Of a DNA stretch of 64,000 nt, positions 1-64,000 are shown one piece after another. The stretch spans positions 1-64,000 of the forward strand of contig CAWUHX010000079.1 of the NCBI GenBank assembly GCA_963922205.1, written 5' to 3'. Position numbers and translations under genes: made by a program. Position 1 is the first letter of the stretch. Every line of letters starts with the position of its first letter. Origin of the DNA: Romanomermis culicivorax. Lineage: Eukaryota; Nematoda; Enoplea; Mermithida; Mermithidae. The notes beneath the pieces were generated by a model. The model did no database searches. It was not told the origin of the DNA and saw nothing but the letters and a program-made list of their open reading frames with translations.

Positions 1-139
1 ATCGTCGGCTTGTTGATTTATCCAGTGTAAAAAAGTATTGTAATATTCGTTCGGCGAATGATACCTAAAATCAGTTGTAAATAATCAACAATAAAAAAGG
101 GTTTTTTGGGGGAATTTTGCGGTAAATACAAAGTGTAAC

Positions 140-409
140 CATACCTGTACTTGGGGGGGGGCTGGGGGGGGACCCCTCCCCCAACTCGGCCAACCCTATA
201 CCCAAAATCATTTCCCCCCCCCACAACCCCCCCCCCCCCCAGTTGGGAAAAAATTAAAAAAATTTGTCAAAAAGTGTATGTTTTTTGGCCTTTTTTGGGG
301 AAAATTTCGACTTTTTCCAACCCCCCCCCCACCAACTGGTCGGAGCGGAGGTCTCCCAAAATTTCGCATTTACCCCCCCCCCTGACTGATCGTAGGTCCT
401 ACAGGTATG
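140..409. mobile_element. Short hAT-type non-autonomous element (CATACCTGTA family, copy 1)
   Basis: The element begins CATACCTGTA and ends with the exact reverse complement TACAGGTATG. The interior is made of C-runs, G-runs and AAATTT-like sequence. The 8 bp on each side (AGTGTAAC and CGTGGAAC) match at 6 of 8 positions, which fits an aged 8-bp target duplication as made by hAT transposases. A second copy at 41214-41425 shares the interior order and has a perfect 8-bp duplication. It lies just downstream of a splice donor of the minus-strand gene at 465-803, so it probably sits in an intron of that gene. It contains no coding region. Confidence 0.75.
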
Positions 410-464
410 CGTGGAACTGTAGACCGACAAGATCACGAACGGAAAAAAATAACGAAGGACTTAC

Positions 465-803
465 GCAGCTTTCTGACATGGTTTTTCAAATTCGTCTGAT
501 TCGTCGACTGTCCGCTCCACAAAAGCGCTGAATCCAGTTTCGTAATCAAAACTGCATTTCACATTATTGTGGTCGTACGACACAGTATTCGGCGCAATAT
601 GTTTTATTGGTTCTTGAGGTTCATGGAATTCTTCGTAGTGTACTTCTACGGCGTCTAATTCATCGAAGTCCTCCTCAACTTCGGCGTTGATCGGAGGCTA
701 ACAAATAATTATACAACTTAGAATTATCACTAATGTTTTATTTTGAAAGACAAGTTACCTCAAACGGCGCAGGCTCGTCGATATGTGAGTGCGAATAGGA
801 CAT
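465..803 (-). CDS. Partial acidic protein gene of unknown function, two exons seen
   Basis: I do not recognise this protein. Reading the minus strand, ATG at 803 opens a 45-nt exon (803-759) starting MSYSHSHIDEPAPFE. A GTAACT donor, a 61-bp intron and a TTGTTAG acceptor follow, then a 233-nt open exon (697-465) ending at a GTAAGT donor. The product is rich in Glu and Asp, with acidic clusters such as EVEEDFDELDAVEVHYEE, and has no obvious membrane segment or known fold. Later exons would lie beyond the short element at 140-409 and probably off the left edge. It runs divergently from the transposase gene, like the Arg-rich gene at 2268-3001, and may be an accessory gene of the same large element. 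The support is the open frame with matching splice sites, not homology. Confidence 0.5.
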
Positions 804-2170
804 ATTAGTTGTCGTGAAGAAACAGGAAACACGACCGCTTGTTCAACGATAAATAAATAAAATGAGGCCTCACGTTTATCGTTGTAAACGTGAGTAGCTG
901 TACAAAACGTTGCTTCGCCAACAATCAACGAAAGAAATAATAAATCGTACGTAAAGGTTGGTTGTTGTAAAACGAGTAGCTGTGTAACACGTTTTCACAA
1001 CGTTGTCTAAAAAAGTTACGTAAATCGCCAATATCCCCCCCGTCATAATTAATGCTTACCTATTGTTCTGAAGGTTGCGATAAGCTTTGACACTTGATCT
1101 CGGCTTCCCGTTTTGCACCAGCGAAGCGATGATGATTTGGTGGCGGGGGGCGGCGTTGATTTGGAACGGAGTTTTTGAAAAAAGTTTTGCGAATTGCGAG
1201 TGATGGATTTACAGTAAACTTTTCATCTTATTCTTTTATTTTCAGGATTCGGATATAACTTGTTTGTCATAACACAAAATGCATATTATAGTTTTATGCA
1301 CTTTCGCGTTACCATGAACCAACAATGAAAAGTTTTAGTCACTTATAATGAATGTCGCTAAAATATTTCAAAACCGAGCAATATTTTACTACTCAACTCC
1401 TCCATTTGCCACTATTGCAAATTTAATTGCAACAGTGCCCAGCCGTGGGGACGTGGACCCTGAGGTTACGCACGGCCATGTGCAAAACTTAAAAAACTTA
1501 AAAAAACCGTGCAAAAGATAAAACAAATATATAAAGAAAAATGTACACAACCATGACTAGAAAACATAGATGGATAGAGACAGAATTAGGAAATTAAAGA
1601 ATTTTTTTGTGTTTTTTAAATTTTAAATTTTTTTTTTTTTTTTTTTATTTTTTTTGGTTTTAATTTTTTTTTTGAATGTGCGTAATATAAACCTAACAAA
1701 ATTAAAAAAAGCAATAAACAAAACATTAACAAATTGGGAAAAAAGTAAAACTTAATTTGACAAAAAAAAATCATAAAAACAAAACATAAACATAAAGAAA
1801 TAAAAAAAATGTTAACAAAACTTAAAATTGAAATTAACGTGCACAAATTAAAACATTTTAACATTACATATATACAAACAGTGGTTTCTTCCAAAACAAG
1901 TGTTAATCTTACATGTATCTATAAATTGAAATTGTTAAAACATTCTATTTTCAATGTTGCGTTTCAAATTATAAAATTATTCACTTCTGTTTCGGGTTAA
2001 ATTTGTACAACAGCACTAAGCTTTTGAGCATAACAACCTAAGTAGCGTTTGGAAAAAACCACATCGAATACATTGTGACTAGAAGTAAACGATGAACACA
2101 TGCACACATCACAATAAAATGGAAAACTCACAGTACTTACAGAACACAATAATAAACATTACTCTACATT
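804..2170. other. Gene-free AT-rich stretch with two motif copies and a stem-loop
   Basis: I see no coding region here. It holds two copies of the TGAGTAGCTG motif (891-900 and, as CGAGTAGCTG, 973-982). The first is directly joined to an inverted repeat, CACGTTTA (871-878) and TAAACGTG (885-892). A T-rich low-complexity tract covers about 1608-1672. Both motif copies have the orientation of the minus-strand genes on this side of the locus. Confidence 0.6.
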
Positions 2171-2267
2171 AATATTAAAAATTTAGACTAGAATTGAAGG
2201 AGGACCTACGCGGGCAAGGAACCCAACCATTGGAATTCCACCAACGTACTCTGTTGTATAAACTTAC

Positions 2268-3001
2268 CCCAATTCGCCAGCATACTCGGCGTGCTCCTCG
2301 AAGTTGGCCAATGTTTATGTCCGCATCGACATCCATGTTTTCGAATATAGGTGGCGGATCTTCTATTTCGGCAAAGCCTTGGCCAATTCCATTCATAATT
2401 ACATCGTTTAATTGATCAACATTAACATGATTAAGTTCGTTGATCTGTACATTATCTGGATTTTCTTCGCCGGGTGGAGGGTTTGCACCACGTCTCATGT
2501 TCCGACGCCTAACCCCAATTTGTCTATTGTTGCGTCGCCGACGTTGTTGTCCTCGTCGCGCTGCACATTCATTGAAAAAAAATTAAGGTAGAGTGCAGAC
2601 AATCATTAACTTTCAATATCTCCTTTATACAGCATAATTATCTTTCTGTTTACATAATGATCTTCCTTTTTCATATTTTTCAAATGATTATGGTTACAAT
2701 GTGGAATCTATTTACCTCTTCGGGGTTCTCTTATCAAAATCAATGGCAAATCGTCATCGTCAATTTCTGGAATCGGATTAGCCATATCAACGACAGGGTC
2801 TTCATTGCCGTTGAGTAGCTGTGCTTCTTGCGGGGGTTCGCGTTGTGGAAATTCCGGAATGGGATTAGCTATATCAACGACATCTTGATTGCCGTTGAGT
2901 AGCTGTCTGGCCCGTCTACGCAAACGACGTGGATGACGCCGGGCATTGTCCACTCTTCTCCGATGTCTCCCAATGCTTATTGATACATGAATGCGAGGCA
3001 T
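2268..3001 (-). CDS. Arg-rich protein with a duplicated acidic module, unknown function
   Basis: Two exons are supported: 3001-2716, ending at a GTAAATAG donor, and 2560-2268, after an AATGTGCAG acceptor and ending at a GTAAGT donor. The frames join correctly through a split codon. The N-terminal ~33 residues are very Arg-rich (for example RRHPRRLRRRARQ). Two copies of an acidic module follow, each starting QLLNGN and containing DVVDIANPIPE or PVVDMANPIPE. A second Arg-rich patch (RRGQQRRRRNNRQ) opens exon 2, and then an Asn/Asp/Pro-rich stretch. Basic patches of this kind usually mean nucleic-acid binding or nuclear import; that is inference. If the last donor is not used the frame stays open to a stop at 2175. 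The start could also be ATG 3118, but ATG 3001 directly precedes the basic region. The gene is transcribed away from the transposase gene. Confidence 0.5.
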
Positions 3002-3118
3002 TTCGAGGGAGTGAAAAAAATTTCGAGTGAGTGAAAAAAAAATATTGTACACTACTTCTTCTTTCAAGCAAGAATGATACACTATTCTATTAAGGTGCAT
3101 CTTAGGGGCAAAGTCCAT

Positions 3119-3869
3119 GTTTGTGCATAAAGGTAAACATTCATTTCCTACTGTAATGTTTACTGGTCACTCATTCCACGTGGACAATGGACAGGAAGTT
3201 GCGCAATGAAGAATGTTACGAATCTTGGGTTGGATTGATGGGTCATGTATAGAATTGTGAAATCTGCGCCTGAAAACCTAAAGAAGAATAAATGTCGTCA
3301 TATTGTTCATGCGGAATAAATAAATATTGTGACTGTTAGATACAATTGTGTTCATGTTTGTACATATATTGCATTTCAAATTGCAGGTAGCTGTTTACTG
3401 TAACATTGATAATGCGCTTTCTTCATCGCACAGCGCAAGCAACGCAACGCATTTTTGCCCGAGTCTTGCGTTTCAAAGAAACAACGAATGACGCCTAAAA
3501 GTAAGATTGACAACTAATATTACTTTTTTGTGTTAGCCTAATGTATTAAGTAATTTTAGTTAATGCTTATGGTATTATTGATTGTTATTTATTTTTCGTA
3601 TTTTTTGCTTTAGCAAACGACGAATGAAATTGTATTTTTTCGCAATTACGTAATTGGATCCACAGCTACTCACCGTCTACGATAGAAATTAAAAATTCTA
3701 CGATTTACCGCTTTTACCTCGGCTACTCACACGTCACCAACCAAATTATTCTCTGTCGATATAGACCACGACGTAGCAATTAGAATTTATAGTAAATTCG
3801 TTGTCTGTCAGCTACTCACAAAGTCAACAATAATTGACATTCACAAAGTCGCTCACAGCTACTCAAGTA
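3119..3869. promoter_or_regulatory. Divergent intergenic region with four clustered CAGCTACTCA motifs
   Basis: This lies between the minus-strand Arg-rich gene and the plus-strand transposase gene. Four copies of a 10-mer sit close to the transposase start: 3663-3672, 3720-3729 (one mismatch, CGGCTACTCA), 3809-3818 and 3856-3865, the last only 4 bp before ATG 3870. All four are in plus orientation, while the copies to the left are in minus orientation. The position suggests a promoter, a transposase-binding site or an RNA-level signal; the sequence does not decide which. Confidence 0.5.
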
Positions 3870-6800
3870 ATGTATTCGGACGACAACCAATACGACTCCG
3901 ACGACGATTTCAAGCTAACTCCTAGTCTACCGTCGCAAGTTGATCAACCTAAAGATGATCTGCCCAAGATCGAATCAAATGCAAATGCAACATCTGCCGA
4001 AACGGAAGATACGCCAGTTAATTCAGGATGTGCCATTCCCGTTATGACCAACAGACAATGCAGATTAGAATATAAGGACTTGGATAAGTTAATCGGTAAG
4101 CTAATTGTTTATTTTGGTGAAACTTACATCCAAAATTAATTACAAGTTGTTTGTATTGTATGTTTTCCAACTGTAACTAATATTTAAGGTTCGACTAACG
4201 CAGAACGATTAATCAACAAACCGTCACCATGTCCAAAAGGAGGAGACGTTTACTTGTTTCCTTACTCCAGCAAAGAAGATAGTAATTTACAGGCTACATT
4301 ATTTATGTTAACCTTATGTAATATTTGTACTTCCTCATAGAAACCTTTCTCTGCGATTGTTTTAATTGGGTAAACGATGGAGTTCGAAAACTTCCGAGGT
4401 CTAATCCAAAGTATTCAGCTACTCACTACGCTGTCGCCTGCGATCGAAATTCCGAAGCAAAGAAGAAATTTAAAAGAATGGAATATCGGCAGATAAAAAC
4501 ACCAGTGGACGAAAAACTACACGTCGGAGTAGTCCACTACGTTGGCGATGAAAAATATGGCGTCAAGCGAAAGCATTATAATTCGAACAGTGACAGAGTC
4601 TTTATTCGAAATGCTCCAGTAATCAAGAAACTCGTAGAAGTGGAACTTCAAAGAGATCCGAACCTTACCGCTGCTCAATTGTACCAAAAAATTAGAACAG
4701 ACAATCCTGCTCCACCGGGACTGGAAGCTATCGTACATGCCAGAGATCGAAAACAAGTAAATATAATTAAATAAATATGTCAACTAGTACAATTTTTATA
4801 AGAGTCATAGTTTTAAAGTATAAATGTGTTACAAACTAAAATTACTCTTTTAGATGTCAAACTTCAAATACGTTATTCAAAATAAATTTCGGCCGACAAA
4901 GGACGCCATATACAATTTAAACACGTTCATTCGCGAGAATGAACGCCAATTTATATTGAGCATTGAACAAACGCCTCAAGACTTTTTGGTTTCCTGTATG
5001 TTGCCGGACACGCCCGAAATAATCAACGAATTAATAACAGAATATCCAAACGAGCCATTTGTCGTTCTTTACGACACGACGTTTGAATTGGGCGAGTTTT
5101 ATGCGTCAGTATTAATTTATCGCCAAAAAAGCCTTACCAAACAACCGGTTTTCCCACTCGCCGTACTTATACACGAGAAAAAATTCAGAGAAAACCATTG
5201 CCGCTTCGTAAAAAAAATTTTTCGACAGCTACCCATTCGTATAACGAATGGGACCGTCAAAACCGTTCTAATTACCGATCGCGAATTTGATTTCCGAAAT
5301 TTGACGCCAAACACGATTCACGTTTACTGTTGGCGACATTTAATCGACAACGTTACTCGTAAAATTACCGATTTGGTTCCCAAAAATAACGACATGCGTG
5401 TTGACATAGTGAGCGATATGTATTCGATTCTAAAATCGGACTCAGAGAAACTAGCAGCATTAAAAGCTGAAGAACTTAGCGAAAAATGGCCCGAAAAATT
5501 CAAACAATATTACTTTTCGTCCATTGCCCCAGCTGTTCGAACAAGCGGAAAATGGGTGTTGGAACCGGTCGGAATTTACTCCAGCTTCTCAGGTATGTTA
5601 ATTTTGATATTATTTCAAATATTAACAAACGTAATGTTTTCATACGTCAAAAGCCTATAGTTATAATTTACTAAAGCAAATAATATATAAATTTAATTAA
5701 ATAATTTAAATATATATTGTTTAATTAATAATTTATGGTTTTCATTAAATAATTTAAATATATATTGTTTAATTGATAATTTTTAGTTTTCATTAATTAA
5801 TTTAAATACGTATTTTAGGCATAACGACCAACGCTAGCGAAAGTTTCAACAGAGTCCTAAAGAGCTGGAATTCTTGGCGAGAAATGCCCATCGACGTGGC
5901 CGTTCTCGCTTTCCACACTCTGTTTAATTATTACAACGTCGATTATGACCGCGCCAAATATGGACTCGGGGATTTCAAGCTAAACGACCACATTCCATTG
6001 AGGCCTGCCAACGAAATGCCGAAACGAGATGTAATCGAACCCGGAAAAGTTTTACAATATTGTCGATTTGGCCAAGTATACGTACAACCGCAGAAGGAAG
6101 AGCCAAAATTAGATCAACGCGGAGATGCCGATTCAAATTTCCGAATCGGTCAATTTTTGGTCGAAAATGGAAAGGTGGTCCACGACACCCTTTCAAGAGT
6201 AATAATTCATAATGTAGTTTATGTTTTTTTAAATTAATTTGCAAATTTTTTTTAGTGCTTCAACGTAACCGAAAACGGCCAGGTGTATCTAGTTCGATTC
6301 AACCCCACCAGCTGCGGTTGCGGCGACAAGGCATGCGCCCACTTGATTGCCGCTCGTTTGTCGTGCAATTTACCAGTTAACGTGAAGGCAAACAGAAACA
6401 TCACAACTTTGCGACGTGCGGACAAACGAAAAATAAGTAAATCAAAGTTGGGACGCAAACGACCTCGCAAGGACGACTTTACGAACGTAAAGCCGAAAAT
6501 TACGGATGTTGAATTTGACGACGAGGATGACGAGCCCGCAAACACACAAGTAGATACAGCTACTTGTTATAAGAACGTAGAAATCAGGCAGCCTGCTAAC
6601 AAACAAGTAGAAACAGCTACTTGTGTTGACGACGTCAAAATTCAGAAGCCTGCGACAAAAGATTTGCATTTCGACACTCAAGTAGATACAGCTACTTGTG
6701 CCTACGATTCGCAAACTGATGCCGTTGAAAAAAATAACAGCGATTTTACGAATTGCCGCGGGCATTCAGAGGAAACAACAAATTGTGCCTACGATGCCGG

Positions 6801-8230
6801 TCGATTAAATGCGAAACATCTTGAGTAAGTGGTTAAAATATACTTGTTATCACTGAGGTTAAAAATCTAATTTACATATTATTCAATTCAGACGCATAGA
6901 AGAAGAATGCGAATCATTATTCGATAAGATCGGTAATGCGTCTCCGCCCAATTTCAACTCCCAGGCGACAGTTTTGGTGGAATCACAATCGAAAACCACC
7001 GTAGCTCTAAATACAAAAAGGTAAACATGTAACAAATAGGATCTGCACTAACATCTTTCAGTAAACTTACATATTCAGACCTACTTTAATCACATTTCCA
7101 TTTTTTATTTAAGAGAGACTACAATTATAATTGATTCGCAAATTCCAACCTGCGATGAAATTGAAGACACGGATTTAATACCGGAAATGCGACAAAAACC
7201 ACCAGTAATATTTAATTTATTTTAGAATTATTTTTTAGTTGAACTAATTTAATTTTTGCATTCAGATGGACTTATCAACGCTAATCACTAACAACCTCTC
7301 GAATTTAGAACCCGAAGAGGATGAGGAAATAATAGACCGCCTTAGCGATGTCGACGACGATGCTTTATTAAACGTGTCATTAAAATCGAAAGATGCGAAG
7401 CCCACATTCTGCGAATGTCAAGTCGATAAAACCGTCAATCGCATGCTTGAATGCGATGCCCAAGTTGCCGAAAATTGCCGAATGTGGTACCATCCCGACT
7501 GCGAAAATATTTCCGAAGTTTATTTTTCGCTTAAAAATAATCGAAGAAAACCCGAAAACAAATTTTATTGGGAATGCACGCACTGCTTCGTTATTCATTA
7601 CTTCCGAAATTCGCCGACTGTTCAAAAATATCAACTTCAGAATACTTGTACAATCGATCCCGGCCTTACAACTTTCTATATTAAGGCAAAGTTTTGTCCA
7701 AAATTCTTGCGACAGGTAATTTAAATGCTATATTACATAACATTCATGAATTAATTTCGTACTTTACAGCTACCCATCGAATTGTCAATGTTAAAAAAAT
7801 CCATGACATTGGCACTTGAACATCAATTCGGGGAAGCTGCATTGGAGTGGGTGAATTACATACGCTACCAAAAGCATGCGGTACAAGAGAAAAATATAAC
7901 CAAAGACGGCTCGGGCACAAAGATCAATTTATACGGTGCCGCCGACGAGTTCTTCTTGAGCCATATCAACACCTTGTACACTCTACAACGCCGCAGCGAG
8001 TGTTCCGTAGCCAAATGCCCTATGCGGATTAACACCCAAGAAATAACCGGCTATGCACTGTAAGTCTTTTGTTAATTAATCTCTTTAGGTTTTGAGATAC
8101 TTGTTAAAAGTTCTTTCTTTTTAAAAAGTGTTTGCATACCCAATTCGAAGTGGAAATATTGTTTTCCTACGTTTATGAGTACGGCGGACATTTCTATGAC
8201 GATTTTAAAAAATTTTAAAATTTTTTAAAC
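3870..8230 (+). CDS. MULE-type DDE transposase with SWIM and PHD fingers, exons 1-11
   Basis: In-frame exons with GT/AG junctions: 3870-4095, 4189-4281, 4341-4756, 4854-5592, 5819-6198, 6256-6824, 6892-7020, 7114-7204, 7266-7715, 7770-8059 and 8129 onward. Exon 4 has the MULE signatures: first Asp in VVLYDTTFELGEF (codon 5073), second Asp in VLITDREFDF (5277) and the Cys/His motif CWRH (5328-5339). The Glu in TNASESFNR (5839) is in exon 5. Exon 6 has a SWIM finger, CGCGDKACAHLIAARL, then a basic stretch and three QV(D/E)TATC repeats. Exon 9 has a C4HC3 PHD-like finger (CECQ, ECDAQ, CRMWYHPDC, WECTHC). Exon 10 has ECSVAKCP, like the Cys finger of ubiquitin proteases. All catalytic DDE residues are present. 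Exon 11 runs into a tandem array where its frame stops, so this copy may be interrupted. The cut-and-paste role is known for the family. Confidence 0.85.
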
Positions 8231-8384
8231 AATTTTAAAATTTTTTAAAAAATTTTAAAAAATTTTAAAATTTTTAAATTTTGATTTTAAAGTGTTCCCC
8301 TGACCCTGTTTAGTATGTCGAACTAGTTGGCAAACTTTTTTCGACATTTTTAAGTCTGAAATTCAGGTGATCCGTGAAAAAATA

Positions 8385-8420
8385 ATCCGGGTTTTAGACA
8401 TGCATGTCTAAAACCCGGAT
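8385..8420. repeat. Perfect 36-bp palindrome, copy 1
   Basis: The half-site ATCCGGGTTTTAGACATG is followed directly by its exact reverse complement. The half-site ATCCGGGTTTTAGAC recurs as single copies at 13661, 13727, 13802 and (truncated) 13847. It could form a cruciform or act as a dimer-binding site. Confidence 0.95.
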
Positions 8421-8696
8421 CACTCGGCCACGGATCACTCAATTTTTGAAGTGAAAAATTGTGTTCCGGGTTGGGGAAACATGTTTTCCTACGTTTCTGA
8501 GTACGGCGGACATTTCTATGACGATTTTGAAAAATTTTAAAATTTTTTAAAAAATTTTAAAAAATTTTAAAAAATTTTAAAATTTCAAAATTTTGATTTT
8601 AACGTGTTCCCCTGACCCTGTTTAGTATGTCGAACAAGTTGGCAAACTTTTTTCGACATTTTTGAGTCGGAAATTCAGGTGATCCGTGAGAAAATA

Positions 8697-8732
8697 ATCC
8701 GGGTTTTAGACATGCATGTCTAAAACCCGGAT
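8697..8732. repeat. Perfect 36-bp palindrome, copy 2
   Basis: It is identical to the palindrome at 8385-8420 and sits at the same place in the second tandem unit. Confidence 0.95.
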
Positions 8733-9061
8733 CACTCGGCCACGGATCACTCAATTATTGAAGTGAAAAATTGTGTTCTGGGTTGGGGAAACATGTTTTC
8801 CTACGTTTCTGAGTACGCCGGACATTTCTATGACGATTTTAAAAAATTTTAAAATTTTTTTAAAAATTTTAAAAAATTAAAAAAAATTTTAAAATTTTAA
8901 AATTTTGATTTTAACGTGTTCCCCTAATCCAATTGAGTATGTGGAACAAGTTGGCCAACTATTTCCGACATTTTTGAGTCTGAAATTTAGGTGATCCGTA
9001 CCAAGCCGTTACGGATCACTCTGTTTTAAAGTGAAAAGTTACGTTTGAGGTTTGCGAAAAT

Positions 9062-9568
9062 TGTTTTTCCCAATTGGACTTTACCGTTTATGTTATAGTA
9101 CCATTAAAGATAAAACGATCGAGAATTTGGCGAATAAACATCTTCGCAAACATAAGCAAATTTGTGGACAAAGACATGAGAACGGGTCGACAAAATGTCC
9201 GGGTATACGAACTTATTTTGCGCCTACCTTTACGATGCAACAGCTACTCATGTTGCCACCAATTTATTTGTGCAACGCACCATTCAATGACGTTTTTGCA
9301 TTGCCGACGGAGTTGACGTTTAATCGACGACGGTAAAAACAAACTGGAGTTGTGTTTTGTTTTTTTCAACTCTACATTTTTCAGATATCATCTGTTGTCG
9401 GTTATTGTTTATAACTCCAACCACTTCGCATGCATCGTCCTTCGACCGGGAACTTCATCAAAGGAATATTACCTTTGCGACGATTTGCAGGAAAAAATGG
9501 TACGAGTAGAAGAAGGTAGTGCAAACGGGCATGTTTTACAATATGCCTTGTATTTTCTAGACTGTTAA
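9062..9568 (+). CDS. C-terminal USP/UCH-like region of the transposase gene
   Basis: Two exons are visible: one ending at 9332 before a GTAAAA donor, and 9385-9568 after a TTTTTCAG acceptor. They join in frame through a split Arg codon and end at TAA 9566. The last exon reads RYHLLSVIVYNSNHFACIVL, then a short loop, YYLCDD, and a closing ALYFL. This order matches the His box of ubiquitin-specific proteases (family C19): a hydrophobic strand, a conserved His, then Tyr and Asp near the end. The catalytic Cys box was not found, so activity is doubtful. The upstream exon is Lys/His/Cys-rich. It is read as the end of the gene starting at 3870, because the exon 11 sequence resembles the start of this segment and the strand is the same. 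The linking exon boundary at about 9062 is uncertain. Confidence 0.6.
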
Positions 9569-10019
9569 ATATTGTTGTTGTTTTTAATGTTGTTTTGTTA
9601 ATTTTTCTCTTTTTTTGTGTCTTATTTACCGGTTTTACCTCGTGCAATTTTTAAAATTTTATCTCACTTGTTATTGTTCGTTTAAGTTTTATCGCTTTAT
9701 AAATTTTATCTCGTTTGTTACTGACTGTTCTATATTATATCGTTATTGTTCGTTTTAATTTTATCGCTTTATAAATTTTATCTCGTCATACTGTAAATAA
9801 TTGTTAAATTGTTATTGTATTTTTGATTGTTTGTATAGTATTTCCGTATACATTTTTCCGTTTTTTTATTTTTTTTCGTTTTTCTTTTTTTTAGTTTTTT
9901 TTTGTTTTTTTAAGTACCTTTTTTTTTGGCTTTTTTCCTACTTTTTTGGGTTTATCCTTTTTTTGTTTATTGGTTATTCTTTTTTTTTGTTGTTTTCTTT
10001 TGTTCTGTTACTGTACATA

Positions 10020-10560
10020 GTTGTTTGCTTAAATGTAAATAAAATTTGGTACATAATTGGTACATAACAGGAATCCAGTGATATTGACTGAAAAATAGAT
10101 GATCCGTAATGCATTAATTCTCTTCCAACCCGTAGTTTTTATGTTTCATACCAAAACACCGATATATAAAAAATTCCGAATTAATTTGGTATGAGTGGTC
10201 TAACGACAGATTAATAGAATTAAACTGTTGCTAGAGCACCCCTTTTATTTTTTGCCATTTGGGTTTTTTTATCTTTTTTGGTTTTTAAGCTAGTCGTTTG
10301 TTTAAATGTAAATAAAATGTGGTAATTGAATCATAACAGGAATCCTGTGATTGATTGAAAAATAGATGATCCGTCTCTATTCGAACTCGTTTTATGAGGT
10401 TTCTGACTACATGCATTATTTCTCTTCCAAACCGTAGTTTTTATGTTTCAAACAAAAACACCGATATATAAAAAAGTTCGAATCAGTTTTGTATGCGTGG
10501 TTTAACAGCAGATTAATAGAATTAAACTGTTGTTAGAGCACTCTTTTATATTTTTTTACA
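10020..10560 (+). repeat. Two diverged tandem units of about 275 bp
   Basis: Unit 1 (from about 10020) and unit 2 (from about 10297) both contain AAATGTAAATAAAAT, ATAACAGGAATCC, AAAATAGATGATCCGT, a CCGATATATAAAAAA stretch and ATTAATAGAATTAAACTGTTG. No coding frame is present. The 9569-10020 stretch before it is T-rich low-complexity sequence. GATCCGT is shared with the arrays on both sides. Confidence 0.8.
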
Positions 10561-10619
10561 TTTTTAATATGTTTGAATTATTGGAAAAAAATTTTCCATT
10601 TGAATTACCATTTTATTAA

Positions 10620-11760
10620 AAAAAAACAAAAATAGAACAGGCTAAACATTATATCAATGATTTAACAACTGTTCTATCGTAACTACAAAATAGCAGTTAA
10701 AGTATATATTTTCAACTTTTCTTATAAAACATAAAAGTGACGGGTTGCAAATGTATTCCAGCATTGACAACAGAATGTATCGATCTGGTGACTGCACTTG
10801 CTTACTTTTGATGTCGTTTTAGACACACGTTAAAAATTCGCGCCAACCCGTCAATTTGATGTTCCTACAGTTTCCTCATGTTTATATACATATGCCAAGA
10901 TTGGCTCATTAGGATTTGATTAACCAAAAGGAAAAAATTGATGACTTAACAACTATTCTATCAAAGTTTATTTCGTGGATTATGGATAATCGATGATTTA
11001 AGGACTGTTCTATCAAAATTTATTTCGTCGACTACGGAACCTTGAGGTTATTCAATCCTTTTGCAGTTGAAGTTGAATATTTACATGGCGCCAGATCAAA
11101 ATGTACTGATCTGGTGACTCCACTTGCCTACTTTTGATGTGGTTTTAGACACACGTTAAAAATTCGCACCAACCCGTCAATTTGATGTTCCGACAGTTTC
11201 CTCATGTTTATATACATATGCCAATATTGGCTCTTAGGATTTGATTAACCAAAAAGGACTACATCGATGACTTAACGACTGTTCTATCGATGTTTACTTG
11301 TTCTACTATTCAAGTTTTACTTGATAGATTATGGAATTATGGAACCTTGAGGTTAGTCAATCCTTTTGCAGTTTAAGTTGCACATCCTCAAAACCCATTC
11401 ATGAATGCTCATAAAAAATATTTACATGGCGCCAGATCAAAATGTACTGATCTGGTAACTCCACTTGCATACTTTTGATGTGGTTTTAGACACACGTTAA
11501 AAATTCGCATCAACCCGTCAATTTGATGTTTCTACAGTTTCATCGAATTTATATATGTGTGCCAATATTGGCTCATTAGGATTTGAACAAACCAGAAAGG
11601 CAAAAACTTAATTGATGAATTAACAACTGTTCTATCGAAATTTATTTTGTCGATTTCGGCAATACCGAACCTTGAGGTTGTTCAATCCTTTTGCATTTTA
11701 AGTTAAACATAGACATATAGAAAGTATATACACGGATCCAGATCCGTAAACTTTTTTTTT
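10620..11760 (+). repeat. Three diverged tandem units of about 325-340 bp
   Basis: Anchor GATCTGGTRACT occurs at about 10782, 11108 and 11449. Each anchor is followed by CACTTGC, TTTTAGACACACGTTAAAAAT, AACCCGTCAATTTGATGTT, an A/T-rich TTTATATA box and a phrase like TTAACAACTGTTCTATC. There is no coding frame. The conserved TATA-like box in every unit is notable, but a promoter role is unproven. Confidence 0.8.
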
Positions 11761-12189
11761 CAAACCTAGGTGCAGTTTAACATAATACAAATTCAAATTT
11801 CTCCTAAATTTTTTATACACAAATATATGTAAAGTCATGGAACCAATAACTAACCTGTTACTTTACTTAATGCCCAGAAAACTATGCCGACTCTTGATTG
11901 CATAATAAAGCACAATAAATGGCTGGCGAATAAAAATACTTTACGTATTCACATGTAACGATACAGATCCGTACACAAAATTTAAATAAACCACTCCACG
12001 GATCCTGATTCGTAAAAAAATTTTCCGCCTAAACATATAAGGCTGGGTAAACATATATGGCTGGGAAAACATGGCTGGGTAAACATTTGCAATAAAAGTG
12101 ATTAATGTTTGCTCACGGATCCAGATAAGTACACAAAATTGCAATAAAAAGAATACTAATACAATTTATTCTCTGTAAAACCGGTTATA

Positions 12190-13160
12190 CAGAATAAATA
12201 CACGTGCATTTATTCTCTGTCATCCCGTCGACGTGATGTTTCAATGCTTTTCTCTTCTTTATATACACCTGCAAATGTGACTTCGTTATGTAATTGAACA
12301 ACCGAATAATAATCCCGTAGGGATCTGAATCCCGTAGGGATCCGTGCAGAACCAGAAATTACGGAACAACATAACCACTGAATGGTTTAACAATTGTTCT
12401 ATCAGATGCTGAATGGAATCCGTAAATTTAGAACAACATCACTAAACGGTTGTTCAATCGTTTTACAAAATTTTCTTTTTCAAAAAGTTTTTTATTTTTT
12501 TCCATGTAACGGGAAAATACAAAAAATTTACATTCGTCAAAAATCGAAACCCTAGGTGGAAATTTGAAAAAAATTTTGATGAAATTGTGATCCACATCAA
12601 AATCTGTTTATGTGATGGTGGAAATCTGATTAAGTGATGTTAATTTACTCTTAACGACGGTAAAAAACGAAAAATTTTACTAAGTGAAAATTTGAAGAAA
12701 AAAAATTTTGATCCGGATCAAAAATCGTGATGCGGATCAAAATATGATGATGTGACGTTAATTTACTCATCACGACGTTAAAATACCAAAAATTTTACTC
12801 TAGGTGAAAATTTGAAAACAAAAATTTTTAACCGTTCCTCAACTAACATTATACACGGATCCAGATCCGTACAAATAATTGCAATGAAAAAAATGCTAAT
12901 AAACATGCATTTATTCTATATCATCCCGTCGACGTGATGTTTCAATGCTTTTCTCTACTTTATATACACCTGCAAAAGAGACTTCTTCATGTAATTGAAC
13001 CAACCGACCAAAGATCCGTATGGATCCAATTTCAATCCCATTACTAAGCGAGAGGTCAATATTAATGGCTTAACAACCGTTCTATCAGATGTTCAACATC
13101 TTATAGAAGTTGCTCGGGATGATTCACGGTTGTGGTTCAATCGTTTTACAATTTTCTTTT
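12190..13160 (+). repeat. Further diverged copies of the TATA-box-containing unit
   Basis: Two segments (from about 12215 and about 12920) share ATCCCGTCGACGTGATGTTT, CAATGCTTTTCTC, CTTTATATACACCTGCAAA and a following phrase ending in GTTCTATCAGATG. They correspond to the 10.6-11.8 kb units (CCCGTCAATTTGATGTT, TTTATATACATATGCC) but are more diverged. Part of a ~115-bp repeat lies between them (12540-12830). Confidence 0.7.
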
Positions 13161-13560
13161 CTGAAAAATTTTACTCTAGGTGAAAATTTGAAAAAAAATT
13201 TTGATCCGGATCAAAATCGTGATCCGGATCAAATCTGATTATGTGACGTTAATTTACGTATCACGACGGTAAAATACGAAAAATTTTACTCTAGGTGAAA
13301 ATTTGAAAAAAAAATTTGATCCGGATCAAAAATCGTGATACGGATCAAATCTGATTATGTGACGTTAATTTACGTATCACGACGTTAAAATACGAAAAAT
13401 TTTACTCTAGGTAAAAATTTGAAAAAAAAAATTGATCCGGATCAAAAATATTGATCTGGATCAAATTCTGATCATGTGACGTGAAATTGCTCATCACGAC
13501 GAAAAAATTCGAAAAATTTTGATCTTGATCAAAAAATTTTGATCCGGATCAAAAAATTTT
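12540..13560 (+). repeat. Minisatellite of about 115 bp units, in two blocks
   Basis: TTACTCTAGGTGAAAATTTG recurs at 13171, 13286 and (with TAAAA) 13402, a spacing of 115-116 bp, with earlier diverged copies at about 12551, 12680 and 12795. Each unit also has GATCCGGATCAAA, TATGTGACGTTAATTTA and ATCACGACG. No protein is encoded. Confidence 0.85.
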
Positions 13561-13865
13561 GATCCGGATCAAAAAATCATGATCCGGATCAAAAATTTGG
13601 GTTCCCGATCAAAAATTAGTACATACAAACCCGATCCGTGGGGGGTGATCCGTGATGAAAATCCGGGTTTTAGACGAATTTTCCACGGATCCGGATCACC
13701 GGACTGATCCGCCATGATCCGTGATAATCCGGGTTTTAGACACCTAAAAACATAGTTTGGCGAGCCAAACCCCCGATCCGCCGATCCGCCGATCCGTGGT
13801 GATCCGGGTTTTAGACACCCGATCCGGATCCGGATCCGTGGACATGATCCGGGTTTTAGTACTAC
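13560..13865. repeat. GATCCG-rich block at the apparent right side of the locus
   Basis: It is dense in GATCCG, GATCCGGATC and the half-palindrome ATCCGGGTTTTAGAC (13661, 13727, 13802, 13847). A 16-nt inverted repeat, GTTTGGCGAGCCAAAC, lies at 13755-13770. The same half-palindrome occurs inside the transposase-gene array, which ties this block to the MULE locus. The motifs stop after about 13865, so this may be close to the element end. No matching left terminus is in the window. Confidence 0.65.
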
Positions 13866-14641
13866 CCGTTTGGCTCGAATGCCAGGACATTTTTGTCAAA
13901 TAGTGCGTTTGTATTACTGCAGCAAAATTATAAGTTGACAATAATGAATAATAAACAAATATAAATTTTAAACATTCTCTGTTTATTGAGTGACATTTCC
14001 AATTGGAGAAAGAAATTTTGATGTTTCAAAAAGAAAAATTGACGTTCTTGGTACAATTTGCCGATCAAAAATTTATGCAATCTTTGACTTCATATTCTTC
14101 TGATTTCCAAAGCACGGTTTTTCCACCAATTCCCTTCCCCAACAAGTATGTTTTTCCTAATTTTCCTCCAGTCGTTTTCCTGTCTGTAAAAATGCTCAAA
14201 GACGTCTTATTCAGCCGTTTTAAACCTTATTCTTACATTCTTGAATCCTTAGAGTTCTTCATTCGTAAAAAATGAAGTAACAATGAAAATTTTCGTTTTT
14301 AATGTAATTGAAATAATTTTACAAATGGTGCGAAAGCACACAATGTCTTTCAATTACATGAGAAATGAGCAATTAAAGTCGGCGATGACTAGAAGATATT
14401 TTTTTGAATCATTAACTGTTGTCTCGTACCATTTTTCTTACATTTGGCCCTTACATGAGATTGTTGAATTTTTAGCAAAAAATTTTTCTGCAATTTTCAG
14501 TAATATTTTTAAACAGAGATTTTTAAAACCATTGGTGTTTATTTTCTGCTCCATATCGGCGTTTTTTGTCCACAGACAAAAATTTAGTAATTTATGTTAT
14601 AGAAAAGCCACAATAATCACACTGAATAGAGGTAATTATCG
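13866..14641. other. No supported gene
   Basis: Open frames here (14003-14275 and the start of 14283-14846) have AT-driven composition, no recognisable domain and no splice structure. About 70 bp at 13895 resembles sequence near 47095 (TTTGTATTA, TGTTGTCAATGA-like), which suggests a dispersed repeat. Confidence 0.5.
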
Positions 14642-14821
14642 CATACCTGTAAGTCAGGGAACCCCCCCTCCAACTTCATCGAATTGGGTAAAAATAGCTT
14701 TTTTGGTATTTTGGGAAAATATTTTCGATTTTTCACTTTTTCGGGAAATTGGTACCCCCACCCACCCCCACAAACTTGGGGTTTACCCTCCCTCCAAACT
14801 GGTCAGACCTCTTACAGGTAT
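14642..14821. mobile_element. Degenerate hAT-type short element (CATACCTGTA family)
   Basis: It starts CATACCTGTAA and ends TTACAGGTAT, with the same C-rich, AAATTT-like interior order as the copies at 140 and 41214 and the same GGTCAGACCTCTTACAGGTA-type right end. The flanks only share TTATC, so the target duplication is worn or the last base is lost. Confidence 0.65.
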
Positions 14822-16075
14822 TTTTATCTGCTATACTTTGTTTTGATATTAAATGGGGGTTCATATTTCCCCCTTAACAGATTATTTGAGAAAAATGTTT
14901 TCGAAGTTCTATTTTTGACATGATTTGAATTCATAAACCTCGTTAAGTAATCTTTAGAAATTTTTATTCTTCCTGACTCATACGTTTTTCAATCAAACTC
15001 ATGAAGATACGTGAATGCCACGTTCAAAATTTTTTAATATAATAGATACACGATTTATTGCTATTCGTCAGTTGTTATTCTGTATTTCGAGAGAATTTTT
15101 TTCTTCAGTAATTTGATTATTTGTATCGCGTTATTAATCCGTGTTAATGTTTATAGTATTCGATTTTACTTTCTCATGGGCCTTTTCATAGTCTTGCACA
15201 CATCAAAACGCTGTTCTGTTCATGATGATAATCAGCGATAGATGTGTTCTTGATTATAGAGATGGGACCAAAAATTAATTTATCAATTCATTGTTATAGA
15301 TTTGTTTCTAACTTGTTTATTTACGCATCTTTAACCATCCAAAGCAGAAAATGGATTGGCTGAAGCCAAATAAACTGCCGTTAGATTTAGGGGGCATAGC
15401 GAAAATTTTGCGTATATTTAAGTAGACTCACGGAGAAAATGTGCACTATTTTCGCCTCAATGAACTTTTATTGTCCCAGTGAAGTTGCAGAGTTTATAGT
15501 TCCCAGCAATGTTTTTTCTGTACCAGACGGGTTTTTACCAAGTCGAGTCTTCTGTACAGTATGGATTTTTTGTTGCAGAGTGCAACCTAAAGCCTGACGA
15601 CCATTTTGATCAAGTTATAGAAATTCATTTTCATACGTTTTAAAACGCAAAATCCCAAAAACTTTCTGGCATCTAGCACTGGATTTTAAATGATTTAAAA
15701 CTGTTTGTTATTTCTAGTTCACAGTTGAAAATTTTCATTCTATCTTATGCACAGCTTTTAAACATCAATACATCATGGATAAATGTTTGAACTTGTATTT
15801 TTTGACATAATTGAATAAATTTAAGATTTTTCTCGATTCTTTTCTGAAAATTTGTTTGCAGTGTTTAATATTTTTGTGTTTCATGAACATGACTTTTTCC
15901 CATTTGGAATTTGATTCAGACATTATCAGTGTGGAAGAATCACAAATTACAATTCTGCTTGAGGAATGAAAACCATTGGTTGAGTGCAGTGTTTTTGTGC
16001 ACTGTGCAAAACTTTTTATGCTCGTGCAAAACTTTTTTCAGATTTTTTGCACTGGGCAAAAATATTTATCAAACG
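14822..16075. other. Gene-free AT-rich stretch
   Basis: I see no gene, RNA or clear element boundary in this stretch. Near 15990-16060 the phrase GTGCAAAACTTTTT is repeated, like GTGCGGAAAAA-type sequence around 42.1 and 43.9 kb, which marks the start of a dispersed-repeat copy. Confidence 0.5.
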
Positions 16076-16079
16076 TAGA

Positions 16080-16620
16080 AAAAAATTTGGGGTTTTCATA
16101 TAGAAAAGATGGATTTCGATGCATTTTAGTAGGTCCAAATCTCAAAATTTTCCGGCGTTTCGGCTTCGCGTCGGTTATAACTTTAATGATCATTATTTAT
16201 TATCAAGCTCAGGAGCGGATTTTAACATGTCTACCTTCACTTATCACTAATTTTTAATAGTTTCCATCATCTTAAACGTGTTATTTCATGTTAAATTGGC
16301 GATCTTCAATATTATATCTTTATATTTAATGAAGATCCGGATTTTTTCCTTCATACATTTTTTGAGAAAGGTCAAAACGTCAATTTTCTAAACTATTTGA
16401 AGCATCTGTTCCTTTCTTTACATAAATTGAACTCAAAAGTTTCATGTAAGTATTTTTAGAAAATTTCTACGATTCTGACTCATAGCTATCGGCCAAATTT
16501 ATAAAAGGTTACGAACAAACTATTGGTTTTAAAATTTTTCAAATGATAAAATTTCTTGAAATTACGATTTATGAACACAAAATTCAAATCTAATTTGTAA
16601 ATTTTTTCCAAAAAATTTTC
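16080..16620 (+). repeat. Dispersed repeat copy with GGCGC hairpin
   Basis: It aligns along its length with 42930-43440: GGTCCAAATCTCAAAATTTT, a CCGGCG...CGTCGG hairpin, GGTTATAACTT, CATGTCTACCTTCA, TTAATAGTTT, TATTTAATGAAGAT, TTTTTTGAGAAAG and GGTTTTAAAATTTTTCAAA appear in the same order. The reverse complement of the same sequence is at 41441-41965. It has no coding region. Confidence 0.8.
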
Positions 16621-16938
16621 GGAAAATAATTTGACCTATTTATTTGGGGACAAAAATTCGTGGAAATGATATATTTATTTATAGTGAAAAACAAATTTGG
16701 CGTGCAAAACAGCTTGTGCAAAAAAACATCCGTTGAGTGCTTAATTTTTATAATTTGCACGACTGAAAAGTCACTGAATTCGCTGAAAAAGTAATTTTTT
16801 ATCCATGAGATAAATGTTGAAAAAACATTCATTTTCCAACCTTTTACAATCATTGAAATTTTGAAAATTTTCCAGCTCTAAGCACTGGAATCAAGAATCT
16901 TCAACTAAAAGATGGAATATCTGCTGCTGAATTCTTTG

Positions 16939-17650
16939 CTACTGGTGGACATTTATAGAAAATACTGCAAATGATAGAACTTCATCCCAATTATTGTGTG
17001 TTTCATTCACATACATTCTGATTCGTGTTATTATAGTCTGATTTGAATGCTCGACTTCACCATTACCAATCAGATGATAAAGTGTCATATGAACTTTGGC
17101 AGTATTGCAAGTTTTGGTTATTTCTGTAAATAATTTGGACATAAAATTTGTGCCAGGGTCACAGTGGATTATTTTGGGTGCACCAATCAGGCACAGCTGC
17201 TGCAGTGACCAATTTTGTGAAATAGTCAATAAACACGACAATATATTGATTATTGTTTTCTGTGATGAGCTATAGGCCCATAGAATCAAGACCAACACGT
17301 TCAAAAGGCTCTGAAGCCTGAACTGGAACTAAATTAGCTTTGATGTTTTGATGGACAGGTTTGTTCACTTGGCACTTGTGGCAAGTTCTGCAATAATTTT
17401 CTGTATCTCTGCGCATTTTTGGCCAATAATATTTATTTGAAATATTTTGATAGGTTTTCGTGGCTGAAAAATGACCACAAGTTTACTATCATGAAATGAG
17501 AGCAAAATTGTGTCACTCCAATTTTTCGAAACACATAATTTTTCTGCATTTTTAAATTTTCTAAAGGGAATTTCATCATGAATGACATATTTGTCAGTGA
17601 CAATAGTATTTTTGGATTTCAACTGCTTGATGATATTCTGTACATCCAAA
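16939..17650 (-). pseudogene. Integrase remnant of the old retroelement
   Basis: The N-terminal zinc region keeps the CRTCHKC part of the HHCC finger (about 17390-17370). The core keeps the first Asp in GLDSMG (about 17285), the second in HCDPGTNF (about 17155) and the Glu in GNGEVEHSNQT (about 17050). These fit the retroviral-type DD(35)E integrase fold that inserts cDNA into the host genome. At least one frameshift and stops separate the pieces (17649-17365 and 17304-16939). The C-terminal part runs out at about 16900, where unrelated repeat sequence begins. It is downstream of RNase H, the usual Ty3/gypsy order. Confidence 0.8.
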
Positions 17651-17850
17651 TCAGCATTTTGAAATTGACAAAAATTTTTAAAATTTCTTGTTCATCAGTG
17701 AGTTCATCCTCTAGGCCCTGTATGGCATTTATTTCTTGTCTTGTTTCTAAATTTTCAATATCAAAAACTGGTTCGTTATTTTCTAGTGGAAAACATGAAA
17801 CAACATCCACATTTCTGTTTGAGGAACCTTTCCTCAGCTTGATATCAAGT

Positions 17851-19359
17851 TCATAGCCTGACAATGCGAGACCCCATTGGACAATTTCGGGAAGATGGGG
17901 GTTTTTTTGTGAGCACTGCGTTTACTGCAGTATGATCTGTGTGGATGACCACTTCTTGCTGAACTAAATATGCATGAAAATATTTTACAAATTCCACAAT
18001 GGCAAGCATTTGGAGCTCTGTTATGGGATAGTGTTTTTCTGCAGGTTTTGTTCCACAACTGGCATAAGTGACAGGGTGCTCTTGCTTATTATTGTCGATC
18101 TGACTCAAAACAGCTCCAATACCCAGGAAAGATGCATCAGTTTGCAACAAAAACGGTTTCGTGAAGTCAGGATGATGCAAAACTGGTGCAGAAACCAAAC
18201 ATGCTTTAAGCGTGTCAAATGCAAGTTGCTATTCTTGACCCTAAATGAATGGAGCATTTTTCTTGAGAAGTTTTGTCAACGGATTTGATATCTGCGAACA
18301 ATTCTGTATGAAACGTCAATAGTATGATGGCAGTCCCAGAAATGATTTTACTTCTTTGACTGTTTTTGGTTCTGGGATTTTTGTAATGGCTTCGATTTTT
18401 TGGGGCTCCAGGGCTATACCTTCTTCATTGATAAAATGTTCCAAATAAGGAACTGATGACTGAGAGAATTCACATTTTTCCAATTTTAATTTGAGAACAG
18501 TGTCACTTATTCATTTCAAAATTTCATCCAGACAAGACAGCATCTTGTCATAGGTTTTTGCGAAGATGAGCAGGTCATCCAAATAGACAAGGCATGTTTT
18601 CCATTGCAAGCCCGAAAGGAGAACATCCATTAAACCTTGGAATGTGGTGGGGCATTGCAAAGTCTGAAAGGTAGGTGGTTGAAATGATACTGTCCCAATG
18701 GACAGTTTAATGCTGTTTTTTCTCGATCATTTTCTGATATTGGAATCCTGTAATAGGCATTAGCCTGATCCAGTGTGGTGAAAAAACGCATACCACACAA
18801 TGCATCGAATATGTTGTCAACGCGGGGTAGTCGGTATGTGTCCTTTTTAGTGACACTATTCAAGCCTGTGAAATCGATGCACATGCGATAACCACCATCT
18901 TTTTTTTTGCAAACTAGGACAGGGTTTGTGCACCATGATGACTGGCTGGTACTGATTATGCCTTGTTTTTCTAGCTGTTTGACTCCTTCAGCTATTATTG
19001 TTTTTTCTTTTCGTGCAGTTCCGAACATCGGTTGTTTTACTGGTTTGTTTTCTTCTGTATTGATTGTATGTTCAACTAAAGATGTGCATCCAGTGTCCAT
19101 TCTGATTGTTGCATACAAATTAGGATATTTGCTTAACATTTGTATTAATGACTATTTTTTTATTTAGGCTTGTGGTTGACAAGTCAATGTTTTGCTTCAA
19201 CCATTCCATGAACTGGCTCTTAGTGGGCTTATTGGATGACTTTTCATTGCTGGTAAGAATGGTATTTATTTCTTCATTTGGTGGCAAACACCTTACTGTA
19301 CCGATGTGAGTATTTTGGTACAATACTACTTCAGTTTCAAGGGAATTCATGGCAGACAT
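17851..19359 (-). pseudogene. Reverse transcriptase and RNase H remnant of the old retroelement
   Basis: 19139-18630 covers RT fingers and palm, with LEKQGIISTSQSSW, KKKDGGYRMCIDF and FTTLDQANAYYRI. The active-site box YLDD is at about 18585-18574, after a frame change. The thumb region (LEKCEFSQSS, SFLGLPSYY) runs to about 18300. RNase H is at 18198-17851, with LLQTDAS, TELQMLAIV and HTDHTAVNA. This is a Ty3/gypsy-type arrangement for copying RNA to DNA. Stops and frameshifts at about 18620, 18500, 18330 and 18230 break it. A linker without recognised domain (19359-19120) joins it to the protease. Confidence 0.88.
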
Positions 19360-19509
19360 TCGAATTTGACTAGCATGATTTGGGGAAATGGTTCCAGCAA
19401 AGAAAATGCCATGTTTCTGTGCAATGTGATCATCAGGAGTGAACTGAACAATAGGTACCTGTTTATTTTTCTATTCTTCTACAACTGGGACTGAAAATTC
19501 TGTTACACT

Positions 19510-20519
19510 TCAAGGTGGTAGTACTATTTGTTCATTTAGGTAGATACTTCCACACTTTTTCGATGGGTTGTACTGCACTCCAGAACAAGGAATTATTTCA
19601 TCACTTAGTCTGAAATAAGCTTTTTCCTTGTTGATGGCCCATTTCTTGAAACGAAACAAAAAAATTGAGCTGAGCAACAAGTCGGCTGGGCAGTTTTCTT
19701 GGACATAAGCCAACAAAGTTTCTGTGATGCAGCCAATTTGCAGGGTTATGTAAACTGATCCCAGAAGTGGGACACCACCATTGTTAGCAGTGATAGGCAC
19801 TACATTAGTTGGCTTGATGATAACATCATCCAGTTGATCAACAACTGATTTGTCCACTAATGTGTATGTAGCGCCACAACCTACCATAGCATTTGCTAGG
19901 ACTTGTTTATTTATCAAAACATGGATGTGTGGTGTTCTTTGATGAGTATTTGTGATGGTGTTAACATACTCCAACTTTGGGGCTGTGGGAGCAAACTGCT
20001 GTGGCACTAACAGGTAATGATGTGGAGCTTGACTGACTTTTCGGCTAACTAACTGGAAGAGTGCTTCTCCCAGGGTAGGAAGATCAGGTTGCCTGATTTG
20101 TGTTTGTGGTAGTGATATATGTCTGTTTTGCCTTGACAATTCGTAATCTGAGTTACAAACCTTGGGCTTACAGCAACCTTTTAGCCAATATGACAAGTAG
20201 ATGATTTCCACAATAAAAGCAATGATAACTGCTAAATTTATTAGAATCTGCAGTGGTCCTTTGAGCAAATTGTTTAGGCCTTGCATCAAGCCTTCATGAG
20301 TGCCAATGATGATGTGTTCTAATCCTTATCCAGCTCCTGTTAAGACATTTCCCAGGGCTTGACCACTTCCTGACAATGCTTCAAAAACACTGCTGGAATG
20401 TAGTGACATTTCTGAGGTGTAATTCACTATGTGTTTCACTGTTTGTTCCAACTGATGTGTTTTGTACATGTATTGCTTCAGAAATGACAGGCTCATTGAA
20501 CAGCAGCCAATTTATCATG
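19510..20519 (-). pseudogene. Glycoprotein tail joined in frame to a retropepsin-like domain
   Basis: From 20519 down, the first part carries a heptad-like stretch and then a ~22-residue hydrophobic segment (core LINLAVIIAFIVEII, about 20240-20185) followed by a Cys/Lys tail (KGCCKPK). This is a single-pass anchor like that of an envelope protein. The open frame 20289-19510 runs without a stop from this segment into an aspartic-protease-like region (about 19960-19650): an HIHVLINKQ strand, AMVGCGATYTLVD and PADLLLSS. The usual D(S/T)G triad reads GCG, so the protease could not work. Stops and a frameshift lie upstream of 20289. Anchor and protease sharing one frame is unusual; canonical retroviruses have env after pol. 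Confidence 0.7.
20516..20519. repeat. Left target duplication CATG of the inner LTR element
   Basis: CATG directly precedes the 5' LTR and recurs at 34254-34257 directly after the 3' LTR. Four- to six-bp duplications are typical of retroviral-type integrases. Confidence 0.85.
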
Positions 20520-21116
20520 TGTTGAGGATGTACTTACCATAGTAGTAATCCCACATCTATGCAAAACTGGTGGATCGACAAAGTTACGATTTGACCAAAA
20601 AGAGCAATGTTTATCATTCTCATACTTTGGTGTGTCATGGGCGAGTCATGTCCATTTCTTTATAATATTTCTTTTTACACCCAATAAAGGCAAGCGTCAA
20701 CAGCCGGACACACACTTATTTACATAATAATATTGTTATTATTATTTATCATTTTATTATTGTGTTATTTGCGCAATAAGCAGAAAGGGGAGTCGTCTTA
20801 CACGGGATCCAAAGCCAAGGTAAAGCCCCAGCTCTTTTGGATATTGTTGTAGTGAGTTCTCCTTATTTGTGTAAACCTTTAGGAGGCATCTGGGGAGACC
20901 CTGAGTGCCCTTCGATTGCAAGAGTTAGAGTTCCAGTTACTTATTAGTGACTGAAGGTTGTGTTTATTTCTGCTTAAGGACTGTTGCACTGTGTTTAGTT
21001 GATGGCTAATAAGAAGCTCCTTTGAGTGACCTACAGTAGTCAGTTGAATACAAGCCAATAGCACTTGAGTTATATTGCTGACATCTTTTGACCTAAGCAG
21101 AGAAGTAAACATAACA
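20520..21116 (+). repeat. 5' LTR
   Basis: It is a direct repeat of 33664-34253. It contains a TTTATAATATTTC TATA-like box, CCAATAAAGG (a poly-A signal form) near 20680 and a conserved 3' part starting near 20790 (GGGGAGTCGTCTTACACGGG). Confidence 0.93.
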
Positions 21117-21117
21117 A

Positions 21118-23097
21118 GTGGTGGCTTCTGACACTTGCAATATGGCAGAGGGCAGAGTCACTCGAGGTGTCACAAAACTTGAAGGTTTTTACAAAGACTT
21201 AGGACTCAAAATGTCCAAAAATGCTGAGGATTTAGCCCCTGGTGCGACTTTACCGAGGACTCCGCCTGGCATAAGGCATGATGAGGCAGATAAATCTTTC
21301 CCACTGCCGGTAGTATCTAATACTACGAGCAAGTGGAAAGGCTCTGACTCAAGTGCCATAAGCCAGAGGGCTGAGGTAAAATTGGACCCAATAAGCGTGC
21401 CCAGTTCTACAGCCCCTATAATGGCCAATAATAATATAAATAAAATGGCAATGGCAGAGGAACAATCAACTGCCAAGGGTAGAGGTGCTCAGATATTAGC
21501 GCCTATCGATAGAAGGCCGAAATTGGCCGAGGATCATATTGATCCATTTGATCAATTTAAAGAGGAACGTTTTCGACAACCTCGACAACAATTAGATATG
21601 TATCATCACGAATGCATCAACAAAAATTTTGATAATATTCTGGACAATTACCATCAGGATCCATTGGACGATCTATGATTCAAAATGAGTCAAAAGGACA
21701 ACAAAATCCGATGGTTAAACATCAAAATTGACAAAATGACGGACTCGATGATTGGAGTCCAAGGACAATTGGAAAGGTTCATCCTGGATCAGAAAGAAAC
21801 AGATATCTGAGTGAGTAGGACTACAGATAGACCATTGCAAACTGAGGATATGTGTAGAACTTTGCCAATGACGTCTGCAACCTGTATTGCCAATGACCAA
21901 AGGTTACGGCAGATGGAAGCAGATGAGTCAGAGCAAAAGTTCACAGTCAAATCTACTGTGAAATCAAAGGCTTCTACGGAAAAATGGGTAATTGAATCGC
22001 TTGCTGTTCAAGAACAAGCAAGTGATATAGTTGCTCAATTTTTCCAAGAGGCTGATGAGGAAGCAGGAGGTAGTCATAAGGAAAGCAAACATACTACATC
22101 GAAGCACAAACGATCCAAAAAGTCCACACGAGGAAATTCATCAGATTCTGATGACTCCTCAGTGGATGGATTGGAGCCTACTGTGTCAGATATAGTGAAG
22201 GCTGTAGAGTCAAAGCTACTCCTCGATGACATGACTGAAACACAGGTTCTCAGCTTCCTAAATGATCTAGAAGCAGAGTTTACCTCAGAAACTACTGATA
22301 AAATGAAGCTGGCTGCCTTACGAGCACTTTCTAAGGGTGTACCGAAAGCTACTGCCAAAAGATTCAAGAGTTACGAAAAAGCCCAAAGAAAGTTGCTCAA
22401 AGTGCAAGCTCCAGATTCAAATGTCAGTATGCAAACACGGGAGCTGATGAACATAAAGCAGGAGTTTGATGAACCTCCAGTGAAATTCCTCAAGAGAATT
22501 AGTGTGCTAGTAGATAGATTGTATCCTAATAAGACTGAAGAGTTCAGAGATCTCTTCATAATTGATATCTTTTTCTATAAAGCATCTGAAGAGTATTAGA
22601 TTGTGATAAATGGAGTGACAATGGGGGAAAGGCAAGCAGAAGTGGCTTATGTCGGTAGAAATAAATTTGGCAATGCCCCACAAAGGCAGTTTAAAAATAA
22701 AGCTATGCCAGAGCAAGCAAGGAGAGAGAAGCAAGCCCCGATCCTAGTGTCAGAAAAGAAGGATTCCGATACTTCTCTAGAGGAGAATAACTCACAGGGG
22801 ACTCAAATGGCTACTACTCCCCAAAAGGGAAAGGAGCATGAGGAACCTAGCAGTGATTCTGTTCTAGCAAAGTTATCACAGGAGATTGAGAAGTTGGCTC
22901 AATGTTATCAGGAAATAAGCCAAAAGACTGATGCTAAATTGAATGAAATTTCTGCCAAAGTTAATAAGGGCAAACCCCAAAAATCAGGCTGAAATGAGTT
23001 CAGGAAACCATATTGTCGATACCATAGAAATAATTCTCATGACACGTCCGCATGTAAAACCCTTCAATGGAAAAATGCACAAGGATGGGAGCAGTAG
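21118..23097 (+). pseudogene. Gag-like region of the inner LTR element
   Basis: One frame runs from 21118 to about 23097 with stops at 21676, 21808, 22597 and 22990. The middle part (about 21811-22599) is rich in charged residues, with a Ser/Lys stretch (KHKRSKKSTRGNSSDSDDSS) and then a helical segment with KSYEKAQRKLLKVQ and PPVKFLKRISVLVDRLYP, like the capsid C-terminal region of gypsy Gag. Just after the last stop comes YCRYHRNNSHDTSACK, a CCHC-like zinc knuckle with spacing C-x2-H-x4-H-x4-C, which would bind RNA. Role in particle assembly is inferred from position and family. The frame changes to that of pol in the overlap 22943-23097. Confidence 0.75.
21119..21136 (+). promoter_or_regulatory. 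Likely tRNA primer-binding site
   Basis: TGGTGGCTTCTGACAC begins two bases after the 5' LTR. A PBS starts with TGG because it pairs with the CCA end of a tRNA. I cannot name the tRNA from sequence alone. Confidence 0.55.
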
Positions 23098-23099
23098 AG

Positions 23100-24076
23100 G
23101 AGCTCATGCCATAGGTTATTATGGTGATACTATGGATTATGATTCTTATCAACAATCCATTGATTATCAGAATAGATTGCGGAATGAGCAACTCTATATG
23201 GCACCACAACTGCCAGCGCCTAGCCAACAGCTGATGATCACAGCTCCCCCTCAAGGTCAGGTTCAAATCAGTAGCCCTAGCCCAAGTGTTCAAGCGATTT
23301 CCGGTAGTCAACCATCCACGTCGAGTCAGACAGAGTTGGGATCTGTTAGAAGTGTTAATAGCATTGCCACTACAGGTCAAGGTGTTAGTGAGATGAAATG
23401 GCCTGGAGTATTAAAGTGTGCCATGATGAAGGAAGATTATTCAAAGGTTACAAAAGCGCATGGGATAATTCCAAATCAGGAGGAACGATTAAGGTTTTCT
23501 AAGTCTCCTTGAACTCTCCCATTTCACATTAATGTGACCATATGTACACCTAACACCAAGGCTTTAGTGGATACTGGTGTTCAGTGTTCAGTGATGTCTT
23601 CATGGTTTCTTAAGGAAGCTTTTGATGAAGAATATACCGGATATTCTGAGATACTAAAAGTCACTGTTGCTGATGGTGCCGTAGTACATGCACATGGTTA
23701 CATACAATTCAAAATGCATTGTGAATTTGGAGTTTTCTTGGTGAGGGCCATAATCATTCAAAATGTGGAGGAATATCTCATAATTGGAATGGATTTTTTA
23801 GCACATCTGGATGTTGGAGCGATGATAGATTTTGGTAAAGGTATCATGAAGCTTAGTGGAGTTGAGAAAGCTATAAGTGTTGTACCTAAAGATCATGCGA
23901 GTCATATACAAGTTATTGATTGTATAGGGGAAGCACCAATAGTACATTCAAGTCCTAGAGAGGATCAATACCCCAGAATATGCCAATTAAGTATAGTGGT
24001 TTCAGTGGTATCATGTACGAAAGTATACATACCAAACGGAACTTATGTGCTTATTAAGGCAAGATTATGGGAATGA
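23100..24076 (+). pseudogene. Protease region of the inner LTR element
   Basis: In frame 2 after a Pro/Gln/Ser-rich linker (23100-23512), the open stretch 23534-24076 has the retropepsin active site ALVDTGVQCSVMS (about 23560) and the second strand IIGMDFLAHLDVGAMIDF (about 23780). The catalytic DTG is intact. Stops at 23510 and 24074 separate it from its neighbours. It would cleave Gag and Pol in the particle. Confidence 0.85.
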
Positions 24077-24100
24077 TAGTCTAAAACAGATCCGAATTGT

Positions 24101-26017
24101 TTGGTCATAGATGGAAATAAAGATGAAAAGAAATTTAGAGTTGATAGTACACTGGTTGATGGTAAACGGGAAGACTTTGTTCTGATGATTTCAAATAATA
24201 CGGGTTCCCCATGCCAATTACAACCTATTCAGGTTGTAGGCTACTGTGACTCAATATTACAAGAAAATTCAGGAGTATCAGAAGTACAAAGTACAAGTTG
24301 TGGGATATTTAGTGTTGAAGATAATTTTAAAGCCACTCCCAGAATGTCTGTGCATGTTGCATTGGCATTTGGAGAAGCGCCATATAACATGATCTCCAAG
24401 GCTGATATGGATGAGGAATTAAAGGAAAAAGCTGTGGCAAATCTGTCTAAATACAGAGATGTTTTCAGCTTACCCAATGATCCCTTAACTACAACACCAT
24501 ATCTTACCTGCAAAATTGATACTGGTAATGCGATGCCAGTGGCAAAACATTATTACAGAGCTCCCATTAACCAAAGATCAGGGATTAGAGCTCAAGTCCA
24601 AGGCATGTTAGATAAAGGAGTTATTGAACCCAGCTGGTCACTGTGGGCTGCTCCACTTTTCCTAGTTGGGAATAAAGATGGTACCGTGAGACCAGTTGTG
24701 GACTTCAGAGGTATAAATGAAGTTACTAAGGACGATAGGTATCCTATACCTAGGATGAATGATTATTTGGATTGTCTAGGTAATGCAAAATTTTATACCA
24801 CTTTGGATCTAAAGTCTGGATATTGACTAGTCCCACTAGAGGAGAGTAGCAAGGAGAAAACTGCATTTATATGTCAGGAGGGCCTATATCAGTTTAAAGT
24901 TATGCCTTTCGGACTTTAAAATGCACCTGCAGAGTTTCAGAGAATGATGGAGAGAGTGTTGCATGGTCTAGTCTGGAGAGTCTGTTTGGTTTACATAGAT
25001 GACATCATTGTATTTTCCAAGACTTATGAGGAACATTTGGAGAATTTAGAATGGGTCTTGCAAGCTCTATGGAAAGCAAAGCTAACACTTAAACTGGAGA
25101 AGTGCGAATTTTTTCCAAAAAGTGTTCATTTTCTTGGACACTTACTGGACAAAAATGGAATCTCACCAGATCCGAAAAAAGTGAAGGCTATTATGGAATT
25201 CGTATTTCCCAATAGTGTTAAGCATATGCAACGATTTTTGGGGATACTGCAATGATGTAAGAAATTTATCCCAAACCTTGCAAATCTTGCAGAAGCGTTG
25301 TATAAGCTTACCGCTACGGGAAAGAAGAAGTTCCAAGCAACAGAGGAACATCGCCAAGTGTTTGAAGAACTGAAAAAAGCACTCACCTCAGTGCCATTTC
25401 TACGGTATCCTGTTTTTGATGGAGCTGCAGAGTTCATTCTCCAAACAGATGCCAGTGGAACTGCACTGGGAGCAGTACTTTATCAGAGGACTCAAGATGA
25501 CCAATGGGTAATAGCTTATAGCAGCCCAATCCTTAAGGAAGAGGAGAGGAAGTGGTGTACTACAGAGCGAGAATGCGTAGCGGTCGTCTATGGTCTTAAA
25601 GTTCACCGGCACTATTTGTTTGGACAAAAATTATTGATCAAAACTGATCATAAACCTCTTTTATCAATGAAAGTAAATACTCAAACCAAAGATAAATTGA
25701 AAAGATGGTATTCCATTATAAATCAATCTAATCATAGATTGGAGTATGTGCCTGGTAGACAAAATGCAATGGCTGATTTCCTCTCAAGGAAGGATGAACC
25801 CGAAGATGCTAAGGACAAGAACCCACCAAAATGGGAATATGTCTTCGAAATTCAATTTTGTAATTTCGGAGCTCAAACCAATGAAATTGAAAGCCAAGAA
25901 TTGGTACAACAATCTCAGAGGATAAGGGACAAAGAAATTGAAAGTAGAGACGAGGGAATTGTCCCCGATCAGACCAAGAAATTGACCGTCATCCAGGAAT
26001 TGACGGTAGAAAAATAG
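24101..26017 (+). pseudogene. Reverse transcriptase and RNase H of the inner LTR element
   Basis: One reading frame covers RT and RNase H with in-frame stops at 24823, 24916 and 25252. RT motifs in order: DKGVIEPSWSLWAAP, VRPVVDFRGINEVTKDD, FYTTLDLKSGY, MPFGL, the active site YIDDIIVFSK (about 24990) and FLGHLLDKNGISPDP. RNase H (25298-25790) has LQTDASGTALGAV, TERECVAVVYGLK and LIKTDHKPLL, then the linker LEYVPGRQNAMADFLSR. This is classic Ty3/gypsy pol. The three stops each hit otherwise conserved blocks, so they look like decay and not recoding. Confidence 0.93.
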
Positions 26018-26296
26018 AATATTGCACCAACTACCAAAGATACATTGCAGATCAGAGATGAAATGCAGAAGCTTACGGTAATTGATGCAGTCACAACTAG
26101 AAGACAAGCAAAACTTCAGGATCAGAGTGCAGGAAATCAAGAACCAGGTACATCTGTACCAATTGATCCTGAAAATATTGCTTGGCTTTTTCCAAATTGA
26201 GAAAAGGAATTTGAAGAGGTGAAAGAAGCAGAGAATGAAGGAAAGAAAGATAATGATAAGATCAATTATCCAATTGATCTAAAGGTTATCACTTAA

Positions 26297-27567
26297 TTGC
26301 AAAGAGAAGACACTAATCTTACCCCAATTTGGGAAAGATTAAAGGTCAAAAGCACTACGAAGTATCATAGTGGATTCTATGAGGATAACGGAGTTCTTTA
26401 TAGGGAAACTGAGGGACATGGCCATGATCAGATTGTGGTCCCGAATTCCCTCAGAGACAGCATTCTTCACCAATATCATGGAACCCTCATAATGACACAC
26501 CATGGGTTCAAAAGAACGCTGAGTGATGTCAAACAGCGGTTCTGGTGGCCTGGCATTGAAAAAGATGTCAGAAATTGTTTTGTCCTGTCTGCCAAGTGGC
26601 TACTCCCGGTAAAAGCTCCTTATCCCCATTGATACCCATTATACCTGAGGGTCCCTTTGATATAATGTCCATGGACATAGTAGGGATTGCACCCTTGAGG
26701 GAACGTTGCCCATATGTCATTGTCTTTCAGGATTATTTCACTGAATGGGTTGAAGCTATATTGATTCCTGATCAGATGGCTGAAACCATAGTGGATGCAT
26801 TCTTAGAGCATGTGATATTTAGGCACAGTACCCCAAGAAAACTTCTTAGTAATAATGGATCTGGATTGAATTCAGATCTTATGAAAGCAGTCTATAAACT
26901 GTTGGAGTGCAGAAAAATTTTCACAACGGCATACCACCCACAGGGTAATGGTATGGTTGAGAGATTTAACCAAACTCTAGTAAAGCAGCTGCGAAAGGTT
27001 GCAATTGAGGATAACAATAAATTGCCAAAGTACCTCAGGGCAGTGGTATTTGCATATAATGCCACACCCCACACAGCAACGAAATGCTCGCCATTTTCAC
27101 TGCTGGGGGGGCATGAAGCAAATTTTGGTATCAATTTCACTGCTGCCCTTAGAGTAGTTATGCCTAATGACTATGAGGCTTATAAGTATGTTTTGGCTAC
27201 CCATCTTACAAATTTGTATGAAAGTATCACCGAAAACATAAAAAAAGCCACTAAGGACAGCAAGAAATATTTTGATAATAAAATTAAAACTTCTGGTTTT
27301 AAAAATCAAGATTGGGTTCTGTTGAAAGTAGACAGACAGAAAAAACTGGGGTTACCTTGGCAAGGACCATATATCATCATCTATGATAAAAGATTGAAAG
27401 AAAATGTGCTCACAATAGGGCATTGGAATAACCCACTTAAAAAGCTGGTCGTATCGGCAAGTAGGCTAAAACACTTTCCATATGAAGGTACCGGATGGTC
27501 TCCACACGAAAAGTTTGCAGATATTCCGGGATACTCCAGTTCATCAGGTCATTATTTCTGTGTCTAA
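26297..27567 (+). pseudogene. Integrase of the inner LTR element
   Basis: The zinc finger reads HHGF...FWWPGIEKDV, then a one-base frame change at about 26577 leads to CPVCQ. The core has MSMDIVG (first Asp, about 26670), LLSNNGSGLNSD at about 26850 and HPQGNGMVERFNQTL (Glu). In the second motif the usual Asp is Asn (SNNGSG), so the DDE triad is incomplete. The C-terminal GPY/F module is present (PWQGPYIIIYDK). Stops at 26014-26296 interrupt the linker before it. It would insert the cDNA at the target and would account for the 4-bp duplication. Confidence 0.9.
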
Positions 27568-28720
27568 AAATTTTTAGCGGAAAATGCAATATACTTGTAT
27601 TTTTGTGAATAAAATTTTTATTTTTTGTGTTATTTAATCGATTTATATTTGTTTAATACTTTTTCTAAACTTGTGCAGCGAAAGGTCAAATTTTCAGATT
27701 AATATTGTTAATTTGTACACCCAATGCTGAAGTTTTTTGGTTACATTTGGGGAGGTTTACGACCAATTTTCATTCTCAATTTCAAAAGTCGTGTTTTCTC
27801 TGTGCTCCGTGTCGCACAAATCTTTTGGAAAAAAATTTTTTGTCCAGCCCAAGGACCCGAAAATTATTTTTTGGTAATTTCGTATATTGTATTGATATTG
27901 AAGTAACGATAAATGTTCTTTAACATTTTGTTTACTTCAGAAGATACAATGCGAAATAAAATTTTCAAAATTTTTATTTTTCGATGTCGAAACTAGGTGT
28001 TGCGCCTATCGCACGAAATTATTGTGCACACGCCGATCACATTAAGGCGGGCCAACTGCAAGGCCCCCAAAACAATCATTATTTTTTGACGGATGGTAAG
28101 TTTTTATTTAATTATTTCTTGGTATGTGGGATGAATTCGCCCATTTAGGTGTCTTAGGAATGATTTCTTCACACTCAATTTTCTGAATGGGTCAACCAAG
28201 GGGAAATTGAGTTGGAAGAAAAATTTCTAAGAATGTTAGGATAGGTGAAAAGAAAAAACCTAATGGATTTACGGTCCTAAAAAGCCAAAACCTAATGGTT
28301 TTTACCTTGGATCCGACTCTGAAGCATTTATTTTGGTTTTATTAAAGCCCCTGGTTTACTAAATTTATTTCTTGAATTAATCAAAAAACCTTAATTGGTT
28401 ATTTATTCATTACTTAATTTTGTTTTTTACAAAAGTATGCCATTGTGAGAGCCGCAACTGACCCGCAATTGCGGGCCCCAAAATTTGCGGCCCCAAAAAA
28501 ACCAGTCAAGTATGCCTACGGCTTTACTTTATGACTTTGACACCTAACCTCTCTAATTAATTCATTTCCCCACACTAAATCTTTTTCCTAATTTGGTGCC
28601 AGTCAAATTTGATTACTTTATTGGTCATGGTGGCCTAATGCCTTAACTTCTAATGGGTCAATGGGCAATTATTTTTTATTGTTAGACTATAGCATCAAGC
28701 GTCTGGTCGGGGTTGGGGAA
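27568..28720 (+). other. Non-coding spacer between pol and the third coding region
   Basis: No domain is recognisable; the small frames at 27705-27923 are AT-driven. A splice-donor-like ATGGTAAGT is at 28093-28101 and an acceptor-like TTGTTAG ends at 28685, 35 bp before the first ATG of the third region. Confidence 0.55.
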
Positions 28721-30420
28721 ATGGAACAATGGTTTGCCGGCGCAATGGGTTATTGGCCGCAATGACCAATGGAGCCGGAAGGGGTTCATGTTGACAACAT
28801 CGAGCCAATCCTGAAACGATTGGCCACAAGCCACTTTTGGGGGTTATGCATTGTCAGATTCGATGTGGAAAAGGTCAAGAAGACCGAGGTATGTGTCATA
28901 CCTTACAAGGTAGCAATTCAGAACCCGGAAGGGAAAGAGTTCGCTAGGCTGGTGTCATTTGTGCATATAGATGGTTCCAGCTTTGTTATCGACCTTATAA
29001 CATTGAAGCCACAGGAATGGGATCTTTTGATTTCATTCCTTTCATCGGTGGATTGTTTCTTGGTCGGTTTCAAGGTTGTGGACGATCTAGTCGCAATTTT
29101 GAATGTCTACGGATCCAGGTCAGGGACCTCAGCTCATGATAAGACAAAAATCATACAAGCCTGTATACTCCAAGGATTTGGAAAATACTGGGACTGTGAC
29201 ATTTGCCTCAGAATGATGAGGGGGCCCATGGCCAATCACGCTCATGATTTAGGTTTATGTCCTGAAAACCTTGGACTAAAAGGCCTTTTCACTTAATTTT
29301 ACTTGGCTGATGTCGGCAAATGCCAATGCAACTTTGGTGACAAAAAAGTTCGAGAAAAGTTCTTGGCTTCCAAGATTCAGGTAACTGAAATTGTGTATGC
29401 TGGCTTAGATGCCTATTACTCAATTGCCATATTTTTGGGGTTCTTTCACTACGGGTTTCGCGGCGAATTGACTGGGGTTACGGCAATGTACCCCTATGAT
29501 ATTTTGTCACCGGCCCAAGTGAAACCCTTGGCTTTCCGCTTTTATACCATCTATTCTCAAGACCTAACGGGGTTTGAGGATCGAAACTTTGTAGAAGAGA
29601 AAGACATCCTAAAAAGGCAGTTATTCAAGGTATACCACATGATGCGGCAAGAAGTAATGGCCAGGTGGGCTACACAATTTCAGAATGATCTACCAGCGTA
29701 TTTGTATCCTGCGGATATTAAAAATCCCGCTAAAGCTAAGGACCACACTTTACTGTCTGGGGTTTATCCCAAGGCGCTAAAAGCGAGTCCAAGCAAAAAG
29801 AAGGTAAACCAGTGGTAAGATTTAAGTGATCCGGAGGACATGGATACAATGGAGCAACAGGTCAATAAAACAAACGAGGTGATAAACCGACTGCATACAG
29901 AAATGTTGCAAGGAGTTTCATTTTTTAAATTGATGGATCCTGTAGATGTTGTATGGTATATCACGGCAGGTCTTGATATGAATAAAACCCTTGGACAGGA
30001 CTGGTCAAAGCAGCTGCAATCATTTAAACTCGGAACAGACTGCTACAAACCAGTGGAAATCGACATCAGTGTGGCTAAGTACGACAGAGACCATTGGATG
30101 GCGGACTTGAGGAATTATGAGCATGTCATGGACTCAACAAAGTTTTCTGCATTGGAAAAGGCATGCAACCTAATTCCTCTACCATTCTTTGTTTTCTGGC
30201 CTCATAGCTGTGCGGAGTACGATTACATACTGAGGGAATGATTAAATTATAATTTCCTCAAATCCTACTCGAAGGAGGATGCAGAGTTGATCAAAAAGAT
30301 GGCATGGAAGACCGATGATAGGGTTTTACAGAATTTCAGCATAGTGGCATCTTTACCGCCAACAGAACCCGAACATGCTGTAAAAGGCAAACGTGTTAGG
30401 ACCTGGCAAATAGGTTTGGC
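28721..30420 (+). pseudogene. Third coding region, N-terminal part: DEDDy 3'-5' exonuclease
   Basis: One frame runs from ATG 28721 to about 30420 with stops at 28763, 29294, 29816 and 30239. Three exonuclease motifs are in the right order and spacing: Exo I FDVE (Asp 28862, Glu 28868), Exo II FLVGFKVVDDLVAIL (Asp pair 29081-29086) and Exo III YAGLDAYYS (Tyr 29396, Asp 29408). SFVIDL sits between I and II. The Y-x3-D form of Exo III marks the DEDDy group (RNase D, WRN, MUT-7). The known activity of the family is 3'-to-5' removal of nucleotides from RNA or DNA. The rest (about 29430-30420) is unrecognised, with aromatic-rich stretches. All four acidic residues and the Tyr are kept although the frame has stops. 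A captured host exonuclease gene is one explanation. Confidence 0.75.
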
Positions 30421-32756
30421 TTTATGCCAATTCAGTTGGGCTTGTGTGACAAAATAGGCTCTCCAATTTCAACAGAAATAGCAAAGCACAATATAACCCA
30501 TAACAAGGATTATTGGGCCAACTGCTTTTTCTACATAACATTCTACTACGCTGAATTTGGAGCTAAAACCCTGTCGCTGCGATATGGCCTGGCACCAGAC
30601 ATGCCTACTCTTCAGACGGGTCAAATTAGATGTATACTGGCTGACTATCGGATGTATACATATGAATTTCCTGAAAAGTATATTCACCAGAGGCCTCTGC
30701 CGACGGAAGAACCTATGGTTACCTATACATATGGTAACGAAACCAAACAATCAGATTTCAGGACAAAATCCGATATACTTGACCCTGATGATGAACCCAC
30801 AGTTCGGTCAGGTCAAGTGGACGAGGACTTCAGGGAATTGAAGAGTGAGGATGAGGATAATTCCGCACTCCTGGGAGAGGAAAGCTGCAAAGAGGCTGAT
30901 GACAAAGACGCATTATTGTATATTTTGATCGCCGACCCCAAAGTAGCTTAATCTGTGATGACAGCAACTTTTGTCACGCAGCTGCAACCACAACCACAAG
31001 TTGTGACGCTGCTGCAGATGGAAATGTTGCCACCGCTGCCTGGCTTACCTATGCCGCAAGTGATAAAAACATCTATGGATGCAAGTCAGTACTTGTCCAG
31101 CATAGAAAGTCAAGCTCAGTTGGAAGAAATTCGGATTGCCCAGGACGAGCAGAACATGTATGACCAAGCTTATATTAGTCAATACATGGATGCCGAAGGT
31201 GCAGAAAAGAAGGAGGAAGAACAGACAGCAAGGACATCTAGCCATACTGTGGTGGAAACACCACAAGAGTTATCAGCCCGGCTGGCTGAAGAAGAAAAGG
31301 AAATTCAAGTATTAGCCTTGACCTGGGATACAGAAGGTGTTCCCAGATACTATACTGCTGAGGCTATAAAAAATATGAAACAAAAAGGCTTAAATGACAG
31401 GAAAATTTTCGTTAACTTGAAAAAGAAATGAAAAACAAAAGCCCGTCAAGAGAAGAAGAAGGTAGAAAAGGCAATTGCACAGCCTGCAAAGATTACGCAG
31501 TCGAAACCTGCCAAAACTTCTGCTCCAGTCTCAGCAACGGTATCCATGACCACCATAGCTTCAACTACTCCAATGTCGCAGACTGCCTCTACAGATATTT
31601 TATCTATGGCAAGGAGTCAGTCCACACAATTTCTGTCGCAAGCTACAGACACCTCTGCTTCCCGACAGCATCAGCTTAAGGTGCAGGGAGCTCCTAGCAA
31701 GCCACAAGTTGCAGGACAAAAAGTTCAAATCTTTACACCAGGGAAAATAAAGCCCTTAACTCTGGTTACTGTTGACACAAATCAACAAACACCAGAAATG
31801 ACGGTGGAGTGATTCTGGGATGTATTGTTGGATTTTTGGCAAGTTACCAAGGATAAAAGTAGAGCAAGAGGTCCAATTTTTTTTGCTACACTGGAATTGG
31901 CTAATTATTTCTGCGATGAGCAGTTTGAAGATCCGGAGATTGGGCTGATGGTCTATAAAGTGGCCAGAACTATATACAAACTGTATCAGCCACAGTTTGA
32001 TGTCCAAGGAGGATTTTTATAAGATTCCCGAAATATTTCAGAGCCACTATGGGATAGGATCATTCGTGAAATTGTTCTTGAATGGCTCACGGAATATCGA
32101 GCGAGTGTCGTATTTACAGTGGTCAGATATTCATGTTTGATGATATTTCTTAAGCTTGACTATGCCCCACTTACGGCTGAGCAGATTGGTAAACGATCAG
32201 TCTCAGCCAAAGTGTTTGCAAACGTCATTCTGTTACAGGAGTATCCAAGTGCCACTGCTTCAGATGTTTTTAAGACTGCCTATCGCTCAGTGATGTATAA
32301 TTACAGTCAGCAAGTGGCGGAGATGGATGTCAAAAGGTCAGGTAGCCCAAGTCATCCGACTACTGTTAAATTTAGCAAAGTTCAGAACAATGCAGGACAG
32401 ACCTTTCGAGCACCTGGACTCGCAAGCAGTCAAGGTGGTGGTCAAGGAGCCACAGTTGGTGTAACCAACCAGGTCTCCACTGGCCCCAGTACTGGCACTG
32501 GGCAAGCACCCAGAATGGTTCCGAAACAACAGCAACCTATGCAGCATCCACAGGCTGCCAGGGGAGCTTGTGGAGGATGGGGAAGGGGTGCCCAACCTGG
32601 CCAGTTTCATTTCAACAATCTAAACAGGGGCAGAGCTGGTTATGTTGGTGGCCGAGGTATATACCGAGGACAACACCCTCGTGGTGCATTCCAAGGTCGT
32701 GGAGGTCATCAACAAGGCTAGCAGCAAGGCGGTGGGCAACAACAACAATAATTTTA
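30421..32756 (+). pseudogene. Third coding region, C-terminal part: acidic, helical and RGG/Gln-rich
   Basis: After a frame change near 30420 the reading frame continues to about 32756, with stops at 30949, 31429, 31810, 32020 and 32719. In order: a segment with ITHNKDYWANCFFYITFYYAEFG; an Asp/Glu-rich tail; a Gln/Pro-rich segment; a coiled-coil-like charged segment (LAEEEKEIQVLALTWD); a Ser/Thr/Gln linker; a globular helical segment (about 31825-32320); and a Gly/Arg-rich end with GGWGRGAQPGQFHF, GGRGIYRGQHPRG and GRGGHQQG. Such RGG tails bind RNA. Together with the exonuclease part this would be one protein of roughly 1,340 residues. No envelope features (signal peptide, anchor) are seen. 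Confidence 0.6.
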
Positions 32757-33663
32757 GCTGCAAAAATCTTGGTCTAAAATCTTCCATTCTTGGTCAAATT
32801 TCATTTATTCAAAAAACATAAAAACACAAAAACATAATAAAATCACAAAAATCCAAAAACATTACAAAATACAAAAATACAAAAATATTATTTAAATTTT
32901 TGGTTGTGTTGTTGCTCTCAAAAATTTCGTTTTGGCCAAGCTCATTGCTTGAGTCCACATTTTTGGTTTAAATTATTTCACTTATTTTTGCATTTATTGT
33001 TGTTTTTCTCCTATTCGATTCTCATCATTTTGCCTCGTAAAATTTTCTTGTCAGTATTTTTGTGCCTTGCATATTTTATTTTCTTTTCTTGTCATTTGTG
33101 CCTCGTATTTTAAAAATTTTTGCTCAATATTTTTCGCCCTACTAGTTTTGTAATTACTTGTTCGTCATATAGTTTTTTAAAATTTTTTCGTACGAAAAAT
33201 CGATGGTGAACCAAATGGGCGATGGAGTAGACGAAAGTAACCGATTACTGCAGGGATTGGGATGCTGCTACCAAAGACAATCCACGTCACTCAATGGGAG
33301 GAGACAATCTATAGTGGAGGAAGGTACCTAGGAACCTCAAGGCATGCTGGTGATGCCAGGGGAAAGTCAAGCTGATGCAGAGTCATTGATCTGTCAGGTG
33401 CTGGATCAATGATCAATCGTCCCGCGGCATCTCAGTGGAGAGACCTGGGTAACCTTGTAAAAAGACTTGACGTTGGAGGTTGTCATGACTCATACACCCT
33501 TCGGGGTCAGGTCAAGACAATTATGACCCATACACCCTTCTAGGTCGGATCATAATTTTTTTATGAAGTTGGGATCCAGTAGTAGGTCATACTGTAAAAG
33601 GTAAAAGTCCTGCTCACAGTTTCCTTCTTCACCTCCCGTTGATCAGTTTCAAGGCATGAGGGA
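32757..33663 (+). other. 3' untranslated part of the inner LTR element
   Basis: AT-rich, no gene. A tract of repeated CAAAAACA-like sequence is at 32815-32890 and a T-rich tract at about 32960-33190. Two TGACTCATACACCC / TGACCCATACACCC phrases lie at about 33486-33533. The purine stretch AAGGCATGAGGGA just before the 3' LTR may be the polypurine tract but is weak. Confidence 0.5.
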
Positions 33664-34253
33664 TGTTGAGGATGTACTTATAGTAGTAGTAATCAATGCA
33701 AAATTGGTGAATTGACAAAGTCAGGATTCGACCAAAAAGAGGAATGTTTATCATTCTCATACTTTGCTGTGTCGTGGGCTAGTCACGTCCATTTCTTTAT
33801 AATATTTCTTTTTACGCCCAATAAAGGCAAGTGTCGACAGCCCCACACACACCTATTTACATAATAATATTGTTATTATTATTTATCATTTTATTATTGT
33901 GTTACTTGCGCAATAAGCAGAAACAGGAGTCCTCTTACACGGGATCCAAAGCCAAGGTAAAGCCCCAGCTCCTTTAGATATTGTTGTAGTGAGTTCTCCT
34001 TATTTGTGTAAACCTTTGGGAGGCATCTGGGAAGACCCTGAGTGCCCTTCGATTGCAAGAGTTAGAGTTCCAGTTACTTATTAGTGACTGAAGGTTGTGT
34101 TTATTTCTGCTTAAGGACTGTTGCACTGTGTTTTGTTGACGGCTAATAGGAAGCTCGTTTGAGTGACCTACAGTAGTCAGTTGAATACAAGCCAATAGCA
34201 CTAGAGTTATATTGCTGACATCTTTTGACCTAAGCAGAGAAGTAAACATAACA
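33664..34253 (+). repeat. 3' LTR
   Basis: It is a direct repeat of 20520-21116, with a short deletion near its start and scattered substitutions. It ends AAACATAACA and is followed by the CATG duplication at 34254-34257. Confidence 0.93.
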
Positions 34254-34257
34254 CATG

Positions 34258-35609
34258 GAAGATGGGCAGTGAATCGAAGTGAAAAACTGAGTGGTTTCCT
34301 TGCCACAGGACCTACAAAGGTACTTTACTGACATGCACTTTGTCAGTTTCACTTGCCCATGTTCCATTTTCTTTGAAATAGCTCACATGCTCATGGTCAC
34401 AATTGACAATTTGATCAAAATCTGTCAAATCAGAGCTGCCAGACATTACAAACATGAGCTTGTTTTCGAAAAGCATGGGTAAGTTTTTGTAACAGGTATC
34501 ATTGACTTTATAGCTTCAGTAAACATGTGAGACATTGACTTGTCTGCAGGGCCAGATGGTCAATGCTTCTCCTGTGAACTCAGCTACTAAATCAGTTCAT
34601 TGCAAGAAAGCACAAGCTCCCAGGGTAGCATCAAGCCTGAGCATATGCCACACAAGGTCAAGATGACGTTGGGCTTGTCTGCATAATTCGTCCCAAATAT
34701 TTTCAAAATTTTGCATTTCAAAATCGTGAATTTTTTGTTCAAGGTAATTGAGCTTAGCATTGATAGGATCACTGCCTGATAGATTGACTTTGATATTTTT
34801 GGTCAGTTTATTACTAAAACTTGCTGATTTAACATCTATCAGAATGCCTTGTTCAGTTACATAGGTGCCTTTTATTTCTGGACAATTTGGATTGCTAAAG
34901 ATTGTGCTATTTTTTATTGGGAATGCACCTTGTAGCTCATCTACTATCATATGATTGCTACTGATTTTGACTTTATAAATGTTTTTCAGCTCAAATGGAC
35001 AAACATTTTCAATGGCAGTTCCATCCCAAATGGCAACTCCATCATCCAAAATGCAGGTACCAGCATTGGCCTTGCAACCACCTAAGTCACCTAAGGTACT
35101 GATTAAAGTTTTTCCATCCCATGAAGCTATTTTACCTTCTTCAATGATTAGATTTTCAACCATGGTGTAGTGATCTGAGCAACACCAGCTATATTCGACA
35201 GTAAGTTTGTTACTAGTAGACTGCAGGCCAAGTGAAGTTTGATTTAGATCTTGTTGTTTGAAAGTTTTTGTTTCCCATGAAATTCTGCATTTGGCTGCAT
35301 TTCGAATGTTCAACTTGGGCCTGATCAAAAACAATACTTTTGCTCCAAAAAACTGGTTTGAGTACAAATTTTCCGAGTCCAAATACTGCATTTGTAGCTA
35401 AATGTATGTGCAGGAAAGCTGCGAGGCACATATACTTTTCCCAATGTTGTGATCAGAATATTTTGTGATTTTATTTTCGAGCATGAAACAAATTGTGGTA
35501 TGTCCAAAGAGTGACCACTTCGGGCAGAGCCACAGATTTGGTAGCTCTGACTGATGGGCATGCAACAACACGAAAATATAAACAAAAATAAAATTTCAAA
35601 AATGTTCAT
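34258..35609 (-). pseudogene. Envelope-like glycoprotein of the old retroelement (ectodomain)
   Basis: On the minus strand ATG 35609 starts a signal peptide (MNIFEILFLFIFSCCC, then a polar region beginning SQSYQICGS). A frame change near 35390 leads to the open stretch 35391-34597, a Cys-rich ectodomain with LGGCKANAGTC, DDGVAIWDG and NVCPFELK, N-glycosylation sites such as NQTS and NSTI, and a long helical end. Beyond the stop at 34597 the similarity-like reading continues to the insertion point at 34257. The membrane anchor is on the other side of the insert (20519-20160). This layout (signal peptide, Cys-rich ectodomain, helical stalk, single anchor) is that of a viral entry glycoprotein. 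I cannot assign it to a fusogen class. It lies after gag and before pol. Confidence 0.65.
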
Positions 35610-36601
35610 TTTTGTTCCACTGGCCCAAAACAAATTTTGGCAGTTGTTGATTTGACTGCAGCAATTCGGCAATCTAGTGGGTGACAGCTTGTTTGAAGCG
35701 TAATATTTGGCATTGTTGATTTTTCTTTTACCCGTCCCCACCTCCCCTGCGATTATGGTGCTGTCTTTTTTGTTGTTGGCCTAAAAATCAAGACTGCGTT
35801 ATGCTGTTTTTGTAAGGGTATTGCTATTTCCATTACCCAAACCTTCAAAAACCGATTTCCTTGACTGTCGATTTTTGATCAGTGTAGCTGGAATTGGCTC
35901 AGCAATTGGTGTATTTTGTCTGATTCCCAAGGCTACGATTTTGTATGCTAAGATGTTGGGCTGCATTGATCCCAATTCAAGCAACAGTATGCGTGTTGAA
36001 CATTGACGTTGATAGGTGGACAGTTTTGGAATTTAAAATGTTTTCAAAACTCTATCATAGTTTAATGTTGATATGATCAGAAGCTTTAATTTTCCTGACT
36101 GACTGGTAGCCAAGGTGGTGCCTTTCATGGCCTTGCCACTTTGTCCTTTTCTTTGTGATGGTCGGGCCATCTTCACTATTTTGCGACGTGACTGGCTATT
36201 TTCTTTCTTTATGTTCTGTTTTCGAGGCTGTTGTTGAGCTGCAACCTGATTCTCATTTTCAGCTGACTTCGACACATCTTCTGTAGCTTGATCACTGTTT
36301 GCATTTTTGCTGTGGGTAGCTGTAATTTTGCCTGGAGTCTGAACAGACCCTTCGTTAGTTGTTTTTTCATCAGGTGCCTCTGACAACAAAAGTCATAGTG
36401 GAACTCTTCTTCTTCAAAAAAGCTCATAATTGATTTGATGCCTGGAACACCAAAAAAGAGTCAGTCGTGCATAGGTATTGATCATCCCCATCCAAAGATT
36501 CATTGGCTGTGCCCATGATATTATTCTGGGCACTTTGGGGGCAGTGTTTCTGATAATGGCCCTTTTGTTTACAATTATTGAATGTCACATTTTTAGATTG
36601 G
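35610..36601 (-). pseudogene. Basic linker region between zinc knuckles and glycoprotein
   Basis: The open piece 36389-36033 is rich in Gln, Lys, Ser and Arg (for example RKQNIKKENSQSRRK and KMARPSQRKGQS) and has no recognised domain. It follows the zinc-knuckle region on the same strand, so it may be a Gag tail or a separate RNA-binding protein of the old element. Stops and frameshifts are frequent on both sides. Confidence 0.4.
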
Positions 36602-36608
36602 CACCTAT

Positions 36609-36848
36609 CTATGGTCTGGCCGGCATGCTAACCCCACAATCAGCAGTGGCATGACCAACACAATTGCATTTGATACAGGTAAGCTTTTTCTTGCAGTCTC
36701 TAGCTATATGACCTGCTTTACCACAACTGAAACATGTAGGACTTGATTTTTCTCTGGTGTACAATTTTTTGGTTGATTGATTATTCTTTGCCATTTGTAT
36801 TTTGATATTTTTCATTTGTTCCGTAAGCAAATCAATTTGTTGTTTCAT
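36609..36848 (-). pseudogene. Nucleocapsid with two CCHC zinc knuckles (old element)
   Basis: Two knuckles are clear: CFSCGKAGHIARDC, a perfect C-x2-C-x4-H-x4-C, followed by CIKCNCVGHATADC, the same spacing. They are preceded by a helical stretch (LLTEQMKNIKIQMAK) and ended by a stop at 36609. Such knuckles package retroelement RNA. The frame follows gag on the minus strand. Confidence 0.92.
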
Positions 36849-36901
36849 GTAGCCATTTTGGACAGAAAAAATATGCTCAGCTGCTTATGGTACTGCATAT
36901 T

Positions 36902-38344
36902 TTACTGAAACAGGAGTGATGCAACTTTCTTAGCATAAAATTTCTCATTCAACAAAAATCGCTTCTTCAGGCAAAGTTTTAAAACTCTGAAAATGCTTGA
37001 ACTGCAAAGCTTTTTGAATTTTTTTTTGAAACCCATCTCCAAAAATTGGTTCAATGCATCCTCATCAAAAGTTGGATATGCCAAATGGCCAAACTTTTCC
37101 AGCTCATTGAAGTAGGCTGTGACAGTTTCAGTGTGTTTCTGTCTGCGATCACGAATGATCGTTCTATGATGAAAAATGTCATAGGTGTTTGGAAATGCTG
37201 ATGACAAAGCTGCTTTAAATGGGGCATAAGTGGCTGGTGGAGTTGGAGAATTTGATATGTTTCCAAATTATGTTAGGGCGTCGCCCCTTAGATGGAACTT
37301 CAAATATACTATTTTTATTGCATCATCATCTTGCTTGATGCCTTTCAACAGTGTTGTATTTTAGAGTGTCATCGGGGTTTTGGAGAGTAGAGGCAGGAGT
37401 TGGTTCCAGAGTTCATCCTTAATGCACCTATTTCCTATGCCCATGCTTACCTGATTAATTACTTAGTTAATGTACTTGAACCTGACAACAATCACCCCAC
37501 AAACTACGAAAACGTAGTCCCTTAATTTGTCTCCCAATTACGTAATGAAAATAAAGGGAGAGTTTTCTCCAATTTTATCTGACACAAAAACACACTTACG
37601 CATACAAACGTGAGTAGGCGAGAATAATATAAAGCTCCCACGTGCTAGGGGAAAACACAAATATTCTTTGCGCATGGGGAGGCGAACCAATGAAAAAAAC
37701 ATATAATACTAATCATCAGAGAGCCAACCCAACACATGCGTGCCGATTTGTGCTACAGTAAGACGTCTCTTGATGGTCTGCGTCACTCCCTCCACTTTGT
37801 ACTTGGGCTTATCTTCCAAAAATCGACAAACACAGGAATAACCCTTCAAATTGGCGGAAATACACTACAACAACAGCATTTGTTTTTCAAGTTTTTTGAT
37901 CCACTCATCAAAATTCTCTGATGGTGATCCACAAAAATATGAAAATTCGGCATTTTTTGTCAATAGATCACTGCGTAAACTGTTTATTGGTAAGTCATTT
38001 ATGCCCTGTTCTGCTGATGCAACTCTATGGGTGAGATGGTCCTCAAGCACCGGTAAACATCTGTCAAGCACAGATGTCAAAACGTCTTGGAAAACGTCTA
38101 CAAATGGATCAGCAGCTCGATTTTGATGTGCAGAGGGAAAACCGACCGCATTACTGCTGGTGGTAGAACTAGCTGAACAATTTGCACTGGCACTGTTTGC
38201 CAAATTCATCAAGCTAGCAGGATCTATCATTGTTTTTCTGGATCTGAGCCTATGTGCACTATCTGTTGCTTGTTTTTGTATATGCAAAAATTCTTCGCTC
38301 AATGTTTCTTTATGTTCCTCCAGATTTTTGACACAATGCAACAA
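36902..38344 (-). pseudogene. Gag remnant of the old retroelement
   Basis: The N-terminal piece 38344-37865 contains a charged helix and a Ser/Ala linker, and ends in FSYFCGSPSENFDEWIKKLEK, the typical start of the gypsy capsid domain. The C-terminal capsid piece is at 37207-36902 (ALSSAF, RRQKHTETVTAYFNELEKFGHL, FLEMGFKKKF). About 600 bp between them (37270-37865) do not read as gag and may be an insertion or heavily mutated. Several frame changes mean no full protein can be made. Confidence 0.75.
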
Positions 38345-39254
38345 AGTGACACATCTTCACAAAAAGTATTCGGATGATCTGCACCTGTCTTGTCCCATTA
38401 GAGTCTCACAGAAACGAATTATGAGTATACAAAAAACGGAAGATAAGTAATTACAGAAATATTGAAAACAATGAGCACAGTACAGAATTATTCAACAGCT
38501 CAGACAGAATTAATGATGTGTAGGTCTGGAAAAAACGAACTGTCTGAAGTTGAAGTGCCTACAAAAAATAAATGCAAATTTACATGGAAAAATACCTACA
38601 GTAATCTACAGTACAAAATTTACTAACATATACAAACTTATAATTTTTCGACTCTTGGTCACAACTCTTTTCATTACAGTTTCCTCATATATTGAGATCG
38701 ACGACTTTATCATGTAAATCGGATGCATCTTAACGAATGTACATAGAAATAATGATAATCAGGAAAAAGTGTAGTGTCTGAAATGTGCTATATAAAATGA
38801 GGGATGGTTGACAAATGCACAATCTTAATCGCAAGTCGTAATTTTTAATAAAAAGTTTGTAATTCAGAATTTACTGTACTTTCTGTGAGGTCAATAGTAG
38901 GAAGGGACAAAGCGTTAGCCCTCTTTTGATTGACCGAAATTACCGCCCCCTCGTTGATCAGTCAAAATTTTTGAGATGTCCCCAGGCGTGAAAAAAAAAT
39001 TTTTTCGTTTTAAAATCCTCGATTTTTGGCTAAAAAATGCGCACAGACGCTTTACCGCACTGTTTTTGAGATTTTTCAAGCCTTCCGGTTTTTTTAGACA
39101 AGTTAATTCATTAAAATTGAAGAAAAAATTGAAATGTTCGACTTAAAAGCCTAATCTACAAGCATTGTTGAATAAATTTTCTAGCAAACTATCCAAGAGC
39201 ATAATTGACTTGAATTACACAAGAAATCAATGGTCAAGCTGGTGCACACTACCC
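38345..39254. other. No gene seen
   Basis: AT-rich sequence between the gag start of the old element and the foldback element. It should hold the upstream LTR of the old element, but I found no matching repeat on the other side (15.9-16.9 kb). Confidence 0.5.
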
Positions 39255-41165
39255 TATAGCGTTATAATGATGAGTGTATATACAGTATATTTGTCAGATT
39301 ATTGATTACTGTAGCAAAAAGATCAACTTGCTCATCAAATTTCAAAATAGCCACAAATACCTAAAAACGCGACAAATTGTGAGGGACCAGGCCACATGCC
39401 CCACCGGAGTTCAAGGGGTAAGGCGCCGCACGTATTCTTGCAAATTGCGCTGTTTATTGGAATCTTTTCAACAATTTGATTAAAATATTGACTATTAAAA
39501 TAAACGTTGAGTGCGACACATTGTGAAGGGCCAGGCCACATGCCCTGCGGGAGGTCAAAGGGTAAGGCGCCACACATATTCTTGCAAAATTTTTATTTTT
39601 TATATGTTCTTCTCTGTCAAGTTTTTTCATTTTTTGATTTATTTTTTTGCTTTTGTCTTTTTTGTCGTTTTAAATATGGTTTTTGTATGTTGTCAAGTTT
39701 TTTGTTTTTTTATTGAAAAATTATGGTTCAAGATGTCACAAAATCATGTAATTTTTGGGAAAACGCACGGCAAGCTGGCCATTGAACATTCTTCCACATA
39801 TTTTGAACGTAAAATTCGACGTTGATCCAGAGTTAAATCCGAAAATTGAAATATATTCGACCACTAGAAGAAAAATATTGAAATTAAAAAAAATAAAAAT
39901 AAAAAAATGAAAAAAAACTTCCAAACAGAAAACAAATACAAACGAAACGCAAGTGCAGCACAAAAACCATAAAATTCACAACAATACCCAATTTTTCCGG
40001 AAAAAAATTTCGGAAAACTAAAAAACGTAGAAATAAACTACAAAAAAGCGAAAAAACAGATTAAAAAATTACGAAAAAAACATTTTTTGACGTAAAATAA
40101 ACCACAAAAACAAATAAAATCCGAAAAACCGAAAATTCCATAATGAACTCTAAGATTGCAATCAAAAAAACAAAAAATCAACAAAAAAGAGAACAAAAAA
40201 ATAAATCACAAAAAACAAAAAAATTTAATGATAAACTATAATTTTCAAGCCGAAACACTAAAAAAACTTGACGAAAGAACAATAAAAAACACAAAAAAGA
40301 ATAAATAAGAAAAAATTAAAAAAAGCGAAAAGCAAGTAACACACCAAAAATGTCAGCATGAACTAAAATTTTTTATTGAAAAAACAAAAACACTTTGAAA
40401 AAATAAAAACAAAAGAAACAAAAAATGATCATAAACTATAATTTTCACACAAAACATGATAGAAGTTAACAAAAAACAACAAACTAGAAAAGAGGAAGAA
40501 AAGCAAACAAAAAGAACAAAAAATAAAATCTGCAATTTTTTCTAGGAAAAAAACATAGCAAATAAAAAACAAAAAAGCAAGTAAAACAAAAAAACAGAAA
40601 GTAAGTGAAGCACAAAAAACAAAAATGTCAGCATAGACTATCATTTTTTATTGAAAAAACGAAAACAGTTGAAAACACAAAAAGAGAAAAAAACAAAAAA
40701 TACGATAACTAAAAAATTAACTAAAAAAACACGAAAAAATAAGAAGAAAAAAACAAATATAAAAAACCAAAAAACAAGAAATTATTAGAAAAAAACATAT
40801 AAAAAATAAAAATTTTGCAAGAATATGTGCAGCGCCTTACCCCTTGAACTCCTGTGGAGCATGTGGCCTGGCCCCTCACAATGTGTTGCAGTTAACGCTC
40901 ATTTTAGTAGTCAATATTATAATCAAATTGTTGAAAAGATTCCAATAAACAGCACAATTTGCAAGAATATGTGCGGCGGCTCACTCCTTGACCTCCCACG
41001 GGTCGTGTGGTCGTGCCCAAGCCTCCCAAGGTGGTGTCCCTGCCCTTCGACGCATTTTTAACTTTTGTAGCTATTCTCAAATTCATGAGCAAGTTGATCT
41101 TTTTGCTACAGTAGTCAATGATCTGACAAATGTACTGTATATACACTTATCATCATAACGCTATA
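39255..41165. mobile_element. 1.9-kb foldback element with compound inverted arms
   Basis: The left arm (about 39255-39600) and right arm (about 40805-41165) are reverse complements of each other. They share TATAGCGTTAT at the tips, GTATATACAGTA, CTGTAGCAAAAAGATCAACTT and AATCTTTTCAACAATTTGAT. Each arm carries two copies of a ~70-bp GC-richer unit (GGCCACATGCCC, AAGGGGTAAGGCGCC, ATTCTTGCAA), four copies in all: about 39378, 39519, 40812 and 40960. The middle is T-rich on the left and A-rich on the right, so it is loosely palindromic too. TATA at both tips may include a TA-type target duplication. No transposase is encoded. Confidence 0.82.
39830..40812 (+). repeat. A-rich, nearly T-free core of the foldback element
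   Basis: About 980 bp of AAAACAAAAAA-type sequence with strong strand asymmetry. A few phrases such as TGTCAGCAT and TTTTTATTGAAAAAAC recur at about 40350 and 40625, so it grew partly by internal duplication of a ~275-bp piece. The open frames on the minus strand here are Phe/Leu-rich by-products. Confidence 0.8.
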
Positions 41166-41213
41166 AGCTGCAGTAACCCAAGTCCTCTATGATGACAAGC
41201 GAAAGCCCAAAGA

Positions 41214-41425
41214 CATACCTGTACTTGGGGGGGGGGGGGGTTGGCCCAACTTGGCCAACCCTGTACCCAAAATCATTTCCCTCCCACCCCCCCCAGTCTG
41301 GAAAAAATTAAAAAAATTTTCAAAAAAGTGTATGTTTTTGGGAAAAATTTCGACTTTTCCTACCCCCCCCCCAAAATTTCGGATTTACCTCCCCCCCCCA
41401 ACTGGCCGGAGGTCTTACAGGTATG
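41214..41425. mobile_element. Short hAT-type element (CATACCTGTA family), perfect 8-bp duplication
   Basis: It begins CATACCTGTA and ends TACAGGTATG, with flanking direct repeats CCCAAAGA at 41206-41213 and 41426-41433. The interior has the same G-run and C-run pattern as the 140-409 copy. The exact 8-bp duplication points to a hAT-type transposase acting in trans. Confidence 0.93.
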
Positions 41426-41945
41426 CCCAAAGAGGATGGTAATGTTTCCAACGCGAAGCGCCGGAAAATTTTTTGGGTATATTGACATTCTGGGACGCTG
41501 GAAAATCAATTTTCCGAACATTTATTTCAAGAATTAGATTCCAATTTTGTGTTCAAGAGTCGTAATTTCTAGAATTTTAATTGAAAATTTTTAAAATCTG
41601 TAATTTATTTGTAAACTCTCATGAACTTGGTCGAAAATATATGAGTAAGAAGAGTATAAATTTCCGAAAGATATTTCCATGAAGCTTTTGAATTGATTTT
41701 TTGTTAGCAAAGAAATAATCGCATCATAAAGCATAGAGACTTGACGTATTGATTTTTTTCAAAAGGAAAAAATGCGAATCTTCATTAAATATTATGATAA
41801 AATGTTGAAGATTGTCAATTAAAACATGAGATACTACGTCTAAGATGATGAAAACTATTATAGATTAAGTGATAAATGAAGGTAGACATCATAAAAGCCA
41901 CGCCTGAGCTACGTAATGAATAATGATGATTATTAAAGTTATAAC

Positions 41946-42236
41946 CGGCGCGAAGCGCCGGAAAATTTTGAGATTTGGACCTCCTGAAATGCACCAAAAT
42001 GCATCTTTTCAATATGAAAATTGAAAACCCCAAATTTTTCTTCCACATTTGTGGAAAGCAGGGTTTTTTTCCGCACAGTGCGGACTTTTTTTGGGCTGTG
42101 CGAAAAATTTTTGAGCATTTTCCGCACAGAACGGAAATTTTTTTGGGCGTTTCTACTGCTGGCATTGATGAAAAGGTGCATTTTGGTGCAATTTAGATGG
42201 TCAAAATCTCAAATTTTTCCGGCGCTCCGCGCCGGC
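41946..42236. repeat. 290-bp palindromic unit bounded by GGCGC hairpins
   Basis: The left end CCGGCGCGAAGCGCCGG is followed by AAAATTTTGAGATTTGGACC and GCACCAAAATGCA. The right end is their reverse complement (TGCATTTTGGTGCA, AAAATCTCAAATTTTTCC, CCGGCGCTCCGCGCCGG). The middle has CCGCACAGTGCGG, another hairpin. It looks like a small inverted-repeat element or the terminal portion of the dispersed family. Confidence 0.75.
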
Positions 42237-42666
42237 AAAGAAAATAATTTATATTAACTAAAATTTAGCTGAAGCGCAGCCAAAAAGAAGTTTACTTCGA
42301 TTTCTCGGTTGTCCCTGATTGTTTCCATCAATCTTATATGTCTCTGCTAGAGTGAGTAAAACTCGTCACTTTGTAGTGTGAATTGGAATTTTCATACGAA
42401 TTTGCTGATTTTTCCCAGATTTCTCCTCACATTTATTTAATACCATCATTTTTCTTGGAAAAATCTAAACCGAACGTATTACAAATTATCTCTAGAATAC
42501 ATTTTCCAACATTTCAGTAGCTCCTTTGTTCAAAAATTCTCTGGTGTGACGCATCGGAAGTGAAGTGTGCATGGTTTTCATGATTTGAAGTTCCTCATCC
42601 CATTCATCAATTAGTTATCTTCAGTATTAGGTTCGGATTTTGTTGAAAATTGAGATTTAATATTGA

Positions 42667-42770
42667 TCTTCATTAGAGCTTGACACCGGGTACCCGAATT
42701 ACCCGGGTACCCGGGTACAAAATGAAAACCATTACCCGAGTAATTCGGGTACCGGTTTTGTATCCCGTAT
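42667..42770. repeat. GGGTACCCG-rich inverted repeat
   Basis: CCGGGTACCCGAATTACCC is followed by CCGGGTACCCGGGTAC and, about 20 bp later, by ACCCGAGTAATTCGGGTACC. The halves pair to a long hairpin. GGGTAC/GGGTCC-rich ends of the same look occur at both ends of 47949-50441, so this may be a relic of that family. Confidence 0.55.
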
Positions 42771-43478
42771 AATGTGCAGACTTGAGAGTAGAGGTATGCA
42801 TAGTTTTTTTAGCCTTTTACAAGGCATGGCTTGTTGGAGTGACAAAATGGCTTGTAGAATTTTAGTTCAACAAGCCAAATGGCTTGTCAGAATTTTTTGA
42901 GTCATGTGTTTGATCATATCGGATACAGAAAAGATGCATTTCGGGCATTTTAGAAAGTCATCTTAAAATTTTTCGGCGCTTTGCGCCGGTTATAACTTAA
43001 ATAAGCATTATTTTTTATTTCCTAGCTCAGGCGCTGCTTCTAACATGTCTACCTTCATTTATCATTTAATCTTTAATAGTTTTAATCATCTTGAACGTAT
43101 TATCTAATATTGGTAATCTTCAATACTTCATCTTGATATTTAATGAAGATTCACATTTTTCCCTTGACACATTTTTTGAGAAAGATCAATACGTCAAGTC
43201 TCTAAACTTTTTGAAGCGATTATTCCTTTCTTAACGTAAAATCAATCCAAAAGCTTCATGGAAGTAGTTTTCGGAACTTCTTACTCATATCTTTTCGGCC
43301 AAGTTCATGAGAGTGTGTGAATAAAATAATGGTTTTAAAATTTTTCAAACATGAAATTCTAGAAATTACGGCTTTTGAACAGAAAATTCGAATCTAATTC
43401 TTCAAATAAGTGTTTGGAAAATTGATTTTCCAGCATCGCAGAATGTCGATACCCAAAAAATTTTCCCGGCGTTTCAGG

Positions 43479-44065
43479 CAGGAAAGATTAATAGTTTTTT
43501 TGGGCTCTCACTTTTCATCATTGAGGACTTCACCGTCGATTTCTCATGTAATTCAAAGTCATTATGTTCTTGGATAGTTTGCTGGAAAATTTTTTCCACA
43601 ATGCTTGTAGATTAGACTTCGATCAAACTCAAAAATTTCAAATGTTTTCTGTTGGAAAATCGATTGAAATCTATAAATCATCGGCTCTAATCACAGAAAT
43701 GAGAGCAGCAACTATTAATTTTGTTTAATCAAGCTAAAATAATGTTTTTGAGCTAGAAAACAGATACTTTACATTATTTTCTTAGCAATCTATAATTTTC
43801 GCTCATTTCACACATTTTTCAAATGATCTAAACTTCGAACGGAAAAAATTTTCGTGTGCGGAAAAAATTTTGGGTCATTTCCGCACGGTGCGGATGAAGG
43901 CGTGCGGAAAAAAAACCCTGGTGGAAAGACCTCAAAAATTTTTTCCACATTCCAGATTTTTTGCCACATTATAGTGCAAATGTGGGAAAAAACAGTGGCG
44001 AGATCTGCCATCGTTTTGATTGGTTGAAAAAATTTATTGATTTTTTATAGTTGTTTCTGGCAAAT
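43479..44065. other. No gene seen
   Basis: Repeat-derived sequence with GTGCGGAAAAA-type phrases and the hairpin CCGCACGGTGCGG at about 43885-43897. It matches the flank of the 42.1 kb unit. No coding region. Confidence 0.5.
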
Positions 44066-44165
44066 TTTCTGGCTTAGGCCTAGGCTCTGGCTTAGGCTTA
44101 TGCTTAGGTTTACACTTAGGCTTAGGTTCAGGCTTAGGTCTAGGCCTAGGCTTGGGCTTGGACCA
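44066..44165 (+). repeat. Degenerate TTAGGC (nematode telomere-type) hexamer tract
   Basis: About 100 bp consist of imperfect hexamers: GGCTTAGGCCTAGG, GGCTTAGGCTTATGCTTAGG, CTTAGGCTTAGG, GGTCTAGGCCTAGGCTTGGG. A shorter run, CCCTTAGGCTTAGGCTTAGG, is at 44508-44527. TTAGGC is the telomere unit of nematodes; TTAGGG and TTAGG belong to most other animals and to arthropods. The minus strand reads as Lys/Pro repeats, but this is a by-product of the hexamer. Confidence 0.75.
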
Positions 44166-44290
44166 TTGTTTTTGGCTAAATTTTATAAGTCGGTTCCCGA
44201 CCTTCAGCCTAATTATTGTATTTGAGTTGTTTGCAGTGTTTTTTTGCCAAAACATGGTTTTTGGCACAACAAGATTTGGGGGTAAATTAC

Positions 44291-44750
44291 GGATGGCGTT
44301 GGCCACGCCGAAATTTCTCTGACGCCGGTTTTTGGGAGTTTTCATGATGAAGGGAAGAAAGAACAAGCGAAATGATGCATGGGAAAAGCGCCAAAGCGAG
44401 GTTATGGGAAAAAATTTGCATAATTATTATGCCGTGTGACACCGCCGTAGGGATGGCCACTGCCATGACTAGCGAGTAGACATTAATTTTTCCTTTAAAA
44501 TTTCCCTTAGGCTTAGGCTTAGGGTACGGCATTGAGGCTCTTCCAAATGAAGTTGTTTAGTTAAAATAGTATCAAGGGTCTTAAAGGAATTCTCTCTAAT
44601 TTTGACACTGCATAATAATTATGCAAATTTTTTCCCATAACTTCGCTTTGGCGCTTTTCCCACGCATAATTTCGCTTGTTCCTTCTTCCCTTCATCATGA
44701 AAACCCCTAAAAACCGGCGTTAGAGAAATTTCGGCGCGGCCACCGTCATC
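44291..44750. repeat. Inverted repeat with arms of about 141 bp
   Basis: The left arm 44291-44432 and right arm 44610-44750 are reverse complements: GCCGAAATTTCTCT/AGAGAAATTTCGGC, CATGATGAAGGGAAGAA/TTCTTCCCTTCATCATG, GGAAAAGCGCCAAAGCGA/TCGCTTTGGCGCTTTTCC and GCATAATTATTATGC/GCATAATAATTATGC. The 177-bp spacer contains the second TTAGGC run. Confidence 0.85.
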
Positions 44751-45476
44751 TGTAAAAACTCCAAATTTGGAATGACACAAAAAAATTTGAGCGTTTGTGC
44801 CAATTGGCACAAATTTTTCTGAATATTCTCTGTTCATTCAGTCAGATTCGGATTTAATACTGAAATTCTTACTTTTTGTGTTTGATTGATTCAAATAGAA
44901 AAATCGATATCGTTGGTTACAATGTTTTGACAGAAAATTTATACAATTGTCGACTTTATTTTCTCTGGTCTTTACTTTGTTGTTATAGATATTCATATTT
45001 TTGTAGCCAAAAATTGAATCAATTTGAATTTCCTGAACGATTCTAGAAGACTTATTTGAATTTTCTCAGCATTCCATTTCTTTTTGAGCCGTCGTGAACT
45101 ATTTACTTGCACAGTTTTTTCTTATCTCACTGTAATGGTTAGCTGAATAATAGGTAGGGCATGATTTTTACAAAAAATTAATGCGTTGAACGTTAACTTT
45201 TTATCAAACTATTGGCGTAAAACTTTCCCACAGTTTTCAGTATGTTTCTAGTAGAAAAATTTTTTTTGTGCCCTTGGCACAAATTTTTTTGGCCTTTTGT
45301 CCCAATTGGGTTCGAACATTTCCAAAATTTTGGGGACGGGAGTCGTAAAACCCCCCAAAAATCGGAAAAATTTCGAAAATTTTCCCAAAAATGCCAAAAA
45401 AGGTCTCTTTCTTCTTAATTTTGTCCAATTTTTCAGAGTTTGGGGTTCGTTGGGTATAGAGTTGACCAAGTTGGGG
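44751..45476. other. No gene seen
   Basis: AT-rich sequence with a TGTGCCCTTGGCACAAATTT-type hairpin at about 45270. It is probably part of an older element whose other end is the TTACAGGTAT at 45961-45970. Confidence 0.45.
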
Positions 45477-45893
45477 CATACATGTAACGGAGCCCCGAGG
45501 TCTGGGGGAGGACTTTTTTTGGGCCGGGGGTCAGTAATTCCCTAAATTTTGGGGGGAGGAAGGAAAAACATCGATTTTTTTCTCGAAAAAAGTCCGAAAA
45601 ATAGTTCAAAAAGTAGTTATTTTTTGTAGAGAGACCGAAAAAATGTATTCATGGCGCGAAGCGCTCAGAAAATTCACATTTTTGATCATTTTTTGTTCAA
45701 AAATTGACATTTTTTTATCAAAAAATTAATATTTTTCAGTATTTTTCCGACCAGAAGTATGGGGGTTCCTACGGCTACCATATGGCTAGCCATAGGATTG
45801 GAAAATCCTGGTCGGCGGTCGCCCAATGGCTAGCCATATGGTCGATGATTTCTGGGGGGGGGTTCCCACAGCACTCCCCCTATTACATAGATG
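45477..45893. mobile_element. hAT-type element (CATACATGTAA family), copy 1
   Basis: It starts CATACATGTAACGG and ends TTACATAGATG (worn). GTTGGGG flanks it on both sides (45470-45476 and 45894-45900). The interior is the reverse complement of 53963-54406 nearly end to end, including GTATGGGGGTTCCTACGGCTACC and two CATATGG(C)TAGCCAT-type segments. Confidence 0.85.
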
Positions 45894-46690
45894 GTTGGGG
45901 GTGGGGGTCCCGTCATTTGTGAATGAGGTTCGACCAAGTTGGGAGTGGGGGTCCCCCCAATTACAGGTATATGGTTTTTGGCAGTTTCTATTAGCCTCAG
46001 CGTTTTCTGCCTCACAGCAACCAAATTTCGGGCTGTGCGACCAAATTTTTTCTGCCAGGTAGCACGGTTCAAATTGAAGCCTCACTGCTCTTTTGATTAG
46101 GTTATAGGGTTTTCTATCCGGAGATGCATTTTTATGCGTTCTAAAATGGAAAAGCGTGAAAATTTTCACCTAATTTATAATTTTTTTATTATTCTACAGT
46201 GCGCGGTTAGAAAATGTCTGTGATCTTCATACAAATTTTGATTTTCATGTGATTAAAACATCTTGAGAGTAAGACAATGCTAAAATTTCTTGTCCATTGT
46301 AAGATCTAAATTCTTAGTCGCTTGCCTAGCTTTTGCATTATAGTTTGTCCGACTGAAAATTCAAAAAAAAGTGGAAAGATTCATTTTCCAACGTTCTAGA
46401 ATATTGGAATTGAGAAAAAAATTTCGGCGCTATGCGCGGAACATATTACTCTAGTCTAGTCATATTGATCTTTTCATTTCTCTCCACATCTCAGACAATT
46501 GGGTTTAAATGCCTAAAACCGACGTGGGTCGAATGAAATACAGAAAAACGATAAATTTTACACAAATTTATCGATTTTAGAGTGAACAACCAAAAATTTA
46601 TCTGTGCAAACAAAATTTTTCGCCAAGTTGCACGTTGCAACCTGGCCTGTGCATACTGTTGGGCTCTAAAACGGGTAAATCTTTGTTGAG

Positions 46691-47080
46691 CAAGCCCGTA
46701 TTTAGAGGGGGAAGGGGGAGGGGAATTCCCGTCTGAATTTTTTTAAATTTTTTCGGTTTTTTTTATTTTTTCCTTTTTTCCAAAATCCTCGCCGTTCTAC
46801 GATTAAACTGACATCATAACTGTTAGATTAAACATAAATCATAAATTTTGAATAAAATTTCTGCAATATCATCGTACTTACTTTTACATCACAGTCCCAA
46901 ATTAAATTATTACATTTACATGCTTTTTGTCAAATATAGAATTTAGTCACTAATCCAAGCACACATAAACTAACTGAAAATAAGTCGTCCTTACCGCAAA
47001 TATGATTTTGTTTTTATTCAATAAATTCTAAAAAAATTTGGGGAATCCCCCTCTCTTTAAAAATCCTAAATGTGGGTATG
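46691..47080. mobile_element. 390-bp hAT-type element with exact 8-bp duplication
   Basis: The flanking repeats TTGTTGAG are at 46683-46690 and 47081-47088. The left end CAAGCCCGTATTTAG and the reverse complement of the right end (CATACCCACATTTAG) form an imperfect 15-bp terminal repeat. The inside has G-runs on the left and CCCCCTCTC near the right. No coding region. A related end (TAGATACGGCCTTG) occurs at about 52151-52164. Confidence 0.88.
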
Positions 47081-47700
47081 TTGTTGAGTAGTGTATTTGT
47101 ATTATTGCGACAAACTTATATGTTGTCAATGACTGATAAATGATAAGAGATTCGGAACTTTGGATTTAAAAGTTTGAACTGAAAGTATTATTATTCCGGT
47201 TTAATTTAAATAACAGAATTGACATTGTCGGCAAAATTGTTCAATTAAGTATATGTGCCTTAGCAATTATAGACACATGGTCAATCTTCACATGTTGTTG
47301 ATAAGGAATTTACACACAAAAATGAAACCGTTTTCTCCGACAGTTTGTTTTGTACTGGGTCCATTCGTATTGGTACAAACGACCTCTCAAAAAGCGTTTG
47401 TACTCCAAAATTTGCAAAAATTTGCCGAAAAAACATTGATTGTAATAAAATGCAACAAACATGATGTGAAATACAGGGTTGAGAAAAAATCCATTTAAAA
47501 AATTTCGAATTTGGGTTTTTTTAAGGTTTTTTGGGTTTTTATACGTTTTTCTGGGTTTTATCAGGATTTTTTAAATTTCTCAATGGTTTGATCTGAACCA
47601 AGTGAAAATAAAGCAAATGCAACATCACTTAAGTTTTATTCTCCATGAAGCAAAACATTTTCAGATCATTTCACCTGATTGTAAAACAAAAATACACAAA

Positions 47701-47940
47701 TTACTCAGCATAATCGATAAGATCATCTACCTCTACACCATCAACAAAGTTGTTGGCATTGAATTTTATGAAGACTAGTTTTTCGACCGATGTAGATGAC
47801 AATCGATTACCTAACTTGGTGTGAACAAAACCAAATGTTGAAAAATTACAATCTGATGACGCAGTGGACACCATCAAGGAATACACTTGATTATGACATG
47901 AAAAAATAAATTGTTTGTCACTATTAGTCTTAAAATACAT
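47701..47940 (-). pseudogene. hAT transposase C-terminal dimerisation domain (fragment)
   Basis: The minus-strand frame contains ASSDCNFSTFGFVHTKL, then GNRLSSTSVEKLVFIKFN. This is the typical end of hAT transposases: Asn-Phe-Ser, a basic turn, Asn-Arg-Leu and V-EKLV-FI. It ends at TAA/TAG at 47701. The 5' part is cut off by the insertion at 47949; the coding sequence resumes beyond 50450 with stops and a frame change. The catalytic core is not present, so it cannot act alone. Confidence 0.8.
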
Positions 47941-47948
47941 ACTCTCAA

Positions 47949-50441
47949 CTCAAGTAGAGATATATGGGGTCCAAAATTTTATGAATATTGGGTCCGGGTC
48001 CAGCAAAATAGTCTGGTAATTTCGGGTCCAGGTCTGTCACAGCTATTCTGTGTGTCCTGTAGGTATCGTGCGTATTTGTAGAAACATAGAAGATGAGCAT
48101 GTGGAACACTGTTGATCGGAACACTCGAAGTGTCAAACGGAAATTGCACAATGATAATCAAACACTGAAGATTGATGGGCTCTTCTAGATTGCTATGTCA
48201 ATTATCCACAGAACTTCCCTTAATCATTCGAGGTTTTCAGATACCGAAACTCGGAATGAGTTGAACCTGAATACTCAAACTATTTTCTAAATAGTTTGAC
48301 CTAAGCTAGACCACACATTCAGTTTTTGTTTTACTAGCGATTCACAGAGCCTCACAAAAAGCCGACTGCTCACTAAGACAAACAAAACAACAACTAACTG
48401 TTTTACAAACTTACTGCAAGTGTATTCTTCGACGTTGTGAACCTTCAGCCAACCTTGAACTCCGAAACGATGCATTCTTGAGAATCACTTTGAAAAGCTG
48501 ACGAGTTTACACTGTAGTCTAACAGCACCCTACTACATGTGTGACATTATTCAGAAACGATTTCTGAGAGATTTGACCCACTGTTTCATTGACCTATGAT
48601 AAGTTCGAAATTAATAATATCTGAAACTGAGATATTTCGAGTGATTTTATATGCTGAGTATTGTGACAGCATATACTCGGTGAAAAAGTCAAAATTCGTA
48701 TAACTACAGCACTCCGAAAGTTGTAAGTTTTACATTTTTTGGCCATTTTCAGTCTCTATGCGTGTTTGGAAATATAAATCTTCAAATGTTCATTATATGC
48801 AATAGGTATGAAAGAAATTTTCTGAGATCTTACTCTCTCAAGTGTCAATTTTGAAGTCAAAATAACCTCAAAGAGTCATTTGAAGCTTTTTTGGCACCCT
48901 CCTATAAGATGCCACTGAATTTTTGCTCTATTCCCACTAGTGCCCAAGACATTGTATTAAAATTCAAATCAGGTTTGTGTACCCTTTTGGGAGCTGTAAA
49001 TGTCTGCACAACAAAAATGCTGCTTGCTGCCACTAAATATGGCATAAACAGGATGCAGGATACATTAAAAACGTTCATTGAGATAACTCTTGCGTTTTCC
49101 TGTAAACAAACGTCAGAATTGCTCAATTTCTCAAATTTAATAAAAAAATTTAAATTTTTTGACCTTTCATTTGAAGCATGCCATTGAGTAGCAAATATCA
49201 AAGCTAGATAAATCAAAATTTATCTATAGCTTTGAAGCCACATTGTTTTTCTTATTCATTATATAGGTGATGGCAAATCCTGTTTTCTCAGAACTTTATT
49301 GGTTGGGAATTCATTCGGATTCGAAATTATATTCGGATAGCAATGCAATGTGTGCCAATTGCTACACCTCACAATACGGTACACAAATCGGATTGAAATT
49401 CTAACAAAATATGTTGGACATTAATGCCTACAAAGATGATGAAAACATTCTGCGGTATTCTATGAGAAGGTGTCCAGAAAGAAGTCCAAATGATTTTTTC
49501 GGCTTTTTTCTAGCTCCTTTTGGGCACTTTAAAAAGTGTAAAACGTGAAAAGTACATCAGAAAATTTTTTCCAAATGAAGTAACCACCCTATAGTCTGTT
49601 TTTCTTGAAATGCTTCCAAATAATGAGAGTGGAAAGCAAGTAATATTTCAGATTTTTGTGATTTTCTGATTAACAAGATATCATGCAGGACTGGAAATTT
49701 GTGAGCGTACTGTCCTACTTTTAGCAATTTTTCGAGTGAAAAGTTTTACAAACAGAACTTTATGTAAACAATTTTGACAGCAATACTGATTTGTGTCTTT
49801 TTTCTATTTGGAAGCATTTTCTTAAAAACAGAATATAGTTCCAGTATGATTCATTTCCAACTTATCATATTCATATTTGAACTTCTCACAACTGGATCTT
49901 AAAATGGATGGGAGAGAAACAACATCATGTTGAAATCGTATGATTTCGTTGAGAGACAACAAACCGATTTGAGTCACTAATCTCTCGTGAAATATTAGTG
50001 AGTAAGCATCTCTATAATTTAGTTTTTGAACCTTAAAATTAACATTATAAATAAAAATCAAGACTGAAAAGACGACGACTACAAGAAAAACAGCCGCAAA
50101 ACTATTTATGAAATATAACTTGGGTGCTGTAGATTTTAAATCTAAATCAGTGTCAAGATGATCTAAGCAATAAAGTGTTGCTTTGTTACTTTTTATATTT
50201 CATTAGTTAATTGATGTGTCATCACATTCTTGAACATGGGTATTTGTTTTCAGCTGAATGACTATGTTATACATTAGACCCGAATCAGAATTGTGACAGT
50301 TTCTTTGTGTCTGGGTCCAAAATTTTAAGAATATCAGGTTTGGGCCCGGCTCGAAAATTTTGAGAGTATCGGGTCTGGGTCCAACAAAATGATCGGATAA
50401 TTTCGGGTCTCATTTCAGGTTCGAGTACCCGATACATCTCT
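47949..50441. mobile_element. 2.5-kb hAT-type element nested in the hAT transposase gene
   Basis: ACTCTCAA is at 47941-47948 and again at 50442-50449, an exact 8-bp duplication; joining the flanks restores continuity of the surrounding hAT sequence. The ends share AGAGATATATGGGG / AGAGATGTATCGGG and GGGTCC-rich sequence with AAAATTTTA..AATAT phrases. The body has no recognised protein; frames such as 48891-49187 show no known domain. Confidence 0.8.
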
Positions 50442-51281
50442 ACTCTCAAGGCAGCTTGAACTTTTTCTCTAAACTATTCAGCATTCAGGAAGCTGAATTT
50501 AAATTTTTAAGCATGAATTTCCAATAAAAATCAAAGAAAAATGGTGTAAAAAACTGAAATTAAACTTAGCTGCCTGGTGTCGCCGAAAAATGGCAAAATC
50601 CTTTAATTTCAGCCCATTTTGTATCCAAAAAGCTGCCAGCTGCCCCCCTCTCCTAGGGCTCTGCCGTCTCCTTCAAAATTTGAGGGCTGCTCAAGTCAGC
50701 TCACGAGCTGTTGAGCTGTTAATGACTGTGAACAGTACATATAACAAAAACTTAAGCAATTACAAGCAATGCTGTTTGCTGTGTATTGCTCACTAGCACT
50801 GCTCATGAGTGCTCATGACTTATTGGCAGTAAAGTCTGCCAAATATTCTGATAAACTGTCCAAGCGAATCAGCTTCAGCCAAAGAAAAAGAATCAGCCGA
50901 AAAACAAACATTAGGTTAGATTTATTGAATAGGAATCTTTAGCTTTCAGATTAGAATAACTCAACACAACAGTCATATGAACTGAATCAAATAGCGCTAA
51001 AAGTTTCCTGAATTGAAAATTTACGAAGCATTTTAATTGTTTGTTGTGTTGTATAATCCCATCTCAAATCTGTTGTCATGTCAGTGTCAGCGAAGAGACT
51101 GCATTTCAGTTACTGCAGTTGGTTTAACTCTCAATTTTTTATTAAATCAAGTAGAAATTTGTATCCTCGAAAGAAAATTGGAAAAATGAATTTTTTTTTA
51201 AAAACCCAAAAACCCAGAAATGCCTAATTTTCCAACCCAAAAAAAGACAAAAACCCAATGCTCGCCAACCCTTGCGAAATA

Positions 51282-53256
51282 TGAATATGTTGGCCATTTT
51301 CACGAGACACAGAGAAGACTATGAATGCACACACATAAAACAGTTGATCATGAGCCGCAGAATACGCACGCACTAGTAAAATACTCCACAAAAGCTTTTA
51401 TTATTATGCCATCGCTGCTAGTTTGTCGTTATCGATGCGGATGCATAACAAACAAGTCCTAAAAAGTCTATTGATACTAAATAATGACGGATGTTTAGTG
51501 ATGAAAAATTTTTTGGGCTAAAATTTTCCTTTGTACCAGTAGAAACAAAGCTAAAAGTTCCGTTTGTACTCTGGACCGTTTCATTTGTCAAGTACAAAAA
51601 AACTGGTGGGAACGATTTTAACGAATATTGAATGCGGTAAATTAAGGTTTAATTTTTTTACTTTTAGTCAGAAATGTTTTCTCAAATTTTATTTCAGTTT
51701 TCCGAATCATTTTTGATAATGTTTTGATGACAGTTCTTCAGCTTACAGAGGCGTCAAGAACTGTTTTTCTCATATTGAAAAAATCTATCGTTAAAATGTA
51801 CTATTTCAAAAATAATAGACAATGCACTGGTGAAAAGGAGTGAGCAAATTTTCAAGCTAAAGTACCCAGTCCAGAAAAATACTCAGTCTAAAACGGTGCT
51901 CTAAACAGGACGAGAAAAAATGGTAAAGATTGATGGAAAATCTCATTTAACGACAAAATATTGACTTGTAACTGATAAAAAAAGAGATGGGGTAATTCAG
52001 TTTGATTGAAATTGTTGAAGGTTAATTAGTAAGTTGAAGTAGATATGCTAATGGCCACGCCTGATAGAAATCAATGACTGTTATACTCATTGGCCGGCAT
52101 CAAGCGCAGGAAAATTTTGAGATTTTTATAGACATGAAATCGGCCCCCCTCTAGATACGGCCTTGCACACACCCATACCCTTTCTGGTATCTCAACTAAT
52201 AACTTAATCCGAAGAGTCTCAACAGGACGGGCGTTACGCGCCCCCTATGTACTCCGCGCTGCGCCATTCGGGCGCCGCTGCTATGCCGTAAGCCTAAGAA
52301 AATTTTTTAGACTTTCACCTCCAAAAAAAGTGTTGAAAAATTTTTGTACGTTTTTCTATACATTTACCATCATTTCCTCACGTAATATCAATTTGGCAAC
52401 CCGTCATTCCCCAGAAAAAAATAAAAGTTCCTCACACTCGCCAGATCTTGATCTTAAAGAATAATTCTGATTGGGCTATATTGAGTCGCTCGAATTTTGG
52501 GAACAAACAGATGTTCACCCCTTTCAAGCTGACTAAGTGTGCACAGGTAGCAAGTGAATCTAGCAATTTTAAAGTGCGCGCCGACTTTTTTAGTGTGATT
52601 TCCCCCTAATTGTACATTGCAACCTGACCTGTACAAAAAAAACCCTGGCCACGGGCCACCGTTTTTCCTTCAAAATGGTTTTATTTTAAAGATAAAAATT
52701 ATAAAACGTTCAAAAGAATTTTGCACTGTTGTCATTGATTATGAAATTGTTTGGTAGTTCAAGACCAAAAAGATGTGTCTTAGATGGTCCAATTATCCTT
52801 CAATAGTTTATATGAACTGAAGTAACGCATCTAGTTTTTTAATCGTTAACCTTCAGTATTTCGTTCGGATTTTAATTTTTCATTTTTTCATTTATCTTCA
52901 CATTTTTTCCTTCTCGCTTAAAGTTTTTTAAACAGTCTCGACATGAATTTTCACATTCAAAAACGGTGGGAAAACGACATCATTTCAGATTGAAAATTTA
53001 GAGCTGACATTCTGGAATTATTGATAATAAGATTCATTTGCGGCGTTATAGAATACAACATTCTAAAAAATTTCCTGATTCCAAATGCAACTTGAAAAAA
53101 AATTGGTTGAATACCCTAAAATTATTAAATTTTTTTACGAAACAAAGTCAGTTTTTCTCGTAACATTCGACTCACATCACTTTTAGACCTTCAAAACCGA
53201 ATTCAGGGAATTAATATCGTTTTTTAGGACAATAGACTACTTCAATTATATCCACC
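51282..53256. other. Repeat-derived stretch without a gene
   Basis: It includes GGCCGGCATCAAGCGC followed by AGGAAAATTTTGAGATTT at 52091-52125, a worn copy of the GGCGC-hairpin family, and an element end ATCTAG-like (CCCCCCTCTAGATACGGCC) at 52144-52162. Nothing codes. The last ~30 bp are the leader of the dehydrogenase gene, with a TTTTTTAG acceptor ending at 53227. Confidence 0.55.
53218..53256 (+). promoter_or_regulatory. Splice acceptor just upstream of the dehydrogenase start
   Basis: CGTTTTTTAG ends at 53227, 29 bp before ATG 53257, and the start has CCACC in front of it. The acceptor could belong to a 5' UTR intron or to spliced-leader trans-splicing, which nematodes use. Confidence 0.45.
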
Positions 53257-56200
53257 ATGCATCTTACGGGAAAAATCGCTGTCGTAACCGGTGCCTCGCG
53301 GGGTATTGGCCGTGGTATAGCCCTACAGTTGGGCGCCGCGGGTGCCACTGTCTACATCACAGGTTAGAATATTTATCGTGGGGTTAGCCCAAGATACGCT
53401 TTTGTGTTTTCGCCACATATTGAGTGCTGATTGCTTTTTTCATCCGTTCCTTAGTATATTTTTTGTGTTCGTTTCAATATGAGGCTAATTAATTTAATTT
53501 TAGTTCAAAGTATGGTCGGCGGCCAGACCAAATTCGAACTCATTTACATAGAATCATCGTCATATATTTCTTATAGTTGCTAGGAGTTTTTAATGCATGA
53601 TATGTGGTTCGAAAGTACAGAAATCTTTTCTTGTTCGGATGAGATCAGGTTTCCTCGGGATCCTCATCCCGGCCAAACATAAAAGATTTCTGTACTTTCA
53701 AAATATTATAAATAAATCATTACTCGACATTTGTCGATAATTTTATAATCTAATGTCAGATTTTTCTGCAATTATCATTCGTGAAACTTTCAGCAGATCT
53801 GAGCAACAAGTTTCGAGCCGTTGTGAGATGTAGTCTCATTAGCCACTCAGGAAGAAAAATACTTGTTAACTACGGATAGAGAATCCGTACCTTCTATACT
53901 ATGTTTCAAATATATACCCGCGAACAGGGGAGGAACTTATCAGAAGGGTATAGTATGGTATTCATACATGTAATTGGGGGGGGGAAGTGCTATGGGAACC
54001 CCCCCCCCAGAAATCGTCGACCATATGGCTAGCCATTGGGCGACCGCCCCCCCAGGATTTTCCAATCCAATGGCTAGCCATATGGTAGCCGTAGGAACCC
54101 CCATACTTTTGGTTGAAAAAATACTGAAAAATGTCAATTTTTTGATTAAAAATGTCAATTTTTGAACAAAAAATGGTCAAAAACGTCAATTTTCTCGGCG
54201 CTTCGCACCATAAGTACATATTTTATCATTTTTTAGACAAAAATTACTACTTTTTAAACTGTTTTTCGGACATTTTTCATGAAAAAATCGAATTTTTTTC
54301 CTTCAGGGACCCCTCCCCCCAAAATTTTGGGAATTACTGACCCCCGGCCACAAAAAAGTGCTCCAACCCCCCCCCCCCCAGACCTCGGAGCTCCGTTACA
54401 TGTATGATGGTATTGCAGATGTGATGTTTTATGATATATCGGATCCGTGCACAATGTTTTGTCGATTGCTAACAAAAGGCAAAATGTGAAGTCTGAAAAT
54501 GGAAAACAACCATCATGGTTGAATAGAGAAAGTACATGTGTGGTCTCTACTTGAGCTTTAGGTCACTATGCTGATCCATTCACACAGTGGCGAATCCAGA
54601 AATTTTTTTCAGGGGGCGGTGCTCAAAATTAAGTATTTTTCCAAAAAAATTCAAAAGATATTCAAAAATTTTTCAAATTTGCCTATAGGCATACAGAAAA
54701 AAAATCGTATTTCGAAAGTTTCGGGGGGGGGGGCGGCCGCCCCAGCTAAATCCGCACTTGCATTCACAAGACGTCGATATCCTTTCATTCATACATGACT
54801 ATTTGAGCTTTTTTCCAGTGTTGGAACTTTCAAAAAAATTGGATTTTCCAACGAAGAAGTTCCCTTTTGATCATACGTATAATACAAAATTGTTCATCAA
54901 ACATCATTTTTGGCCACTGGTAGTGGGAGAGTCCCTGTACTGTTTGAGGGAGGGTAATAAGTGTTTAGTACAATATTTCTGTGATTAAAAGCTCGGAGCC
55001 AGGAAAACTCATTTTTTGCCTTTCCCAGCTCAATAAAATATATTTATTCTATATTACAATTATCAGGACCTGCCCCTTCTGCTGCGCCTGATTTTATCTG
55101 ATTGTTGTTGTTTCTATAAAACGTAACTTTTCTTTCCAGATGGTTTCTTTTTCATACAGTAATCGGACAGCCCAATCACTGAAGTTGCCTACATTGAACA
55201 TCCTTTAAACATATGCTTTCAATGAAGATAGTGAAGAAATTTGAGATGAAAGAAAATGGTGTAGACCAGGATAGAAACCAAAACAACCAAGTTCTTAGAT
55301 GAGGCAGGCTCAGGCACATTTCACATGAAATGAAAGAGAGTTGAAAACTCAGGTGAGGTAAGTAGGACACTCGACTCAGACTCAAGCTAACTGTTGCTAA
55401 TGGTATATTACGAATCTCAACACACACATAATGCACGGTAACACTCTTATCATTAACAAAATACCTAATGTACTTGCTAAACCAAATATAGATTTTTTAG
55501 CAATAAAAGTCTTTTAAATTCGATTTCATTTCATTATATATTTTATTCCATTATATTACAGTAGCTTTATGGAAATTAGTCAAAGCATGTGAAAAATCTT
55601 GACCCCATTTATCCTTCTCCACTTCAGAAAAAGTCTTTTTACTTTACAAGGAGGGTAAAGTAAAATCTTATGCACTTGGGGTTTGTCTGCGGGTAGGGTA
55701 GTGCGCATAAAGTGATATACCGCAACATGTATGCTTTTGATTTTGTCTTATAATGGGTAGTATCCATTTTTTTTTCATCAGTCATTACTGAAATGTTTGG
55801 TGCGAGTTATGTGTGGCAAAACATATATATATACTAGCAGTAACTTGTCTCACCATTCAGCTAATAAGCACTGCCCTCTTTCGCGCGTACAACCTGCAAT
55901 GTAGTATGGAAATTACGAATTACCATTTTTATAGTTATGCCGAAAAACAAATAACAGCAAGATTCGAGCTTCTGATCAACCACAAAGTTTTTTTTGCAGC
56001 TCAAGGGATTTCAATCTAGCTCCTCAACTTTGCAAATGCCGAAAATTTTACATCTGAAACGAAAACAATGACTTGATTCGATCGAATCGAACCTGTGCTC
56101 ATGACCTACAATCTACCTACTTGTCGTCTTCGTTCAAAAATTGTAGACAATTGCTTGGAACAAAACTGAGCCTCTCAGAAGTCCGTGGTGGTTAAAAAAT

Positions 56201-59200
56201 CCGAATTTTTGATTGATTACCTGATTTTTGAATTTAAGTTTCTTGTTTTCGGGTCAAAATCTTATGAGGTTTTCTCGTTTGCCCGAATTCATGAACTATA
56301 GTATAGATTTGTAGCTGACTTTTTTTATCTTTGTGGATACACCCGTACCCATTTTCCCGTAGCCGGAAACGCAGGCACTACAGGACTAATATAGGACATA
56401 TAAGCGGCTACCTTAATGAGAGGCGCTCTTTAGGTGCTTTTGCCACCTAGTGGAGGCTACGTTCCACAGGCTAACTTCTGTCTGACAAGGTAGAACTTAG
56501 ATCCATAAATGTAATAGGCCCACCTCATTGCCAAGATGCTAACTGAGCTGGGTGGACACCGGCAAGAAGCATTTCAAGCTTGCCCACGCAATTCATATCC
56601 AAAATTTTTAAAGCTGGGTTTTTGTAAAGCCAAAATCTGTCGTTTTCTTTCTTTCTGCAAAATTTATAACTTGACTTTCAATTCAGGACGCAACAAGCCG
56701 CACGATCCGGATTCACTTCTACCATCGTTGGAAGATACAGCGAGAGATGTATGTAAATTATCCTTCTTCTGTAGTCTGTTTTTCTTACAACGGTTCTAAG
56801 AAAATTAAATCAGAAAGCAAGCAAAAACTGTTTCGTAATTCTACAATTTTCAGCTAAACCAGATATCGTAAAAGAGCTGGAAATTTGGGAGCAAACTCAA
56901 CTGGCCCTCGATAATTTTTGCGTAAAAAATTCTTCATTGAAAGCTTTTGAATATAGTATGCTCATTTTGATCAATTTTCTATTTGAGATCATGCTATAAA
57001 AAGTAGAATAGTCATGATGTGAGGATATATTAATATGAGGAGAATTTTTTTTATCCTGCAGCGGAATGCACTGTACCCAAAATGTAGAGTATTCTGAAGG
57101 TAGCAATGTACGTATATAAACTCAGGCCTTAAAATCAACAGGATTTCCACAAATTTGAAAAAACGTTGAAATAGTAAAAAAGACACCCCCGCTCGTGAAA
57201 TCTCGAAAACTATGTACACTAACATTGCACCTTTTGGGGTACACTACATCTTTGGTACAGTGCACTTTGCTGTAGAATTATAGTTTATTTTGCTTGAACG
57301 ATGACACCCCTCCTATGCGCATGCATGACTATAGTTGTGGCTACCATATGATAGGGGAACAACTTGACGTTAAACCCATGATTTCCATGTGTGTGAGTCG
57401 TTTTTTGCTGTTGTTTCTTGCAGTCTTACTGGCAGCAGATTCTAACTGTAAATTTAGCTGAAGAATTGAAATCTTTCGAAACTATCATTAGAAAACTTTC
57501 CTCCAAATAGGTTTACTCCTGAAAAACTAATTAGAAAATGCTATGGATTATTGTTATATCAAGAAACTATATAAGCAAGCATGCAGATTTCCTGAGCAGT
57601 TGGTCAGGAAATTTGTATGTGCCTAATTGAGTTGTTTCTAGAAATAGTAAAAAAAACTAGTGCAGGCGTTTCATTTTACGACGGTATAAATTTAACCGAC
57701 GCTCTAAAACGTGAATATAAAAAAATGTACTATATTTCATACTGTTTGTAGGAGAAAAATCGCCAATGCTCCGCGAATCCTTTTCAATAATGGAATACTT
57801 AATCCAGAAATTGTTAGCTTTTTATATAGTTTTCGAATTTTCTCAACGTTTTTTTTCTTATATAGATAACTCAGAAAGGCGGCGAAGGTATCGCTATTTA
57901 TTGTGACCATAGTAAGCCCGAAGAAATTACGCAGCTTTTCGAACGTATCGAACGCGAGCATAACGGAAAGTTGGATATTTTGGTTAATAACGCCTATTCC
58001 GCTGTTGAAGTGAGTTTCGCGAATCAGCTGCCTATAAAATTCTCTGTAATTATAAGTTTTTGTCAAACTTTGATGGCTAAAATATCATTATTGTGAGTTT
58101 TTGAAAACTGATAAAATCTAGAAATTAGTATCTCAAAAACTTACTCGAAGTTGTGCATCCAGAGCGCTGAGAAAGTCTTCAGATTTTATGAAACAATTTT
58201 TGTAACGGCTTTAACGAGACATCCTTTTTAGTCCTTTGCTCTTCACGCTGATTAATTTCCTACATTATTGCTCTCCATGAAAATTGGAATCGCAAGAGAT
58301 TTCAAGATTCAGAACGACTTTTTGTACAAGTCTATTGCACATTGATAATGTTCAGACAAGAAATCTTCACAGAAAAATTTTCTCTGTACTGAAAACGTCA
58401 AAAATTTTTCTGCTGTTTCACTAACTGCTCCACGTTTTGCGTTCTCGTCGATAATAGCCAAAGAATCACTAAAAAGTGGGTTAAATAGAAATTTTTCGCT
58501 CGTTCATTAGTACCAATGAAACGGCAAGAAATCGATGAATTTTGCTACTATGATGATGGAGAAAAAATATTTTTTTGGCAACCTCACCGAATCAATCCAA
58601 ATAATTTGTAGAACGCTAAGCCCAAATATTGCTAGTATATTTATCGGTTAGCAGTTCTATGATTCGAAAACTTCGAAACAATTCTCTCGACTGTGTATAA
58701 AAACCAAAAAAATCTTGTTTTCATATTATAAAAAAATATGTTCGAAGCTGTATATATCGTGAAATTTTTAAACAGTCATCAAAGTTAACATTATAACGGC
58801 AAAAATGTTTGTCTCCTGTGTAATGAAGAACATGATTTCATATACACAGTAAACTGTGCTCAATTATTATTTTTTAAATTTTAGTTTTCAAGTAAGTGAG
58901 TCATATATCTGAAACACTTTCTTTGACGAGTTATATAAAATGGCGACACAAATTTTCAAAGATTTTAAATCATTTTTTATGGAGTCACTCACTTCAATTT
59001 TAGTACTTATTTAAAAACATCGGTAAATGTTTCTGGGAGATGGACATCGAAGCCTGGGACGAAGTGAACAACGTCGGGTTGAAAAACCATTACATTTGTT
59101 CCGTTCTGGCTGCCCGTATGATGGTTAAACATAAATCCGGCTTGATCGTCAATATTTCGTCGTTCGGCGGCCTAAAGTATTTATTCAACGTGCCGTACGG

Positions 59201-61377
59201 CGTCGGGAAAGCTGCCGTAAGTTTAAAAATATGAATAATGGCATTTTTTCCTGTTATATGTAATTTCGTTTGATTCGTGTATTCAAGGTCGATCGTATGG
59301 CCGCTGATTGCGCTCACGAATTGAAAAATTTCAATGTCGCTTGCTTGAGTTTGTGGCCCGGACCCGTAAAAACGGAATTGGTCGTTAATGAGATGGGCAA
59401 AGAAAATCATAATGACATGGTAAATCATTTTTCCGAATTTCCAACGAATCTGGGAAGGTCAGCGAAATAAAAATTGAGCCTGAAAAACTTGCATAAATCA
59501 GGAGATTTTATTCTGATGCTTTCCACTTATTTAGTTGAGAAAGAAAAAAATTCATTTTAGAATTTCATTGATCATATTATGCATACTTATCGTTATTAAA
59601 GAGGTACTCTGAATTTTTTTTTAGTTCATGTTTTGTCTTAACAATTTTTGAGGCTTTACAAAGCTTTCTTCAAAAATTCAACTTAGATGACAACGAGGCT
59701 GAAGAAGCTGCTTGGGAATCTAGGAAACACTTGTTAAGAAAATTTCAACACTGACTGGTTGTTATACGAAAACACTAAAAGTTCACATACAGGGTGAGCC
59801 AAAAAAAGGCGACCGGTACTGACTTTCATAGCTCTTAAACGGGTGAAGCTTTTTTAATGCAGTTTCTTGCCGTCGATAGATAAGATATTTGGCATGAAAA
59901 CTTCGAAGTTTTAGCCAGATTGCTCGAATATTGACTGAATAGAATCAAAAATACTAAACGTCGATTTTTTGCTAATAGATATTTGAAGAATTGACAGAAA
60001 TTGACAAATTCAACATGTTTTACAGCGGGAAACAGAGGTCCCCAAGGTCAGATTTTTCAGGTGGGGGTAAAATTGAAAATTTTCCGGGGTAGTGTAGCTA
60101 AAATGTGCACTAAACACGCCATTTTGTCTCAAAATTAGGCAACCAGTAATCAATTTTAAGGACTTTAGGTAGGGGTAATACCCCCCTCATACCCCTCCCC
60201 ATGGGGCCGTCTGGCGGGAAAGTATAATAGATCCAATCATAAGAACCACATAACAGCTGGAAAATACAAGAGAGCCGTTATAGTGTGTCCTACTTTCTGT
60301 TTCACCAATAATTTTAATCGTTTTTCGATTTGGTCAATGACCGAATTGATTTAGCTTTAATTTTTCTTTTTTCTAAATTCAAAACAAAACCTCATGATTT
60401 TGGCGAAATTTGGCCCATATTAAAACAATAAGTTGCTGACTTTTAATTACGTGTAACTTACAAATCTAGATTATTTTTACAGTATTGTTGTGGGTAAACA
60501 GCTTCACAAAACTTTTCACAATAGGGCAACCTTTACTTTGATTTCACAAGTTTTACTTATTGAAAAATGACCACTTTTACTAAATTCATGTTTGTACAGT
60601 AACCATAATTGCTAGGAGCATAAAATTTGGCCCTTGTAGCAAAGACAAACAGGGCATTCTAATGCATCAATTCGCATTATAAAAGCTTCATCTGTCCCAA
60701 AGTTATGAAAGCCAGCACCTGTTGCCTTTTTTGGCTCACCCTGTATAACCAGAAGATTCGTGATTCAATATTTTTAGGGTCTCAAAATGTGAGGCAAAAA
60801 TGAAAATCTGTGGCTTGTCAACCAAAGTTCAAAAAAATTTGAACCACACTTAATTATGTCAAAAATGGAGTTGTATTATTTTAATACATTTTTGAGGGAT
60901 CTATCGATTAATGCCTAATTTGTTGTGTATTTGGCAGAAAAATGTTTGTACCAGCCTCAAAAAGTCGCCATTTAGTTAGGGTCATACACCTGTCTGCGTG
61001 AGGTCAAACATTTCCCGCGTGGAGACAAACGCCTTAAGTCCCCCACCATTGTTTGATGATGACTGATTAGTGTATGTAACATTACCCATGCTAATACACA
61101 TTTGATCTAACTTATCCATGTAAAAGCAATTTGAAGAATTAGTCCGAAAACTCGCATATTCATTTTCAGCTGGACTTATTCCAGAATGGGGAATCGACAG
61201 AATTTGCTGGAAAATGTATTGTCCACTTGGCTCAAGGTAATATTGAAATTTTCAGACATGGAAAATATGACTTTTCCACGAACAATTTATTTATAGATAT
61301 CAATGTCATGCAGAAAAGTGGAAGAGTTTGGTTAACCGCTGATTTGGCTGATATGTATGGATTTTCGGATATCGACG
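53257..61377 (+). CDS. DHRS1: DHRS1-like short-chain dehydrogenase/reductase, seven exons
   Basis: Exons 53257-53362, 56687-56748, 57866-58009, 59004-59216, 59288-59419, 61170-61236 and 61297-61377 join in frame (805 nt, 268 codons). Exon 1 gives the NAD(P)-binding TGASRGIG motif, exon 3 VNNAYSAVE, and exon 4 the catalytic set Ser (NISSFGG), Tyr and Lys (PYGVGKAA). Exon 5 has LWPGPVKTELV, typical of SDRs; exons 6-7 match the family's end (GRVWLTADLADMYGFSDIDG). DHRS1 relatives are about 310 residues, so the last ~45 codons are missing: I could not find the final exon before 64000. Human DHRS1 is an NADPH-dependent reductase of the endoplasmic reticulum; here the enzymatic role is by homology. 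Every intron starts GT and ends AG. All catalytic residues are intact, so this is a live gene by sequence. Confidence 0.92.
53963..54406. mobile_element. hAT-type element (CATACATGTAA family) in intron 1, perfect duplication
   Basis: It starts CATACATGTAA and ends TTACATGTATG, exact inverted repeats of 11 bp. ATGGTATT flanks both ends (53955-53962 and 54407-54414). The inside has C-runs and G-runs, an ATGGCTAGCCAT palindrome pair and a CTCGGCGCTTCGC stretch. It is the inverted counterpart of 45477-45893. Confidence 0.95.
54585..54760. mobile_element. 176-bp hAT-type element in intron 1
   Basis: CAGTGGCGAATCCAG at the left and the reverse complement of the right end, CAAGTGCGGATTTAG, are imperfect terminal repeats of the hAT kind. 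CATTCACA flanks it at 54577-54584 and 54761-54768, an exact 8-bp duplication. G-runs occupy the right side (54723-54735). Confidence 0.92.
54769..56686 (+). other. Rest of intron 1 of the dehydrogenase gene
   Basis: AT-rich, with no further coding sequence or element boundary that I can support. Frames at 55176-55436 and 55813-56019 show no domain. Confidence 0.5.
59788..60745. mobile_element. Mariner/Tc1-like non-autonomous element in intron 5
   Basis: TACAGGGTGAGCC with AAAAAAAGGC begins the left end, and the right end is its reverse complement. The terminal repeats stay similar for about 75 bp (CTTTCATA, GATGAAGCTTTT-like). TA lies at each tip (59788-59789 and 60744-60745), as expected for TA target duplication. 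The middle (about 800 bp) has no transposase. Confidence 0.85.
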
Positions 61378-61994
61378 GTGAGTTTTGGAAAATTTTGACC
61401 CGCAAATGTTGAAAGCAGAAAAAAGTCTACATTGTAGTGTCATAGATTTGAATCTTCGGTCCGTGCTCTTTTCTTCAGGTTCAATTTTTCGGTTACTTGA
61501 ATATGTACAGAATTGTTATACTGAAAATAATCGTTAGGAGCTGTTCCGAAAGCTCGGAGTCAACTATGAAAAAGTTCATTCTCTGTCGATTGTTTTCCAT
61601 AGTTACTCGTTGTCTAGTCCTTGATACTAACTTTTGATAATCGACAACGTTTTAAATTGAGAAATTCGTCTTAATTTCTACGAAAATTGATCAAATTACG
61701 AATCATTCATTTCGGGTCACAGTTTTTGGCAATTATAATTTGATAAATAGTATGAAGTATCACAAAGTTAATCTTTAAATCTTAAGTAATGAAAATTATA
61801 TTTTCTCAATTTAAAACTGCTCCATAGTTGTGATATATCAAAGATGAAAAATTTTAACGTTGAAAGATAATATCTCAAAAAATTTGATAATTCTAGTATT
61901 CATGTGGCTGTAAAATATTATGCTTTGGGTCGTAAAATGATTGTGAAATCTAAAAATGTCTCTTTTTTGAAAGAATTTTGATTGCACAAGGTCT
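61378..61994 (+). other. Likely intron sequence after exon 7
   Basis: It starts with a GTGAGT donor at 61378. Reading through gives a stop at 61410. No other gene is seen. Confidence 0.5.
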
Positions 61995-63568
61995 TAAAAC
62001 ACAATTTCTCTAAGGCTCGACCAAGGTTGTGATAAGTAAAATATTAATCATACCTCAAAAAAACATATTTTGTACAGTTTTTTGCGCTGAACAACATGCC
62101 AGTACTCGCTTGATCTGAAAATCAAAATTCGTTTTGTAACATCAATCCAAAGGGTCAAATTTTTTGCTGTTTTCGTAATTTTAGGTCTTAATCGTTGAAG
62201 GCCTATAAGTAATCGGGTATGCAATATCGATCAATAAAACTCTGTCACTGCATGTAGCAATGTTTAGTGTATAGGCGTGACACATATAGATATATGTAGC
62301 ATCAAAATTATGGTTTACACTACACTTAAAATTCCAATTTTCATCAGTTATCAATGACTCAAATTCACACATTTTTGTATCCTGTAAAGTCAAATAATGA
62401 GTGTCATTGATTAAAATCTACTATGTTATGGCTGGACCCCTTGGCCACATACCCACAGAGTTTTATCAAAATAAAAAAACCATTGAGTGCGCCACAGTGA
62501 AACAATTGGAAGCCATTTTGAATTAAATTATAAAATTTTTTGTTTAAAAATGCTCCTATTCACTTAAAATTGAATTAATCCATCTAAAACTTTAAAGCAT
62601 TGCAGGCTGACATCCCATAAGGTTTGGTCACAATATCGTTATCCCTTACATGGGAAATTATACTAAGTAAAATGCATTCTTGATATTGTTGAAAAAACTT
62701 CAGGTGAAAATTAGTGTTCCATTTAGTCGAAATATTTTTAATTCTAGTCCAAATCGACTTCATTGCAGCCACATTATGTGGCTACATACCCATGAAGTTG
62801 CATCAAAGTATTCATACCCGTTGTATATCATAAAAAACTAGAAAAGCCAGGTTCTTTTGGTTAACTATTATTCACATTCTTGGCGAAAACTGATAAAATA
62901 GTGAACCAATAGAAACCTTTTGGATCTTTCTCAGATAATAAGGCTTCAAATATTCCTTATTGTTATCATTTGTGTATATTCATCAAATGTTGTTGTTCTA
63001 TGACCAGATCAGTGGCATTATCCCACTGAAATGTCATCATATTATGAGAAAAATTATCAACATGGATTACAATCAAATAAGGTGAATGGTTTTATAAACT
63101 GAATATTTCTTTGTTATTTAGGCATCCAGTTGCAAATATAACAAGAAAATATCATAACTGGGTGGGCTTTGATCCAGTTTTTATAATTGTTTTGATTCTA
63201 ACTACTTTTTATGTAAAATAATGTACATTTTGAAGCTAAAACTGTTAACAAAAAGTCCAGTTCCTATTGCCTATATTGTTGGGAAAAAACTTGGAATATA
63301 ATATTGTTTGGTGAGCTTTATTGATCGACATTGCATACCTGATTACTTATAGGCCTTCAATAATTGTGACCTAAAATTTTGAAAACCGCAAAAAATTTGA
63401 ACCGTTGGATTGATGTTACAAAAGGAATTTTGATTTCTAGATCGAACGAATGTTTATCACAGAAAACTGTACAAAATATGGTTTTTTGAGGTATGATTAA
63501 TTTTTTACTTGTCACACTTAACTGCAGGCCTTGGTTGATGCTTACAGAAATTGTGTCTTAACAACCTG
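61995..63568. mobile_element. Inverted-repeat element with arms of about 250 bp
   Basis: The left arm (about 61995-62243) and right arm (about 63313-63568) are reverse complements: AGGTCTTAAAACACAATTTCT/AGAAATTGTGTCTTAA, CATACCTCAAAAAA/TTTTTTGAGGTATG, ACATCAATCCAA/TTGGATTGATGT and AGGCCTATAAGTAATC/GATTACTTATAGGCCT. The 1.07-kb middle shows no protein. No clear target duplication was found, so the exact ends are open. Confidence 0.75.
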
Positions 63569-63846
63569 GGCGTAAATTCAGCCATTTTGGTTACAGATAT
63601 TTTTGTTGAAATTAGCATGTCGAAGTCTACAAAATCATGTGCATAAGTTGATCAATGGGAAACAAAATCCTCACGTTATAGTATATGGGAGGAGCTACCG
63701 GACAGAAACAGCGCCACAGCTCGCTCTATTCAGACAGGGATCGCATTTTGGTAAAACAAAGCGACTGATTCGCTCCGGTGAAATTACATGCATAATTTTA
63801 TGAATTTCTGCCCCAAGCAAAATAAACCACATAACCTACAAGTGAC

Positions 63847-64000
63847 ATGAGTTTGAAATTCGCTACGTTTTTGATCGTGGGTTGGAGGGTCACGTCTCTA
63901 TATTTAGTCACAGACGCTCTTTCCGCTGATTTTATTGCGTCGATTCCATTGTTTCTGTTGACAGGAACACAACCGTCCAATTTCCGATCGGTGAAATTCT
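63847..64000 (+). CDS. Possible first exon running off the window
   Basis: ATG 63847 opens a frame that reaches the window edge (51 codons). It starts MSLKFATFLIVGW and is mostly hydrophobic, so it could be a signal or membrane segment. The opposite strand is also open here, and there is no recognised domain, so this is a weak call. Confidence 0.2.
   Translation, partial: MSLKFATFLIVGWRVTSLYLVTDALSADFIASIPLFLLTGTQPSNFRSVKF

What the first reader, a model, noticed from the sequence alone, without database searches (positions are those of the whole stretch)
28721..32756. LTR retrotransposon carrying a third coding region with a DEDDy exonuclease and RGG tail
The sequence shows FDVE, VVDD and YAGLDA in the order and spacing of RNase D/WRN/MUT-7-type exonucleases, downstream of integrase and inside the LTR pair of one element, with an RGG/Gln-rich C-terminus in the same coding region. 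In that position such elements usually have nothing or an envelope gene. MUT-7 and ERI-1 show that exonucleases act in nematode RNA silencing, so the protein might counter silencing, trim template RNA or help RNA packaging. The role is inference. The motifs survive despite stops, so younger copies should have an open frame.
Basis: partly seen in the sequence, partly recalled or inferred. Interest (0 to 1): 0.88.

Follow-up and report, generated by a model that had tools for sequence, protein, structure and literature searches.

The report
Nematode LTR retrotransposon with exonuclease gene
A jumping element in a mosquito-parasitic worm carries, besides its usual genes, a large third gene, apparently spliced, that looks like a nucleic-acid-trimming exonuclease and is kept by selection; such genes were so far described in rotifer elements, and what it does for the element is still unknown.

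Summary
The window matches Romanomermis culicivorax v2. The element is 20520-34253 (13.7 kb): LTRs 94% identical, 4-bp duplication, gypsy-like pol, ORF3 between integrase and 3' LTR. This copy is broken and has no Pfam hit. Elsewhere 23 of 150 scored copies have ORF3 frames of at least 1,325 aa without a stop; 116 of 150 scored integrase places have ORF3 downstream. Active-site residues are kept in 19-20 of 20 loci; dN/dS is 0.13-0.22; RGG/Gln tail and 3' LTR follow in 4 of 4 copies fetched. A sister subfamily (40% identical; 39 of 70 scored copies open at 1,396-1,398 aa) hits Pfam DNA_pol_A_exo1 at E 9e-4, below the curated cut-off; profile-profile comparison supports a DEDDy exonuclease. DEDDy ORF3s in LTR retrotransposons are known from bdelloid rotifers (PMC5408684), so this is a new variant of a known kind. 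Function (trimming RNA 3' ends in the element's RNP, or attacking silencing RNAs) is inferred.

The parts
20516..20519 (.). target-site duplication CATG, 5' side
   Evidence: read; the same four bases at 34254-34257
20520..21116 (+). 5' LTR (TGTT...AACA)
   Evidence: BLASTN to 33664-34253, 93.5% counting gaps; 34 differences in 590 aligned sites, K2P 0.060
21117..21135 (+). presumed primer-binding region directly after the LTR (tRNA partner not tested)
   Evidence: position only
21142..22992 (+). gag region, broken in this copy; holds a GTGAGT donor-like site at 21811, also present in 10 of 10 fetched subfamily I copies (no match in the one subfamily II stretch fetched)
   Evidence: no credible Pfam hit for the gag pieces
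23513..24076 (+). aspartyl protease
   Evidence: PF13975 E 3e-6
24080..25255 (+). reverse transcriptase (broken)
   Evidence: PF00078 E 1e-16 for 24920-25252; no hit for 24080-24823
25256..26017 (+). RNase H
   Evidence: PF17917 E 3e-29
26297..27567 (+). integrase (zinc-binding and core)
   Evidence: PF17921 E 1e-14, PF00665 E 1e-8
27984..28095 (+). ORF3 exon 1 with its own ATG, 37 codons
   Evidence: open and in frame in 16 of 19 loci that have the region; dN/dS 0.15 in 9 copies; counterpart in subfamily II
28096..28686 (+). GT-AG intron (predicted)
   Evidence: GT kept in 19 of 19 loci, AG in 18 of 19; same position and phase in 5 of 5 subfamily II copies; UniRef gene model P0001 uses the junction
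28687..32751 (+). ORF3 exon 2 (broken here; open in other copies)
28829..29470 (+). DEDDy-type exonuclease domain (approximate limits)
   Evidence: motifs at 28862, 28868, 29084, 29396 and 29408; subfamily II PF01612 E 9e-4; hhalign 86.0%
32560..32718 (+). RGG/Gln-rich tail
   Evidence: same tail in 4 of 4 copies L047-L050 and an RGG tail in subfamily II L052
33664..34253 (+). 3' LTR
34254..34257 (.). target-site duplication CATG, 3' side

Best explanation
A multi-copy Ty3/gypsy-like LTR retrotransposon family of R. culicivorax carries a third gene as a regular component. Shown by computation: it lies between integrase and 3' LTR, has an ATG exon and a conserved GT-AG intron before the long exon, is under purifying selection, has a DEDDy 3'-5' exonuclease-type domain with the catalytic residues retained, a long middle region without known relatives in Pfam, and an RGG/Gln-rich tail. 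Inferred: it is translated from a spliced, retrovirus-like subgenomic RNA while unspliced RNA serves as genome; the RGG tail holds the enzyme on the element's own RNA or RNP; and it trims 3' ends there (element RNA, nascent cDNA or RNAs paired to it) as an auxiliary replication function. My confidence is about 0.9 for identity and anatomy, 0.7 for expression by splicing, and 0.4 for acting as an RNP-bound 3' trimmer of element nucleic acid.
For: LTR, target duplication and pol. ORF3 as a regular component: 116 of 150 scored integrase places have an ORF3 place 0.9-3.5 kb downstream on the same strand (lower bound, both lists capped at 150), and 29 of the top 30 integrase loci, window included, show ORF3 exon 1 or the exonuclease start. 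Open copies: 23 of 150 scored at 1,325 aa or more, 39 of 70 scored in subfamily II at 1,396-1,398 aa. dN/dS 0.13-0.22 in frame versus 0.68-2.19 out of frame, 9 copies. Catalytic residues D 20/20, E 20/20, D 19/20, Y 19/20, D 20/20. Exonuclease identity: subfamily II is 40% identical over 660 aa and hits PF01612 as its only Pfam family; hhalign score 44.0 versus a shuffle maximum of 21.7 in 60. Intron conserved in both subfamilies. Tail plus 3' LTR in 4 of 4 copies.
Against: No curated profile recognises this subfamily directly; the subfamily II hits are below the Pfam gathering score as proteins (19.5 and 18.4 against 23.6 bits), and in the genome only one place that I could assign to subfamily II passes it, with its neighbours in frame (24.0 bits). 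In the combined hhalign alignment ExoI and ExoIII fall in register but ExoII does not. The AlphaFold model was of too low confidence (pLDDT 39) and its fold searches found no exonuclease. One UniRef copy (P0001) has FDVK in place of FDVE and lacks about 40 residues. One intron frame gave dN/dS 0.32 and one frame after integrase 0.54, so the measure is noisy. The 19 comparison loci were the best matches to the query piece. No RNA or activity data.
Confidence: 0.45

Rival explanations
1. ORF3 is an anti-silencing nuclease: it degrades or shortens the host's small RNAs, or the 3' ends of element RNA that the host RdRP copies, and so weakens RdRP/Dicer silencing of the element.
For: Catalytic residues and purifying selection. 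Clade I/II nematodes are reported to silence transposons by RdRP and Dicer small RNAs with DNA methylation, and the piRNA 2'-O-methyltransferase is reported as not conserved in Trichinella spiralis, so siRNA 3' ends may be open to a 3' exonuclease (PMC4323106, passages; the step to R. culicivorax is mine).
Against: No functional data. C. elegans MUT-7 promotes silencing rather than opposing it (recalled; PMC5408684 argues that a self-limiting element would not survive). Nothing in the sequence points to small RNAs as substrate.
Confidence: 0.2
2. The domain is a catalytically idle RNA-binding module, like Maelstrom or EXD1, that with the RGG tail helps package element RNA.
For: RGG tail. Inactive DEDD derivatives that bind RNA are known (PMC5408684). 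The subfamily gives no direct profile hit.
Against: The catalytic acids are kept in 19-20 of 20 loci and the same motifs stand in subfamily II; an idle domain would be expected to lose some.
Confidence: 0.2
3. ORF3 stands in for an envelope or other particle protein, with the exonuclease domain as a passenger.
For: It occupies the env position and is probably spliced like env; the part after the exonuclease has no known relatives in Pfam.
Against: No Pfam glycoprotein or envelope match in the pieces scanned. Transmembrane segments and signal peptides were not tested with a dedicated program.
Confidence: 0.1
4. The exonuclease reading is a chance likeness and ORF3 is some other conserved protein.
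For: No exonuclease hit for the window's own subfamily in Pfam, NCBIfam, PHROGs or PDB sequences; spacings between motifs are longer than in RNase D or WRN (recalled comparison).
Against: PF01612 is the only family found for subfamily II (E 9.1e-4 and 1.9e-3); hhalign aligns FDVE and YAGLDA in register with score 44.0 against 60 shuffles with mean 13.6, maximum 21.7.
Confidence: 0.05

Closest known systems
Bdelloid rotifer LTR retrotransposons with DEDDy ORF3 (Juno1/2, Vesta2/5; Rodriguez, Kenefick and Arkhipova 2017, PMC5408684, parts 1-3 of 5 of the text read)
   Same: RNase D-like DEDDy ORF3 downstream of pol; the authors say ORF3s of LTR elements are typically expressed from spliced messages; same open question on function; the domain also occurs in more than one retroelement lineage of one genome.
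   Different: Nematode, not rotifer. No dUTPase was found between protease and RT in this one broken copy. ORF3 frames of about 1,356-1,398 aa with an RGG/Gln tail, and an intron conserved in two subfamilies. Purifying selection is clear here, whereas that paper reports no significant departure from neutrality for intragenomic ORF3 variation (its sequenced clones were env-like and GDSL ORFs). Direct kinship of the exonucleases was not tested: no rotifer sequence was at hand.
Terminons (giant Athena/Penelope-like retroelements of rotifers) with DEDDy ORFs (PMC6431247, passages only)
   Same: DEDDy exonuclease as accessory ORF of a retroelement.
   Different: Penelope-like, endonuclease-deficient, up to 40 kb, telomeric.
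Cellular RNase D / WRN / MUT-7 / Rrp6 exonucleases (PF01612)
   Same: D-x-E, D and Y-x-x-x-D signature; PF01612 match in subfamily II.
   Different: Very diverged, larger spacing between motifs (recalled comparison), carried by a transposon.
Retroviral and gypsy env-type spliced third genes
   Same: Position after pol and apparent expression by splicing.
   Different: No envelope match found in Pfam; exonuclease domain instead.

Membership tests
Ty3/gypsy-like LTR retrotransposon | paired LTRs with TG...CA ends and a short target-site duplication | tested here: met
Ty3/gypsy-like LTR retrotransposon | pol order PR-RT-RNase H-IN | tested here: met
Ty3/gypsy-like LTR retrotransposon | tRNA primer-binding site and polypurine tract | not tested
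   sequence read only
Ty3/gypsy-like LTR retrotransposon | placement in the gypsy clade on an RT tree | not tested
   assignment rests on domain order and Pfam names
DEDDy 3'-5' exonuclease (PF01612) | four acidic residues plus Tyr in three motifs | tested here: met
   20 loci: acids 20, 20, 19 and 20, Tyr 19; motifs also in subfamily II; one UniRef copy has FDVK
DEDDy 3'-5' exonuclease (PF01612) | match to the curated profile by this subfamily | tested here: not met
DEDDy 3'-5' exonuclease (PF01612) | match to the curated profile by the sister subfamily | tested here: inconclusive
   E 9.1e-4 and 1.9e-3 but 19.5 and 18.4 bits against a cut-off of 23.6; one genome place over the cut-off with neighbours
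DEDDy 3'-5' exonuclease (PF01612) | profile-profile similarity beyond shuffled controls | tested here: met
DEDDy 3'-5' exonuclease (PF01612) | RNase H-like/DEDD fold | tested here: inconclusive
   model pLDDT 39
DEDDy 3'-5' exonuclease (PF01612) | metal-dependent 3'-5' exonuclease activity | not testable with these tools
   bench assay needed
LTR retrotransposons with DEDDy ORF3 (bdelloid type) | DEDDy ORF between IN and 3' LTR in many copies | tested here: met
LTR retrotransposons with DEDDy ORF3 (bdelloid type) | ORF3 expressed from a spliced message | tested here: inconclusive
   conserved ATG exon and GT-AG intron and a UniRef gene model; no RNA reads available
LTR retrotransposons with DEDDy ORF3 (bdelloid type) | dUTPase between PR and RT, as in Juno and Vesta | tested here: inconclusive
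   no dUTPase family in 23513-24073 or 24080-24823, but only this broken copy was scanned
LTR retrotransposons with DEDDy ORF3 (bdelloid type) | common descent of the exonuclease ORF with the rotifer ones | not tested
   no rotifer sequence at hand; protein searches found only R. culicivorax entries or nothing

The most novel reading that the evidence does not exclude
In a nematode lineage that silences transposons through RdRP- and Dicer-made siRNAs instead of piRNAs, at least two LTR retrotransposon lineages have armed themselves with a dedicated 3'-5' exonuclease - here spliced and RGG-tethered - that removes the 3' ends the host needs (siRNA ends or RdRP templates): a transposon-encoded silencing suppressor maintained by selection.
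Probability: 0.2. Interest if true: 0.85.

Novelty: new variant of a known kind. Interest (0 to 1): 0.55.

Why it matters
It extends DEDDy ORF3s in LTR retrotransposons from rotifers to a second animal phylum and adds clear purifying selection on the gene and a conserved intron. The genome has many open copies and, it seems, at least two LTR-type lineages with such an ORF, so whether a transposon-borne exonuclease serves replication or counters small-RNA silencing becomes directly testable.

Tried and rejected
Rejected: a one-off insertion into a single element, or a host gene captured by this copy alone; chance motifs.

Papers: searches are search listings. Read: PMC5408684 parts 1-3 of 5; passages of PMC6338049, PMC6431247, PMC10879605 and PMC4323106. 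No nematode case was seen in these listings, which cover open-licence papers only.
Full report
Source. The window is contig 79, bases 1-64000, of a 359,112,060-base, 595-contig assembly. These numbers match R. culicivorax v2, 359.1 Mb in 595 scaffolds (PMC10879605, passages), and both protein hits to the piece 28766-29293 are R. culicivorax UniRef entries (two more with the next piece).

The element. BLASTN finds one direct repeat pair, 20520-21116 and 33664-34253: 34 differences in 590 aligned sites, K2P 0.060. Both begin TGTT and end AACA and are flanked by CATG. [quoted passage not shown] The copy is broken.

ORF3 in the window. After integrase (ends 27567) comes about 0.4 kb without a clear frame, then the ORF3 exons. 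The long exon runs from 28687 to about 32751, with nine premature stops and a frame change near 30.4 kb. No piece hits an exonuclease family in Pfam, and the first piece none in PDB sequences; the exonuclease stretch read with X at its stop finds none either.

Other copies. One search scored 150 of 2,575 candidates for the 176-aa piece, the window among them, all with E below 1e-78. Of the 150, 23 have an open frame of 1,325 aa or more and no stop inside the match. One search scored 150 of 3,137 candidates for the integrase C-terminus. Cross-matching the two lists, 116 of 150 integrase places have an ORF3 place 0.9-3.5 kb downstream on the same strand, and 116 of 150 ORF3 places have integrase upstream. 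Both lists are capped, so these are lower bounds. Of the 30 best integrase loci (the window among them), 29 show ORF3 exon 1 or the exonuclease start. L054 shows neither. In L064, L066 and L072 only exon 1 was seen: for L066 the ORF3 list has a place 2.7 kb further on, L072 lies near its contig's end, and L064 is unexplained. In four copies fetched at the 3' side (L047-L050) the RGG/Gln tail is in frame and the 3' LTR follows, 4 of 4.

Selection. Twenty loci (the window and its 19 best matches, hence biased to near relatives) were aligned; 19 of 20 have the integrase end upstream, L003 does not. Among nine copies open to the end of their locus, dN/dS was 0.15 for exon 1, 0.22 for 28691-29293, 0.13 for 29297-29815, 0.13 for 29819-30238 and 0.31 for the integrase C-terminus. 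Shifted frames of the ORF3 stretches gave 0.68 to 2.19. Intron frames gave 0.88, 0.32 and 0.97, and the stretch after integrase 0.80, 1.24 and 0.54; the 0.32 is unexplained and shows the noise of the measure. With 18 copies the in-frame values are 0.19, 0.22, 0.17, 0.13 and 0.30. Catalytic residues in the 20 loci: ExoI D 20/20, E 20/20; ExoII D 19/20 (N in L021); ExoIII Y 19/20 (C in L003), D 20/20. A UniRef copy, P0001, has FDVK in place of FDVE.

Exonuclease identity. PF01612 was searched in the genome: 116 of 119 scored places at E 1 or better. Two repeat families stand out. One has ORFs of about 1,396 aa whose first 600-odd residues are 40-41% identical to our ORF3 (660 aa, E printed as 0.0; 592 aa, E 4e-168): a sister subfamily. 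Two of its proteins hit PF01612 alone, E 9.1e-4 and 1.9e-3, below the curated score. It is numerous and little diverged: 70 of 3,688 candidates scored, the other 69 at 95-98% identity to the query copy, 39 of 70 open at 1,396-1,398 aa without a stop in the match. In the one copy looked at (C9) integrase (67%) and RNase H (73%) lie upstream and an RGG tail is present; its LTR was not identified. The other family, about 609 aa, hits PF01612 at E 1.4e-10 and 1.7e-13. Profile-profile comparison of the ORF3 exonuclease domain (12 natural copies) with a combined DEDDy set (8 rows of the 609-aa family, 5 bacterial) gave probability 86.0%, score 44.0, against 60 column shuffles with mean 13.6, s.d. 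2.3, maximum 21.7. There D-x-E and Y-A-x-x-D-A align in register, ExoII not; against the 609-aa family alone ExoI and ExoII align in register, at a low probability of 23%. So the DEDDy assignment is well supported but rests on relatives, not on a direct curated hit.

Splicing. P0001 maps to three places in the window's element: gag (21736-21807), 27996-28094, and 28687 onward. The middle piece belongs to an exon that begins with a conserved ATG (27984) and is open and in frame in 16 of 19 loci (L007 and L020 shifted, L008 with a stop). It ends at G|GTAAG: GT in 19 of 19 loci, GTAAG in 18. The next exon follows TTTTTAG-like sequence: AG in 18 of 19, not in L014. In subfamily II the same exon (27 residues 52-59% identical), donor GGTAAGC and acceptor TTTTTTAG|AC occur in 5 of 5 copies with an intron of about 640 bases, in the same codon phase. 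A sense-strand intron kept for that long in a retroelement implies that unspliced RNA is what is reverse-transcribed and that ORF3 is made from a spliced message; this is inference. Whether a leader exon from gag is used, as P0001 suggests, is open.

A second lineage. In the 609-aa family the ORF directly upstream (L030:1-900) resembles the window's integrase, 28.8% over 212 aa, E 7e-18, although Pfam finds no integrase there. Three loci (L029, L030, L032) were compared. So at least two LTR-type lineages of this genome seem to carry a DEDDy ORF after integrase, as described for rotifers; LTRs of the second were not looked for.

Prior work. Rodriguez et al. 2017 (PMC5408684) describe this kind of ORF3 in bdelloid Juno and Vesta elements, propose RNA 3'-end processing, consider a mut-7-like role, and report no significant departure from neutrality within genomes. 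My searches listed no nematode case; they cover open-licence papers only.

Mechanism. Conserved catalytic residues plus an RGG tail fit an enzyme that stays on RNA. I think trimming of 3' ends in the element's RNP is most likely. The anti-silencing reading is attractive in this host: clade I nematodes are reported to lack PIWI/piRNAs and to use RdRP, Dicer and DNA methylation, shown mainly in Trichinella (PMC4323106). There is no direct evidence for either.

Noticed in passing
L022-L041 (e.g. L030:1147-2973): A second repeat family with a roughly 609-aa DEDDy exonuclease ORF (PF01612 E 1e-10) directly downstream of an integrase-like ORF.
   Followed up: partly
L003:818-1441: A copy in which a 5' LTR and the first bases after it are joined directly to ORF3 (window 28706 on), gag-pol, exon 1 and intron missing: an internally deleted LTR-ORF3 element, and the closest relative of the window piece (90%).
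   Followed up: partly
window 27568-27983: About 0.4 kb between integrase and ORF3 exon 1 with no clear frame; mean pairwise identity 0.89 against 0.95 in the long exon.
   Followed up: no
window 28111-28670: One frame of the ORF3 intron shows dN/dS of 0.32-0.38; unexplained, possibly noise.
   Followed up: no
G000 integrase places: Many copies show a single open frame of about 2,233 aa through the integrase, so gag and pol may be one frame without a frameshift.
   Followed up: no
window 16939-20325, minus strand: Another broken retroelement on the other strand (weak protease match; RT-, RNase H- and integrase-like pieces by eye) lying just upstream of the 5' LTR; its protease piece is preceded by a hydrophobic segment.
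   Followed up: no
window 34600-35397, minus strand: A 266-aa cysteine-containing ORF just outside the 3' LTR with no Pfam match; by eye it might be part of a viral-type surface protein, untested.
   Followed up: no
window 39147-43619: Several inverted repeats with 80-92% complementary arms.
   Followed up: no
window 8152-13593: Several tandem or near-tandem direct repeats of about 90-540 bases, 82-93% identical.
   Followed up: no
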